Assembly: GCA_944989445.1 (NCBI GenBank)
Contig: CALYLW010000042.1
Span: forward strand, 2,163,242-2,227,241
Reading direction: 5' to 3'
DNA length: 64,000 nucleotides
Origin: Ampullaceana balthica
Taxonomy: Eukaryota > Mollusca > Gastropoda > Lymnaeidae
Shown here: positions 1-64,000 of the stretch, in pieces
How the letters are laid out: each line of letters opens with the position of its first letter
Numbering within the stretch: position 1 is the first letter of the stretch
Made by a program: the position numbers and the translations under genes
Notes under the pieces: generated by a model
What the model was told of the DNA's origin: nothing
The model's database searches: none
What the model saw: the letters and a program-made list of their open reading frames with translations, nothing else

Positions 1-55
1 AATAGTTTTTTCAGATGTTGCCATAAGTAATTTTTTTAATTTAGAGCATAAGTAC

Positions 56-3000
56 CTCTAAATGGCTATCCACAATTGCACATCTCCTAAAATCAGGATG
101 GAAGAAGTGAACAACACAATACTCAATGGATGTGGATGTCGTCAGTTCAAGAAAACTTTTCTCATCTGGAAGCAGCCTAAAAATGATGCAATTACTACAG
201 TATTTCTCCTTCATTTCTCTATTTCAAGTTATTGTTAAAGAAGAAATATATTCCCTCTAAGACAGCCAGGCACTTTTGTCTCAAAATAAGGAAAATTTAT
301 AGTATTAATAGCCTTAAAAGAGCTAAAAATAAATATTTTGACACCGGAGTTAAATGGAGATAAATGAAAATGAAACCTCAACAGCAAATCTTCTGTTGAG
401 AGCACCATGGAAGATGTTTAGCAAAGTGAAGCCCATAATTAATTAAAAGTTCTCTGTGAACTTATCTATAGCATGAGTTACTTACGTATATTCTCCAAAT
501 GAAAGCTCTTTGAGCTGTTTAAATTGGAGTGACTGCTGCCGAAGTATTTCAAGTCTTGCTTCTCGAATGTGAGATGGAATATCTTCCTTTTCCAGTTCTG
601 CTATTAATTCCTAAAAGAAATTACAACCGTTAAAATATCCTGTAATTATACATTTTAAAACCATGTCAATAATTTTAATAATAACATGGTAATTATAAAA
701 TAACTAGCGTACACCCGTCAAAAATGACGGACGTTTTCAGCTGAAATCTAATTATTTTATAAAAAATGCACTTTTTTAGGGTGCCTACGGCGCCGACCTT
801 TTTCAAAAGCCCAACTAACTTGTCCTTGTTTGATAAATACGAAATATTAAACTTTCTGAAATGTACACAAAGTATTTTATAATAGTGGTTGCAGGGCGCC
901 TACGGCGCCGACTTTGTGTTTTAATTTTATAATTAACCATCATCAAGTCCTCTTTTTACATTGATCCCTTTTCCAAAATTAAAATATGAGCGAAAACAAT
1001 GACTTCATATAATATTTTTTCACAGCGCATATTTAATTTGCACACCTTTTGATGCTTTGGTGCAGTAATTTGGTTTTCCCTGCTTTCTAAAATTAGTAGC
1101 ATCAGGACAGACTGACTGACTTGCGTGACAATTGCAAATTATATAGTTTTATATTTTACCAAGTGTGCTTTAAACTAGACACACAAATTCTGCAGACAGG
1201 TATTCTTTCTAAGACATGCACTAAAACATTTAGTGAAAGGGCTTTCTCTTTTTGTGCCCCCAAACAATGGATTTCTCTACCATTACGCATTCTCAGTATT
1301 CCAAATACAGTACTAAGGCCTTCAGGACTGCACTAAAAACACATCTATTTCAAAATTTACTTTCAAAACTAATTTAACAACAAAATTTCTTTAAATGAAA
1401 AACATGTGACCATACTGTCATTATATGTTGTAGTTAGGATATTTATGTTTACATTGTTGAGCCCTCTCGTCCATGAGGGGCATCCACCGATCATCGTCGG
1501 CGTCTGCGATTCGTCCAAGGGCATAGGCCAACTACGAGAGACCTCCAGGCATCTCTATCCTGGGCCAGCTTCTCTAGGATCTTCCATTCATGGCCAATTC
1601 TCTTGATGTCTGCCTCCAATTCTCGGCGCCAAGTGTTTCTTGGACGGCCTTTTTTCTGCTTACCCTGTGGGTTCCATTTCAGGGCTTGCTTTGTTGTGTT
1701 AGAAGCAGGTTTTCTTAGCTAAGACCAATCCACCTCCACCGCTTCTGGAGAAACTCTTCCTCAATGGGCTTCTGTTTTGTCCGTTGCCACAGTTCCCGGT
1801 TGCTGATTTTGTCTGGCCAGTGAATTCTGAGAATCCTTCTTAGACAATTGTTGATGAAGGACTGGATTCTGGTCAGGTTTACGGCCGTTGTTCTCCATGT
1901 CTCGGCTCCTTATAGCAGCACAGGTTTCACCATAGCGTTAAAAATCCTTACTTTTAACTTGCTGTCTAAGTTGTTGGAGACCCAAACATTCTTGAGTTGC
2001 TGGAAGGCTGCTCTTGCTTTTCCGATCCTGATTTTGACGTCAGCATCTGTACCACCTTGTTTATCTACCACCCTGCCAAGGTAAACAAAACTGTCCACCT
2101 CCAGGGCTTCTCGTTCAAACATAATGGGTGATGTACTGGTGGCATTAACCTTGAGGATTTTACTCTTCCCTTTGTGTATGTTGAGACCCATGCTAACAGA
2201 AGTGGCTGCGACAATGTTTGTTTTCTCCTGCATCTGTTGTACATACCCAACAACAGATGTTTACATTGAATGCATTTATAATATATGTATGTTAATATTT
2301 TTATGTGATGTGATGTGGTCCTAGCTGCTTGCTAGAGTACTGTGACATATAAATTATTTAAATATTTTTATTATTATTAGACAGTTATTTAAAAAAAACT
2401 TTTAATCTGAAAAATTAGTTATTGTAATAATAGTTTGTGCAGTAAATCATAACAAACTCAAGTTATGTTGGAAAGGAAGAAACTTCTCTTCTGAGCACAT
2501 TTTTTTCAAGAGTTAATAAATTAACAAGATAAATATATCTCGACCACCTCCAGTTTCAATAAGTTTGACAAATGAATGCACTCCTTCACCTATAAAAATG
2601 AAATAATAAAATTTTAAAAAGTGTGCTTTAATTAAGCTAGCCCACAACCACAGATGTAGAAAATACATTCGATTAAGTTTGATGCTAACTAGAGTTAAAT
2701 GATATAATTTATATTTTGGCCCTCTTTAAATGACACACAATTTTAGAAGATTCTCTCACCTAACCCCATGATATATTTTAAGCTTAAATAAGGTCCTTTT
2801 ATCACACAGTTTTGCAAATTAGACTGTCATGCCCTGTAAATTTATGAATGGTGATTATGAACTTGGAGGTCTCTGTGCACCAAATTGCATTTTACAGGGC
2901 TGTGGTAAGTAAAGAAAATGCAACCATGCACATAATTATACAACTTTTAAAATAACAAGTTTACATGGTAAACAAAGGGATATATATAATAAAAATGCAC

Positions 3001-5690
3001 TTGAATTTACTAAAAAATGGAGAGAAAAGGGGAGTGGAGGGGAGTTTCTATACAAATAAAAAAAATGACAAAACTTTACAAGTAGGGCTGGGACTGATTT
3101 TTTAAAAAATTGTTAGATTAATCGGGAAAATTTTAATAAATTAATTTTCATTAATTATATTTTTATAACGCTTATATAGAACCCCTTAGGTTGTGATTCA
3201 TTATTTCGAGAAATCAGTTAAGTCGCATGTAAATCCATGGCTCCCAAATTTTGTGATGCAACACAGCAAATTCGTTCTGCTATGCAAGAAATAAAGAAGA
3301 AAACCCTTTTTGCTTGCATAGGCACGTCTAAATAAATAATAATAATACGTGGGAAAAGTATGGAAGTAACAAAAAATATAAATTATTTATACATTGGGGA
3401 AAAAATATTAGACAAATTTTCTTAAATTTTTATTGAATTTGAATCGATCAAATTAATTTGGGTAATCCTGCAGTTTCTACACGTATATTATTTCACAGCG
3501 AAATTTAATTTTCTCGTGAGAACTTACGTTTTTAATTTATTAAAGGCATTATTATATGTTGTATTTCTACTATTAGAGCACTAATTTGTGAGTCTTTTTT
3601 AATTTCTAAGGCATTTTTTCGGTTCTATATAATACATAATGTGGTCACGATACGTACATTTTGTTTAGCTTGCCAGATGTTTTTTGCTGACTGAAATTAT
3701 TTTTTTTAAAGTATTATTTATCTATTTTATTGTTCTCAGAAGATAAATAAATATTTTAAAAACAATTTCATTTTTTATTTCATAACTAAATGTTTGATTC
3801 TTATTTTGTTTGTTTGTAAATGTAAGTGAGAAATTTCCATTTGGCATCTTACTGTGACAACTCGGCAAGTAGAGTACTACATTAAAAAATGGATGTATCC
3901 CACTCCGATTATGTAACTTTAAGGGCTGAAAAAAGCCTTAGAAATTAATAAAACTTACAAATTAGTGCTATAATAGCTAAAATATAACATATATTAATGC
4001 ATTTTATAAATTAAAAACGTAAGTTCTCACGAGAAAATTAAATTTTGCTGTGAAATAATATATGTGTAGAAACTGCAGGATTACCTTAATTTTAATCGAT
4101 TAATTGATTAATTAATTGTTAATTTCCGCAGCCCTATTAACAAGTATAAGGTGGGAAAGCCAGATAGTATACTATTATAGTATAGTATAGACATTCTGGC
4201 ACTCCTGTCAACGGCGGTCCCAAAATCAAATATGCCCAGAATCATATTAAAATCAACTAAATTTACTATGAAATATATTTTAAAATTAAAATATTATATT
4301 TTTATTCAAATTAAACTACTGTTTTATAATTTATACGAAATAAAAAATTGCATATTTCATGCATCTTCTGTGATTTACGGCGCCATTGTTGCATGCCAAT
4401 GGAGAAATCTTCTTTCTTAAAAGTTATTATTTTTTGTGTTGCCCAATTGGATAATTTGGTTCATCCAGCTGAGTTGCAAGGCAGCACTACCTGGGTAAAA
4501 TAATTTAAATTAAAAAAATATTTCTTATAAAATTACAATAAAAAAGATAATCATACATTTATCTTTTTTAAAAAAAACTGTTGGGGTGTATTTTTGTGAT
4601 ATGTGTCACATTCACATATCCTGGAACAGGTAATATGTCAATGCTAAGTTGCTGCGAAGACGGCACTCCACTTAAAAACTACAAAGCAATACTATTTTTT
4701 AAAAATAATAATAAAACAATTATTTGTTAAAAAGTAAGTATTTATTAAAACTAAAAATCAAAGAATTTTGGCTACTTGTTGGTTAATAATTGAAAGGGGG
4801 GGGGGTGGTTTATAAGAACTGTGATGTCACATACCTTGAACAGGCTTATTTTCCAAGTACTAATTTTGTTTCATTAATTGGGGGTGGGGGGGACTCTAAA
4901 ATACTTTATCGTAAATGACTTTACCGTCAGTTGACGCCTCTGAATCTGATTAGTATTATTTAGTATTTAGCGTACCGCTAACATGAAAATTTAGTTTGGT
5001 CTGAGGCCGTTAAAGAAATTAGATTATCTGGCCAAATGGGGTTAAAAATATAAACAAACTACGATTTTTGCTAGAATTCTGATTTTAAAACCAGTTTTTA
5101 TAGTTAAAAACCCCTTTAAACTCCTCAAAACACATAAAAAGCCACCATTTAACCATTAAATACTTCTTTTATTACTTAATGAATGTGTTTAAATTATTAA
5201 AATTCAGTTACTTAATAAATTTTGTTATGTTTGATTTTGGGACCGCCGTTGACAGGATTGCCGACATTCTAAATTAAAATTTTGATGATTTAATAATTAA
5301 ATACTTAGATACTTTGTTGAGTCTTCATCTAGGATAATCTTCTGCAAGTGTACACAGAATAAGTAGAAAAAATTAGTGTTTTAAATTAGGTCTACTGATT
5401 TTTTTAGACACTTTGGCTTAGCAGCTTGTCCAAGGCCAAGGCCAAGCTAAGTCTTAGGTTTACTTTATAATTTCTTTATTGACTTTACTACTTTACTGTT
5501 TAAAGTTTACTTAAGACCTAAAAAAAATAATACAATCTCTTTGATTTAAACATCTAAAGATAACATTACTAAATTTTTCAAGAGAAAATTCTTATTCGAT
5601 CATCTCCCATCAAACAATACTCACATCTTCAGCTAACGACGGTTCATCAATTATTTGATTTGCTTTCTCGATTGTCGCTGAAGCTGCCAT
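56..5690 (-). CDS. TXNDC9/phosducin-like thioredoxin-fold protein, 5' part (three exons, runs off the left edge)
   Basis: Exons on the minus strand are 5690-5625 (22 codons from ATG, donor GTGAGT), 610-486 (donor GTAAGT) and 176-56 (donor GTACTT). Phases 0 and 2 agree across both junctions. Exon 1 plus exon 2 read ...[17 protein letters not shown], an acidic helix followed by a charged helical stretch ending GEYT. Exon 3 continues with DEKSFLEL and [13 protein letters not shown], then DSHLE. This layout (helical N-terminus, GEY, then a thioredoxin-like strand with HF(Y/F)...RC...D.HL) is that of the TXNDC9/Plp phosducin-like family, cytosolic co-factors of the CCT chaperonin and tubulin/actin folding. 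The rest of the thioredoxin domain lies beyond position 1. Intron 1 is about 5 kb and full of transposons. The start is the first ATG and lies 199 bp from the divergent SYCP3 start. The family is fairly secure; the exact orthologue is not. Confidence 0.75.
704..1111 (-). mobile_element. Non-autonomous Helitron, family 1
   Basis: Read on the minus strand, the 3' end is a CCGTCA...TGACGG hairpin followed a few bases later by CTAG at 707-704, the Helitron 3' signature. The 5' end begins near TCTGTCC at about 1111. Internal GGCGCCGTAGGCGCC and TTGTCCTTGTTTGATAAATACG blocks recur in the copies at 15228-18403, 44982-45377 and partly at 38300-38660. Confidence 0.65.
1237..1377 (+). pseudogene. Fragment of a non-LTR retrotransposon ORF (C-terminal tail)
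   Basis: The frame reads [16 protein letters not shown], then after a one-base frame change [12 protein letters not shown] and a stop at 1375-1377. The pattern 'FS.CAPK.WNSLP... FR.LKTHLF' is the usual C-terminus of CR1/L2/RTE-like reverse transcriptase ORFs. No more of the element is present on the 5' side. Confidence 0.55.
1457..2256 (-). mobile_element. 5'-truncated, 5'-inverted copy of the RTE-like LINE
   Basis: About 780 bp nearly identical to the 3' end of the LINE at 60034-63380, in the same minus orientation. A 12-bp target duplication ATGTTTACATTG flanks it (1445-1456 and 2257-2268). At the truncated 5' end (about 2237-2256) the sequence abruptly becomes the reverse complement of the adjacent LINE segment (CATACCCAACAACAGATG). 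This is a short 5' inversion of the twin-priming type. The ORF remnant at 1910-2233 carries stops and frame changes. Confidence 0.85.
3083..4136. mobile_element. hAT-type MITE, 1.05 kb
   Basis: Ends TAGGGCTG...CAGCCCTA with 8-bp duplications TTTACAAG (3075-3082) and TTAACAAG (4137-4144), 7 of 8 matching. It is non-coding, in intron 1 of the TXNDC9-like gene. A foldback element is nested inside. The ends resemble the element at 35481-36242. Confidence 0.7.
3471..4085. mobile_element. Foldback element with roughly 90-bp inverted arms, nested in the 3083-4136 hAT MITE
   Basis: The left arm starts GGTAATCCTGCAG and the right arm ends CTGCAGGATTACC. The arms share TTATTTCACAG and TTCTCGTGAGAACTTACG. 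A related, left-truncated copy is at 58201-58766. Confidence 0.65.
4198..5262. mobile_element. MITE with GGCA(A/C)TCCTGTCAACGG ends and 8-bp target duplication
   Basis: Terminal inverted repeats of at least 30 bp with one mismatch (GGCACTCCTGTCAACGGCGG on the left). They are flanked by perfect GACATTCT at 4190-4197 and 5263-5270. It contains no coding capacity. Internal parts recur, inverted and diverged, at about 41680-42020 and 45391-45860. The 8-bp duplication fits hAT, P or Merlin; I could not decide between them. Confidence 0.75.
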
Positions 5691-5889
5691 TTTTAAGCAT
5701 GCCAACAGGGTAGATAATTTTCGTAACTTCCGGCTTCAATTTTAGATAAGTAGTTTCCCTTTCATAAAAGTTTGTCGTCTGCAAAGCCGCGGCATATTCG
5801 GTTTATTATTCTAGTCATAACACACATCAGACAGGCATCAAATTTATCTTCAACGAAATTTTTTGGAAAAAAATAATTATAGTTTTAAC
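5691..5889. promoter_or_regulatory. Shared intergenic region of a divergent gene pair (likely bidirectional promoter)
   Basis: Only 199 bp separate the ATG of the TXNDC9-like gene (5690, minus) from the ATG of SYCP3 (5890, plus). The stretch holds both 5' leaders and has no obvious transposon or TATA box in a convincing position. That both genes are driven from here is inferred from spacing only. Confidence 0.6.
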
Positions 5890-8800
5890 ATGCCCCGAGT
5901 TAAAAAGGGTGACGACAATCAGCAGGCCAAAAAACTTAAAGTCGTGGATGTTGAAGATGACATAAATTATCAGAGTGAGAATAGCTCCAGTCCAATTAGA
6001 CCAGCAGGTAAATAAATAGCCTAATTTATACAATTTATGCGGAAAATGTTTACAAAATTGTATAGTTTTAATAAATTTATTATTATTTATGAATTAAGTT
6101 TTTGACATAGATTTAGAATCTAAATCTATGTCGAAACCTTAACGTTTTTGGTGCTGATTTATTGATCTAAATTTTAGATCAATAAATCAGCACCAAAAAC
6201 GGTAAACGCAGGCGTTCCACAAGTTCAAGTCACAAGCCTGACAAGCAAATGTCCTAGGCCTAGGCCCCTGCCACTACTTTTGTTCAGTACAGTATTATTA
6301 TTATAAATTATACTGTACTTCTATACTGTACGCCAACAGTATAGAACAGTAGGCAGGAGCTTCGGTAACAAATAGTAAATTAAAATTTCTCACATTATAA
6401 TTGTATAACCTGAGGAGCTGTAGACCCTCTGTACTGCAACTAACTTGTAACTGTAGTTGAAGTTATAGTAGTCTTATAGGAGTATTATATTATTATTATA
6501 TTAGTCATGCCTATAATTCTTCAGCATCCTTCCGTCTCGCGAGACGATGGTACATCACCGTTGGGTTGGTTTGCATTTCCTCGTGTGGCTGAGAAGTCCT
6601 AACCTTGAGTGACAGTCTTTACCACAGCTTCTGCACACGAGTTCTGTGCTTCCCAATGTTCCGTTCTTTCTCCTAGTTCTTCTATCTATAGCCTCCCCAT
6701 CTTGTGCTCCTCGGCTACTTGGATGCCCTCTTTGACAGCTGTGCGCCACGCAGATCAGTCTTCTGCCTTACACTGCCAGTAGCTTGTGTTTATGGTGGCT
6801 GCTTTCATGTCCCTCTGGCAGACATCTTTATATTATGCCTATAATATAGGCTATATAATATATTTTATTATATACAGATTTTTCTATTACATTATTATAT
6901 AGTTTTATAATTATATAAATTATAATAACCTATAATAAAAGTAACATGAATTACAAGTACAATAACAGTGCATTTTAAAGCTGAAAAAAGTCAAAGCACT
7001 TATAAATCTATTGACGATGTACACATTTATTAGCTCAAGAACTTAAAATACATTTTTAACCTGGATTTCAGATACAGAAGCTCCAATATTGATAAATCCA
7101 GGTCCTGGAAAAAAGAGAATAGCAGATATTGATTATGATCCTGCTGATTTCAGGTAGCTATTACACTAACTATTAGCTCTCTACAGCAGTTTCCAGGTTT
7201 GAATCTCACCTATGAGCCAAACCGAACTATTGTTTATGGATTAATTATTGGATGCTTTTTTCAATTAGGACTTGTTAGCTTTTTCAGGCAGCAACCATAA
7301 TTAATTAACAAAAATACAAACTTTTTGCACAATCGGTTTGTTAAAGAAAAATGAGTAAATATTGGTTATCTTGGTGCTCTACATTAATAAATATAAAAAT
7401 AACAATGGATATTTTTTTTCTATAACTAACCAACTTATAATATAATTTTGTTTTAAATATTTGTTTACAAATTGATTTTATTTTAAATCATTTTGTTTCA
7501 GTCATGAAATGCAAAAAATGCTGGAAGGATTTGGAGGTAACAAATTGTATGCTGTTTCTTAGGAACATAAGAGAGATATTTTAAAATTGAATTTAAAAAA
7601 TAATAATTGCATGAATACAAGAGCTTCCACTTTCACTTATTTATATTTATGAACACATTGATTTATATAAATTCTTAATATTTTGTTTAAATTGTAAAGC
7701 ATACTTTAAGGATGTAGCTAGCTTGTGATCACTTTATTTTTTAAGCAGATGAAACCTTAACCAGATCATTGTTGATTTTTTAATAATCTATAATAATAAA
7801 AGGCAATTTTTGGTCCGTTCTGTCTGGTCCTCGATAGCGATTGGTCCCTCAAACTCCTACAGACTCCTAAAGCCAATCACTAGCAGAGAAAAATTAAATC
7901 TCATTTACATATTGAATAAATTTATGTGGACGTTCAAAACGAGTTATTCTTCGCCCAGTATTTTTTCCCAGACTATTTTTTAGCGTTGCGTGTAGGGATT
8001 TATAGTCAAAAACTTTGTTTTTGGGTGTTATTTACTGTATTATAACTATAATATATAGTATTTTTGACGTGATACACATGTATGGCCGGTCGAGACGGCG
8101 GGTCTCTCGACAAACCAGGGTGGAGGGGATGTAGGGTCTTTCGAAAGTTCACGGTGTTGATGTAGGGTCTCTGAACAGACGGGGATGGGTAATGTTGTGA
8201 TGTCCTACCATGAACTTCACTGGTCACCCTACACCAGTGTTTCTCAATTATTTTTGGTCTTGCAGGAAGAAAGAAAACATTTCGCGCCCCCCGCGCAACT
8301 GTAAATAGTATCATTTGTCTATAAAATTGTTATACGTACACCTCTGCATAACGTCAAACTAGCCCCCCTTTACGGAGCCTCATGCCCCCCTGGGGGGCGT
8401 GCCCCACTATTTGAGAAACACTGCCCTAAACTTATTCCTGTCCTTGGACGGGCTTTGCTGCTAGTAATATAATATCGTTTATAATCAGATAATTTTTTTC
8501 AGCTGATATCTCTAAAACGTTGAGTCATAAAAAGAAAAGAATGGAACAATTGACCCAAAACTCATTAAAGAATGCAAACAAAAAAGTTGAAGAAATTTGG
8601 AAAGCTCAACAACTAATGAGGTATTTTTGAGTAATGAAGTATAAAGTTTATGTTTTTTGTGGGTTTTTTTTAAATGTACATTATTTATACTTTTCTATCT
8701 TTTTTGTCATTATTAAGTTTGATATAAATTTACATCAGATTTATTCACATTCAAGCTAATGATTTCTAGCCTGCCATTACATTATTATCTTGGACCACAT

Positions 8801-11800
8801 TGTTCATTATTTCTGCAAGTAGCAATAGCCAGTTAATTTATGTTAAGTTCATCTATTAAGCATATGATGTGATTTTATGATTTTTAGACATTGTTTATGG
8901 AAGAAAATTTAGAATAGTTACTTTTGGCACAAATTGAATTTAGAAAAGTAATAAATTTTATTTTATAAATCTTTGTGCCAGTATTTCTTTTTACATTGTG
9001 CAAATATTATAACTCAATACCAGAACAAAATTGCAAGAGGAATTCAGTAAGCAAATAAATGCTGTGTACCACCAATGGGAGTCAGATATTGAAAAGACAA
9101 AAGAACAAGAAGAAAAACTAAATGTGAGTATTTTCAATTTTATTAGATTTAGTTATTAATTTGGCCGTTATTAATTTTTTTACAAACTTGATGATTAATA
9201 ACTTTAGACTATTTGAAATGCCTAAATTGGATTAAAATAATAAAACATTGTTAAAACAATAAATGTATTCATACCCCTTGCTACTTTTTACTATATGAAT
9301 ATGATATAATTAGGGATTATAAAGTTTAGTTTTTTTTTCAAATTGTTTCCTTAGTGTTTTAACTTCAAGAACTGAAACTTGTTTTTTTTCCTTTATTTCA
9401 TCAGAACCTATTTAAGCAACAACAGAAATTATTTCAGCAGTCAAGAATAGTGCAGAGCCAAAGACTCAAATCTGTTAGAGAAATTAGTGAACAGTTTATA
9501 ATGGTAATCAGGAGATTATTATGCTTCATTTTCATTTTAAAATCCTTTATATTAACTCGTGGCGTCTGCTTGATTGTTTGCCGCAAAAACTTTGGATCGA
9601 TTTTTAACCCACTTCCCGATATGCTAACAATCTGAAATTTTGCAGGCAGACTCGTGGCAATGATAAAAATGATCTATCAAAATTTCACATTGATCTAATG
9701 TATTGTAATTAAATTAATGAATTTTTAGATTATCTCTATGTAGCATGTAAATTTTTGTGCTAGACTGTCACTGTGCGTATTATATTGAACAACCTTTTTA
9801 ATATTTTCCTGTCACGCGGTGCATATTATATTGACTATACTTTTTTAAAATATATTCCTGATCTGTAAATGTTTATGCTAGTCTGTCGGGCGGTGCGCAT
9901 TATGTTAAACATGTCTTTATAACCCATTTCCCTTGATCAAATCAACCTGAAATTTAGCAGGCAGACTTTTGTAGTTGTTTTTCTATAAATCCTTTATATA
10001 TGAGACATATCTAAAATTTTGGATTTTTGTGTTGTGCGATGCGTATTATAATGATCATATTTTTAGTTATGTCTCGTATATAAAGGATTTATAGTAAAAA
10101 ACAAACAGTGTTTTTATTATGGTTTTTTTTAATATTATTGCCCTCTTTTTAATTTTAAAGATATTTTGGTTACAAAAGTAAGGAATATAGTGATATTGAT
10201 ATATCTGGATTTTAACTATTGATAAGCTATTTTTAAAAAATACTTTAATTTTGCTAAATTTATTTTTTATACAATATCTTTGGAAAAATTGGCACCATAT
10301 TGAGTCACCCAATAATCTCTTCAAGGAAAAAATAATAATGTTTCTCTTTTTTATCTCCCAAAATCTTCCTAGTTGTACAAACATATTTAAAATTTTAAGA
10401 TTTGTGTGATCATGAACCACAAATGGTGTGTAAATGACTATGCTTACTAATCACCTGATAAGTAGTTACAATCACCTAGCTATTGTGTGAGACATGATTA
10501 AGTTAATGTTTTTTTTTCAAATGTTTTTTTAAATCATTTGACTGGTGTTCATATTGCTTTAATATATTTTTTATACAATTTTAATTTCAATCAGATTTTT
10601 TAAAGTTTGTACTTTGCATTTGATGCTGATAATAAATTATTTAAAATGAAATAAACATACATTTCTATTTGTTTTTATAAAATGAATCTTATTTTAGGGT
10701 CTTGAAGAATTAGAACGTAATCGACAAACACAGCAGGTGTCTTTTCAATCTGAGCTGAAGAAAGAAATGCAGCTTCTTCAAAAAAGAATTCTAATGGATA
10801 CTGTAAGTATTTGGCAAGTTACAGCAAATATGGTTTGTTGATGGTTGACAGTACCTCTTAAACATGAGGAGAATTAGGCTATCAATGAACTTTTATTAAA
10901 ATAGATCTGATGTAATAAAAAGATATTGTGTTTTGACATTTTTTTCTCAAAAAATCAGATGGGAATACACAATTATATATTTACTAGGAGAAGCAGAAGT
11001 TAAACATGAATTACATACTAAAAGTGGAGGACTTTCAATAAGTTAGCCATAACCATGAAAGAGAGCCTACAAAAGTGTCTTAAGTTATGAAATTGAAAAT
11101 ATATATGACTCGTAATCAGACATTGTATCGTCAGGTACACCTTCTGTCTTATTATTTGCTGTGACGCTACCACTTTCTACCACTGAACATAACTGATGCT
11201 TATCTTTTCTATGTTTGGATTTTTAGCTGTTTAAGATCTTTTTCCTCATTGATTTTACATCAAAGGCTGTTTAACTCTGGATTTTGATGATGTAATAGTC
11301 TCTGTCATCTGTCATTGGACATGCTTTCCTAGTGTCCTGTCCATTACCTCCTGCCCACTTTTTAGATAATTGCAGAATGTCCTAGCATGGTCCATACTTT
11401 CCAATATCCTGATAAATTTTAATCTAAAGCTTTACTGTTTAATAATTTGAATAATCTTGTGATATTTTAATTAAATTTAAATGATCCTTTACCACTAGAT
11501 TTGCATTGAATGACTGAAAATTTAAAGCTTTCAAATAAGACTCACAAATAAAAAATATTAAGTTATGATATTCAAAACAACTATTATTATGCTTATTACA
11601 TGAGTATGGTATTACATTGTTGAACGGCTGTTTTAAAATCAAGTGACATTGTGCTATATAATTCATCATCAACAAGATAGCTTGGGTCATGGAAGCTGGT
11701 ATTTTTAGTAATTACTAATAGTATTAAACCACCAAAAAGAGTATTGATATATTATGCATTAAAATGTATAAACTCTTATTTTTTATTGTTAAAATCATCA

Positions 11801-11971
11801 TCTTAATTTGTTACTAGAGCTAGAACAAGGGTGTTTTTATGTAGCGCTAATTTTAATGTAGATTAAAAGAATGGGAAATAACCCCCCGAATAAAAATATA
11901 TTTCTCATATTTTTCAGCAACAACAGGAGATGTCCAATGTCAGAAAATCACTTCATTCAATGCTGTTTTAA
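5890..11971 (+). CDS. SYCP3: Synaptonemal complex protein 3 (Cor1 domain), eight exons, 236 aa
   Basis: Exons are 5890-6007, 7072-7153, 7502-7536, 8503-8620, 9024-9123, 9405-9503, 10698-10802 and 11918-11971. All have GT-AG borders and phases that agree, giving 711 nt including the TAA. The protein has a disordered charged N-terminus followed by a continuous Cor1 coiled coil. Diagnostic blocks are [23 protein letters not shown], the highly conserved [23 protein letters not shown] and the C-terminal SVRKSL.SMLF-type end (here [11 protein letters not shown]). Length equals that of the mammalian protein. SYCP3 tetramers assemble into filaments of the meiotic chromosome axis and lateral element in the nucleus of meiocytes. 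The conserved C-terminal tip needed for fibre assembly is intact, so the gene looks functional. Introns hold Helitron, hAT-MITE, LINE-fragment and other repeats. The gene is divergent from the TXNDC9-like gene. Confidence 0.96.
6518..6834 (-). mobile_element. Short 3' fragment of a LINE ending in a C2H2-like zinc finger
   Basis: Flanked by an 11-bp target duplication ATGCCTATAAT (6507-6517, 6835-6845). The minus strand encodes [16 protein letters not shown] sequence, then [21 protein letters not shown]. This is the zinc-finger tail (C-x2-C...H-x4-C) that ends many invertebrate LINE reverse transcriptases. It is a different family from the RTE-like LINE at 60 kb. It lies in SYCP3 intron 1. Confidence 0.75.
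7787..8464 (+). mobile_element. Non-autonomous Helitron, family 2
   Basis: Begins TC after an A (7787) with TCTATAATAATAAAAGG. It ends with the hairpin CCTGTCC-TT-GGACGGG and CTAG at 8461-8464, followed by T, as expected for insertion at an AT dinucleotide. It lies in SYCP3 intron 3 and is interrupted by a 189-bp hAT MITE. The minus-strand frame at 8006-8314 is chance. Confidence 0.6.
8235..8423. mobile_element. hAT MITE, 189 bp
   Basis: Terminal repeats CAGTGTTTCTCAA...TTGAGAAACACTG with 8-bp duplications CCCTACAC / CCCTAAAC. It is nested in the Helitron at 7787-8464. A degraded relative is at about 19805-19905. Confidence 0.8.
9553..10095 (+). repeat. Dispersed repeat, about 0.54 kb, with internal tandem units (copy 1)
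   Basis: Starts CCTTTATATTAACTCGTGGC just after SYCP3 exon 6 and ends TATATAAAGGATTTAT. It matches 34672-35250 in the opposite orientation over its whole length. Inside, a motif like GTC-CGCGGTGCG-ATTATATT recurs about four times (near 9768, 9811, 9886 and 10033). The short inverted ends suggest a non-autonomous DNA element; class unknown. Confidence 0.6.
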
Positions 11972-12001
11972 GAACCATAAGCACTATAAGCAACCATTAT
12001 G

Positions 12002-12007
12002 AATAAA
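12002..12007 (+). promoter_or_regulatory. Polyadenylation signal of SYCP3
   Basis: AATAAA lies 31 bp after the SYCP3 stop codon, the first such hexamer downstream. Confidence 0.6.
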
Positions 12008-12213
12008 AGCATCAAAATCTTATCTTAATATAATTTTTAGAAAAATTAATTAAATTTTGTTTTTGAAAAATGTAGTTAAATTTTAATTCTATTAAATTTG
12101 TTTAAAACTGCTTATCATGTGTTAATTTTTGCATGATTGACAAAAAATTTTTTAATTAACAACTTCCAATTTATTTCAACAATTTGAGAGTTAATTAACT
12201 CAGACTTAAGATA

Positions 12214-12335
12214 CTGTGGCCTGTGACACAATCCCCCCTCCTATACTGTGGCCTGAAACAAAATCCCCCCCCCATATGATGTGACACAATCCCCCCCTCA
12301 CATACTGTGGCCTGTGACACAATCCCCCCTCATGC
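12214..12335 (+). repeat. Minisatellite, about four diverged units of 30-35 bp
   Basis: Units read ATACTGTGGCCTGTGACACA followed by ATCCCCCC and variants. It lies about 240 bp after the SYCP3 stop. Confidence 0.75.
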
Positions 12336-12404
12336 TGTTTCACTTGCCCTACAGGACAACATGGTCTGTGCTGTATGTTCTAGTTCTATCTACACTTACA
12401 ATAT

Positions 12405-12465
12405 AAGTAATAGAGACTTAGGATGCAATAATCTTCTGTATAGGAGCACCTGTAATGTAAAATAA
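12405..12465 (+). repeat. SINE tail fragment
   Basis: GCAATAATCTTCTGTATAGG followed by AGCACCTGTAATG matches the 3' tail of the tRNA-derived SINEs at 16187-16471 and 40879-41155. Confidence 0.5.
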
Positions 12466-12774
12466 TAAAATCATACTTCTGCCCCTATTTTTGGCACAGC
12501 CCCTCCATGCGCCAAAACAAATTAGAATTTCCACACCTCCCCCAAAATGAAACTAAGCTGTTTAGATGTATTTAAGACATTTATTACTTATTAGTACAAG
12601 ACCTGGCAATAAAAAAAGTCATTTAAAAATCTCTTTAAGATATGTTATTATTATTCTGCTTCTGTTGCATAGCCCATTGGAACATTTACTTTTTTATTGG
12701 GGGCTGTGATTTACTAACACAGCAGTTTTTTGTGGTTTTACACAATAATCTATTTATATATATATTTCACCAAA

Positions 12775-13100
12775 GCAAGTATGTGCAAATAAACATGACG
12801 AATGACCCTCGCTGGGGTCGACCGATCACTGTTGGCAAGCGTTGTGGGTTGAAAAGGGGGGAAACAATTTTTCTTGCTGTAACTTGCATTGTTCCTCCAC
12901 AGAATAACATGTGATTCGTAGTGTAGTGGTTATCACGTCCGCCTTGCACTCGGAAAGTCCCGGGTTCAAGCCACAGCGGGAACATTTTTTAAAATTAATT
13001 TTGTGCTGTTTGTGTCCGTTCTCTCACCCCCGCCCCCGTTCTTTGCACTATCTATGATGAGCAAGTCTGCGGCGTATGCTACGCCGCGGGTCGTATCTAG
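12775..13100 (+). mobile_element. Non-autonomous Helitron, family 3, carrying a tRNA-like segment
   Basis: Ends with the near-perfect hairpin GCGGCGTA-TGC-TACGCCGC and CTAG at 13097-13100, followed by T. The body contains CATGACGAATGACCCTCGCTGGGGTCG and the tRNA-like block at 12913-12982. Other copies are near 39455-39748 (minus) and 47885-48204. The 5' end here is diverged; in better copies it starts TCTTC(A/G).GTG.CCATGCGAGACACCAC. Confidence 0.6.
12913..12982 (+). other. tRNA-Val-like sequence (pseudo-tRNA) inside a Helitron
   Basis: Begins GATTCGTAGTGTAGTGG, matching the tRNA-Val D-arm/A box (TAGTGTAGTGG, then TTATCACG). GGTTCAAGCC follows as the B box/T arm, then GCGGGAAC. The acceptor stem pairs poorly and the anticodon loop differs between the three copies in this window (TGC, CAT and TAT by position). 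I read these as pseudo-tRNAs retaining pol III promoter boxes, not working tRNA genes. Confidence 0.6.
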
Positions 13101-13380
13101 TTGATTTTATTTCCATTCGGATGCAGTGTGAAAAGGCACAACATCTTTTGAAAACCATTTACTCATTTGATTAGTTACTGTTACATAAGCCCACACGTTT
13201 CATTTACTTATATTCTTGTATCCCCAAACTTGAATTAATTATTTTTATCGCTTAAGCTTTTTCAAATAGCAATTGATAGTACCAATTACATGTACTATTT
13301 GAAAAATATACTATATTATAATATACATTAAATTGACATATGTGCCATGTAAAAACCTTGATTTAGCAAGGAAGCAGCCA

Positions 13381-13610
13381 GCAAATGTGAAGGCAAGGAT
13401 TTGTTCCCGGTGCCTAGGGCATCCCTGAGTCCACCCAGCTACGAATGGGTACCTAACACTAGTTAGGGTAATAAAGGCGGCTGGGTAATGCGTGGAACCC
13501 TCATACTCATAACCGTGGCCTGTGAACGCTGAGTCACTTGCCAACAGGCCGAGATGGTCTGTGGACGCAATAATCTTCTGTATATTAGGAGCGTCTGTAT
13601 AGGTAAGACA
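13381..13610 (+). mobile_element. tRNA-derived SINE, head missing
   Basis: Contains AGGCAAGGATTTGTTCCCGG, CGAATGGGTACCTAACACTA, GGCGGCTGGGTAATGCGTGG and the tail GGTCTGTGGACGCAATAATC, as in the fuller copy at 16187-16471. The tRNA-like 5' head is absent. Confidence 0.75.
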
Positions 13611-14099
13611 TAACAGTGAACTCAGGAGTTCCACAAGGAACTGTCCTAGGTTCCCTACACTTCTTAATTAACAGATTTACACAAGAACCATGGGCGTCGC
13701 TAGGAATTTTCCCGGGGGGGGGGCAAAAACACGTTTTTAACTGACTGACACTGCCACACAGGTTCAATTTTCAATTAAATTCAATTTAAGAAAGTAATCA
13801 GCGAGGAAACCTAATTCCAAATGTTTCTTTGCTATGTGAAGCTAGATGGACATAAATTTAAAAGCTTGCGGATTTTTGCTGAAAATGTGACAGAAATTGT
13901 GAAACAAACGGAATATTTAGAACAATCAGTAATGTAGTCAGTTATACTTGCATATATAATTCTTTTTTTTATTTGATATATGCATATTATATGTACACTG
14001 TCTTCAATGTAATAAACTTTCAGGAAATTTAGTTCAGTTTTATTGTAACAACTTTGTGACATTTTTATGACATTTTTCTAAAATTAAGCACTTGGGGTG

Positions 14100-14340
14100 G
14101 GAGTTGGGGATAACAGTCGTGAGATGGCTGATGAGAGCCGGGCAACTAGTATTGGGAGTGGGCAAGTGGTGTTGTTAAGGGGCAATTCGTTTTGAGTAGG
14201 GGTAACTAGTATGGTGTGGGTGATACTGGTTTTTGAGGGGCTCTACTGGTGATTGGAAGGGGAAACTAGTGATGGGAGGGGACTACAGGTGTTGGGAGGA
14301 AGAACCAGGGTTTTGGTTGAGGTACAATGGGTTTTATTGA
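14100..14340 (+). repeat. Degenerate G-rich tandem repeat of about 28-30 bp units
   Basis: Repeated cores such as GGGGCAACTAGTATTGGGAG, GGGGTAACTAGTATGGTG and GGGGAAACTAGTGATGGGAG occur in a loose array with a G-rich strand. Confidence 0.6.
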
Positions 14341-15689
14341 GGACATTAGGTGCTAGGTTGGGTGAGCAGAAACATACCGATGGAGACATTAATTCGTGTG
14401 GAAGCATAAACAGTGGTTCTCCAACTTGCTTGTAGACATCACGGTTAATAAAATAAGTCTTGCTATAAGTCGTGTACATACTCGCCAGCCCACTGACAAC
14501 CAAAATGTTTCATTTATTTGATTATTTTATTTTAGTATTGCTCTCCCAAAACTTTTTTAAAATAATTATTGGCTGGTAGTTTGAGAAAAAATTTAAGCAA
14601 AATAAGTATCGTTGGATTAACATGCGGATATACATCGGGGATAGAATAAATCTTTTAAAATAAATGCAATGCACACAACTCATTTTCGTTATGGTTGTTT
14701 TACCCCATTTTTGCATTACCGAATACCCAGTCTAAGTTTTAAACACCCCACCCTCTACCCTCTTCAGAAAATAAAAACAAAGCACACGCAATTAAATAAA
14801 TATATTTAAAAAATTAATATGAATATGTACTTAGGTAGTTATTTTTAATAGTTAATTTTCAATGGGAAAGGGGGGTGTCGGGAAAATTTGCATGACGCCA
14901 TTTATGAATAGCCCCTGCACTGAAATTGTAATCAAACTAATCTCAAATTCATTGCCGAAGTATTACTAGGTATTCATTGTTTAAAATTATAATATTTAAT
15001 AGATAAGTGTTGTCATTTTTATTTATTTTTTATTTTTTTACAATCCCTATAACGTTTAACTTATTATGTGACTTTTGTTAGAAAATTTGTAGTAGCGACT
15101 GAAAAATAAAGCAGTGAATACATTGAACAATAAATAAATATTTTTAAAATATTAATAATTTAATAATGATTTGCAATAGTAATATGGGAATTAAATATAT
15201 ATAATTTGCAATATCACGTCTGTAGTGTCTGTCCGTGACGCTACTAATTTTAGAAAGCATCGCACCAAATTACTACACCAATGCATCAAAAGGTGTCAAA
15301 TTAAAGATGCACAGTAAAAAAATATTATATGACGTCATTGTTTTAGCTCATATTTTAATTTCGGAAAAGGGAACAATGTAAAAAGAGGATTTGATGATGG
15401 TTAATTATAAAATTAAAAAAAACAAAGGGGGCGCCGTAGGCGCCTTACAACCCCAGGGCCGGCGCCAGTGTATTTGGCACCCTAGGCGAACCTGTCGCAC
15501 TGCGCCCCCCGCGGCCACGGCAACTAATTATTTAATTAATATTAACTTTCACAAAGGAATGCTATGCTGCCGTTTGTTTTAATTATTATTTACATTCAAT
15601 AGAATATATACATATATCGTATATTATGGTATATTCGTATGTAATGTAATTTAAAAACTTTATTTTTCGAGCTTTTGCTTTAGCAAAAT

Positions 15690-17990
15690 GTGGAGACGAG
15701 TTCCATCAGTTCAATGTCTCTAGCAATATCATGTTCAATTGACAGAGTAGCTAGTCCAACAAGTCTTTCTTCTAGCTTGGACGTTCGCAAATATGTTTTT
15801 ATCAGTTTGAGCTTAGAGAAGCTTCGCTCACCACTATAGCCAAAGAAACTGGAAGTGTCAAGAGGATTCGCAGAGCTATAACAGTTTTGGGGACACTATC
15901 TGTTAGATTATTTTTCAATATAAAGTTTAGTACATCCTGTGGCGATGTACACTTTGCAACTCGTCTTGAAATGGCTTTCAGTTTAGATCAACTGCATCAA
16001 TATCTTTGGAGTCTCCATGTTGCAAAGCTTTCTCAAGATTCAAGCAATGTTCCATAACTTCCTTGCTAGTTTTATTCTGCAATCTGTGAACATCATAGAG
16101 GAAACCAAACATCGGACCAATTTTTTGCATCAGAGTGAATCTTTCTTCAACCTATTGTATTGCCGTGTCAAGAACAGCGAATTAAACGCGGTGGTCGAGT
16201 GGCAGCGCGCTCGACTGGCGTACCGATGGTCACGGGTTCGAATCCATGTCAAGGCAAGGATTTGTTCCCGGGGCATAGGGCATCCCTGAGTCACACAGCT
16301 CCGAATGGGTACCTAACACTACGGTAATTAGGCGGCTGGGTAATGCGTGGAACCCACAAAGCCGTGGCTTGTGAAAGCTGCATCACTTGCCAACAGATCA
16401 TCTGTCATGGTCTGTGGACGCAATCATCTTCTGCATAGAAGGAGCGTCTGTATAGATAAGATAAGATAAGTAAAAGTTTACTTGAATTTGTCTTTTGGAT
16501 CCTGAATAGGTTCGTCGTCAACTCCTTCGTATGAAAATTGTTTCTTCTTTCTTCTGATACGGGTTGGTTCGTGTTCGAAAAGTGCTGGTATCTCGAAATC
16601 GACTTCAATTTCAGCTGTATCTACCAGTGTTTTCTCAAACTCCGTGTCATTTCTGCGGTTTACGAGAAACTTCTTTGTTTTCATCCAGATGATTGATAGC
16701 GCCATGTATATCTAATTATTATTCTTTTGCCTGAAGTTGTTTACTAGTCATGTTGAGCTCAAACAACACGTCATACCACACAACCGGAGAAACGACAAAC
16801 TTAAAACTAGAAAATGCTTTTGCAATAACCCATGCATCTGTCCGTGAGGTATTACCAGGTGCTCCTGTTAAATTTGTGTCATCCGCAATCTCTGCCAGGG
16901 CATCGTATATATTACCAAGCTGATAACGAAGAGGTTTCAAGGCATCAATTCGACTTTCCCATCTTGTTTAGCTAAGTGGTTTTACAGTGAGATTAGAAAC
17001 ATGTCGATTTAAAACTTCCCAACGACGAGTTCATGCAGAAAAGAATACATAAACACGTTGCACTAGATCAAAGAAGGTTGTTGCTTCTAAGCAACATTTT
17101 GCAGCATCATTAACAGCCTAATTCAAGGTATGTGCACAGCAAGGAACATACAATGCTCGGGGATTGACATCTAAAATTATTCGTTGGACACCATTGTCTT
17201 TCCCCTTCATATTGCTGCCATTGTCATATCCTTGACCGCGTAAATTTTCGATAGATAAAGACATATCTTCTAACTGCCAAATCATAGTTTCAGTCATATC
17301 AGCACCAGTTGTCTCCTTTAAAGGCACAAAACCCAAGAAATGTTCCTTTATAGATGCTGCTGCTGCAATATCATTTTCTGGATTTGAAATCACATCCACA
17401 AAGCGATTGATCATGGTCATTTGTTCTTAGCATCACGAGCAGATGCTAAAAAATGTGTTTCATTGTATTGGATAAAAGGTGAATCAGTTCATTTTGTATG
17501 TCTTTGCCTAGATAATGTACACGTGTCTCATTGTCTCTAATCTTTCGAAGATGCTCATCCATAAGTGGGTCAAACAAAGCTAGAAATTCCACAAATTTCA
17601 GAAAGTTCCCGTTATCAGAAGTGTTCAGTTTCTCATGTGTTCCACGAAAAGCAAGATTTTGCATACCAAGAACTCTAACTAAAGCAATCACCCGTTTCAA
17701 GATTTGCTGCCAATACTGTTCTTTTTTAATGAGACGCAAATGTTCAGCATCAATTGTTTTCATGTGTCGCAGTCGCAGCTCAAGTTCCTTCCATGACTGA
17801 AAATTCGCTAGATGTTCACTGCTTTTCTGCTTTTCCCTGATAGAATTGCGGACATGTTTTTCCAATCATGTGAACCTTTATCAGAAATAGATGACGCACC
17901 CTTTGTGTTACTGGTAAACAGCTTGCAGCAGAAGCAATAAACAGTCATTGCTTACAAAATACTGCAACTAATGTCTGCGAATTTCTTCTC
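15690..17990 (-). pseudogene. hAT transposase pseudogene (TTF/ZMYM-type, DUF4371, hAT dimerisation domain)
   Basis: On the minus strand from about 17990 come CFCCKLF and DWKNM (TTF/ZMYM-type zinc-binding start), then after a frameshift near 17865 the DUF4371-like block (LRLIKKEQYWQQILKRVIAL, RGTHEKLN, NGNFLKFVEFLA). At 17420-17118 follows the catalytic-domain block with LRGQGYDNGSNMKG and CCAHTLN. Pieces at 16940-16719 and 16705-16478 come next. Beyond the SINE, at about 15890-15690, is ERSFSKLKLIKTYLR...RLVGLATLSIE, the hAT C-terminal dimerisation domain. All domain blocks are in the expected order, but several frameshifts and stops and the SINE insertion make it inactive. Confidence 0.85.
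16187..16471 (+). mobile_element. tRNA-derived SINE (nearly complete) in the hAT transposase
   Basis: The head has an A box-like TGGTCGAGTGGCAGCG and B box GGTTCGAATCC, as in a tRNA with a Ser/Leu-type D arm. The shared body (CGAATGGGTACCTAACACTA, GGGTAATGCGTGGAACCC) follows, then a (GATAA)n tail. Confidence 0.85.
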
Positions 17991-18569
17991 CATTGACAAG
18001 CCTGCGGTTGTAATGAATTTTTGAGATTTAATAATTCCATGTTTAAAAGTTGGCATCACTCCACTAAAAAAATTATTCAATCCATTTATTACTAAAGGGG
18101 TTAATTTTTTTTAAATATTTCTAACTTTGACGTAGCTTTTAGTGCCGCCCCAGAAATTTGCCGCCCTAGGCAGCCGCCTAGTGGTTAAACCGGCCCTGTA
18201 CAACCCCTATTACTATTATAAAATACTTTTGTGTACATTTCAGAAAGTTTCATATTAATATTTCGTATTTATCAAACAAGGACAAGTTAGTTGGGCTTTT
18301 GAAAAAGGTCGGCGCCGTAAGCGAACTAAAAAAAGGTGCATTTTTTCAAATTAAATAGATTTCAGCTGAAAACTTCCGTAACTTTTGACGGGTGATACGC
18401 TAGTGCAGTAATAAATTGAAATTAATAAAATTAATGTAGTACATTATATTATAGTACAACTGTAGTGTCATCAACAAAGCAGTTTTTCAAACCATGGGTG
18501 CCAAATTGGATTTTTTTATAATCAAAAGTAATATTTATAATTTTTAAAAAAATAATTTAAAAAAAAATT

Positions 18570-18588
18570 AGAGAGAGAGAGAGAGAGG
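18570..18588 (+). repeat. (GA)n microsatellite
   Basis: Nine uninterrupted GA units after an A-rich stretch, about 510 bp before gene A exon 1. Confidence 0.9.
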
Positions 18589-19099
18589 CATTTTCTATGA
18601 TAAATTTTGTTTTGACAAACGAACTTTTTTTTTCAATCATGGAAAAAGTAAACCTGTAAAAACCAAAGTTTAAACGCCTAGACCTAGGCCTAGACACATT
18701 TGTGAGAGTCATAGCTAAAATTTTCACTAATAAATAAAATATTGTTAAAGCGTGCTGCCAAAATGTGTAGTTTTATTGGTTACATCATTATAGGGATCAA
18801 ATGTCTTATTAAACTTAGAATTCAATTTCTGTAAAGACTTTTAAATAGTCTATGTTATTTTTGTATTGTTCCTAAAACGTATATTTTCCATAATCATTAA
18901 ATAAATACCTGTCGTTTGACATCATTTAAGTGCCACTTAAAGGTTTTGGCCTCTTTTCAAATATTTATCCATTTTAAATGACACTTTGGCTTTACTCGCA
19001 TATTTCCATCGGGCTATCCTGTTGGCAACAGTGCATTGTTTTTGTTTTTAATGACATTTGACATTTGGGCTACCGAAATTTGTTAAGATCAACATAATT

Positions 19100-22000
19100 A
19101 TGACTGATTTTGCAAAGCTTTCAAGAATCCCCCGAAGTAGGTTTTTTCTCTTATCATCAGAAAAACACTATCATAAAATAAAATAGAAATTTGGGTAATC
19201 TACCTCTTAAATTTTTACGTCGTAAATCTTGATAATTGAACTAGTTTATGATTATGAATAATTAATGTCATGAGTATGAGCAGTCTAGTCTACTGAACTG
19301 ACTCGTAACTAAAACTTTCATGACATGACATGACTCATGACTAAAAAATTTAAAAAACAAGGACTAGGGTCCACTAGAGAAGTCTAGCCTTGTAACAAAG
19401 TGGTTCAGTGTTGTTTCTTTCTTTAAAAAAAACATTACAAAATTACAGTTTACAGAAGAATATCTGCATCCTACGTTCCAATTTAAAAGAGAACGCACAG
19501 ACCGTGCTGGCCTTTTGGTAAGGGAGGCAAGGTTCACAGGCCATTCAGGGCTATTATTAGAGAATAGACTAGTACTAGTAATATTAGTAATAGTAATAGA
19601 TTTATGAAGTAATCAATATTTACTAGTATGAGGGTATTGTGTGGCACAATGCCCAGCCTCTTAACAAGTGTCAGGTTCCCATTAGGATTTCCCTTAGGCC
19701 TTAGGCTTAGGTGGCTTAGCCATTTTAACAAGTCCCTGCCTTCACTTCACATTCACAGGGAACCCCAGACTCTCAGTACCCCAACCAAACGCATAACAAT
19801 TTTATAGACAAATGATACTATTTGTGCTGTCGCGTGGGGGGCGCAAAATGTTTTCTTTCTTCCTAGGAGGGGCATGACAGAAAATAATTGACAAACACTG
19901 GCCTAGCCTATGCCTATAACAAAATTGAAAATATATTCAATTAAAAAAAAAGCGATTATGTGAATATTAAAACAGGGCAGTTATATTCAAATATGTAGCA
20001 AAAAAAAACAACATTGCCTTCACATACATTATTTATGCACATAAATTCATGAAATGGGTATGAATCAATACAAATTATTCAAATATGAAATAAATAGTTG
20101 GGCATGTCTAGTCTTAGTTTCAGGATGTCTTGGATAAAAGTGTGGTGGATTTTAAAAAGTTATTTTGATGTCCAGCTACTAATGCATGTAGGCTAAATAA
20201 TGATTCTTACTTTAGTTTTAGTATTTATATATCTAAAAATACATGCAAGTAGTCATGGTCGGAGGAAAACATCTATCACGTTTCATTAGAGCAAACACCA
20301 GTCAGCAGGCATCACGTTTCACAGAAATGAAACCAGGTCAAAAGTTGAAGGTTTAAAAAAGGTTTTTAACCGGTTAACCATGCCTCAGATCCGGATTGGT
20401 ACATTTTAATCAGGAACGTTAACCCTAACTTCAATTAGTCGGTGTAGCTTATTAGCCAGAGTTCATTTTTTTGGTTATACGCCATCATAACAAGAGCCAA
20501 CATGCGAGCGACTGTGACATTGTTACATTTATTCCGGTAAATAAATAGAATACACATCAGCACTGTTAGCGTCGTTTGGTTAATGGACGACTTTTTTTAA
20601 TTCGCTTAGTTGAGAATTTTATTTTGCATGCATAATGGTTATTTTTCAATTCATGCAATTAAAAATACAAAAACACAATACAGGAATTCCTCGCTCCTGT
20701 TAAGGACAATTAGGGACTAGGCCTGTCAACGGAACCTGGCTACCCGTTGCCATGCAATTACCCAGGCAGTAAAATTCCGCCCAGGTACCCGTGAAAATGT
20801 GGTTGCAATGTCTATACTCTGAAAACATTGAGTTACTTACGAGCCAATGTTGTTTATCTACCCCCTCACTCCCCAGTCCTCTCCTAGCCCCACAATAATT
20901 TTTTAATTATTTTTTTCTAATTTTAAAAAAGAATCTCATTGTCTTTTATTGGGTTTTAATAAAAAGATGTTTGAGTCGTTCAATGATTTTCTCTGTATAA
21001 ACAAAAATAAATGAAAGTTGTTTTTTAAAAATCTGTACAGAAACAAAGGGTTGAATATTGGGCTTGATTTAAATTTAAAAGTTGCAGGGAGCGATTCGTT
21101 TGTATTAGGGGTCTCGGCACCGATATTAGGATATCGGTATCTGTAGCATGTACTGGTCCCGATATTGACGTCGCCGATATTTCATAAGCGATATTAAAAA
21201 AAAATTTTTTTTAAATTCAGTAAATAATAATGTATCATTTTTAAGACCGCTCCTTTTTAAGGACCGGTTAACCTTCGGCCTGTTTTTTACCATCAAGAGA
21301 ATAGATAAAATTTTCGCAGCGCGTCGTCCGATTTGACATCAAAGCGCCTGTGATGTACCGACGCTAGTTAGTGTTCAGCTCGCAGCTGCATTCCCGTCAA
21401 AACAGTGAATTTAAAAAAAAATAATTAAAAAAATGTCAAACAAAGAAGGAAACCGTAATGATTAATATTCAATTTTAAATTTTTATGTATTAAAAGTATT
21501 AAAACAGCATATTCTCAAATGTCGTCATGTTGGTTTGTTTTGGAGGACCAGTTAACTGTTTAAAAAAGGACTGTTTACTGTCCGGTTCGTATTTTTCCAA
21601 AGTTTTTGAGAACCAACAAGAGAATGTATCAAATTTTCGTATCGTGCTGTCTGATGGTGAAATCAAAGTGCACGTGACGTCATCGCCCGCTTGTGTTCAG
21701 CTCTCATGCGCTGTGCTCCTTTTCTAAGGCATACGAAATAAATTTTTGGAAAACCAAATTTTATATTAATGTGGTTATTTTAAGTCAAATGCCTTTAACG
21801 TGCACATACTTAGCAGGAAAACTCACGATATAAGACAGAAATAGAATTTAAGGACCGATAAATTGTCTGGTATCTTTCCTCTTGTAATATAAATAAATAA
21901 AGTAACTCTCTCTGCCTTGACCGTTATTCAAATTTAGACTGACATTACCGCTGTGTGTTATTTCTTGTACTATGCTTAGGAAACTAAGTCTAAGCAAATT

Positions 22001-25000
22001 TTTTTTTAATCGTTCACTTGCCGAACTCCACTAACAGTGATGACATGTATTTGTATATTATTTATATACCGGAATAGTAAGAAAACGCTTTGATGTCACT
22101 ATCGCTTGCTCATCGGCTCTGTTATACTGCCGTAACACAACAAAAAATTAAGTCCGGGTATAAGCTAATACAGACTATTTGAAGTTAAAAGTTAGCCGTT
22201 CCTGTGTAATCAACACACACTTATACAGTGGTACCTCGAGATACGAGTTTAATTCGTTCCGTAACCTTGCCCGTATGTCAATTTGCTCATATCTCAAAGC
22301 AATTTTCACCATTGAAATTAATTGAAATGCCATTAATCCGTTCCAGCCCAAAAATTTGCTACCCCTAATTGTTTTGTTACGTGTTTTTAATGAGAAAAAT
22401 GTATTTATAAATAACAAATATAATATAAAAACATAATAAAAGAATGTAAAGCAACAAAAAAACTGGTTTTATAAAGTGTACATAAATATTTGTATTTTAA
22501 TCACTTAAATGTAACTTACACACAACTTAAATGCTACTGTATGCTTAATATTAGTATGTAACTGCTTTTCTCTTCACTGGTCTTTGCCTTTTTTGCCGGA
22601 TTTAAAAAAAAACAACTGTCCAAGGAGATTTGTTTCTTCCTCCCCTTCAGAATGCTGTGGAAATGAGTTAGGGAAGTGTCATTAAATAGTTTCGATCCAT
22701 GACCAGTTGAAACTTTTTCGGGGTGTTTCTTTTCACCGAACTGTGAAACTCTGTCCCACATTCCCAAGATCTCTTTTATCTCACTTGTAGAGATAACCTC
22801 CTCCACCTCTGGCTCTTCCTCAAAATGAATTTCTATCAGAACCCCCGAATGCTGCTGTGAATGTAACTCTTGTAATTCATCGATCGTCAGTTCCTGGGAG
22901 TGCTCGTATCTCAAATTTTGCTCGTATTTCAAAACAAAACTTCGCACGCTCGACAGCTCGTATCTCAAATAACTCGTATGTCAGGGCACTCGTATCTCAA
23001 GGTACCACTGTAATTCAAATTAAGTTCTACGATTTGTTTCTTAATTTACGTTTGTCTTATTTAAACCAGTAGCCTTACATATAAATTATATTAAGAGTCA
23101 TCATTTAAGAATGACGTCTTAACAAATACTCAAATCTACAAAAAAAATATCGCCAATATCGGCAAAAATGCATATCGGTAGACTCCTGGTTTGTATATGG
23201 TTGGTGATGTAACTGTCACCACCGCCCTCAGGTGTCACATGCCGAATGACCCATCTTACAGCCGCTGAAACAAATTACAAAAGTGCACGTTCCATTCGCT
23301 TGTGTTTATTGTGTTCGTTAACATGTCCAGGCCTAGCAGAAAAATTGAGTTTAATAAGATGTACAAAGTTGACAGTATTAAAAATTAAAAAATTAAATAG
23401 TTACTACCACCGCCTAGCAAACAATGACAATCAAGCTGCTAGGCCCTTATGACCTGACAGAACGTTACGTCATTGTTGTTGACATTTTGTTTGAATATTC
23501 GGTTTTAGGTTATGAGTATGACGAATGCATTTACAGAAGGAATAAAAGTTTCTGGTGCATTAAATTTCATTGAAGTGTGTTACTTGAAGCATGTCATTGA
23601 CTATAGTGTGAAATGAGGTGCATGGATGGTGGCTAGGTTGCATTGCAGTCATGATGGCGAAAATTATGCAGCGTTTTAAGCGGGTACCAGCTCTAAAATT
23701 TGGACGGGTACCCAGGCAGCTTTTTTTCAACAATATTGACAGTCCTATCAGGGACTTCAAATAAACTCTCCAAAGCATTAGTTGAAACAGCAACAATTAA
23801 CGCATTTGTATCTAATGCCTTCTGTTCTCCAGCTTCCAGTTACTAATACCCCTGAGGAGCAGCCTTTGCAAAATAAACTTCTCAGAGATGTATTTCCAAA
23901 CTGTACATTTATAATGTTCAAAGCATTGATTGTGGACCCTTAATATATATAGAAGAAGTTCTTTTTTTTTCAAGCAGAACGCACCTGAACGGCGTTCCGG
24001 CACCTTTTGTTCCACATACTTTTTTATATTACTGCCTGGCATGTTTGGTCTTACTGCTTTTTCAGGTTGTGTAAAATATGTGTTCCGGTACCTTTTTGTT
24101 AAAGAAAATAAGCACTGTATAGATATATTACAAGAACAAGCCCCCTATTCTTATTGAACACAGCATTTCAGCCATACAACATACCAAGAAAAAATTGCTT
24201 TTTGAAAATCCATAATATAGTTTTATTGTTATTTAATTATGAATTTTTTCAGTAAGAACAACTGATAGGAATGATGGAACTGTGGAGGTTATTATATTTG
24301 TTGAAGGACTAGAGCCTTCGAGAGATAGATACAAACCTAAACATGGGAAATTGTCACTTGACTGGTTCAATGAGTAAGTCATGGTAACACAAGTGCTTGA
24401 CAGTCTTTGGTATTAATCAATCTATTTGGCTACTAGGACTTTATCAGAAGAAGAATAAATATAGTTGTGGTTTCACTTTAAGATATTCAAAACTCTTTAT
24501 TTTCCTTAAATAAATTAAAATCTATCAAAACTAATCACTACTATTATTAGTTAAAACTATATTCCATATAATTGCAATGTACTTTAGATATTAATTAAAA
24601 AATCTATTTGTACTTGTACATTTAATGTTCCTTAAAAAAACTCGTATTATTCTTCTATTATCCCATCAGTGATTATGGTTTTGCGGTGGAAATAGAAATA
24701 ACAGACAGAAAGGCTAAGACCATCACCACGTGGGCACGTCAAATTGAAAGGATGCCTACAAAAATAAATAGAAAGGATTCAAAATGGAATGTAAGTACAT
24801 GTAATATAATTACTTTAATTTAAGTTAAAAAAAATATTTCATTACATTAAACATTTAATCCTTCATTAATTTCAGAGTTTTATTAATTTTTCTGCTGGTT
24901 ATCTATGTATGTCACCAAAAATAGAGCAACCACTCAATTTAGAACATTTGTTTATAAGACAAATGAAAATTAATAACCCGGCTTCTGAAACTCTTTCATC

Positions 25001-28000
25001 GCGAGGAGACGGTTATGATGTAAAGTGGCAATAAAATAAAGTCTTCTTAAACCATGTTAAGCAATATGTCTCAATTTTCTATTTCGTCATTTTGGCATAC
25101 CCCTGTGTTTCTCAGATTGTACTCTTAGAATCAAGAACCTCAATATTTATGCATGGTCAAAAAATGAACTGTCTTTGATTGTTTGCAGAGAAAAATATCA
25201 GTGAGATGGAAATTTTGGAAAGATTAGAAAAAAAACAACAAAAATACATCACTCTTTAAATTTTTGAAAGCTTGTGAAAAATTATTTTGAAGACATATAA
25301 GAAACAGTTTATTTTAATAATTTCACTGACAAGTTTATTTCTTAAAAAAAGAAAAAAATTGTCAGTCTGTACGTTTCTTTAAGTTTAAACCTAAAAATTT
25401 AACCTAAATCATTTTCAATGTTGATTTTTTAAAAACATTTAAATCTCATCAATTGGTGAGGACGTAGCATTAAATAATCATAAATGTTACATCCACTTAA
25501 ACCAATTGATGGACTCACATAAAGAATTTTTAAAAAAATAATAAAATGTAGTCAATTTAATTTTAGTCTCGTGGAGTCCCTTTTCTTTATATAATTAGGT
25601 AATTACGCTAGTTATTGGCTCAATAGTTCTAATGCAATTTAATTTAATAAAAATCTAAGATTACTGGTTAATTTTAATGTGAGATTAATTGTGATGAAAT
25701 TAAATCAGAAAAATCTAAACTTTAATATAAAAAATTTTGTTATAGCTTAGGAAGACAAGACATAAACCATGGATAAGCATAGGATGCAATAGTCTTCGGT
25801 ATAGAAGGAGTGTTTTTAATGTATAAGAAGATAAATTCACACTCAGAATGAGAAAGCTGCAGTCACATATTAATGTGTTCTTCTTTTATGACGAAAGTGC
25901 TAAGAATAATGACAAATACGGTGCACAATACCAATTCTAACAAGTGAGGAATTTTGATCATGTCACACTCCGCCCTTTGTCAAAAGAAATATCATGCCTT
26001 GTTCACTCCTACAAGCTCTTTTCCTGATGAACAAAACTAACTCTAACAACAAACATGACAACAGTTATTCTTATAACCTTAACAACTTTGGAAAGTATTT
26101 AATTTTTCTATGTCAAACTCTTCACAATAGAACTCAATATCCCACCAGTAGATATAGAATTAGTTGGTGAAAAATTGCAAATCCATTATTCTTGTTGAAT
26201 AAAACTAAGGCCATATCAGAGAGAAACATACCTGTTTATGTACGTCAAATGAATTTTCTTGCTAAAACAGTCTTTATGCTGATTCAACAGAATCAATAGA
26301 GATAAAGGTCCCAATGAATAGTTTCCTAAACAATACTAACATACATATGGTCAAGATGTTGCCTAAAAGATCAAAATTTGTCTCACTGACATATCAGTGA
26401 GTTTCATCTACTGTATATTTGTTGAAATTTGAATTGCCTAGTTCACTAATTATAGCATGAATTCATTACAGAAGTGATATGTTCAACAAACTCAGAAGTG
26501 TAATTCTAGCTGCACCAGCTATCAGGTATTGAAACATACTAGCTAAATGGCTGTCTGTCTTAAACTTAAATGATTTTCAAGGGTGACTTCACATTGATAG
26601 CCAAGGTCACCTGGTTATCTTTAAAACTTTTACATTGAGCTGCTTCTTGTTTCATACCTCAATCACTGAGTCATTCTGTAAGCATTCCAAGTAGAAATTC
26701 CTGACTTGATAAATCAAAGTTCCTCTATATAAATTAAAATAATCCAGCTTTCAAGCCTCCTTCCTTTCCTCTGTGGAGAAATCTCTTCCTGAATTTTCTT
26801 TCAAGCATATTTCAATACCCAATCCTTGCCTCATTTCACAAAATTTTAAAATAGCGCCCAGTTTGACAGTCTGTTTAGAAAGCTAAGAAGCTGGAAATGC
26901 ACTGAAACATAAAGGGTTATTGTGTACTGCATTCGAGTGATTGAGCTCCGGTCATTGACATATACTCACAAGGCACATCTTGCTGTCTCTCCATCATGGT
27001 CCTTTTTATAAACTGCTTTTTTAAGGGCAATGATAATACTTCATTCATCCATTTATGCTGTAATGACTGTGTAAATGTGAATATAGTCATAGGTATTTGT
27101 GGTATTAAGATTAAACTGAATTTTCAATTATTTTTTTGAGCTGATGAACTTTCAAATCCTTGTTATTCTCTTAAAATGTTAGACTGACATAGGCTAGCGT
27201 TTAGTTTACCCTATCAATGTATTCTGTGACTGTTGTGGGGGGGGGGCAATACAAACCCCTAAGACAACCTGCAGTCAAAGCGGTAATCAATTTTTATGAA
27301 ACTATTTATGGATTCAAAGGTAATAAAATATTGTACGTAGCATTTAATTTTTTTTTAAGTTGCTTTCTGCATTTTAAATTTATACAGGTGGAAAAGGGCA
27401 AGCTTGTTATGACTTTAGTTAAAGCTGTGGCTGAACCTTGGTCAAAAAAAATAAAGGAAAAAGGTCTTGATCAAGCTAGCAGCAGTGATTCTGATGAAGA
27501 TGCAGATGGAAAAAACCAACAAAAACAATTGAAAGGTGGGAATTATTATTGATCCTTATATTCCAATGTGTTGTACTCAAAATGTCATACTTAAAGTCTT
27601 TTATTCTTTAAGGCAGGGGTGGGCAATGGTTTAGCCTGGGGGGGGCCACTTTGTTGTAGCGGAGGGCCACACTTTTTAAAATGATTGTTTTCTTTAGGTA
27701 AGTTTACATTTCATTTCAGAAAAGTATAAATGATATCACAAAAATCAAAAAATAAAACTTCAAAACAAAAGTGGTAGTTTTATTAAATTTATTTATTGTG
27801 CTAATGTCATATTTTCTAGATGATAGCACATCTGATTATAGAATCAGTTTAACACTTTTTCTCCGGAATTATTTTCCTCATTCTGACGGAATTATCTATT
27901 CTGGAAATTTGTCGCGGGCTACAATGCTAACTTAAAATGTTAATAACTTTTTTATTATTTAACACATAATGATATATTTTGTATTGAATTAAAGGGAAAA

Positions 28001-29262
28001 GAATGATGTTTTCAGGCAACACAGACTCATGACTTTATTTTAATAAAATAATATGATTTTGTTTTATTGAAAATAAAATAAATAAATAAATAAAAACACA
28101 TTTGTTTTACAAAACCTCTTTCAAAGTCACAAAAATGTAGATTTTTATCCAAAATGTAATAAAATGGTGTTTTATCTGAACTATATTCATATTTACAGCA
28201 AACAGAAATAATTTCACATTAAAAAAACGAACAAATAAAAAATTAGAGCTCAATATCCATGGTCACCCGCACAGGAAAATTGAAATGTTTACAATAGAAC
28301 TGGAAGCTATACTGTGTATTGCAACTAGAAATTATTTTAAATTCTATTTTAAATTGCACTTAATTTTAGTGAAAATGTTTAGCAGCTTTCAAATTAGACT
28401 CTAAATTGTCTATATTATTATTTGTAGTAGAAATATTATCAGTTCATCAAGGTATTTGAGAGGGGGGCGGGGCTTGTTGTTTATCAACAGATGACTTGTC
28501 AACTTCATTGTCAATTTCACTACAACTACTAGTACTAGGCGTATGATTCATCCAAAATTTAAAATTACCATGTAAATCATAATTAAAAAGAATACCTTTT
28601 TCTTGTTCATCATCTTAGTATTTAAAATAATATTAGATCGATTACCAGATGCTTTGGTTGAATATCCATGTTTGTAAACAAACGTGAAAATAAAAACAAG
28701 CCTTTCAAACGCTTCTTTTGTGGTGAAAATACATTCAAACAAAGAATTTCCGACTTTTTTATTCAAGGGAAATCATTCTAGATTACATTAATACTAATTT
28801 TCGTTTAATAGTTAAGGAAAGAAACGAAACTACGTTTATTCAGTTTTAAAAAATCAACGCTGGCATCGTTGCTTCGTCAAAAACGTCATTTTAAAATCAA
28901 CGATGGTAGCGTTGTTCCGGAGAAAAAGAGTTAATGAGCCAAGTGCACCCTATCACACTTTCTTTTTACAATTTAAAAAAAAATCAGGAGTGAAGGTGCT
29001 TGCTGAGAAATGAAGCAAATCTCAGTTCGAGGCATGTTTCCCCATTGTCTTGGCGGGCCACAAAAAACTCTGGCAGGCCACATTTGGCCTCACTTTGCCC
29101 ACTCCTGCTTAAGGGGATGAATCAGAAAAATCAAAGTCAACACAAAGCAGTTCCAAATTTTTACAATCCTATAGTGTTTCAATTTATACAGAGAAGGAAA
29201 TAATACAAATTGAAAAAATGGATATTTGTTTTTTACTTATATTAAATGCTGGCTTGCTCTAA
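19100..29262 (+). CDS. CS-domain (p23/SGT1-like) protein, gene A, five exons
   Basis: Exons are 19100-19136 (12 codons + 1, donor GTAGGT), 24253-24373, 24670-24790, 27388-27535 and 29114-29262. Phases 1, 2, 0 and 1 agree throughout, giving about 191 residues. The protein starts MTDFAKLSRIPR. Then come VEVIIFVEGLEPS, WFNDDYGFAVEIEI, a conserved W in ITTWARQIERMP, and KWN/VEKGKLVMTLVKAVAEPW. Alternating hydrophobic strands ending in '(D/E)GKLV(I/M).L.KA....W' match the CS domain, an alpha-crystallin-like beta-sandwich of HSP90 and related co-chaperones. An acidic serine tail (SSSDSDEDADG) follows. Exons 2 and 3 match genes C and D with the same phases. I cannot name the orthologue. Intron 1 (5.1 kb) and intron 4 carry nested transposons. 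The last exon's coding tail is the least certain part. Confidence 0.6.
19805..19905. repeat. Degraded fragment of the 8235-8423 hAT MITE family
   Basis: Shares GACAAATGATACTATTTGTG, GGGGGGCGCAAAATGTTTTC and an end like ATTGACAAACACTGG, in inverted orientation relative to 8235-8423. Confidence 0.5.
22226..23010 (-). mobile_element. pogo/Tigger-type element, 785 bp
   Basis: Inverted ends CAGTGGTACCTCGAGATACG...AAGGTACCACTG with TA on both sides (22224-22225 and 23011-23012). Many ATCTCAAG/CTCGTATCTCAA motifs form the subterminal repeats. Most of the transposase is deleted; only its C-terminal part remains on the minus strand. It is nested in the element at 21106-23188. Confidence 0.75.
22534..22968 (-). 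pseudogene. C-terminal remnant of a CENPB/Tigger-like transposase
   Basis: The frame reads QELTIDELQELHSQQ, EEVISTSEIKEILGMWDRV and FNDTSLTHFHSILKGRKKQ. This is the tail that follows the DDE domain in Tigger/CENP-B/jerky-type transposases. It ends in KKQISLDSCFF, close to a PCNA-binding PIP box (Q-x-x-h-x-x-F-F) but with one extra residue before FF. The DDE domain itself is absent. Confidence 0.7.
24876..25034 (+). CDS. Possible alternative last exon of gene A
   Basis: After acceptor TTTCAG, a 53-codon reading frame in the phase left by exon 3 (donor at 24790, phase 0) runs to TAA at 25032-25034, overlapping an AATAAA at 25030-25035. Its residues (SFINFSAGYLCMSP...) do not resemble a CS-domain strand, whereas the exon at 27388 does. 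Use of this exon would give a roughly 145-residue isoform lacking the last strands of the fold. It may equally be unspliced intron. Confidence 0.3.
   Translation, partial: SFINFSAGYLCMSPKIEQPLNLEHLFIRQMKINNPASETLSSRGDGYDVKWQ
25035..27387 (+). other. Gene A intron 3 (or interval between alternative 3' ends), no gene seen
   Basis: AT-rich non-coding sequence. A short SINE-tail fragment (GATGCAATAGTCTTCGGTATAG followed by AAGGAGTG) lies near 25780-25835 and a G-run at 27236-27246. The plus-strand frame at 27217-27552 is exon 4 read through from intron. Confidence 0.5.
27614..29107. mobile_element. hAT-type element forming the last 3' splice site of gene A
   Basis: Ends CAGGGGTGGGCAA...TTTGCCCACTCCTG with 8-bp duplications CTTTAAGG (27606-27613) and CTTAAGGG (29108-29115), six of eight matching. 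The right duplication contains the AG acceptor of gene A's exon starting at 29114. A piggyBac-like element is nested inside. Confidence 0.8.
27853..28930. mobile_element. piggyBac-like element nested in the hAT at 27614-29107
   Basis: Inverted ends CACTTTTTCTCCGGAA and TTCCGGAGAAAAAGAG lie directly inside TTAA tetranucleotides (27849-27852, 28931-28934), as in piggyBac. Length is 1,078 bp. The minus-strand frames inside are short and I cannot recognise a transposase domain in them. A second inverted pair (ATCAACG.TGG.A.CGTTG) sits near the right end. Confidence 0.65.
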
Positions 29263-29618
29263 GGTCTATTGTCACCTCAACATTTTCTGGACTGATCTCT
29301 ATGCTTTCATTTTCCTCTCAGGAATAAGGAATGCAAGCAAAATAAATATAAATATAACCAGAAAATATCTTTAAAGACGAGACAAACCAATGATACTTAC
29401 ATAATGAACATAACTTAACGATATATACTTTATTCAATAATATACTACTGTAAGTAAAATAATGAAATCACTCCCACTTCCAGCAATACAATAAAGATAA
29501 TACCCTAAAAGTCTATGTACACTTGTCTTTTATAACCAGGAACATAAATAAATATATATATTTATTCTAAGTATTCACATCACTATATTTAACACTGTTG
29601 TTATGACTTGAATGACAA

Positions 29619-29790
29619 CTAGATGGATAACATGCAAACAGGGTATGTTTGAGCCTGACAAGACAATGAACGTTTCGGCCTTCTATTTGTTTTCGTTGAA
29701 GAAGGCTCTTTGCCGAAACGTTTGTAGTTTTGTGACATCTTGTCAGGCTCATACATACCCTGTTTGCATGTTATCCATCAACTTGGATGA
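29619..29790. repeat. Long near-perfect foldback (hairpin) with GAAGAAGGC...GCCGAAAC core
   Basis: The arms ATGGATAACATGCAAACAGG / CCTGTTTGCATGTTATCCAT and GAGCCTGACAAGA / TCTTGTCAGGCTC enclose an inner pair AACGTTTCGG / CCGAAACGTT. The core GAAGAAGGCTCTTTGCCGAAAC resembles hammerhead-ribozyme-related motifs of Penelope-like retroelement ends, but the CUGAUGA box is changed. Confidence 0.5.
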
Positions 29791-31889
29791 CATAATATCA
29801 TCTACTGCATTTATTGTTTGTCGTAAAGTCCTTAATGTCTTAAAAATTTCTAATTTCAGATTCAACTGTTTCAGCGATGAATTAGCAGCACACTGGGGAA
29901 ATAAAAATCAGCATGTCCACAAATACAGGGGAAACTTTTCAGTGTCAGCATTAAGAATTTTGCTGGGAAATGAAAAGGAGAAATGAGAATTGATCATCAC
30001 CTGCAATTTGTTGAATGAACTTGTCTGTGCAACCTCTTACCCCTGCATTATTTCAACAGATTGTTGCTTTGGTTATGTTATTTGAAATGATATTACCGTT
30101 AGGACGGTTAGCAATTCAATAAGTTTACAAAATTGATCGAAAAGGTGTTCCAAAATGGCTAGCTCACACTTTTATAGGAGTTTTATGTACAGTTCTTTAT
30201 AAAGTTGTTTTTGTTGTACTCAATGATTCGTTATATTTGACTTAATTCAGCACATACTTACATTTATATTTTATTTCAACTTGTTTAATTTTAAGAAAAT
30301 GTATGTTCTTGACACTGGCAAGTTTAAATTTGTATATGCTTTTATTCAACAAGCACTGTATTTCATTCTATGTCTACATTTTGTAATCATCTATTCAACA
30401 AACTTCCGTCCCATTGAGATGAAACATAAACTCACATTCCAAAACATTTCTGCACATATTGTAACCCTCAATTGAGCCTCACAACAAAGTCCTACAGCTG
30501 GGTTCAGATTTCTTTTCAAATAACGGGACAATCTTTCTTCAATTTCATTTCTAATTCAGATTCATTCTAGGACAGAAAAATTAAATGGTTTTTAAATGAA
30601 ATCATGAGGTTCTCCTTTACCACTTTAATAGTAAACTGTCATGAGTCATATGCTGATCTTGAAACCTGCAGAACTCTATCATTGATATCTCTTTGTTGTT
30701 GATTTGTTGTCAGAATGACCATTTGACATTCCAAGGAGGTGATTTTTTATATTTTTATTTTATACAAATATGTCTTGAATGAGTTCATTTTGGTCTTATT
30801 GGGAGCTGTAGTAACCACATCCTCTAGCAAGTTACCATCTCCAACCATCAAATTCATTGTGTCAAAACTTCTTTAGCCGAGACTGTGCTAATGTTGTCTC
30901 TTTGATCAACATTCATAACTCAGTACACTCATTCCACAGCAATGACTGCCTGACAGATCATCCAACCAATAGATCAAGTTTTGAAAACTTAGAGATTAAT
31001 AAAGTATAACCATAAAAGCATATAAAAACCTGTCTTCTAGTTAAAAAATTTTTTTTTGGTCTGCAAATCGTCCTCATACAACACCCATGGACACAAGGTC
31101 AAATTTTCTCGGTGAGTCTATGCAGAGACATCACTAAATGCTTTTGAGACAAACATAGAAATGCTGTCTGAAATGTCGCAGATCACATATATTATTTTCA
31201 ATACCTTCTAAGCAGATTGCTAAGGGCAGAATAAAGGACGTCATTTTACTTTTCCCATTCTTTGACCTTGAGCAACAAACAGCCCGCCATCTTGCATTTT
31301 TTTTCTCTTTCAATATTATTATTACATTAATTATGTTAATAAGTTAATGCTAGACTTTCACCCCGAATAAGATAATTGTATATTTCATGTAAGGAACTTT
31401 AGCTTAACTTTCATAGCCCAAGATCTAATATGTATCAATAATTTAGGTTTGGGTGCAGAAGTTCTGGAGATCTCAGATACTGTGTCATCATGCCCCAATT
31501 ACATATTTTTTTAATAAAGCTAATTATGATCATTTCTTATGACTTTGTAATTTTTGAGTGTGTGAATTTTTAAACCTGTATATGTTACAATTTGCTCATT
31601 TAATTCTAATTAGATGTTATTGATATTGAGTTTTTTCAATTTTATTTTACATCTACATCCCCATCAGTAAAATATCAGTTTGTTTATCCTATTGCTTAGA
31701 GACCACAATATACAGTCACAGAGAGAGGTGGCCTTGTATTTTTAATAGGTTTTATTCAAAGAAAAAACAATACATTTTAATGGGTTAAATAAGGGTCGTA
31801 AACTTTAAATTACCTTGTCTGACTTTTTTTTCTTTATACTTCAATTTCAATGTTCTTACATGATTTATCAGTAAATTTATGTTGTATTA
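29791..31889. other. Intergenic sequence, nothing recognised
   Basis: AT-rich with only short chance frames. No repeats with clear ends were found by eye. Confidence 0.4.
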
Positions 31890-32030
31890 TGTACAAATAT
31901 TCAAGACTCATTTAAGAAAAATTTGAAGACTTTTTCATTTGATAGAGTATTTAAACATCAAAGTGCCATGAGTATACTAGTCTAGGATGGATAGTATTAG
32001 CGCTATAGAAGAAAGCATTCATTCATTACA
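31890..32030 (+). repeat. 3' end of a LINE with ATTC tail
   Basis: Decayed frames encode KTHLRK..KTFSFDRVFKHQ-like and GW-V-ALKKAF-like words seen at the 3' end of L2/CR1-type LINEs. The piece ends in CATTCATTCATT, a simple-repeat tail. Confidence 0.45.
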
Positions 32031-33003
32031 AAATTTCTATTTAAAAAGTCTAAAGATTATTTCATGGTCTCATTTTTAAATCCTGTTTCTCTACTACCAT
32101 GCAAATAAATAAATGTAATCTCTGCTTCGGCTACTACTTGAAAACTTAGTTTCTATTTCACTTGTCCTTTGTAAATGTCCTATATGCCAGATACTCTATA
32201 CCTTCTGTACCCAGTAGACCAAAATACGACCTCGGATAAGGTGCGACACACAAGAGGGTGTGCCCTCGTGATACTAGTAAGCATATTATGCATTGGTCAT
32301 AAATTCAGCACCTAGTAAGTGACACATTGTCACAATAGTTGGAATGTTGAATCACATTCTGTTAGCAGTTGGAGATCTCAATGAGGTAGGTCCTAATAGA
32401 ATGAAGTAAAAAGCAACTTACTACTGTAAGAAGCGGTAGCAACAAAGGTATTAAAAATTATGCCACTAGAAAATTTGAGGCCATTTAACATTAAAGTAGT
32501 TCTCAACTGGTTATTCTGTTGCTGTTTCATTTATTTGTTCACTGGGCTTCGTAAATAATTTTGAATTACTTAGCTCTTATCTATGTAAACCAAAAACAGA
32601 AATAACATACCTGAATGATTTAAACTTTAAGGTTCGTTGGTATGTGTGTGTGCAAAATAAAATCCCTGTGTGCAAAGTTGCACAGCATTCATATTTGGTG
32701 CAAAATTTTATACCCCACAACACTGATAGTATATTATCCTTAAATGTAAATTAAGCTACCTGCAATTCTAAACCGCTGTGCTGCGTTAGACAACTGCAAT
32801 CCTTAAAGGGAACATTGCTTGCTATACTATAATTTCTACAGGTAACAACCTTTAAAAGTGCGTAATGCTATGACAAATAAAGGAGTGCGAATGATGTTGG
32901 ATTCTTAAATACAGCCATGATATCGACTTGAGAAATATTACTTACATTCCCATTAGTAATGATTTTACTTCTCTCTTGTACCTATATTATGTTTGTGCCA
33001 TAT

Positions 33004-33170
33004 TGAAAAGAGGTCACCCTTGCCTACGTTACAAAGATGTCTGTGAAAAATACATGCTATTTGGGCACATTGACCTCAAAATCTGGAAGGGCCTTGTAGA
33101 GGAATGCACCCTCTGGCAGTCAAGGTATGCAAGGGCACTCAAGCTGCGGAAGCCACCTTTACAGGAGTGA
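33004..33170 (+). pseudogene. Fragment of a LINE reverse transcriptase C-terminus
   Basis: The frame contains RGHPCLRYKDVCEKYM and LWQSRYARALK. It matches the 'RGRP.LRYKDVCKRD... W......RS.WR' segment that follows the RT domain in many animal LINEs. No other part of the element adjoins it. Confidence 0.6.
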
Positions 33171-34356
33171 AGAGAGACGTGCCAGGAGAAACGTGGGGGG
33201 CAAAGGTGATGCCATCATCCCATGAGGACGGCCGGGGGCCATTTATTAAGAGAAAATAAATTACAACCCTGCTTAAATTTGTTAAATTTTGAATAAGTAT
33301 AAGTAATAACATTGCATCAACCTGTAACTCCACTTAATTACAATTGAAAAAAATACATTGCTTTAAAAGAAATACTAAATTAACAGTGCATTGTAATTAA
33401 TATTAGTATTAGGAGACTTACTTTGTTCATATTCGTAAAGATATGCTAATTATGTAAAAAGCTAAATCCACACACAGAATTTCACACAAAGCAATATTAT
33501 ATGCAAATTAAAAAAAATTGAAATACTAGGCTTATGGATAAATTTTTCACATAAGTTATTAATGAAGAAATTGGAATTCCAATGGCAATACATATGTATA
33601 TCAAAATAATGTACCGTTACAACACAGGTGTTGTTGCATTTGTATTTCAAATGTACATTCTAATTTCAAGTCATAAATTCATGATTTTCAGCGAAAATTT
33701 CGTAGCAGATTTTTCAAATAATTTTGTCCAAATTTATTATTTTTATGAGATATAAATATTAAAATATCAAAAGTAAAGCGACTATAGACCAATGCGAATA
33801 AGTGTGTTTTGGTGCCTTTAGAGAAAATATGCCAAACATGGGGAAGTAAACATCTAAATGGTGTTATTGCTAGTCATCAATCAACCTGGGGAATGGTCAT
33901 GTTTAAACCAATACCCAGAATATGCATGAAACAAAGCCTTTGCAAGTAAAAAGAATATTAAAGAAGGCCAAAGTAAACCAGCTTTAATCATGTCAGTAAT
34001 AATTACACATTGTTTATATGTTCTGATAAAGGATAGTTTAATTTAACCATTGTTGGTTGACTAATTTATATTGTATGTTATTTAAATATATTATTTAATA
34101 TTAATTCAATTATTTATGCCAGAATTATCTAACTTTAATTAAGTTATCTACACTACAGCTCCATACATGTTTTTTAACCTAATAACAATAGCTTATTGTA
34201 CTTTATGAAAAAATCTTGTTGATACTGTAAAAATCACATTTATATGTCAATTGTAAATTATTAAATACTTAAAAACATTTCTGAAAATTACATTATTAAG
34301 GAATCCTTGAGAATTTAACATTGTCACATGAATCGGAACTTGCGAAGAGTAAGATT

Positions 34357-37049
34357 TTAAATCTCATCATCCTCTTCATCATCAGAAAATTGGCAAAGTC
34401 CATGGTTAAAAATGAAGGGCATCCAAGAAAATTTTTCATTTGTATGCAGCATGATCTGAATTTTCCCATTCAAACACTAAAAGGAAAAACATGTGAAAAT
34501 GAGCATAATTTATAATTAAAAAAAACAAAAAACTTTCATAATCATGATAGGAAATAATGAATAATTTTCAAGCAACATTTTCTTAGCTTATTCTACAAAT
34601 AGTTAATTAAGAACGAGTCACAATGTTGTCATAATTATTTTTTAAAAACCCGTAAAAAACAAAGTTTTGACTATAAATACTTTATATACGAGACATAACT
34701 AAAAGAATGTTCCTTATAATACGCATAGCACAACAATCGAAAAATTAAAATTTTTAGTTATGTCTCAAATATATAAAGGATTTATAGTAAAAAAAACTTC
34801 TACAGCCTGCCTGCTAAATTTCAGCTCGATTTGATCACGGGGAAAGGGTTATAAAAACAAGTGTGCACCGCGAGACAGATTAGCAAATAATAGCATGTAC
34901 ATTTACAGATCGGGAATATATTTTGAAAAAGTATCGACAATATAATACACACCGCACAGGGCAACAGGAAAGTATTAAAAAGGTCGTTCAATATATTATG
35001 CACCGCGACACTCTAGCACAAAAATTAACATGCTACATAGAGATAATATAAAAATTCACTAATTTAATTACAGTACATTCGATCGATCTGAAATTTTGAT
35101 ACATCATTTTTATCATTGGCACGAGTCTGCCTGCAAAATTTCAGCTTGCTAGCATACGAGGAAGTGGGTTAAAAATATATCCAAGTTTTTTCGGCATTCA
35201 GGGCATCAATCAAGCAAGCAGACGCCACGAGTTAATATAAAGGATTTAAAAAGGAAATAGGCCTAGTTAATTAAATTTTCTTACTTTCCATGATGAGTGT
35301 TCAAGAACTATATCTGAAGGCAACTTCTTCACGGTATATAACCAGACTTTGTAAGTATTACCTTCTACTACAGTGGCCCGCACTTTAAAACCACATCTAA
35401 ATTAAAAAAAAATTAAAGTAAAAAATAATAAAATCTGAAAAATAATTTTAAATTTCGTAACAAAAAGTATAACTTTAAAATAGGGCTGTTAACGATTAAT
35501 TTAAATTTAATTGTTAACTTTTGAAAAATTAACTATTAATTAATCATTAATTTCGAATAAAGCCAAAAATTAAAATTTATGATGTCATAAGTAACACTTA
35601 TTAAACTTCTTGTTGAAAATCTAAATAACACTGGAATGTTTCCTTTATATGTCATCTTTTAACCAACTACGCAAAAAGATAAGTGTGCTGACATTTTTTG
35701 GTTCAAGTGATTAGCAGGTCTAATTGACAATATAACCAGCCGAGCTCAACAATCATTCACATGGACTGAGGTAACTGGTATGCACAAAACGGTCTTGGCA
35801 AGGAATGACATTATCGGATATCGGTGTTCATTAAGTTTCCCTCATTGTAGAGGGTTAATGGATTCAGGAACTTTCATCTCCATTGTGTAACGCAGTTTAT
35901 TCATCAGAAGAGCTGTCGTCATTTTCTATCCCCATTACTGCCATTAGCTTAATACGCTTTTCATTTGCTTTGATAAGTAGGCAATGTGTTAGAACCATGG
36001 TAGGCAAACTTTATCAACATTTTGAACATTCTCGCCAGTCAATAGTTTAAAGACAAAATGTTCGTGTAATCGTCAGGAAATTTGTTATTATTTATCGCCG
36101 CTATTTATTATTATTATTTTTTTTACTTTCTGACTTCCAATAATTTGTAAGTGATGGGTCGATTAATCGTTAAAAAATAATTTAATCGTTAACATTTTTT
36201 AACAATTAATAGAGAAGTTAATCGTTAATTTCCGTAGCCCTACTTTAAAATAAAGACAGTGCAAAATTAAAGACATGTTCCTTTACTTCAGTTTAAGCAA
36301 GCCACAATATTTAAATTGGATTCATTGATAGATGAAAATTAAAATTGAAGTGTTTATTTGTATCAACTTTTGACAAATTAAAAACTTTCCCACAAACTTT
36401 TAAAATTTAAACAGTAAATTTATGGCCTTCGTACGATTGACAAGAAATAAATAGGAATACCAGGTACTTATAAAGTGCCATTTTGAGTGACTATACCTGG
36501 GTGAACAAAAAGTATTTCTGAGTTCCTTTAACTATCCTTTCATTCGATAAATTATACACAGTCATCCAATATAATTTGAGCATAGTGAGCACAGCAAAAA
36601 GTAATCTTAACAGAGACTATATAATTATATAGTAATAACAACCAATTACAACTTCCCTCACCCATAAAGGAAAAAGCAAGTAGAGAATGAAACCACCAAA
36701 AATAATAATTAATTAAATTGTACATTGTCTTCCTCACCTAAAACTTTACCCTCATTTGAAATTTTATTTTACCAGGATTTGGATTTAGATCATGTACAAA
36801 TAATTATCTCTATTAAAAATAGTTATTCTTTAGCTTACAATACAGTGTAAATACCAATGTTAAGTGTCAATTTATACCAGTATGAACTGAAATGACAACA
36901 TGGTATGATGCAAAGAGAATATATTTTGTGACATAGACATACCGATTGATCCATGAAAACTTCACTTTTCCATTTCCGATATTTGTGTACGACTTGTCAG
37001 GAGCTGGTTTCAAGTTGGGAATAAGTAACTCAACTTTTATCACACCAAT
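34357..37049 (-). CDS. CS-domain protein, gene D (three exons seen, 5' exon not found)
   Basis: Minus-strand exons are about 37049-36943 (donor GTATGT), 35396-35285 (donor GTAAGA) and 34476-34357 ending in TAA. Phases 2 and 0 at the two internal junctions are identical to gene A. Sequence reads IGVIKVELLIPNLKPAPDKS, KVKFSWINR/CGFKVRATVVEG, YKVWLYTVKKLPSDI, SSWK/CLNGKIQIMLHT and an acidic end FSDDEEDDEI. The aligned pattern V-VE--IP-L-P..., W-N, GF-V, W---V-(K/R)(L/M)P-(D/K)I, SKW/SSW, (K/N)GK(L/I) shows common descent with genes A and C. The exon 1 position, and hence the start codon, was not identified. The acceptor of the first listed exon could be a few bases further upstream. Intron 1 (35397-36942) holds a hAT MITE; intron 2 (34477-35284) holds an inverted copy of the 9553 repeat. 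Confidence 0.6.
34672..35250 (-). repeat. Dispersed repeat, copy 2 (inverted relative to 9553-10095)
   Basis: The reverse complement matches 9553-10095 from CCTTTATATTAACTCGTGGC through the tandem GCGGTGC-ATTATATT units to TATATAAAG. It lies in gene D intron 2. Confidence 0.65.
35481..36242. mobile_element. hAT-type MITE, 762 bp
   Basis: Starts TAGGGCTGTTAACGATTAAT and ends TTAATTTCCGTAGCCCTA. A perfect 8-bp duplication CTTTAAAA lies at 35473-35480 and 36243-36250. It is related in its ends to 3083-4136 and lies in gene D intron 1. Confidence 0.85.
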
Positions 37050-37125
37050 CTGCAACTCTTGTATATGTGCTTATGGTAGAAGTAGAATTTTGGGCTATAT
37101 TAATTAAATTATCAAATAAATTATT

Positions 37126-37399
37126 CTAAGCAATCACACAATTAAAGGCATAATGGCACATTTTGTTTTCTCCAGTAATTTGTAACCAGAATGTCTGCAA
37201 AGATTCAGGATTTTGGCAGTGAAGTAGTAAGTTTTGCCAAAGTTTCAGCCACTGGAACTTGTTAGGATTGGCCAAGAAGAAAGGTAAAAATAATGAAAGC
37301 TGACGTTTGCATTTGTTGAGGTTCAAGAAAGATCTCAACTGCCTGTCAAACAAGGAAGAAATATTTGCTGATCCTATAAACTTGGCATTGGCAAAAAAT
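37126..37399 (-). CDS. Possible terminal exon of an unidentified minus-strand gene
   Basis: After a TTTTAG acceptor (37401-37400), 91 codons are open to TAG at the left end. Words include SLFDRQLRSFLNLNKC, LSLFLPFFLANPNKFQWLKL and QNPESLQTFWLQITGENK. Composition is plausibly globular and helical, and no transposon family was recognised. I could not find upstream exons. It ends 77 bp before gene D's first visible exon, so it either belongs to the gene before D or is chance. Confidence 0.35.
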
Positions 37400-37401
37400 C
37401 T

Positions 37402-38737
37402 AAAATTTAAAATAAATCATCAATCACCAGGTATCTCATCAGCCATAACAGGTTAATTTTAAAAAAAAATGTACACTGTAAAAAAACTCTAATGACTAAT
37501 CTAATAGTAATAGTTACTAACGCTGATTTTTAAATTTGAATATTATGTTTTCCCTTTTTTCTTTATGTAATATTTTTAATATTACATAAAATACAGGTCA
37601 ATGTTTAATCATAATTTTTTTTAAAAGAAAAATTTACAAAGTAGATTAATATTTGAGTAATCTCTTATATGACAATATGAATATGCGTGTAAAACTTTTT
37701 ACTTTGATTGTTTATTGTGTCTTGCTCAGTGGGGAATTTATCCTTAAAATTTGGTACCAATATATTTGAAAATAAAATACAAACAAACAACAGCTTTTAA
37801 GTCACAGTACAAGCAACACATATTTCTATAAAGGAAAAGTTTTATTCAGCAAAATATGAAGTCATACAGTGAAAAAGTACTAAAAAGTTACAACTAACCA
37901 TCAACAAAACTTAACAAAAATGGAGGCAATAAGCTCAAACTCAAACGTGAAAAAATATATAATAAATAAGGCATATATCATTGATCATATATTTTCAAAG
38001 TTGATGCGGACAAATCCCATCACTCCAATCCATTGCCGAGGAGTACATTTTAAATAATTGAGAACTGTTAAATTTGAAACAGAAAGGAGACTAAAACAGA
38101 ATAAATAAACTACAGAATACTATCATATATATTTACCCTCAATTATGTATGACTGACTCACTTTGGCCTAACGCTAAGGGACATCACTCTGCTTTTTAAA
38201 AAATTGAAAATATAGACTTAAAAATCATAATCATTTTGGTTTTCAGATTAACATTAACCAAACAATGCACGAACCTTGATGTCAGCATTTGTGTTTTAAA
38301 CAGTGCTGACTGACTCAAAGAGTTATTTTTTGGTGCAGTAATTTGGTGCGCTGCTTTCTAAAATTAGTTAAAAAATCGTGTGGTGATTAGCACTGTAAAA
38401 ATAATATTATATAAATACTTTGTGTACATTTCAGGAATATTTAGTATTTATCAAATTAGGATAAGTTACTACGGCTTTGGACCAAAAACAAAAAAAAGTG
38501 GGCGTCATAGGCGCCCTACAACCCCTATTGTAAAATACTTTGTCTACATTTAAGGAAGTTTAATATTACGTATTATATATTTATATATATTTATCATACA
38601 AGGACAAGTTAGTTTGGCTTTTGAAAAAGGTGGGCTCAAAAAAGTGGGCGCCGCAGCACAACCTAACCTAGTATCATATAGAATAATAAAGATTAAATTA
38701 AAAAATTTAGAATGGGACTGCGATAAAGCTTTTAAAT
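37402..38737. other. Mostly non-coding, with repeat fragments
   Basis: An inverted partial copy of the 58796-58913 MITE (38040-38120) and two partial Helitron family 1 pieces around 38300-38660 (GGCGCCCTACAACCCCTATT; GTGCAGTAATTTGG) are visible. No gene was seen. Confidence 0.5.
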
Positions 38738-38888
38738 AAAATACAAAATACACAAACGAATTGTGCAATGAAAACAATAAATTTGTTATTGTGCTGATGA
38801 GAGCATTAGCCGAAACGTCTACTGTCGTGTTAGTTTAAAAATAAAGCTCAAATTTATTGTTTTCATGTTTGTGTATTTTGTATTTTAC
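38738..38888 (+). repeat. Foldback element with a hammerhead-like core
   Basis: The arms AAAATACAAAATACACAAAC and AACAATAAATTT are repeated inverted on the right. The loop holds CTGATGAG-AGCATTAGC-CGAAAC, which contains both conserved boxes of a hammerhead ribozyme (CUGAUGA...GAAA). Stem II (GC...GC) has a bulge. A two-base-pair stem III ending in a GTC cleavage triplet is possible, but I see no good stem I. It is probably a degenerate Penelope-like/retrozyme-type terminal sequence. Confidence 0.45.
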
Positions 38889-38940
38889 AGAATACTACCG
38901 GACGTCTGTTGCCGTATCTACTATCACTAATTATTCAACA

Positions 38941-39454
38941 CTAGACACCCGCGGCGTAGCATACGCCGCAGACTTGATCATGGAGAGAGCAAAGAAAGTG
39001 GAGAAAGAACGGACACAAACTAAAGCACGAAGAAATCAAAACAACGCGAGTGAACGTCATTTAGGGGGGGGGGACTGCCAACTCATTGTTGGCTTCGAGA
39101 CATTTGCAGGCGAAATTCGGTACACACCTAACTTCTATGAAGTCAGCTATAAAACGATAATCGGTTTAAAATCGGATTTACATAGGCCCTATCGGTTTTC
39201 CAAAGAAAAAAAAAGCGCAATTAACAACCCTAAATATGACTCGCTAGGGTCGGCCAATCACAGTTTATGCTTAAGGGATGGTAGTATTAAATGGGAGGCG
39301 GGTAACAACAACCTCAGTGAGCATGTCTTCACGTTTACTGGCTATTTTTTATTTACTTGGTGCTGCTTCTTGTGTCTGTACTCTCACCCCCCCCCCACCG
39401 TTCTTTGCACTGTCTATGATGAGCAAGTCTGTGGCGTATGCTATGCAATAAAGG
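38941..39454 (-). mobile_element. Non-autonomous Helitron, family 4
   Basis: Read on the minus strand it ends GCGGCGTATGCTACGCCGC, then GGGTGT and CTAG at 38944-38941. The other end carries the inverted TGGCGTATGCTATGC. It matches the copy at 57799-58199 in the opposite orientation. The 200-residue plus-strand frame (38857-39459) crosses its boundary and is not a gene. Confidence 0.6.
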
Positions 39455-39748
39455 GGTAAAAGAACGGGCACAAACAGACATTTAAAAAAAAATGTATTCG
39501 CTGGGGCTTGAACCCAAGACCTTCCTCGCATGAGGTGGACGTGATAACCAGTACACTACGAATCTCACATTTTCTGAGAAGGAACAATGCAAGTGAAACG
39601 CAAGGACCATTGTTGGTCACCCCTCCACTACCTTCGCTTGTCAACCGTTAGCCGTTAATTATGTGTAGTTGACCCCAGCGAGGGTCATTCGTCATTATTT
39701 TTTGCACATGCTTGCATCGTGGTGGTGTCTCGCATGGTCACGTGAAGA
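39455..39748 (-). mobile_element. Helitron family 3 copy with tRNA-like segment
   Basis: The minus-strand 5' end is TCTTCACGTGACCATGCGAG at 39748, preceded by A. The body includes AATGACCCTCGCTGGGGTC and the tRNA-like block at 39495-39565. The 3' end is replaced by the abutting family 4 copy. An AT dinucleotide run (about 39754-39773) adjoins. Confidence 0.55.
39495..39565 (-). other. tRNA-like sequence in Helitron
   Basis: ATTCGTAGTGTACTGG (A-box region) and GGGTTCAAGCCCC (T arm) with matching ATTCG/CGAAT acceptor ends. By position the anticodon loop reads CTCATGC. It folds better than the copy at 12913 but has anticodon-stem mismatches. Confidence 0.5.
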
Positions 39749-40086
39749 TAATTATATATATATATATATATATAATTTAATATATATAACATAGTAAATA
39801 GTATATAGTGATATTATATAGATATATCTTAGACAGATTAACTTTTACCAGCAGGATATTCTGTGATTGTTTTATACAGTATACCATTGTCTTTTATTGG
39901 TTTTGAAGCTAATATCCACGGTAAAATCCAAGACTTGATTCTATCTAACATTAAAATATTCCCCATGTTAACTTTTAAACATAAATACGAATAATCACGG
40001 GTTGGATAATACTAATACTAATGTGTAACTACAGTGTAACTGTGTAGCCTCAGCCTCAGGTGCACTGTTGCCAGTGACAATTTTGG

Positions 40087-40170
40087 GAAAAACCTAGCCA
40101 ACATGGGGGGCGAAAAAAACCTAGATCCGAAAGAAAAAACCTAGAGCCGAAAGAAAAAAACCTAGACTCA
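40087..40170 (+). repeat. Short tandem repeat, about 20-bp units
   Basis: Units GAAAGAAAAAACCTAGAGCC and variants repeat about four times. Confidence 0.7.
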
Positions 40171-40720
40171 CTAAAAATAAACAAATATGACGTCACAAAG
40201 CTCACACACAAAAAAAAAGCCGTATTTCCTACTTAAAAATTGGCATGTTTCAAATACAATTTTTTGCTATTTAAGTATGTATTTAGTGTAAGACTGCATT
40301 CTAATATCGTAACTCTCGCGGAGCCATTTAAAACGTCATTAAATAAATTTATTGTATGCAACCAGATATTTAAGTGGAGCTTTCGTTTAAAGATGTGCAT
40401 TTTTTATGTGACGTCACAGTTCTTAAACACCTCCCTCCCTCTTGTCACACATCTCACTAAAGTGAGTTTTAGATGCGTGTCGTTATTTATGGACGGCCGA
40501 TAATGTATTAATTACTATGTTGTACGTAACGATTTGTAAAATATACTTACATCTGCATTTATTCATCATTTATTCGTCTTCCTTATAAATGGAATTGGGA
40601 ATCTTGCATTATTCTTATTGTATCTATTACAGACGCTCTTTTTATATTTTATACATAATATTATTGAGTACTACTTTTATCCCTGTTTTTGTCAAGTCTT
40701 GCATTTTTATTTGAGTTTTG

Positions 40721-40875
40721 TCTTATCTATACAAACGCCCCTTCTATACAGAAGATTAATGCGTCCACAGACCATGCCGGGCTGTTGGTTGGCATGTGAT
40801 GCAGCGTTCACAAGCCTCGGCTATAAGGGTTCCACGCATTACCCAGCCGGCCTTATTTCCCTAACTAATGTTAGG
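40721..40875 (-). mobile_element. tRNA-derived SINE, 3' part, inverted
   Basis: The reverse complement matches the SINE body and tail (GGTAATGCGTGGAACCC, GGTCTGTGGACGCATTAATC). It is the first of three adjoining copies in alternating orientation. Confidence 0.75.
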
Positions 40876-40878
40876 ACG

Positions 40879-41155
40879 AGTTTGTCGAGTGGCAGCGCAC
40901 TGGACTGTCGATGGACATACCGATGGTCACGGGTTCGAATCCGTGTGAAGGCAAGGGTTTGTTCCCGGGGTCTAGGGCGTCCCTGAGTCACCCCGCTCCG
41001 AATGGGTACCTAACACTACATGTAGTGTTAGGCGGCTGGGTAATGCGTGGAACCCACAAAGCCGTGGCCTGTGAATGCTGCATCACTTGCCAACAGATCA
41101 TCTGTCATGGTCTGTGGACGCAACTATCTTCTGCGTCTGTATAGATAAGATAAGA
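40879..41155 (+). mobile_element. tRNA-derived SINE, nearly complete
   Basis: Head TTTGTCGAGTGGCAGCGCAC, B box GGTTCGAATCC, body and (GATAA)n tail, as in 16187-16471. Confidence 0.85.
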
Positions 41156-41165
41156 AGATAATGTG

Positions 41166-41266
41166 GACTCAGGGATGCCCCGGGAACAAATCCTTGCCTT
41201 CACAAGGATTCGAACCCGTGACCATCGGTACGCCAGCCGAGCACGCATGCCAATCGACCACCGTAG
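41166..41266 (-). mobile_element. tRNA-derived SINE, 5' head only, inverted
   Basis: The reverse complement begins with GGTGGTCGATTGGCATGCG, then GGTTCGAATCC and GGCAAGGATTTGTTCCCGGG. It stops at GGGCATCCCTGAGTCCACAT. Confidence 0.75.
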
Positions 41267-41679
41267 AGTTTTAAATGTTGATAGTGTTTTGGTTTTCCTT
41301 GTTTGATCATGTAACCCATTCCGAATCCCGGATGGAAAAAACGAAAATTTGTATGTGTTTGTTGTTGCATACGGAATAGGAAAAGTGTTATTTTAACTAT
41401 GTCTATCTGAGGGTTGTATTAGATTATCTTTGGTTTATACCATGGTCCATGAATACTTGAAAGACTATTCTCTCAACGCAGGCACAAGAGCTGTTAAGTT
41501 TATCATGAGGTCAAAATAAAATTGAATATTTTGGCTAATTCAAGCTGTTTTAACTTGTGCAAGATTTCTTTAGACAGATAGCACCGCAGCAGCGCCATCT
41601 TTCCAATTCAGTGGGATAGTATGATAGAGCCGCAGCCATAATTTTATTATTAATACTTTATTGATAATTTCTTATTTCA

Positions 41680-42020
41680 GCGCATTTTATTTTTGCAGAG
41701 CAAAAAAATAAAGTAGCTTACTTTTACTAATTTAAACACATTCAAAAAGTAATAAAGAAGTATTTAATGGTTAAATATTAGTTTTCCATGTGTTTTGATG
41801 AGTTTAAAGGGGGTTTTAACTATAAAAACTGGTTTTAAAATCATACTTCTACTAATCTACTTCTACTTCTAGCAAAAATCGTTTTTGTTTATATTTTAAC
41901 CACATTTGGCCTTATAATTTCATTTCTTTCACGGCCTCAGACCAAACTAAATTTTCATGGTAGCAGTAAGTGAAATACTAATCAGATTCAGAGGCGTCAC
42001 CTAACGGTAAAGTCATTTAT
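41680..42020. repeat. Diverged inverted relative of the 4198-5262 MITE
   Basis: Shares TTTAAAGGGGGTTTTAACTA, ACGGCCTCAGACCAAACTAA and TCAGATTCAGAGGCGTCA with the reverse complement of 4920-5170. Confidence 0.6.
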
Positions 42021-42478
42021 GATAAAGTATTCCCGAGTCATTAATTAAATAAAATTAGTAGGCCCTACTTATGAAATAAGTCTGTTCAAGGTACGTTTTA
42101 AAAAAATGATAATAATTAATAATAAACATAGTCTATATCTTTTGTAATGTATTTCTTGTAAATGTTTATTGACAATTTTAATGGATGTTAAATAATGACA
42201 CCTATGGACTAGGGGGGGGGTCGTACATAGATGACGTCAAGTACCTAGGGGGACGGGGTTCACGCATTTGTGACGAAAGTGTGGGGGTGTTTAAGCCTGT
42301 TCATGGTAAGTTTTTAATAATGTTTGGTGATGACAAATAATATCTTTTGTATTGTATTTCTTCTAAATGTTTGGCAATTTTAATGGTTGTTAAATAATAA
42401 CACTTAGGGGCCGAACATAAGTGACGTCAAGTATCTAGAGTTGTGACGAGAGGGGAGGTGTTTAAGAACAGTGACGTC

Positions 42479-42667
42479 CAGGGCCGTTCTTAGAAATTGC
42501 GGGGCTATTTGCGGCTTAGTATGCGAAACGGATTGCACAGGGCCCAGTCTGGGTAGGGATACTGAATTAATAAGGATAATAAGGAAAAAATTAATATAGG
42601 CTGGGCCTATGAAAGTGTGGGGACCAATGCGGCCGCATAGGTTTGCAGTGGACTAAGGCCGGACCTG
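42479..42667. mobile_element. hAT MITE, 189 bp
   Basis: CAGGGCCGTTCTTAG...CTAAGGCCGGACCTG between perfect GTGACGTC duplications (42471-42478, 42668-42675). The target itself is a TGACGTCA-bearing repeat. Confidence 0.75.
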
Positions 42668-42889
42668 GTGACGTCACATCAAAACGCTCAACTTTAAATT
42701 TAAATAAAAGTTGACATAAATATTTGATTGCTTACAATTCATCTGATGACTATTTATATGGCCTCACGGGTTTTGCCTCGGACGTTCGCGGGGACAGGAG
42801 TATCGGTTCCGACACTTAAATCAAAGTCCAACGAGGTGGCCTTACGCGTGTTACGACATAATAGTGCAGCCATACTTAAATGGCAATAA

Positions 42890-44831
42890 GGGGCCGTCCA
42901 TAAAGTACGTCACGCTATTTGTGACAATTTTTAACTCCCCCCTCCCCTCTGTCACAAATCTCGGACCTCCCCCCCCCCTTAAGTACGTCACACTTTTGAA
43001 CAAAAATGTTGTTTTTTATTAACAAAAGAATTAAAATTTAATATAAAACACCGTGACGTCACACATGGCCGGACCCCCCCTCCCCCTTGTCACAAACTGT
43101 CACACTTTCTTACACCCCTTCCCCCCTCTGGAGCGTGACGTACTTTATGGTGATTTGAAACATGCTCAGGAAATTCGGCTTTTATTGCAAAGCTTTATAA
43201 CATTATATTTGAAAAAGGGGGGGGGTACTTTTTGTGACGAGGAGGGGACCAAGGAGGGGACGGTGGGAAATCAGCCTAAATTGTGTGACGTCATTTTAGG
43301 ACACGCGCCCCCCCCCCAATCTAGTCGTTGGATTTTTATTTTCTCCCCGTTTACTTCCCATCGGTGTTTTTTTAAAAAAAATTATATATTTTTTTAAAAT
43401 AAACGATGGCTGCTTTGAAGACTGCTATGTATTTGGGGAGAGAGGGGGATGCGAATACGTTCATCGCTGACACTCACTAGGAAAATAGTTGCCCTGAACC
43501 AGTGAAGTGGTCCCCTACCTTTTTATCGCCACGGACCCCTTTTTGACAATCGGCATGTTTAAATGATAAATAAAATATAACTAAGTGAACAAAAACTTGT
43601 AAAATATAAAAAAATATTAAAGTACAGTTATGCAAAAAAAAATATAATAAAATAATATAAAGAGATTTACCATATTAACCCGGTTCACCGACAAATGGCC
43701 CCGGACAAAACGGCCCCCAACAAATGGGCTCCGACAAAACGGCCCTGGACTTATAGATAGACTAATAATAAAAAGTACAATCAAATATTATATTCGTATT
43801 TTTACTCGCCGATTCAGTGTCAGGCTTAGCTCACAAGAAACAATAATAAGGACATCACAAGGATGAATTTAATAGCCTTTACTGGATGTGGTACAAAGTC
43901 ACTGTTTTTTGTTGACAAGAAATAATATAATAACATCATAAGAAATAATTTTACAATTTTACCATTTTTTTAAACTTGAAAAAGTTGACAAAAGTTTAAA
44001 ATGCAAAAAATGTAAATTTTTTGTTAACAAATGTAAACAATCTGTCTGGGGCCGTTTTCACCGGGGCCGTTATGTCCGCGGCCGTATTTTATTTTCCTTT
44101 GACAGTTTTTTTTTCTTAAGCGTTTGCGCCCCGCTACGTTAAAATGTGGCTGAAATGTTTATACCAACGGTGGCATGTGGCTCTTCTGTGTTCACATTGC
44201 AGTTTACAAACAATTTATCAAAAGAAAACTTTTAAAATAAATATATGCTGTTTTATCCGTTTAACTTGAAAACGCTTGGAAAAAACTTTAAGGAGGTAAT
44301 GAGAGCATAACATAAAACAGAGAAGATTTAGAGTAAATGATGTAAACAAATTCCAGGGGCGCTGTTTTATATTTTTTTATGGAACGAGGTGGTATACCTA
44401 AAAAGTTTGGGAACCACTCCAGAGAGATAACGTGTATTAAAAAAAAGAGACACACGAAGTCACGTGGTTTTGGACAATATCCCCTTCCTACACTAGTTAC
44501 GTCAGTAGAAGTTAGCCTCTCCGCGCCCCCCCCCCATAAAAGCCGATTTCCTATTTTAAAATGAGCCTGTTTCAAATTTTAAGTATGCATTTAGTAAATG
44601 AGGATTTTTCAAAACAATTTCTCGTCATTTAGTGTATGGATTCACTCTAATATCGTACGTTAAAACATGTATCAAAAAGGAGACACAGGAAAGCTGAAAC
44701 ATTTAGTTTAAGTGTTGAGCATTTTGATGTGACGTCACAGTTCTAATAAACCAACCCTTCCCCTCGTCACACATCGAAACGATTATGTGACTCCTTTCCC
44801 CTAGATATGTGATGTCATTTGTGGACGGCCA
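42890..44831. repeat. Composite of GGGGCCGTCCA-type MITEs rich in TGACGTCA
   Basis: The left end is GGGGCCGTCCATAAAGTACG and the right end TCATTTGTGGACGGCC. Between them are many TGACGTCA/TGTCACAAA and poly-C tracts, an internal CGTGACGTACTTTATGG end (43134), and GACAAAACGGCCCC-type short repeats near 43690 and 44041. Several nested copies are likely; I could not separate them. A similar right end is at about 40485. No genes were seen. Confidence 0.5.
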
Positions 44832-44981
44832 CTGCTGTTATCTAATATTCGGATGAATAAAACGTTGTGTGTAAAATTATTGCCATGCATTATCGTCAAA
44901 TATTATTAATCGACAAGTACCAACAAATCTTTGATTTTTAGTTTTAAAAAATATTTACTTTTTAACAAATTATTATTATTA

Positions 44982-45377
44982 CTAGCGTATCACCCGTCAA
45001 AAATGACGGAAGTTTTCAGATGAAATCTATTTATTTGATAAAAAAGCACTTTTTTTTAGGGCGCCTACGGCGCCGATCTTTTCAAAAACCCAACTAACTT
45101 GTCCTTGTTTGATAAATACGAAATATTAAACTTTCTGAAACTGAAATGTACACAAAGTTTTTTATAATAAGGGTTGTTTTTTTATTTTATAATTAACCAT
45201 CCTCAAATCCTCTTTTTACATTGATCCCTTTTCCAAAATTAAAATACATTTATGAGCGAAAACAATGACGTCATATAATATTTTTTACAGCGCATCTTTA
45301 ATTTGCACACCATTTGATGCATTGGTGCAGTAATGTGGTTTTCCCTGCTTTCTAAAATTAGTAGCGTCACGGACAGA
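44982..45377 (-). mobile_element. Helitron family 1 copy
   Basis: CTAG (44985-44982), then the CCGTCA...TGACGG hairpin at the minus-strand 3' end and TCTGTCCGTGACGCTAC at the 5' end. It is the best-preserved intact copy of the family in the window. Confidence 0.75.
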
Positions 45378-45390
45378 CATTTAATTAAGT

Positions 45391-45860
45391 GGAGTGCCGT
45401 CTTCGCGGAAACTTAGCATTGACGTATTACCATGTTCCAGGATATGTCAATGTAACACATATCACAAAAATACACCCCCACAGTTTTTAAAAAAATTTAA
45501 ATAAATATATGATTATCTTTTTCATTGTAATATTTTATGATAAATATTTTTAAATTTAAAGTATTTACCCATACATGTGGTGCCTCGCAGGTCAGCTGGA
45601 TAAACCAAATTATCCAATTGGGCAACACAAAAAATAATAACTTTTAAGAAAGAAGATTTATCCATTGGCATGCAACAATGGCGCCGTAAATCACAGAAGA
45701 TGTATAAAATATACAAATTTTTATTACGTACAAATTTAAAAATAGTACGTTTATTTTAACAAAAATAATTTTAATTAATGTTTAAATAGATTTTCTATTA
45801 AGTTGAGTTGATATTTTGGATTTAAACTACCCAAAAAATAAAATGCGCTGAAATAAGAAA
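45391..45860. repeat. Inverted partial relative of the 4198-5262 MITE
   Basis: Blocks GTGGAGTGCCGTCTTCGC, AATTATCCAATTGGGCAACA and GCATGCAACAATGGCGCCGT match the reverse complement of 4380-4680. Confidence 0.65.
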
Positions 45861-45917
45861 ATACCACTATATTATTTCACAGCGAAATTTTATTTATTAA
45901 TTTATTATAATTAAATC

Positions 45918-47802
45918 ATAAATGGATAGACATTAGGATAGACGTCCGGAAGTATTCTGTAGTTTATTTTATTATTTTTTAGTCTACTTCCTGTTTCACA
46001 GCTGCAGTTCTCAATTATTAAAAAATGTACCTCTAGTCTACATTTTTACTTAATAGGCTTGATCATTTCTGTGACCCCAACGCGTCATAGGCCATTCGGT
46101 CATATCTATTTTTAGGCTATTCGTTGTCAGTAAGGTCAAACTTTCTCAAACATGGCTAGCAACAGTGTGTTTAATAGTGTTATAGTGCTATCTGAAAACG
46201 ATGTTCCAGGTGCTATTTTGGAAAAAAAATATATTTCTTCTCACTCAGTTTTGCAGCCGAAAAAAGTTATTAAAATGTCAAAGACTTAAAACTTTAATAA
46301 ATAAGCCGTAACATAGTATTTTAAATTATTTAAAGATGAGTGTAAGCGTTCATATTCGTAACTACGGTAAACACTAGTCCTAGCGTAGTCAATTATTAAC
46401 ATATATGTATTTTAATATTGTTTTCCTTGGCCCTTGCCTTATAAAAATATATGCCTTTAGTAATAAACTTACACTAAGATTATGACTTTAATTATAATTA
46501 CATCATATTATGAAAGAATAAACTTCATGGACGAACGAGCAACTAGAACTAGTTACTACTAACTTATTACTAGAGCCTCACGCCTCAAGTCAGAGCAGAT
46601 GCAGAGTCACTAATTCATTTACACAATTCATGCTCGCAAGGACGTTCCATTTCGCATAATATAATATTACATAATATAACCATCTATTGATATTTTAATT
46701 TAAATAAATAAGCCTAGGCCTAAGCATTTATTTAAGATGAGTGAAAGTGTAAGCGGTCGTTCCGGCCGTCGCCACTAGTACTAGTCACTAGTGCTAACAA
46801 ACTTATATTTAATATAAATTGTTTTCGTTGGTTCATATAAATTATATATGCCTTAGTATTTATTAGTAATAAACTTACACTAAGACTAAGATTATGATTT
46901 TAATTATAATTTCATCATACGTTTTAGAAGTAAATAGTATTTGAATGTATAAAATTCTCGGACGAATGAGCGAATGAACTAAAAATAAAAAAGTATAGTC
47001 TGTATATTTACTACATATTAATATTAAATTCACTCTCGCAAGGAAGCTCTATTCACTATCTACTTGTGACTTTTATTGATGATCATTCTAAAAATTAAAC
47101 AAAATAGCCTATTTTATTTAATAAAAAATAACAACAAAAATATTTTAAAACACATTAAACAAACAACATCGAGGTTAGAAGATACACACAATTTTATTTT
47201 GTCTGAAACGTTAATTTTAGACTCAGTCACAAGCAATGTCAATGAGTAATATATAATATACACTTAAATTGTGAAAAATTACAGATTAATTATTTTTAAT
47301 AATAATAATAATAATAAACATATTTTTTTCCACAACTTATAGTAAACAAACCAAATAAGCTTTGGAAATAAATCAAACAGAAAATAATGTAATTTTTGTC
47401 TATCAAGAATTTTAGAAATATACATCCAGATATTCGCCTGGAATAACAAAATGTACCGTGTGCAGACTTGTTGTCATTGGCAACCATTCATCCTCATTTT
47501 GACACTACTACTATTGCCTTGTTCTCATTGTTTCATTCATAAAAAGTGCAGTGTTCAAAAGCCATTTAACCATTGTTTACAATTAATTAAATTATGAGTC
47601 AAAGTTGTAGGTCCACAAGGAATTCCTAATTTTATTTGTACATGTTTATAGTATAGAGGACAGTTAGTTTTGTGATGAGTCATTTTTAAATAATTGAGAT
47701 CTGCAACTGTCAAACAGGAAGTAGACTAAAAATAATAAATAAACTTCATAATGCTTCCGAAATACTTCCGGACGTCTGTCCTAATGTCTACCCATAAATG
47801 CA
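45918..47802. mobile_element. 1.9-kb element with about 130-bp terminal inverted repeats
   Basis: The left arm (TAGACATTAGGATAGACGTC, CGGAAGTATTCTGTAGTTTA, CTACTTCCTGTTTCACAG) is repeated inverted at 47680-47802. The segment 47446-47660 recurs as a direct copy at 50500-50745. No transposase was recognised. Confidence 0.55.
46152..46209 (+). CDS. Candidate orphan first exon (CS-domain gene family?)
   Basis: ATG with 19 codons plus one base (MASNSVFNSVIVLSENDVP) before a GTGCTA donor, the same phase 1 as the first exons of genes A and C. No downstream family exon was found before gene C, and the donor is weak, so it may be a dead duplicate or chance. Confidence 0.2.
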
Positions 47803-47884
47803 TTATTCACTATTATGATACTATAAATTACTATATAACTATATAGGCCTACTATATTATACTATATATATAATTATAATATTT

Positions 47885-48204
47885 ATATATTATAATTCTC
47901 TTCGTGGGACCATGCGAGACACCACGCAAGTATGTGCAACCGGGAACCGAGCATGACGAATGACCCTCACTGGGGTCGACCACTGTATCGAGACCAACAA
48001 TGATCCTTGTGTTTCACTTGCATTGTTCCTTCACAGAATAACGTGAGATTCGTGGTGTAATGAATGGTAATCATGTCCGCCTTATATGGGATAGGTCCTG
48101 GGTTCAAGCCCCAGCGAAAATATTGTTTTTTTTATATTTTTTAAAATGTCCGTGCCCGTTCTTTTACCCCTTTATTGCCAACATTAGCTGACCCGCGGCG
48201 TAGC
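47885..48204 (+). mobile_element. Helitron family 3 copy with tRNA-like segment
   Basis: Starts near TCTTCGTGGGACCATGCGAG and contains GAATGACCCTCACTGGGGTC and the tRNA-like block 48045-48122 (GATTCGTGGTGTAATG... GGGTTCAAGCCCC). It ends towards ACCCGCGGCGTAGC near 48190-48204. A further copy of that hairpin sequence at 48322-48335 was the target of the LTR element. Confidence 0.5.
48045..48122 (+). other. tRNA-like sequence in Helitron
   Basis: The A-box region GTGGTGTAATGAATGG has a small insertion. The T arm CTGGGTTCAAGCCCCAG is perfect. The anticodon arm is not recognisable as a working one. Confidence 0.45.
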
Positions 48205-48335
48205 ATATTCCTATATAATGATTTAGTGAGGGGTGAAGACTTACTGAAAGACACAGTTGTCAAAGTGGGGTGGGATTGGGCAAACGACTGTGAGTGAATG
48301 AAAAGAAGGAACTCTGGAGAAACCCGCGGCGTAGC

Positions 48336-48612
48336 TGTAAATGGTTTACTTTTATATGTGTTTTGTAGGCGTTTTCACAATACAAACTTTCGTGCAATAA
48401 ATCCTTGAAATACTATTGTCAAGAAAATAACTTTAATATGCACATTATATACAAAAGTATAACTTTGAGGTTTCACAACGTGGAGACATCAGCCACACAT
48501 CCGCCATTACTTTTTCAACTCGAATAATACTCTCGAACCTTCTTTCCCCTTTCTTTCCGCGCTTTCACTCACGTGACCTCTCCGTCATCCAACTCGTGAT
48601 TCACACGTGACA
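48336..48612 (-). repeat. 3' LTR
   Basis: Matches 57521-57798 with about ten substitutions and small indels. It begins directly after the GTAGC target copy. Confidence 0.9.
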
Positions 48613-48628
48613 TTCACCCCCATCCTTC
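48613..48628 (-). promoter_or_regulatory. Polypurine tract of the LTR element
   Basis: The minus strand reads GAAGGATGGGGGTGAA immediately before the 3' LTR, a purine-rich plus-strand primer site. Confidence 0.7.
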
Positions 48629-49188
48629 AAAAAAATTGTTTATGAAATAAAACATTTTTTGGTCTTAATACAATAAAATTAATCTACATGTATATTCAAT
48701 TTTCAAATATTCATCATCATTGGACATTCATTACTTTACACACAATATCTAGACATGAAAATCAAGAGAAAAAAATCTATAGGACTTCAACAGTCTACCT
48801 GTACTGAAAAAATGAAACTGAAATTTAAACACATCTGTAATTTTGTCTAATTAAAATACTTTTAACAATCAATATTCATAAAATTAAGTATATTATCCAA
48901 TGGAATTCACACATTGCTTCTTTTCCTTTGTTCTGCAAATAATAATACTAATAATAAAACAATCTTAAGTGTTATTGTTTATGAATTTACAGAATGTCTG
49001 TATTTATTGTCATTCTACTTAATATGTCTGCAACCACATTGTCTTTTCCTTTTAACAGGTTTAATGACAAATTTGTAGTCGGCTAATAGCATAGCCCAAC
49101 GATTTACTTTTGCGTTGCTAATTTTCTTCTTGTTGAATGCCACAAGTGGTTTGTGGTCTGTTAGAAGAGTGAATGTTCTACCTAGAAG

Positions 49189-49917
49189 TTATTTTTGAAG
49201 TTTTTGTAGAGCCCACACTATGGGTAAATATTCTCTCTCTATGGTGCTGTAGTTACCTTCTGTTCTTGTCAAATTTCTGCTCAGATATTGTATAGGATGG
49301 AGGATACCATCATGTTCTTGCATGAGGCACGCTCCTAATGCAATGGACGATGCATCAGTAGAAACAATGAATGGTTTGCCCCATTGAGGTGTAACCAAGA
49401 TGGGTTTCTTCCTAAATGCTTCCTGAATGTTCTCCAATGTGTTGAGGCAATCTCCTGAAAACTGAAATTTTCGAATATCTGTGTTTTTAAAAATTTCTGT
49501 TAGTGGGTGAACAATTTCTGCATAATTTGCAATGAAAGGTCTGTAAAAGTTACATAGTCCCAGCAGGGCGTGCACTTGTTTCTTAGATTTTGGGACTGAC
49601 CGGTAAAAGATCTTGTTTTCATTCTCTGCAGTAGGAGTGTCTGCACTATCTACTATTCTGTATCCCAGAAAATCAATATACATGTATTTCTTTCCAATGT
49701 TGATCTTTTCTGGTGAGATTGTCACATTACATGTATGTTTCTTGAGTCTATCCAGTACAGCTTCAAGTGTATGGATATGTGTTTCCCAATCTTTAGTGTG
49801 GATACATATGTCTACATAATGTACCACATTTGGAATGCCTTGTAACATCACTTTCATAAATCTGCTAAAAGTGGCTGTACTGTTGACTAATCCAAATGGC
49901 ATCACTAACCATTCATA
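49189..49917 (-). pseudogene. Reverse transcriptase C-terminal part and RNase H
   Basis: Resumes at YEWLVMPFGLVNSTATFSRF (RT block 4), then VVHYVDICI, where the YVDD box has lost its second aspartate. LLGLCNFYRPFI (thumb) follows, then RNase H with VSTDASSIALGACL and YSTIEREYLPIVWAL. The RNase H tail continues below 49189 past a stop. No integrase follows in the 580 bp before the 3' LTR. Confidence 0.85.
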
Positions 49918-50124
49918 TACAGTAGAGCCCACTTAACTCGAGCCCGGTTAACTCGTCAGCTCTATTAAGTCGACATTTTTTATTGGAACCGCCAAATTCT
50001 CTCTTTGTCTTTGCATTTTCTCATCGGTTAATTCGATTATTGTAAGTCGCCGAACCCTAATACCTCGAGCACAAAAGAGGGCCAAATTTGCCACTTAGCC
50101 TTGGTTATCTCGATCCCCATTACC

Positions 50125-50420
50125 AATCGCCAGCTTTTGAAAATGTTAGATGTGATTTTTTATAACCAAGGGTGCTAGGTCTGCTGGTGACGTCACAGCC
50201 CGCTTGTGTTCAGCTCTCAGCGCTGTGTTGCTTCTGGTACTATGCCAATCGCCAGCTTTTGAAAATGTTAGTTATCGATTTTTTATAACCAAGGCCACGC
50301 ATCGAATTTCGGTCTCGCTGGGTCTGCTGGTGACGTCACAGCCCACTTGCGTTAAGCTCTCAGCGCTGTGTTACTAACTTAAATCGCCAGCTTTTGAAAA
50401 TGTTACTTATCGGCCGGGTA
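50125..50420 (+). repeat. Tandem repeat, about 130-bp units with TGACGTCA
   Basis: ATCGCCAGCTTTTGAAAATG recurs three times (near 50127, 50248 and 50384). GGTCTGCTGGTGACGTCACA and TCAGCTCTCAGCGCTGTGTT-like blocks separate the units. Confidence 0.75.
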
Positions 50421-50864
50421 AGTGATGCCGATGCCGTGTATTACGTAATTGCCTTAATAGCAAAGATGCTAGCAGAATTGCATGTCTAAAACATTTCGTT
50501 TCATATGGAATAACAAAATGTACCGTGTGAAGAATTGTTGTCATTGGCAACCATTCATCCTTCAACCTCATTTTGACTCTATTACTACTGCTTTGTTCTC
50601 ATTGTTTCATTCATAAGAAGTGGCTGTGTGCAAAAGCCATTTAACTATTGGTTATAATTAATTAAAGTGTCAAAGTTTAAGGTTCAAAAGGAGTTCCTAA
50701 TTTATTTTAGTACCTTTTTATAGAGAAGAGTTCGCTTTTTGTCATGAGTCATATATAGGTCATGATAGTTTGATAGACAAACAAATAATGGCAACGCCTT
50801 TGTGTAAAAAAAACCTCCAAAAACATGTGCATGTACATTCTCAATTATTAACGCTAGTGATAGG

Positions 50865-52756
50865 TAGGGCTGTCAATTTTGTTGAAAAAAGCTGCCCGGG
50901 TACCCGTGAAAATTTCGAACGGGTACCCGGGTTACCCGTTCTAAACTTAAACGTCGCATAATTTTCCCCGTCATGATCGCTATACAATGCAACCTAGCCA
51001 CCATCCATGCACCTCATTTCACACAGTAGTAGTAGCCAACGGCTTGCTTCCAGTAACATACTATTACTAATGCACTACAATTAACTATAATGCACTAAAA
51101 ACTTTTATTCAATTCCTGCTGTAAATGCATTCGTCATACTCATAAATGACAGTAAACTGAACATGCAAACAAAATGTCAACGGCAATGACGTAACGTTCA
51201 GTGTCATACCTTGAATGCTAATATCCACTTGGCGTCGGTAATCGATGATGCTAAGGGCGACGACGTATGCTATACTGCGATAAATCTGAAGTGATCGTGC
51301 TTTGGTCAGTGGTACTGCTTTTGTTGACACCAAAATATTTCTGATATTGGGTGGATCGGCGTTTTTTTTAAAATCAATATCAATTTTATGAATAACATTC
51401 ACATGGCGTTTTATCGCGTTGGGTTGCCACCCTTCACAGACACAATTTAATTACAATGGTTGCATTTTGCCGTGCCGCTGTCAACTTGATTGGCCGGATT
51501 CCACACGACGTCTAACCCATCTTGTTAACTTTGGGTGTATTATTAATATCAATTTTTGGGCTAGGCAAACACGTGTCAATGAACACAAGACACACAAGCG
51601 AATGCAAGGGTGTGGGTTATAGCAGTGCTTCTCAAAGTGGGGGTCCGCGGAAGTTATCAAGAAAGGAGAGAAAATATAATTATAATCCTCCAATTGCTAC
51701 CAATAATACTAACCCTATAGACTTTGTCATTTTTGACAATAAGCAAATAAATGAAAGAAATAAAAGGAAATACAATAAAAGGAAATATAATTCATTTCTC
51801 TATCATGTAAGTACAGGGAAAATAGTGCACCGGTTCCAGATGCAATGGAAAAAATTCCTGCCGGTCCGCAATACAAAAAATTTTGAGAAGCACTGGGTTA
51901 TAGGAGGGAAGCTAGGAGAGGGGGGGGGGAGAGTAGAAAATACGGCATTAGATAGATAGTATCAATCGGTGACCCACTGTCGGCTATTTCAAAGCAAAGT
52001 TAGTTTCAAAGCAAGGGTGTTTGAATGAACAAAAAACAAACACGGCATCTTTCATCTCTGTGCAGTCCATCCTCACAGCCGACGTCTGCCCATCCTACAC
52101 TGTTAGTAACTGTTAGTAACTTTTCAATTTATTAAATTTAAATACTGACGACCTTGTACGCATTATTAGCATCAGTTTTTCTAGGTCACCACGTGTTAAT
52201 GAACACAAGAAGTAAGGCGGATGTAAGGGGTGTGGGTTATAGGAGTGAAGGGAGGAGAGGGGGTAAATAAACAATATTAGCTAGTATCAATCGGCGTATT
52301 TCAAATCAAAGTTAGTCAAAGCAAGAGTAGTTTTTTTTATTAACAAACACGGCGTCTTTCATCTCTAAGCAGTCCGTCCTTGGCAGAGGACTTTTGTTTT
52401 ATTTATACGATTCTTTTAAAGAACCATTTTTTTAGTGTGTTGTGCGATTTCTGTTTCAGGTTGAGAGAAAAAAAGATACATCAAAATACATTGTATTTGT
52501 TGGGACCCTATTTTATTTCCCGTTGACAGATATTTCTCATTAGAAGTACTTCCCAGCATAAACAAAAGTTTTCATTTGATAAATTGTTTCGCAAGCCACA
52601 ATGTAAACACAAAAAGCCGCATGGGAGCCGAAGTTTGTCCTACGGTTAATATAGACATAGAAGCCACATTTTCACGGGTACCCGGGCGGATTTTTACTAC
52701 CCGGGTAATCACACGGCAACGGGTACCCGGGTCCCGGGTACCCGTTGACAGGCCTA
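50865..52756. mobile_element. hAT-type element (GGGTACCCG family) nested in the Tigger-like element
   Basis: Ends TAGGGCTGTCAA...TTGACAGGCCTA with a perfect duplication GTGATAGG (50857-50864, 52757-52764). Subterminal clusters of GGGTACCCGGG palindromes lie at both ends. It is the same family as 20718-23747. No transposase was seen. Confidence 0.85.
51623..51895. mobile_element. hAT MITE, 273 bp, nested in 50865-52756
   Basis: CAGTGCTTCTCAAA...TTTTGAGAAGCACTG with a perfect duplication GGTTATAG (51615-51622, 51896-51903). Confidence 0.9.
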
Positions 52757-53257
52757 GTGATAGGACGATACCAAAATCATAGGGTGCTTACTGTAAACAA
52801 GGCTCCCCAGATTTTAAAATATATAATATAACAGACTACAGACAGTTTACCCACCCTCACTCTCAATCTGCCACACCATATCGCTCAATCTGGGAATCGC
52901 CGCAATACGATGTCGCGCGCGGCGTGGCGGGCAGGAGTAGATGAATTCGTTATACCTGTAGTTATGTACTAGGAAAAAAAAATTGCGCTTACGCAATAAA
53001 GGGTTATATTTAATCTTAAACGGTCCTTAAAAACGAACGGTCTTAACCTTAGGAAGGAATGAAGAAATGGGTCCCGATATTCCGATACGATTACGATTAA
53101 TCGTCCCATCACTAATTAACGCACATCATGTATATAAAGAAATTTTAAGCGCATGTTAATATTTTGCCGCCATATTGGTTTTCGTTTAACTCGATGATCG
53201 GTTATCTCGGCGCCATTTTTCATACCCCGAGGCCGTCGACTTAAGCGGGTCCCACTG

Positions 53258-53773
53258 TACTTCATCCATAGCTATAAATGCAGTATATTTGACAGAATCA
53301 GGATCCATATTTATCTGCCAAAAACCTATGTTTAAGTCAAATGTAGTGAATATTCTGGAATTACCAATTCTGTCTATAATGTCTCTTGGGTCTCCAATAG
53401 GTTCATGGTCCAATTTTGTAATATTATTCAATTGTCTGTAATCACAGCATAGTCGAATCTTTCCATTCTTCTTTTTTACTATTACAGTTGGTGAGGTATA
53501 GTTAGCTTCAACTGCTTTTCTTATTTTGTTTTCTTTGAGTAGGTAATCAATTTCTTGTTTACCTGTGTCTCTATATGCCATTGGAATAGGGTATACTTTA
53601 GTCTTGAAAGGTTCATGTTCTAATAGTTGTATCTTGTGAGTCACAGTTTTTATGTTTCCTGTTTCTTTTGTGATGACACCTTTGTATTTTAGAAAAATTT
53701 TCATCACTCTGTATTTCATATTATCTGGTATGTCAGATGATATTCTTTCACTGTCAGGGCTTTTCTTTTTCAT
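53258..53773 (-). pseudogene. Reverse transcriptase, N-terminal part
   Basis: Shows TSPTVIVKKKNGKIRLCCDY (RT block 1-2), LNNITKLDHEPIGDP and FTTFDLNIGFWQI (block 3, catalytic Asp). It is cut after YTAFIAMDE by the Tigger-like insertion; its remaining part is at 49917-49189. Its frame differs from that of integrase. Confidence 0.85.
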
Positions 53774-53789
53774 TGTACTGTCATTTTCA

Positions 53790-54962
53790 TCATTTTCTTT
53801 GCTGATGATATTTTACTGTTTGTTTTTCTTCTTTATTGTCACCATATGCTCTTAGTTTATCAATGTGTAATTTTTTCATATGTCCTTTTATATTGACACT
53901 GTATGTGACATCACTAAGTTTCTCTTCGATGTTGTATGGACCTTCCCATGTGATTTCATTCTTTGCGTTTGGTAACAATACTAAGACTTGTTCTGGCTCA
54001 AATTGTCTGTGTTTATTTTTGATTTCTCTATGTCATGTACTTTGTTTGATTAGTCTTTGTTTTGCTGTTTCAAAGCTGTAGAGTATTTTATCTCTAGTTT
54101 CTGACATCAGCTGATATCTGTCCTGTATGGCATCTTGTTTGCTTAAAAGCCTTTCTTTGAAATTCTTCAAAAGACTTGCAGGACTTTGACCAAACAGCTC
54201 AAAAGGACTAAAACCTGTGCTTTCATGCTTGCTGCTGTTGTATGCAAATAGTACTAAAAGTAAATATTCATGCCATTTGTCTTCATGGTCTATTGTAATC
54301 TTTAGTAGCATATTTTTGATGGTTTTGATTAGTCTTTCAATCACACCATTTGATTGTGGATGGTAAATTGTGCTGTGCACTTGTGTAATATTTAACATTT
54401 TCATAATAGCTTGTGTCATCTGTCCCTTGAATTGGCTGCCATTGTCTGAAAGAAGGGTTTGAGGAAAACCATATCTGCTGAAAACATTGAGTAATTCAGT
54501 GCATATACTTTCTGGATCTATTCTTTTCAGTGGAATAGCTTCACCCCATCTGGTGGCTATGTCCACTATGGTAAGAGCATACATATGTTTTTTCTTTGAC
54601 ATCTTTTTTAATGGTCCTATTAGGTCTATGGCAATTTTCTCGAATAAGATGTTTGCCTTGTCAGATGATTGTATTGGCGCTGTGTGCTTTCCATCTTTGA
54701 GATTATGTCGTAGACACACTGTACATCTCTTGATGTATTCTTTTATCTGCCTAGCCATCTTAGGCCAGTAAAAGTTTTCTGCTATTGTAGCAATTGTTTT
54801 CTTGGCGCCCATGTGTCCACCTAAAGGACTGTCATGTGTCATTTTTATAATGGTTTCTTGTAACTTTTTAGGAAGAACCACTCTTTTGCATGTACCTGCT
54901 TGTGCAATGTTTATCAATATGCCTTTAACTAGCTTGTAATTTTTGTGTGTGGCCTGTTTCAT
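53790..54962 (-). pseudogene. Integrase with GPF/Y module, located upstream of RT
   Basis: The HHCC zinc finger is visible as H-x6-H (HDSPLGGH) and CTVC. The DDE core follows: IDLIGP, then LSDNGSQFKG, then HPQSNGVIERLIKT (Asp, Asp, Glu). A TGA interrupts at about 54030-54032. The same frame continues to 53790 with LPNAKNEITWEGPYNIEEKL, the GPF/Y module found only in Ty3/gypsy-class integrases and some retroviruses. It is followed directly by the RT domain, not by the 3' LTR. Confidence 0.9.
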
Positions 54963-55459
54963 TGTCTTTGATGAGTTTCATTTTTATTTCCATTATTGTG
55001 CTATCTTCTTCTTGTAGTTGTTTGAATTCTTGTTTTGACATTAGTTGGCTTCCTATTTCAAGTTTCTCATCAACTTCAATGTCTATGTTCTCTTTTCTTT
55101 TTGTGGTGGCTCTTGTTTGTACAGTAGCACATAATTGATAGCTGTTGGCACACCAAGCTTTGAATATTTCATCAGAATTGTCAACAACACCTTCAATATT
55201 GCCTATGATGAGATCACAAATGGCATCTTTCAAAACTCTCGCTCGAACTTCACCTTGAAATTTGAAACCAGGGTGAGTTGATGGTAAGAGGAGCAGTTGG
55301 ACACTCTCTCTTTGTGCCATCAGCCATTATTAGTGTGTCTTTGTGCCCATCATATTCTTTTTCTTCCACCATCCTACAGTGGACCACAATTGTTGTGCAT
55401 CCTGAATCACGAAGAAACATACATTTTCTATTATTGATGTAAACTGGGTAGATTTTCAA
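54925..55459 (-). pseudogene. Aspartic protease region of the LTR element
   Basis: The first frame (55459-55250) contains FLRDSGCTTIVV, a retropepsin active site with D-S-G. The second (55320-54925) begins near the end of it and contains VLKDAICDLIIGN, the usual second strand pair of the fold, followed by an acidic linker. The two halves are in different frames. Confidence 0.7.
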
Positions 55460-55533
55460 CTTTCTATTACTGTTAATAGTGGCCTCAGTATCACTAGATC
55501 TTGATTCTTCTTGTTTCGTTTTTCCTTTATCAT

Positions 55534-56717
55534 CTACATCTTGGTAGTCATTTCTTCTCCATGGCTGATCACAATCTCTGTATCTGAAGTTATGATTGTA
55601 TCTGCCACTCCATGATCTTCTACCTTTGCTTTCAAAATGACCATGTCTTGATATTTCTTCTGTTTCTTTCTTATAGGGCTGCCATTAGGTGACACCCTAT
55701 TTGGTTGTCCTTTATTGTGGTAACACTGCCTCGCCATATGTCCTGGCTTGTTACAGTACCAGCAAATAGTTTGTCTGTTGCCTTGGTTAGGCAGACTCTG
55801 GTTTCTCATTCCTTGTCTTTTTTCTTGGATTTTATTTTGTACTGCTGCAAAGTTATCTTGTCTTTTATCCATTTCCACATTTGGATGAGAGTCCTTGAAT
55901 GTGCGTAATGCATTTGTTAGCTCTGCTTGAGTACGAACTTTCTTGTCAGTTAATGTGAATAGAGCTGGTGTTGCATTTTCTAGGAACTTATCAATTAACA
56001 CCATGTTTAGTATGGCCTTTGGATTGCTTGTATCTATTGCTGTCAGTTCCAAACATTTTTTTATTTTACCTTGTGCTTCATGTACTATTGTCTGTGGATC
56101 TTTATCCATCTTGATTCTCATTTCATGAAATTCCTTTCTATAATCATTTTCTGACTTCCCGAAATGACATAGAAGTGCCTTTTTGACATTTTTATAGATG
56201 TTTTTGTCTTCTTTGGCTATACTGTTGTAAGCTTCGAATGCTTCTCCAGTTAGTTGAGTTGTGCTGGCCAATCTTCTTCATCATAACCTTTCATGGCCAT
56301 TATGGATTCAAAATAATCCAGATAAACATCCATTTTTTCTTTCTGGCTATCATATTTTCTAACTTTGATAGTGTCCTTCAGTGCTGACTTTCTATTTGTG
56401 TCATTACCAGGATTGTGGCCTCTACTCTCTAAATCAATTTGTAGTTTTAATTTGTCAATTTGAAGTTGTTCAAGTTCTCTTCTTGCAGCTCTTTCTTCTC
56501 TTTCAATTATTTGTTTTTGCCTCTCTTCTTCTTTAGCTATTTTTCGCATCTCTTTTTCTTCAGCTAGTTTTAGCTTCTCTTCTTCTTTGGCTACCTTGAC
56601 TTTCTCTTCAACAAAGTCTTTCAATTCTTTTCCACTTAAGCCAAATTCTTTATCTATGGCAGTGAATTTTTCATAGTAATCCATGTTTATTTTTATGGAA
56701 TTATATGAGGCAAGCAA
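55534..56717 (-). pseudogene. gag of the LTR element (coiled coil, capsid, CCHC zinc knuckle)
   Basis: Two overlapping frames. The first (56717-56250) has a long charged coiled coil (EEKLKLAEEKEMRKIAKEEE). The second (56271-55534) has a capsid-like retrotransposon Gag segment (LTGEAFEAYNSI, DYRKEFHEMRI) and one zinc knuckle CWYCNKPGHMARQC (C-x2-C-x4-H-x4-C). The frame change at about 56260 is probably a disabling indel. This SCAN/ARC-like arrangement is common in invertebrate gypsy-class elements. Confidence 0.8.
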
Positions 56718-57502
56718 TTCAGTAAGGAATGTAAGTATTTATTTATTAAGGTATAAATCCTCCAAATGAGAAAATCTTGAATTCAAAATATGTTAAGTCC
56801 AAACAAGTTACACATCTAAATCATTCAATATAATTTTGACAAAATGAGGCAACAAAGTATCCTCACATGGGATCTTAAGTATACTTTATATATACGCTCC
56901 CTCAGATTGACAAAACACAAAGTTTTGAATAAAATAAGTCACTTAGTCAAATTTTCCAATTTCCGAACTTTAGAGTAGTTTTTAGACACTTAAGTTCACT
57001 CCATTACTCCAAATTGCAATTATCACACTTTCCACACAATAAATGAATACAAATTCCGTTCCATGATTTATAATTCACACTGACACAGTTGTTAATAGTC
57101 CATAGCTTCTCAAGTTCAAGGTTTGTTTATAGTTATTTCTTGGAATCACTTAGTAATAGCGTGTAGTGAGCTTGCTGACGTATATACGTTCACTGTGTGT
57201 CACCGACCGACAGTAGGCCTGTACCGTGTCGACTGTATGTTTAGAACCAACTAGGCTGACCTAGTTTTATACAGTGCATGCATGCAATGTGGGTAGTCAA
57301 GCCGCCATTTTGAAAACTTCTTGTATTAAATATTTCATTGAATTACAAAAGCTTATTTACTGCTGCTTACGAACTTGAATATTCACAAATAACGATGACT
57401 CACAATATTTCTTCCTTTAATGAATACTTCTTTTTTTTAAATACACAATACTAGTCACTTCCACGAACCTTGCTTTTGACTATATGAATAGTACCAACAT
57501 GA

Positions 57503-57519
57503 ATTTTGTTCTGACACCA
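57503..57519 (-). promoter_or_regulatory. Primer binding site of the LTR element (tRNA-Leu-like)
   Basis: Two bases inside the 5' LTR the minus strand reads TGGTGTCAGAACAAAAT. TGGTGTCAG is complementary to the 3' end (CTGACACCA) typical of tRNA-Leu. Confidence 0.6.
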
Positions 57520-57520
57520 A

Positions 57521-57798
57521 TGTAAATGGTTTACTTTTATATGTGTTTTGTAGGCGTTCTCACATACAAACTTTCGTGCAATAAATCCTTGAAATACTAT
57601 TGTCAAGAAAATAACTTTAATATGCACATTATATATACAAAAGTATAACTTTGAGGTTTCACAACGCGGAGACATCAGCCACACATCCGCCATTACTTTT
57701 TCAACTCAAATAATACTCTCAAACCTTCTTTCTCCTTTCTTCCCGCGCTTTCACTCACGTGACCTCTCCGTCATCCAACTCGTGATTCAGACGTGACA
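57521..57798 (-). repeat. 5' LTR
   Basis: TGTAAATGGTTTACTTTTAT...CGTGATTCAGACGTGACA as written on the plus strand. It is the upstream LTR because the genes read leftward. Confidence 0.9.
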
Positions 57799-58199
57799 GT
57801 AGCATACGTCGCAGACTTGCTCATCATAGACAGTGCAAAGAACGGTTTAGGGGGGGGGGTGAGAGTACAGATACAAAAAGCAGCACTAAGTAAATAAAAA
57901 ATAGGGAGTAAACGTGAAGACATGCACACTGAGGTTGTTGTTACCTGCCTCCCATTTATTACTACCATCCCTTAAACATAAACTGTGATTGGCCGACCCT
58001 AGCGAGGGTAAGTCATATTTAGTTTAGGGTTGTTAATTGCGTGTTGTTGTGGAAAACCGATTATCGATTATGTAACTCATGACGTTCACCCGAGTTGTTT
58101 TGATTTCTTCGTGCTTTAGTTTGTGTCCGTTCTTTCTCCACTTTCTTTGCACTCTCCATGAGCAAGTCTGCGGCGTATGCTATGCCGCGGGGAGTCTAG
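57799..58199 (+). mobile_element. Helitron family 4 copy, split by the LTR element
   Basis: GTAGCATACGTCGCAGACTT at its start continues the hairpin arm CCCGCGGCGTAGC left at 48322-48335. The 3' end is TGCGGCGTATGCTATGCCGC, then GGGGAGT and CTAG (58196-58199), followed by T. The body matches 38941-39454 inverted. Confidence 0.65.
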
Positions 58200-58200
58200 T

Positions 58201-58766
58201 ATGTTGTATTTCAGCTATTACAGCGCTAATTTGTGAGTCTTTTTCATTTCTAAGGCATTTTTTTGGCTCTCAAAAGTAAATAGTCTGATAGTGATGCAAC
58301 TATTTTGTTTATTATCACAGTACTTGCCGGATTATCCCAATCAGATGCCAAATAGAAATTTCTCACTAACAAACAAACAAAATAAGAATCAAACATCTAG
58401 TAACGAAATAAAAAGTGAAATTGTCTTTAAATATTTATTATCTTCTAAGAACATTAAAATAGATTAAAAATACTTTTTTAAAAATAACTTCAGTCCGTAA
58501 ATTTATTTTAGCGTGGGTCGAGCCAGGTAAAAAAAACATCTGGCACGCAGTTCGCTAGATAAACAAAATGGACGTATCGTGACCAGATTATGTATTATAT
58601 AGAGCCGAATAAAGGCCTTAGAAATTAAAAAGACTCATAAATTTAGCATTGTAATAGCAGAAATACAACGTATAATAATGCATTTAATAAATTAAAAACA
58701 TAAGTTCTCACGAGAAAATTAAATTATGCTGTGAAATAATATACGTGTAAAATCTGCAGGATTACC
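58201..58766. mobile_element. Second copy of the foldback element (left arm missing)
   Basis: Matches 3555-4085, with the right arm ending CTGCAGGATTACC. The left part was cut at the Helitron insertion. Confidence 0.6.
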
Positions 58767-58795
58767 TACTTTTTTTAAGAATGTGTGAAAAATTT

Positions 58796-58913
58796 GGTAG
58801 ATACGGCGATGTCCGGAAGTATTCTGTAGTTTATTTATTATATTTTTAGTCTACTTCCTGTTTGAAAGTTAACAGTTCTCAACTATTTAAAATGTACCCC
58901 TAATGTATCTACC
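58796..58913. mobile_element. Small MITE, about 118 bp
   Basis: GGTAGATAC...GTATCTACC ends. The core (CCGGAAGTATTCTGTAGTTT, TAGTCTACTTCCTGTTTG) recurs in the arms of 45918-47802 and near 38040 and 38890. Confidence 0.65.
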
Positions 58914-59157
58914 AAAAGTTCCATCAGGTCTACCATCGAAATCAATGGAATTTAGATATTTTTTCAAAATTTAGGCAAATAAATGAGAATTTGTAGAACA
59001 AAGTAGGCCTAGGCATACGGCTACACCTTTCACTCACAACTTTACTACATAATATTAATAACTTTTGTATGGACTTAATTTTAAATTTACACTTAACTCT
59101 AAATATTTCCAACTCAAAACAGCAACTTTTAAAGAAATAATTGACTTATGAGTCTTT

Positions 59158-62100
59158 ATGGCTGATACTGATGAGTTTACGGAAGTTTTACATCCCAGTG
59201 GTAGGTATTAACTTTTAAAAATATATTTCATAATGATAATGAATCTATTTTTTAATTTTATCTAATTCAATTTCATATTAATCATAACTCTCTCATAGTC
59301 ATATTATTTATTATTCCATTTTTTGGAATTTGGACCTCTAGACTTAAGTCATTTCTTTTAAAAAAAGGCCTTATGTTAAAATAATATATTATTATTTTTC
59401 ATATTCATATGGCGTATGGTTTTGGGCTTGGCTCATATTTGTCTTAGCCCATTGTAATAATCATCTTACTTAACTTATTAAGAATATTAGCCAGATTAAT
59501 ATGTTAACTTTTACTTTTATACTTAAGATTTATTGCATCAATTTATAAATTTCCTAAAACTAAATTCTAAAACAAATAAAAATATCGTGCACGAAATACA
59601 CTCGTGATATGATAAAATGATCTCATATAAAATTATAGTGTATATAATATATATAGTATATATTGAAATTAGATCTACATGTAGTTTATTTATACTTTTA
59701 CACCATTGTTAATTTTTGGTGACCTGTTACTACTGTTACTTAGAGAATTATTTATTTTTAAATTTGATACTTAACATAAAGTTAAAGCAAAATAATTATA
59801 ATTATTTTATTTATCTAAAGCTAAGGCTAAATGAGTTAATGTTATTGTGTCTATTTTTTTTTACCCCCTCCACATGAATATACATTTTTATCACATATTA
59901 ATACTTCAACTTCATCACACACATGTCTTTTCTAGTGCTTGCTTATTTTAGCATTTATTTAAAGATAATGCTCTAAGTCTAAGCTTATTTGCAAAATATA
60001 ATAATAGTGTGGAGAAACACATATAGGTGATTGTTGTTGAGCCTTCTCGTCCATGAGGGGCATCCACCGATCATCGTCGGCGTCTGCGATTCCTCCAAGG
60101 GCATAGGCCACCTACGAGAGACCTCCAGGCTTCTCTATCCTGGGCCAGCTTCTCCAGGATCTTCCATTCATGGCCAATTCTCTTGATGTCTGCCTCCAAT
60201 TCTCGGCGCCAAGTGTTTCTTGGACGGCCTCTTTTCCGCTTACCCTGTGGGTTCCATTTCAGGGCTTGCTTTGTTGTGTTAGGAGCAGGTTTTCTTAGTG
60301 TATGACCAATCCACCTCCACCGCTTCTGGAGAATCTCTTCCTCAATGGGCTTCTGTTTTGTCCGCTGCCACAGTTCCTGGTTGCTGATTTTGTCTGGCCA
60401 GTGAATTCTGAGAATCCTTCTTAAACAGTTGTTGATGAAGGACTGGATTCTGGTCAAGTTTACGGCCGTTGTTCTCCATGTCTCGGCTCCATATAGCAGC
60501 ACAGGTTTTACCATAGCGTTAAAAATCCTTACTTTTAACTTGCTGCCTAAGTTGTTAGAGACCCAAACATTGTTGAGTTGCTGGAAGGCTGCTCTTGCTT
60601 TTCCGATCCTTATTTTGACGTCCGCATCTGTACCACCTTGCTTATCTACCACGCTGCCAAGGTAAACAAAACTGTCCACCTCCTCAAGGGCTTCTCCTTC
60701 AAGCATAATGGGTGATGTACTGGTGGCATTAACCTTGAGGATTTTACTCTTCCCTTTGTGAATGTTGAGACCCATGCTAGCAGAAGTGGCTGCGACAATG
60801 TTTGTTTTCTCCTGCATCTGTTGTTGGGTATGTGCAAGAAGGGCAAGATCATCAGCAAAGTCAAGATCATCCAGTTGATCCCACAAGGTCCATTGGATGC
60901 CATTCCTTTTCTGCTGTGTAGATGTTTTCATCACCCAGTCAATGGCTAACAGGAAGAGGAATGGTGACAGCAAGCAACCTTGTCTCACACCAGTCTTCAC
61001 CTGGAACGCATCTGTCACCTGCTGGCCATGGATAACTCGGCAGTTTATCCCTTCGTACATGTTTCTGATTATATCCGTAATCTTCTGTGGCACCCCGTAA
61101 TGCCTTAGCAATCTCCACAGGGTTTGCCTGTCAACACTGTCGAAGGCTTTTTCATAGTCAACAAAGTTGACATAGAGCGGTGAGTTCCACTCTAGTGACT
61201 GCTCTAGAATGATCTGGTCCGTGCAGGATCTGTTGGTGCGAAAGCCAGCTTGTTCGTCCCGCAACAGAGGGTCTACAGCGTTTTTCACCCTGTTAAGTAG
61301 TACACGGTTGAAAACCTTTCCTGGGATGGACAGCAGGGTGATCCCTCTGTAGTTCGAGCAGGAGCTTAAGTCTCCCTTCTTTGGGATCTTGATAAGGTAT
61401 CCCTCTTTCCAATCGGAAGGAACTTGCTCCTCTTCCCATATCTTCATAAACAGAGGGTGCAGCATTTCCACACTGGTTTCCAAGTCCGCCTTCATTGCCT
61501 CTGCTGGGATGCCATCGGGTCCCGTAGCCTTTCCATCTCTGAGTTGTTTAATGGCCCTGCTAATCTCTTCTTTGGTGGGACTATTACAGTCAATTAGCAG
61601 GTCATTATCGGCTGGTGGATTCCTTGGTTCAGGCCTGTTTAGGAGCTCTTCAAAGTGCTCCTTCCATCTCCCTCTCTGTTGCTCCTCACTTGGTATGGTG
61701 TTTCCCATTTTGTCCTTTACTGGTCTCTCTACCTTGCTAAATTTCTCTGACAGCGTCTTAATGGTATCAAACAGTTCCCTCATGTTCCCCTGGTGAGCTG
61801 CATCCTCTGCTTCTTTAGCAAGTTTATCAACAAATTCCTTCTTGTCCCTCTTGATGCTTTTCTTAACTTCCTTATTTGCATCTGCATACTCCTTCTGGGC
61901 CTTGTTTTTCTGTGCTCGGGTGAGGCTGTTATTCACTTCTGCTTTCTTTCTTTTCCTTTCTTCTATTTTACTCAGCGTACCTGCTGTCATCCATTCTTTG
62001 TGTGCCTGTTTCCTAGCACTTCTTGGCATGTTGACTGTACTGTTTCTTTCATGCTTTGCCACTTCCCTTCGGTGGTTTCATCTTCCAGTATTTCTTGTAG

Positions 62101-63993
62101 GACTTGGAACTTATTGAATAGTGAGATTTTGAATTCTTCCTTTTTGGTTTGGTCCTTCAGGAGGGAGGTATTATACCGAGTCCTGTATGCTGTTTGCTCG
62201 GTATAATGTCTCTTTAGTTTTAATTTCATCCTGGCCACAAGAAGATGGTGATCTGAGGCAATATCAGCTCCCCTCTTAACACGTACGTCTTGGAGAGATC
62301 GCCTGAATTTTTTAGAATTACATACATGGTCTATTTGGTTCATCGTTCTCATGTCCGGTGAGACCCATGTAGCTTTGTGTAATCCTCTTGTGCTGGAAAA
62401 TACTCCCCCCTATGACCAGGTCTGCTGCGGCACTTAGGTCCGCAAACCTCTCACCATTGTCGTTCATCTCGCCTATCCCTTGCTGTCCCATAACCTCTTC
62501 GTACCCTGTGTTGCTATTGCCGATCTTGGCATTAAAGTCTCCCATGAGGATGACGATGTTCCTCCGTGGGCGACCCTGGACTATGGTCATTACTCTATTG
62601 TAGAATTCTTCTTTGTCTCCTTCATCACTTTCATTAGTTGGTGCGTAGCATTGTATAACATCTAGGTTGATGCTACGTTTCTTTGTTCGAAAGGTTGCTA
62701 AAAGAATTCTAGGTCCATGGGCCTCCCATCCAATGAGTGCTCCTTGTGCTGCCCTTGATAGCATCATAGCAACACCCAGGGTATGTGGGGCATCGTCTTC
62801 TTCGTGTCCCGAAAATAACACCATCTCTCCTGAGATTAATCTCTTCTGTCCCCATCCAGTCCATCTTGCTTCACTAATTCCGAGAATGGTGAGCTTATAG
62901 TTCCTCATCTCAGCGGCTATTTGTGCAGCTTTACCAGCCTCGTACATGGTGCGGACATTCCAAGCTCCAATGAAGGTGGTAGTCCTGGTAGAAATGATGG
63001 TTGTCGGCCTAATAGCTTCCAGGTTTTGGCTTTCACTATTAGGCGTCATATTTTCCTCCTCAAGGAATCCATCCTCTCCCAGGACTGAAATGTCTTTTGT
63101 TACTCTTTTCGGTGTTTTTGTAACTATGATTTTTTACATGGCAGGGTTGTTGGCCTTGCGCACAACCACTTGGGGGGTTGCCCCTCACAGCTCAATGGGT
63201 AGCTGCCTTTGTTCGGGTGGGCCCTAGCCTTTGTGGATCCCTCCACTTCCTACAAGGCAGTAGGGCTGATTTTGGTCCACCCCGGGTATTTTATTTCCCC
63301 GGTACCCTCCATATCTGGTGGGCTTTCCCCTATCCGCCGGCTGGGGAGGCGCTCGATAGAAGATCAGCATCTCCCACGAGTATAGGTGATTGACCAATGT
63401 TATTGACCCAGGGTACAGGCAGTGCTGGATTTACCTATTTGCTAAACAAGCTATAGCTTAGGGCCCCCGCCTTCTTGGGGACACCCCAGAATTTTTTTTA
63501 CATATTTGGCACTGGCGTAGAACTTCTGGACTTCAAAAGGGCCCCATATCTCAAATAGCTTAGGGCCCCATCAAGTCTAAATCCGGCCCTTAGTACAGGT
63601 CTAAGGTGGTGAGAAGCAAGGATTGTATTTTAATGAGCCAAATAACTTTGGGGGAAAGTTGGGAATTTCGCATTTTCTAAGAAACTTTAATAAAATACCA
63701 GTGGAATAATCCAACGTGTCGCATGAATTTACATGAGGCAGGAAATTCACAATGAAATACGATCCCTGCTTCTCCCCGCCTTAGACCTGTACCCTGGGTC
63801 AATCACCATTACCCGTTTCTCCACACTAAAATATGTTATTAATAAATAACTGAAAATTTGAATCTTTTTCAGTCTGTTCATATGAAGATAATGATGGAAA
63901 TGTAATAGTTGAAGTATATATTCCACAACTAGAGCCTTCTAAAGATAAATTAAAGCCAAAAAATGGTGAAGTGATGTTGGACTGGCTTAATGA
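59158..63993 (+). CDS. CS-domain protein, gene C (first two exons, runs off the right edge)
   Basis: Exon 1 59158-59200 (ATG, 14 codons + 1, donor GTAGGT) and exon 2 63873-63993 (donor GTAAGT). Exon 2 is 121 nt, exactly the length of gene A exon 2, with the same phases 1 and 2. Start MADTDEFTEVLHPS, then DGNVIVEVYIPQLEPSKDKL and GEVMLDWLNE, aligned position by position with gene A's DGTVEVIIFVEGLEPSRDRY and GKLSLDWFN. The rest of the CS domain lies beyond 64000. The 4.7-kb intron holds a MITE split by an RTE-like LINE. It is more conservative in its sheet residues than gene A and so may be the parental copy; that is inference. Confidence 0.6.
60071..62062 (-). pseudogene. LINE reverse transcriptase ORF (663 codons open)
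   Basis: A linker helix region precedes the RT core: GPDGIPAEAMK, SNYRGITLLSIPGKVFNRVL, DEQAGFRTNRSCTDQI, NFVDYEKAFDSVDR (catalytic D), TGVRQGCLLSPFLFLLAIDW and LDFADDLALL (FADD, a tolerated form of YADD). The thumb and C-terminal region ([33 protein letters not shown]) ends in an arginine run. The RT frame is uninterrupted, so the element is young; only the endonuclease junctions are broken. Confidence 0.9.
61987..63049 (-). pseudogene. LINE endonuclease region, frameshifted
   Basis: Apurinic-endonuclease motifs in order: FIGAWNVRTM, ILGISEARWTGWG (catalytic E), VIQCYAPTN and ILMGDFNAKIG (D-x-N). After a frameshift near 62360-62390 come QIDHVC and ASDHHLLVA (catalytic D-H). A second frameshift near 62000-62060 separates it from the RT frame. 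Such ORFs are often mis-annotated as craniofacial development protein 2. Confidence 0.85.
63420..63591. mobile_element. hAT MITE, 172 bp
   Basis: CAGTGCTGGATTTA...TAAATCCGGCCCTT with duplications GGTACAGG (63412-63419) and AGTACAGG (63592-63599), seven of eight. Internal GCTTAGGGCCCC repeats. It is nested in the MITE at 60007-63826. Confidence 0.7.
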
Positions 63994-64000
63994 GTAAGTC

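What the first reader, a model, noticed from the sequence alone, without database searches (positions are those of the whole stretch)
48336..57798. Ty3/gypsy-class LTR retrotransposon with integrase upstream of reverse transcriptase
Seen: between matched LTRs with a 5-bp duplication, the minus-strand order is gag, protease, integrase plus GPF/Y module, RT, RNase H, 3' LTR. Known: Ty3/gypsy elements normally place integrase last; the Gmr1 group is the described exception, first reported from deuterostomes. If this is a protostome genome, it extends the group or marks a separate origin of the same order. The internal rearrangement alternative is disfavoured because LTRs, primer site, gag, INT, RT and PPT are all collinear.
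Basis: partly seen in the sequence, partly recalled or inferred. Interest (0 to 1): 0.75.

Follow-up and report, generated by a model that had tools for sequence, protein, structure and literature searches.

The report
Decayed retrotransposon with integrase-first gene order
This is a dead copy-and-paste mobile element whose integrase gene sits before, rather than after, its reverse transcriptase, an unusual but already described order that marks one branch of a large family of animal mobile elements.

Summary
Window 48336-57798 (minus strand) is one LTR retrotransposon: LTRs of 278 and 277 bp, 96.4% identical, GCTAC duplication, and sister host repeats in the window with the empty site. The order gag, protease, integrase with GPY module, RT, RNase H is real.

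The order is not a local rearrangement. Single-ORF relatives are collinear with it from gag to RNase H (P0121, P0123); near relative P0241 (RT 82%) has the GPY module directly before RT. Of 308 collected relatives, 97 are INT-before-RT and 61 RT-before-INT. Separate INT and RT trees nest the window with the same seven full-length relatives (100/99 in each): no chimera. On a joint tree of relatives, window left out, the order changes once (SH-aLRT 100).

It works like, and probably belongs to, the published Gmr1-like group, already reported from crustaceans (PMC3587641) and an annelid (PMC8220671). The type element Gmr1 was not available for comparison and the host genome did not complete. New member of a known kind.

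The parts
57521..57798 (-). 5' LTR (278 bp), TGTCACG...TTTACA
48336..48612 (-). 3' LTR (277 bp), 96.4% identical to the 5' LTR
57799..57803 (.). target-site duplication GCTAC, upstream copy
48331..48335 (.). target-site duplication GCTAC, downstream copy
57508..57519 (-). probable primer binding site TGGTGTCAGAAC one base after the LTR; resembles the complement of a tRNA-Leu 3' end (recalled, not tested)
   Evidence: read by eye
56250..56717 (-). gag, N-terminal part (coiled coil, capsid start)
   Evidence: 57.6 bits to the INT-first gag profile; P0123 residues 1-157
55534..56271 (-). gag, capsid C-terminal (SCAN-like) part and zinc knuckle, in another frame
   Evidence: (95.7 bits)
55253..55684 (-). 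open stretch with protease, LRDSGC motif at about 55408; the protease tail continues in another frame to about 55150
54033..54962 (-). integrase: H2C2 zinc domain, rve core with DD35E
53814..54107 (-). integrase C-terminal part with GPY (GPF/Y) module, behind one in-frame stop
   Evidence: P0241 residues 1-102, 83%
53252..53812 (-). reverse transcriptase, N-terminal half
   Evidence: P0241 residues 103-291, 82%
49920..53257 (.). 3,338-bp insertion inside RT: TA on both sides, imperfect terminal inverted repeats of about 30 bp beginning CAGT, no long open frame; not part of the retrotransposon
49051..49920 (-). reverse transcriptase C-terminal half (damaged YVDD) and RNase H with one in-frame stop
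48613..48628 (-). polypurine-tract-like GAAGGATGGGGGTGAA next to the 3' LTR
   Evidence: read by eye

Best explanation
A single, old, inactivated copy of a Ty3/gypsy LTR retrotransposon of the integrase-first (Gmr1-like) lineage. Shown by sequence: LTRs, target duplication, and the order gag-PR-INT-RT-RH. Inferred from the established LTR-retrotransposon cycle: the live ancestor was transcribed from LTR to LTR, made a Gag-Pol in which protease released integrase ahead of RT/RNase H, copied its RNA in gag particles from a tRNA primer at the PBS and a polypurine tract, and the integrase inserted the DNA with a 5-bp stagger. The order is inherited from a common ancestor of a whole lineage. Afterwards this copy gathered frame changes and stops and received a TA-targeting insertion in RT.
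For: LTRs, TSD, domains. Two sister repeats in the window align across the insertion point (38996-38943 and 12984-13091). P0121 residues 167-1499 and P0123 residues 1-1651 map in order to the window from gag to RNase H. Near relative P0241 has the GPY module directly N-terminal to RT in one frame. Top 68 of 120 listed full-length INT hits and top 45 of 71 RT hits include no RT-before-INT protein. INT and RT trees give the same nested sets around the window: seven relatives at 100/99 in both, ten at 100/97 and 98/81. Order changes once on the joint tree. Gag matches the INT-first SCAN-bearing gag profile at 95.7 and 57.6 bits against 7.1 for the best of 500 shuffles and 36.1 for the best of 32 conventional gags.
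Against: In the careful RT tree the INT-first rows are not one side of a branch (2 changes; 1 change in 58% of 200 bootstrap trees), though one clade is not rejected (p-AU 0.457). With 15 named rows added, the quick INT tree puts three conventional rows inside the 79-row set that holds the INT-first rows. Pfam SCAN itself does not match the window gag even at E 10. No second copy from the same genome was seen; no sequence labelled Gmr1 was available.
Confidence: 0.93

Rival explanations
1. The integrase-first order arose independently in this branch and is only convergent with Gmr1 of deuterostomes.
For: No deuterostome protein of proven INT-first order was in the collection, so the type branch is unplaced; RT alone does not show one clade.
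Against: On the joint tree of relatives, 61 INT-first rows including molluscs and a tick are one side of a branch (SH-aLRT 100); INT alone 98/92. SCAN, which published reviews tie to Gmr1-like gag (PMC4592553, PMC3424704, passages), is precomputed in 29 of 97 INT-first and 0 of 61 conventional proteins.
Confidence: 0.1
2. A chimera: RT of one element and integrase of another joined by recombination or nested insertion at this locus.
For: RT is physically split by an insertion and the copy is damaged.
Against: Same neighbours in INT and RT trees; INT-GPY-RT continuous in P0241 and gag to RNase H continuous in P0121 and P0123.
Confidence: 0.02
3. A Ty1/copia element with the order usual for that superfamily.
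For: Copia elements carry integrase before RT.
Against: Pfam gives RVT_1, RT_RNaseH_2 and Integrase_H2C2; the best solved matches include the Ty3 polyprotein (7q5b) for both INT and RT; GPY module present.
Confidence: 0.01

Closest known systems
Gmr1-like Ty3/gypsy elements (Goodwin and Poulter 2002, title and later citations seen, paper itself not held)
   Same: Integrase upstream of RT (as described in PMC3587641, PMC8220671, PMC6238403, passages); full gypsy domain set; SCAN-related gag in close relatives.
   Different: No labelled Gmr1 sequence could be compared; this copy is dead and split by an insertion; its nearest named full-length relative is from a snail.
P0121/P0242-type elements (P0242: Physella acuta, 1,510 aa, uncharacterised protein)
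   Same: Collinear gag-PR-INT-RT-RH; both sit closest to the window's family in INT and RT trees.
   Different: RT 49-52% and INT 49% (P0121) identical: a different family of the same subclade.
P0001, P0002, P0241 (unnamed contigs)
   Same: INT 81% and 94%, RT 82% identical: the same or a sister family.
   Different: Fragments of unnamed origin; they may or may not come from the host species.
Conventional Ty3/gypsy (Ty3 7q5b, 412-type, Mag and others)
   Same: Same enzymes and GPY module.
   Different: Integrase behind RNase H; separated from INT-first rows on the joint tree.

Membership tests
Ty3/gypsy LTR retrotransposon | LTRs with TG/CA-type ends, short target duplication, PBS and PPT | tested here: met
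   (PBS and PPT by eye; tRNA identity not tested)
Ty3/gypsy LTR retrotransposon | RVT_1-type RT, gypsy RNase H, H2C2 + rve integrase, GPY/F module | tested here: met
Gmr1-like lineage | Integrase upstream of RT | tested here: met
   in near relatives
Gmr1-like lineage | INT and RT both inside the integrase-first lineage | tested here: met
   reservation on RT alone:
Gmr1-like lineage | SCAN-related capsid in gag | tested here: inconclusive
   Pfam SCAN absent in the window gag and below cut-off in P0121 (22.5 of 27 bits); profile of SCAN-bearing INT-first gags matches
Gmr1-like lineage | Groups with the type element Gmr1 of cod | not testable with these tools
   no sequence labelled Gmr1 was returned
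Ty1/copia | Copia-type RT and integrase | tested here: not met
   gypsy-type RT, RNase H and H2C2 integrase

The most novel reading that the evidence does not exclude
The integrase-first order is not an oddity of deuterostomes but the ancestral, once-evolved mark of a large animal-wide lineage reaching sponges, ticks and many molluscs, in which the window's subclade (window, P0121, P0242, P0123, P0244, P0246, P0249, P0252) is an undescribed branch; surveys based on RT/RNase H alone have left such elements under other clade names.
Probability: 0.5. Interest if true: 0.45.

Novelty: new member of a known kind. Interest (0 to 1): 0.3.

Why it matters
The single element is ordinary once its relatives are seen. 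The useful point is that domain order behaves as a once-changed character across 107 gypsy relatives, with INT-first members named from snails and periwinkles (Physella, Biomphalaria, Littorina, Nucella), a tick (Rhipicephalus) and probably a sponge (Ephydatia, P0180: SCAN, protease, integrase with no RT between). That makes the age of the order testable, and warns that classifying by domain order alone can misfile gypsy elements as Copia.

Tried and rejected
The window itself holds no second copy by tblastn with three pieces. Viral-contig scans found no relatives. The genome-contig scan gave 18 loci; I examined two of them, L001 and L002, eukaryote-like contigs in bacterial MAGs, and both are RT-before-INT. 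Rfam: nothing at gathering score in the window. Solved-structure search with the gag gave only zinc-knuckle matches and chance. Protease motif count: R before D[ST]G in 50 of 61 INT-first proteins with enough upstream sequence; in conventional ones only 13 of 48 had a motif in the stretch searched, none with R, so this is a weak control. Gag profile test: P0128 was among eight relatives given but starts too late to have gag, seven matched. Named INT-only rows of Pleurodeles sit on a long branch near INT-first rows (support 82) with no RT seen: not used. Rows dropped before trees: 158 proteins had both domains, 135 had long enough hits, 107 remained after removing near-copies at 70% identity. 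Homolog lists were capped at 120 shown: 205 found, 124, 71 of 71. Papers: passages only for PMC8220671, PMC3587641, PMC8556966, PMC6238403, PMC2774666, PMC7998251, PMC11117352, PMC4131045, PMC4592553, PMC3424704, PMC12440569, PMC2678813, PMC12314368, PMC2577118; others in search listings only.

Full report
Observation. The LTR pair 57521-57798 / 48336-48612 is 96.4% identical (seven mismatches and two short indels by eye on the alignment) and is flanked by GCTAC on both sides. With the two host flanks joined, sister copies of the same host repeat elsewhere in the window align across the junction at 38996-38943 (57 columns, 86%) and 12984-13091 (116 columns, 83%); a third copy at 39191-39446 aligns up to the junction and then skips about 150 bases of the downstream flank. 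So the 9.46-kb block entered a repeat as one unit.

Anatomy. Going with the minus strand: LTR, PBS-like TGGTGTCAGAAC, gag (two overlapping frames), protease with LRDSGC, integrase with H2C2 domain and DD35E core, GPY module, RT, RNase H, PPT-like tract, LTR. A 3,338-bp insertion at 49920-53257 splits RT; it has TA on both sides and imperfect inverted ends starting CAGT, as in pogo-like DNA transposons (the name is recalled), and no long frame. The element is dead: frame changes between gag, protease, integrase and RT, stops behind the integrase core and in RNase H, and a damaged YVDD motif where P0241, P0121 and P0242 read YVDD.

Relatives. Three protein searches gave 308 distinct proteins. 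Profiles built from the INT and RT hits located the domains: 97 INT before RT, 61 RT before INT, 143 INT only, 7 RT only. In one search the first 68 of 120 listed hits contain no RT-before-INT protein; from rank 69 both orders mix, with five INT-first proteins among mostly conventional ones. In one search the first 45 of 71 contain none, and every later hit with both domains is conventional. P0121 maps to the window in order from residue 167 (gag) to 1499 (RNase H), and P0123 from residue 1 to 1651. P0241, 82% identical in RT, begins with the integrase tail and GPY module and runs straight into RT.

Trees. The careful INT tree (111 rows) puts the INT-first rows plus window rows on one side of a branch (98/92). 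The careful RT tree (109 rows) does not: it needs two changes, with one change in 58% of 200 bootstrap trees, and holding them together costs 1.6 log units, p-AU 0.457; the quick RT tree had them together at 82. The joint tree of 107 relatives, without the window, needs one change, support 100 (quick, SH-aLRT only). Around the window both trees give the same sets: P0121, P0242, P0123, P0244, P0246, P0249, P0252 at 100/99 in each, then also P0128, P0139, P0253 (INT 100/97, RT 98/81). With 15 named extra rows the quick INT tree placed three conventional rows inside the 79-row set holding the INT-first rows, so the outer edge of the lineage is not firm.

Gag. A profile of 35 SCAN-annotated gags matches the window's two gag pieces at 95.7 and 57.6 bits; the best of 500 shuffles of the larger piece reached 7.1, the best of 32 conventional gags 36.1. 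The profile includes the zinc knuckle, so part of the score is not capsid. Pfam SCAN itself is not matched by the window. Reviews say that the SCAN domain derives from Gmr1-like gag (PMC4592553, PMC3424704; passages). Of the proteins with both domains, 29 of 97 INT-first and 0 of 61 conventional ones carry the precomputed SCAN label.

Known work. Gmr1-like elements with integrase upstream of RT were described from deuterostomes in 2002 (paper not held; cited in passages). PMC3587641 reports four crustacean Gmr1-like elements as the first in protostomes; there the order itself was not seen on one molecule, since GyRex4 (RT/RH) and GyRex5 (INT) do not overlap. PMC8220671 places annelid family LGF3 in Gmr1 by RH, RT and INT trees. 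The mollusc survey PMC6238403 lists no Gmr1 clade among its mollusc clades (Table 1), although INT-first proteins from Biomphalaria, Physella, Littorina and Nucella are in my collection. Searches for Gmr1 with sponge or cnidaria returned four and five papers; I saw no report of the order in a sponge in the listings, and I did not read those papers whole.

Mechanism. Shown: structure, insertion with 5-bp duplication, order shared by descent. Inferred: polyprotein maturation in which integrase is cut free ahead of RT/RNase H; tRNA priming; particle-based reverse transcription. Nothing suggests a function for the host.

Limits. Host unknown; own genome unreachable; no labelled Gmr1 sequence; most relatives come from unnamed contigs.

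Noticed in passing
window 49920-53257: 3,338-bp TA-flanked insertion with imperfect CAGT-type inverted ends and no transposase-like frame; parts of it recur elsewhere in the window (47439-47683, 23448-23747).
   Followed up: partly
window 38940-39814, 12863-13091, 57799-58300, 47833-48178: A host repeat family into one copy of which the element inserted; other copies show the empty site. A tRNA-Met-like stretch at 39493-39565 lies in it.
   Followed up: partly
window 60071-63049: A LINE with long endonuclease and RT frames (Exo_endo_phos below cut-off, RVT_1, DUF6451); 60034-60824 is 95.8% identical to 1454-2240.
   Followed up: no
window 17446-17865: Weak DUF4371 match below cut-off, perhaps a hAT-related fragment (recalled).
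   Followed up: no
P0180 (Ephydatia muelleri): SCAN, aspartyl protease, then integrase with no RT between, grouping with INT-first rows (97, quick tree): probable integrase-first element in a sponge.
   Followed up: partly
PMC12314368 (passages): Coral elements with integrase before RT are called Copia with the 2002 gypsy paper as reference; their enriched Pfam domains include PF00078 and PF17921, so some may be INT-first gypsy.
   Followed up: no
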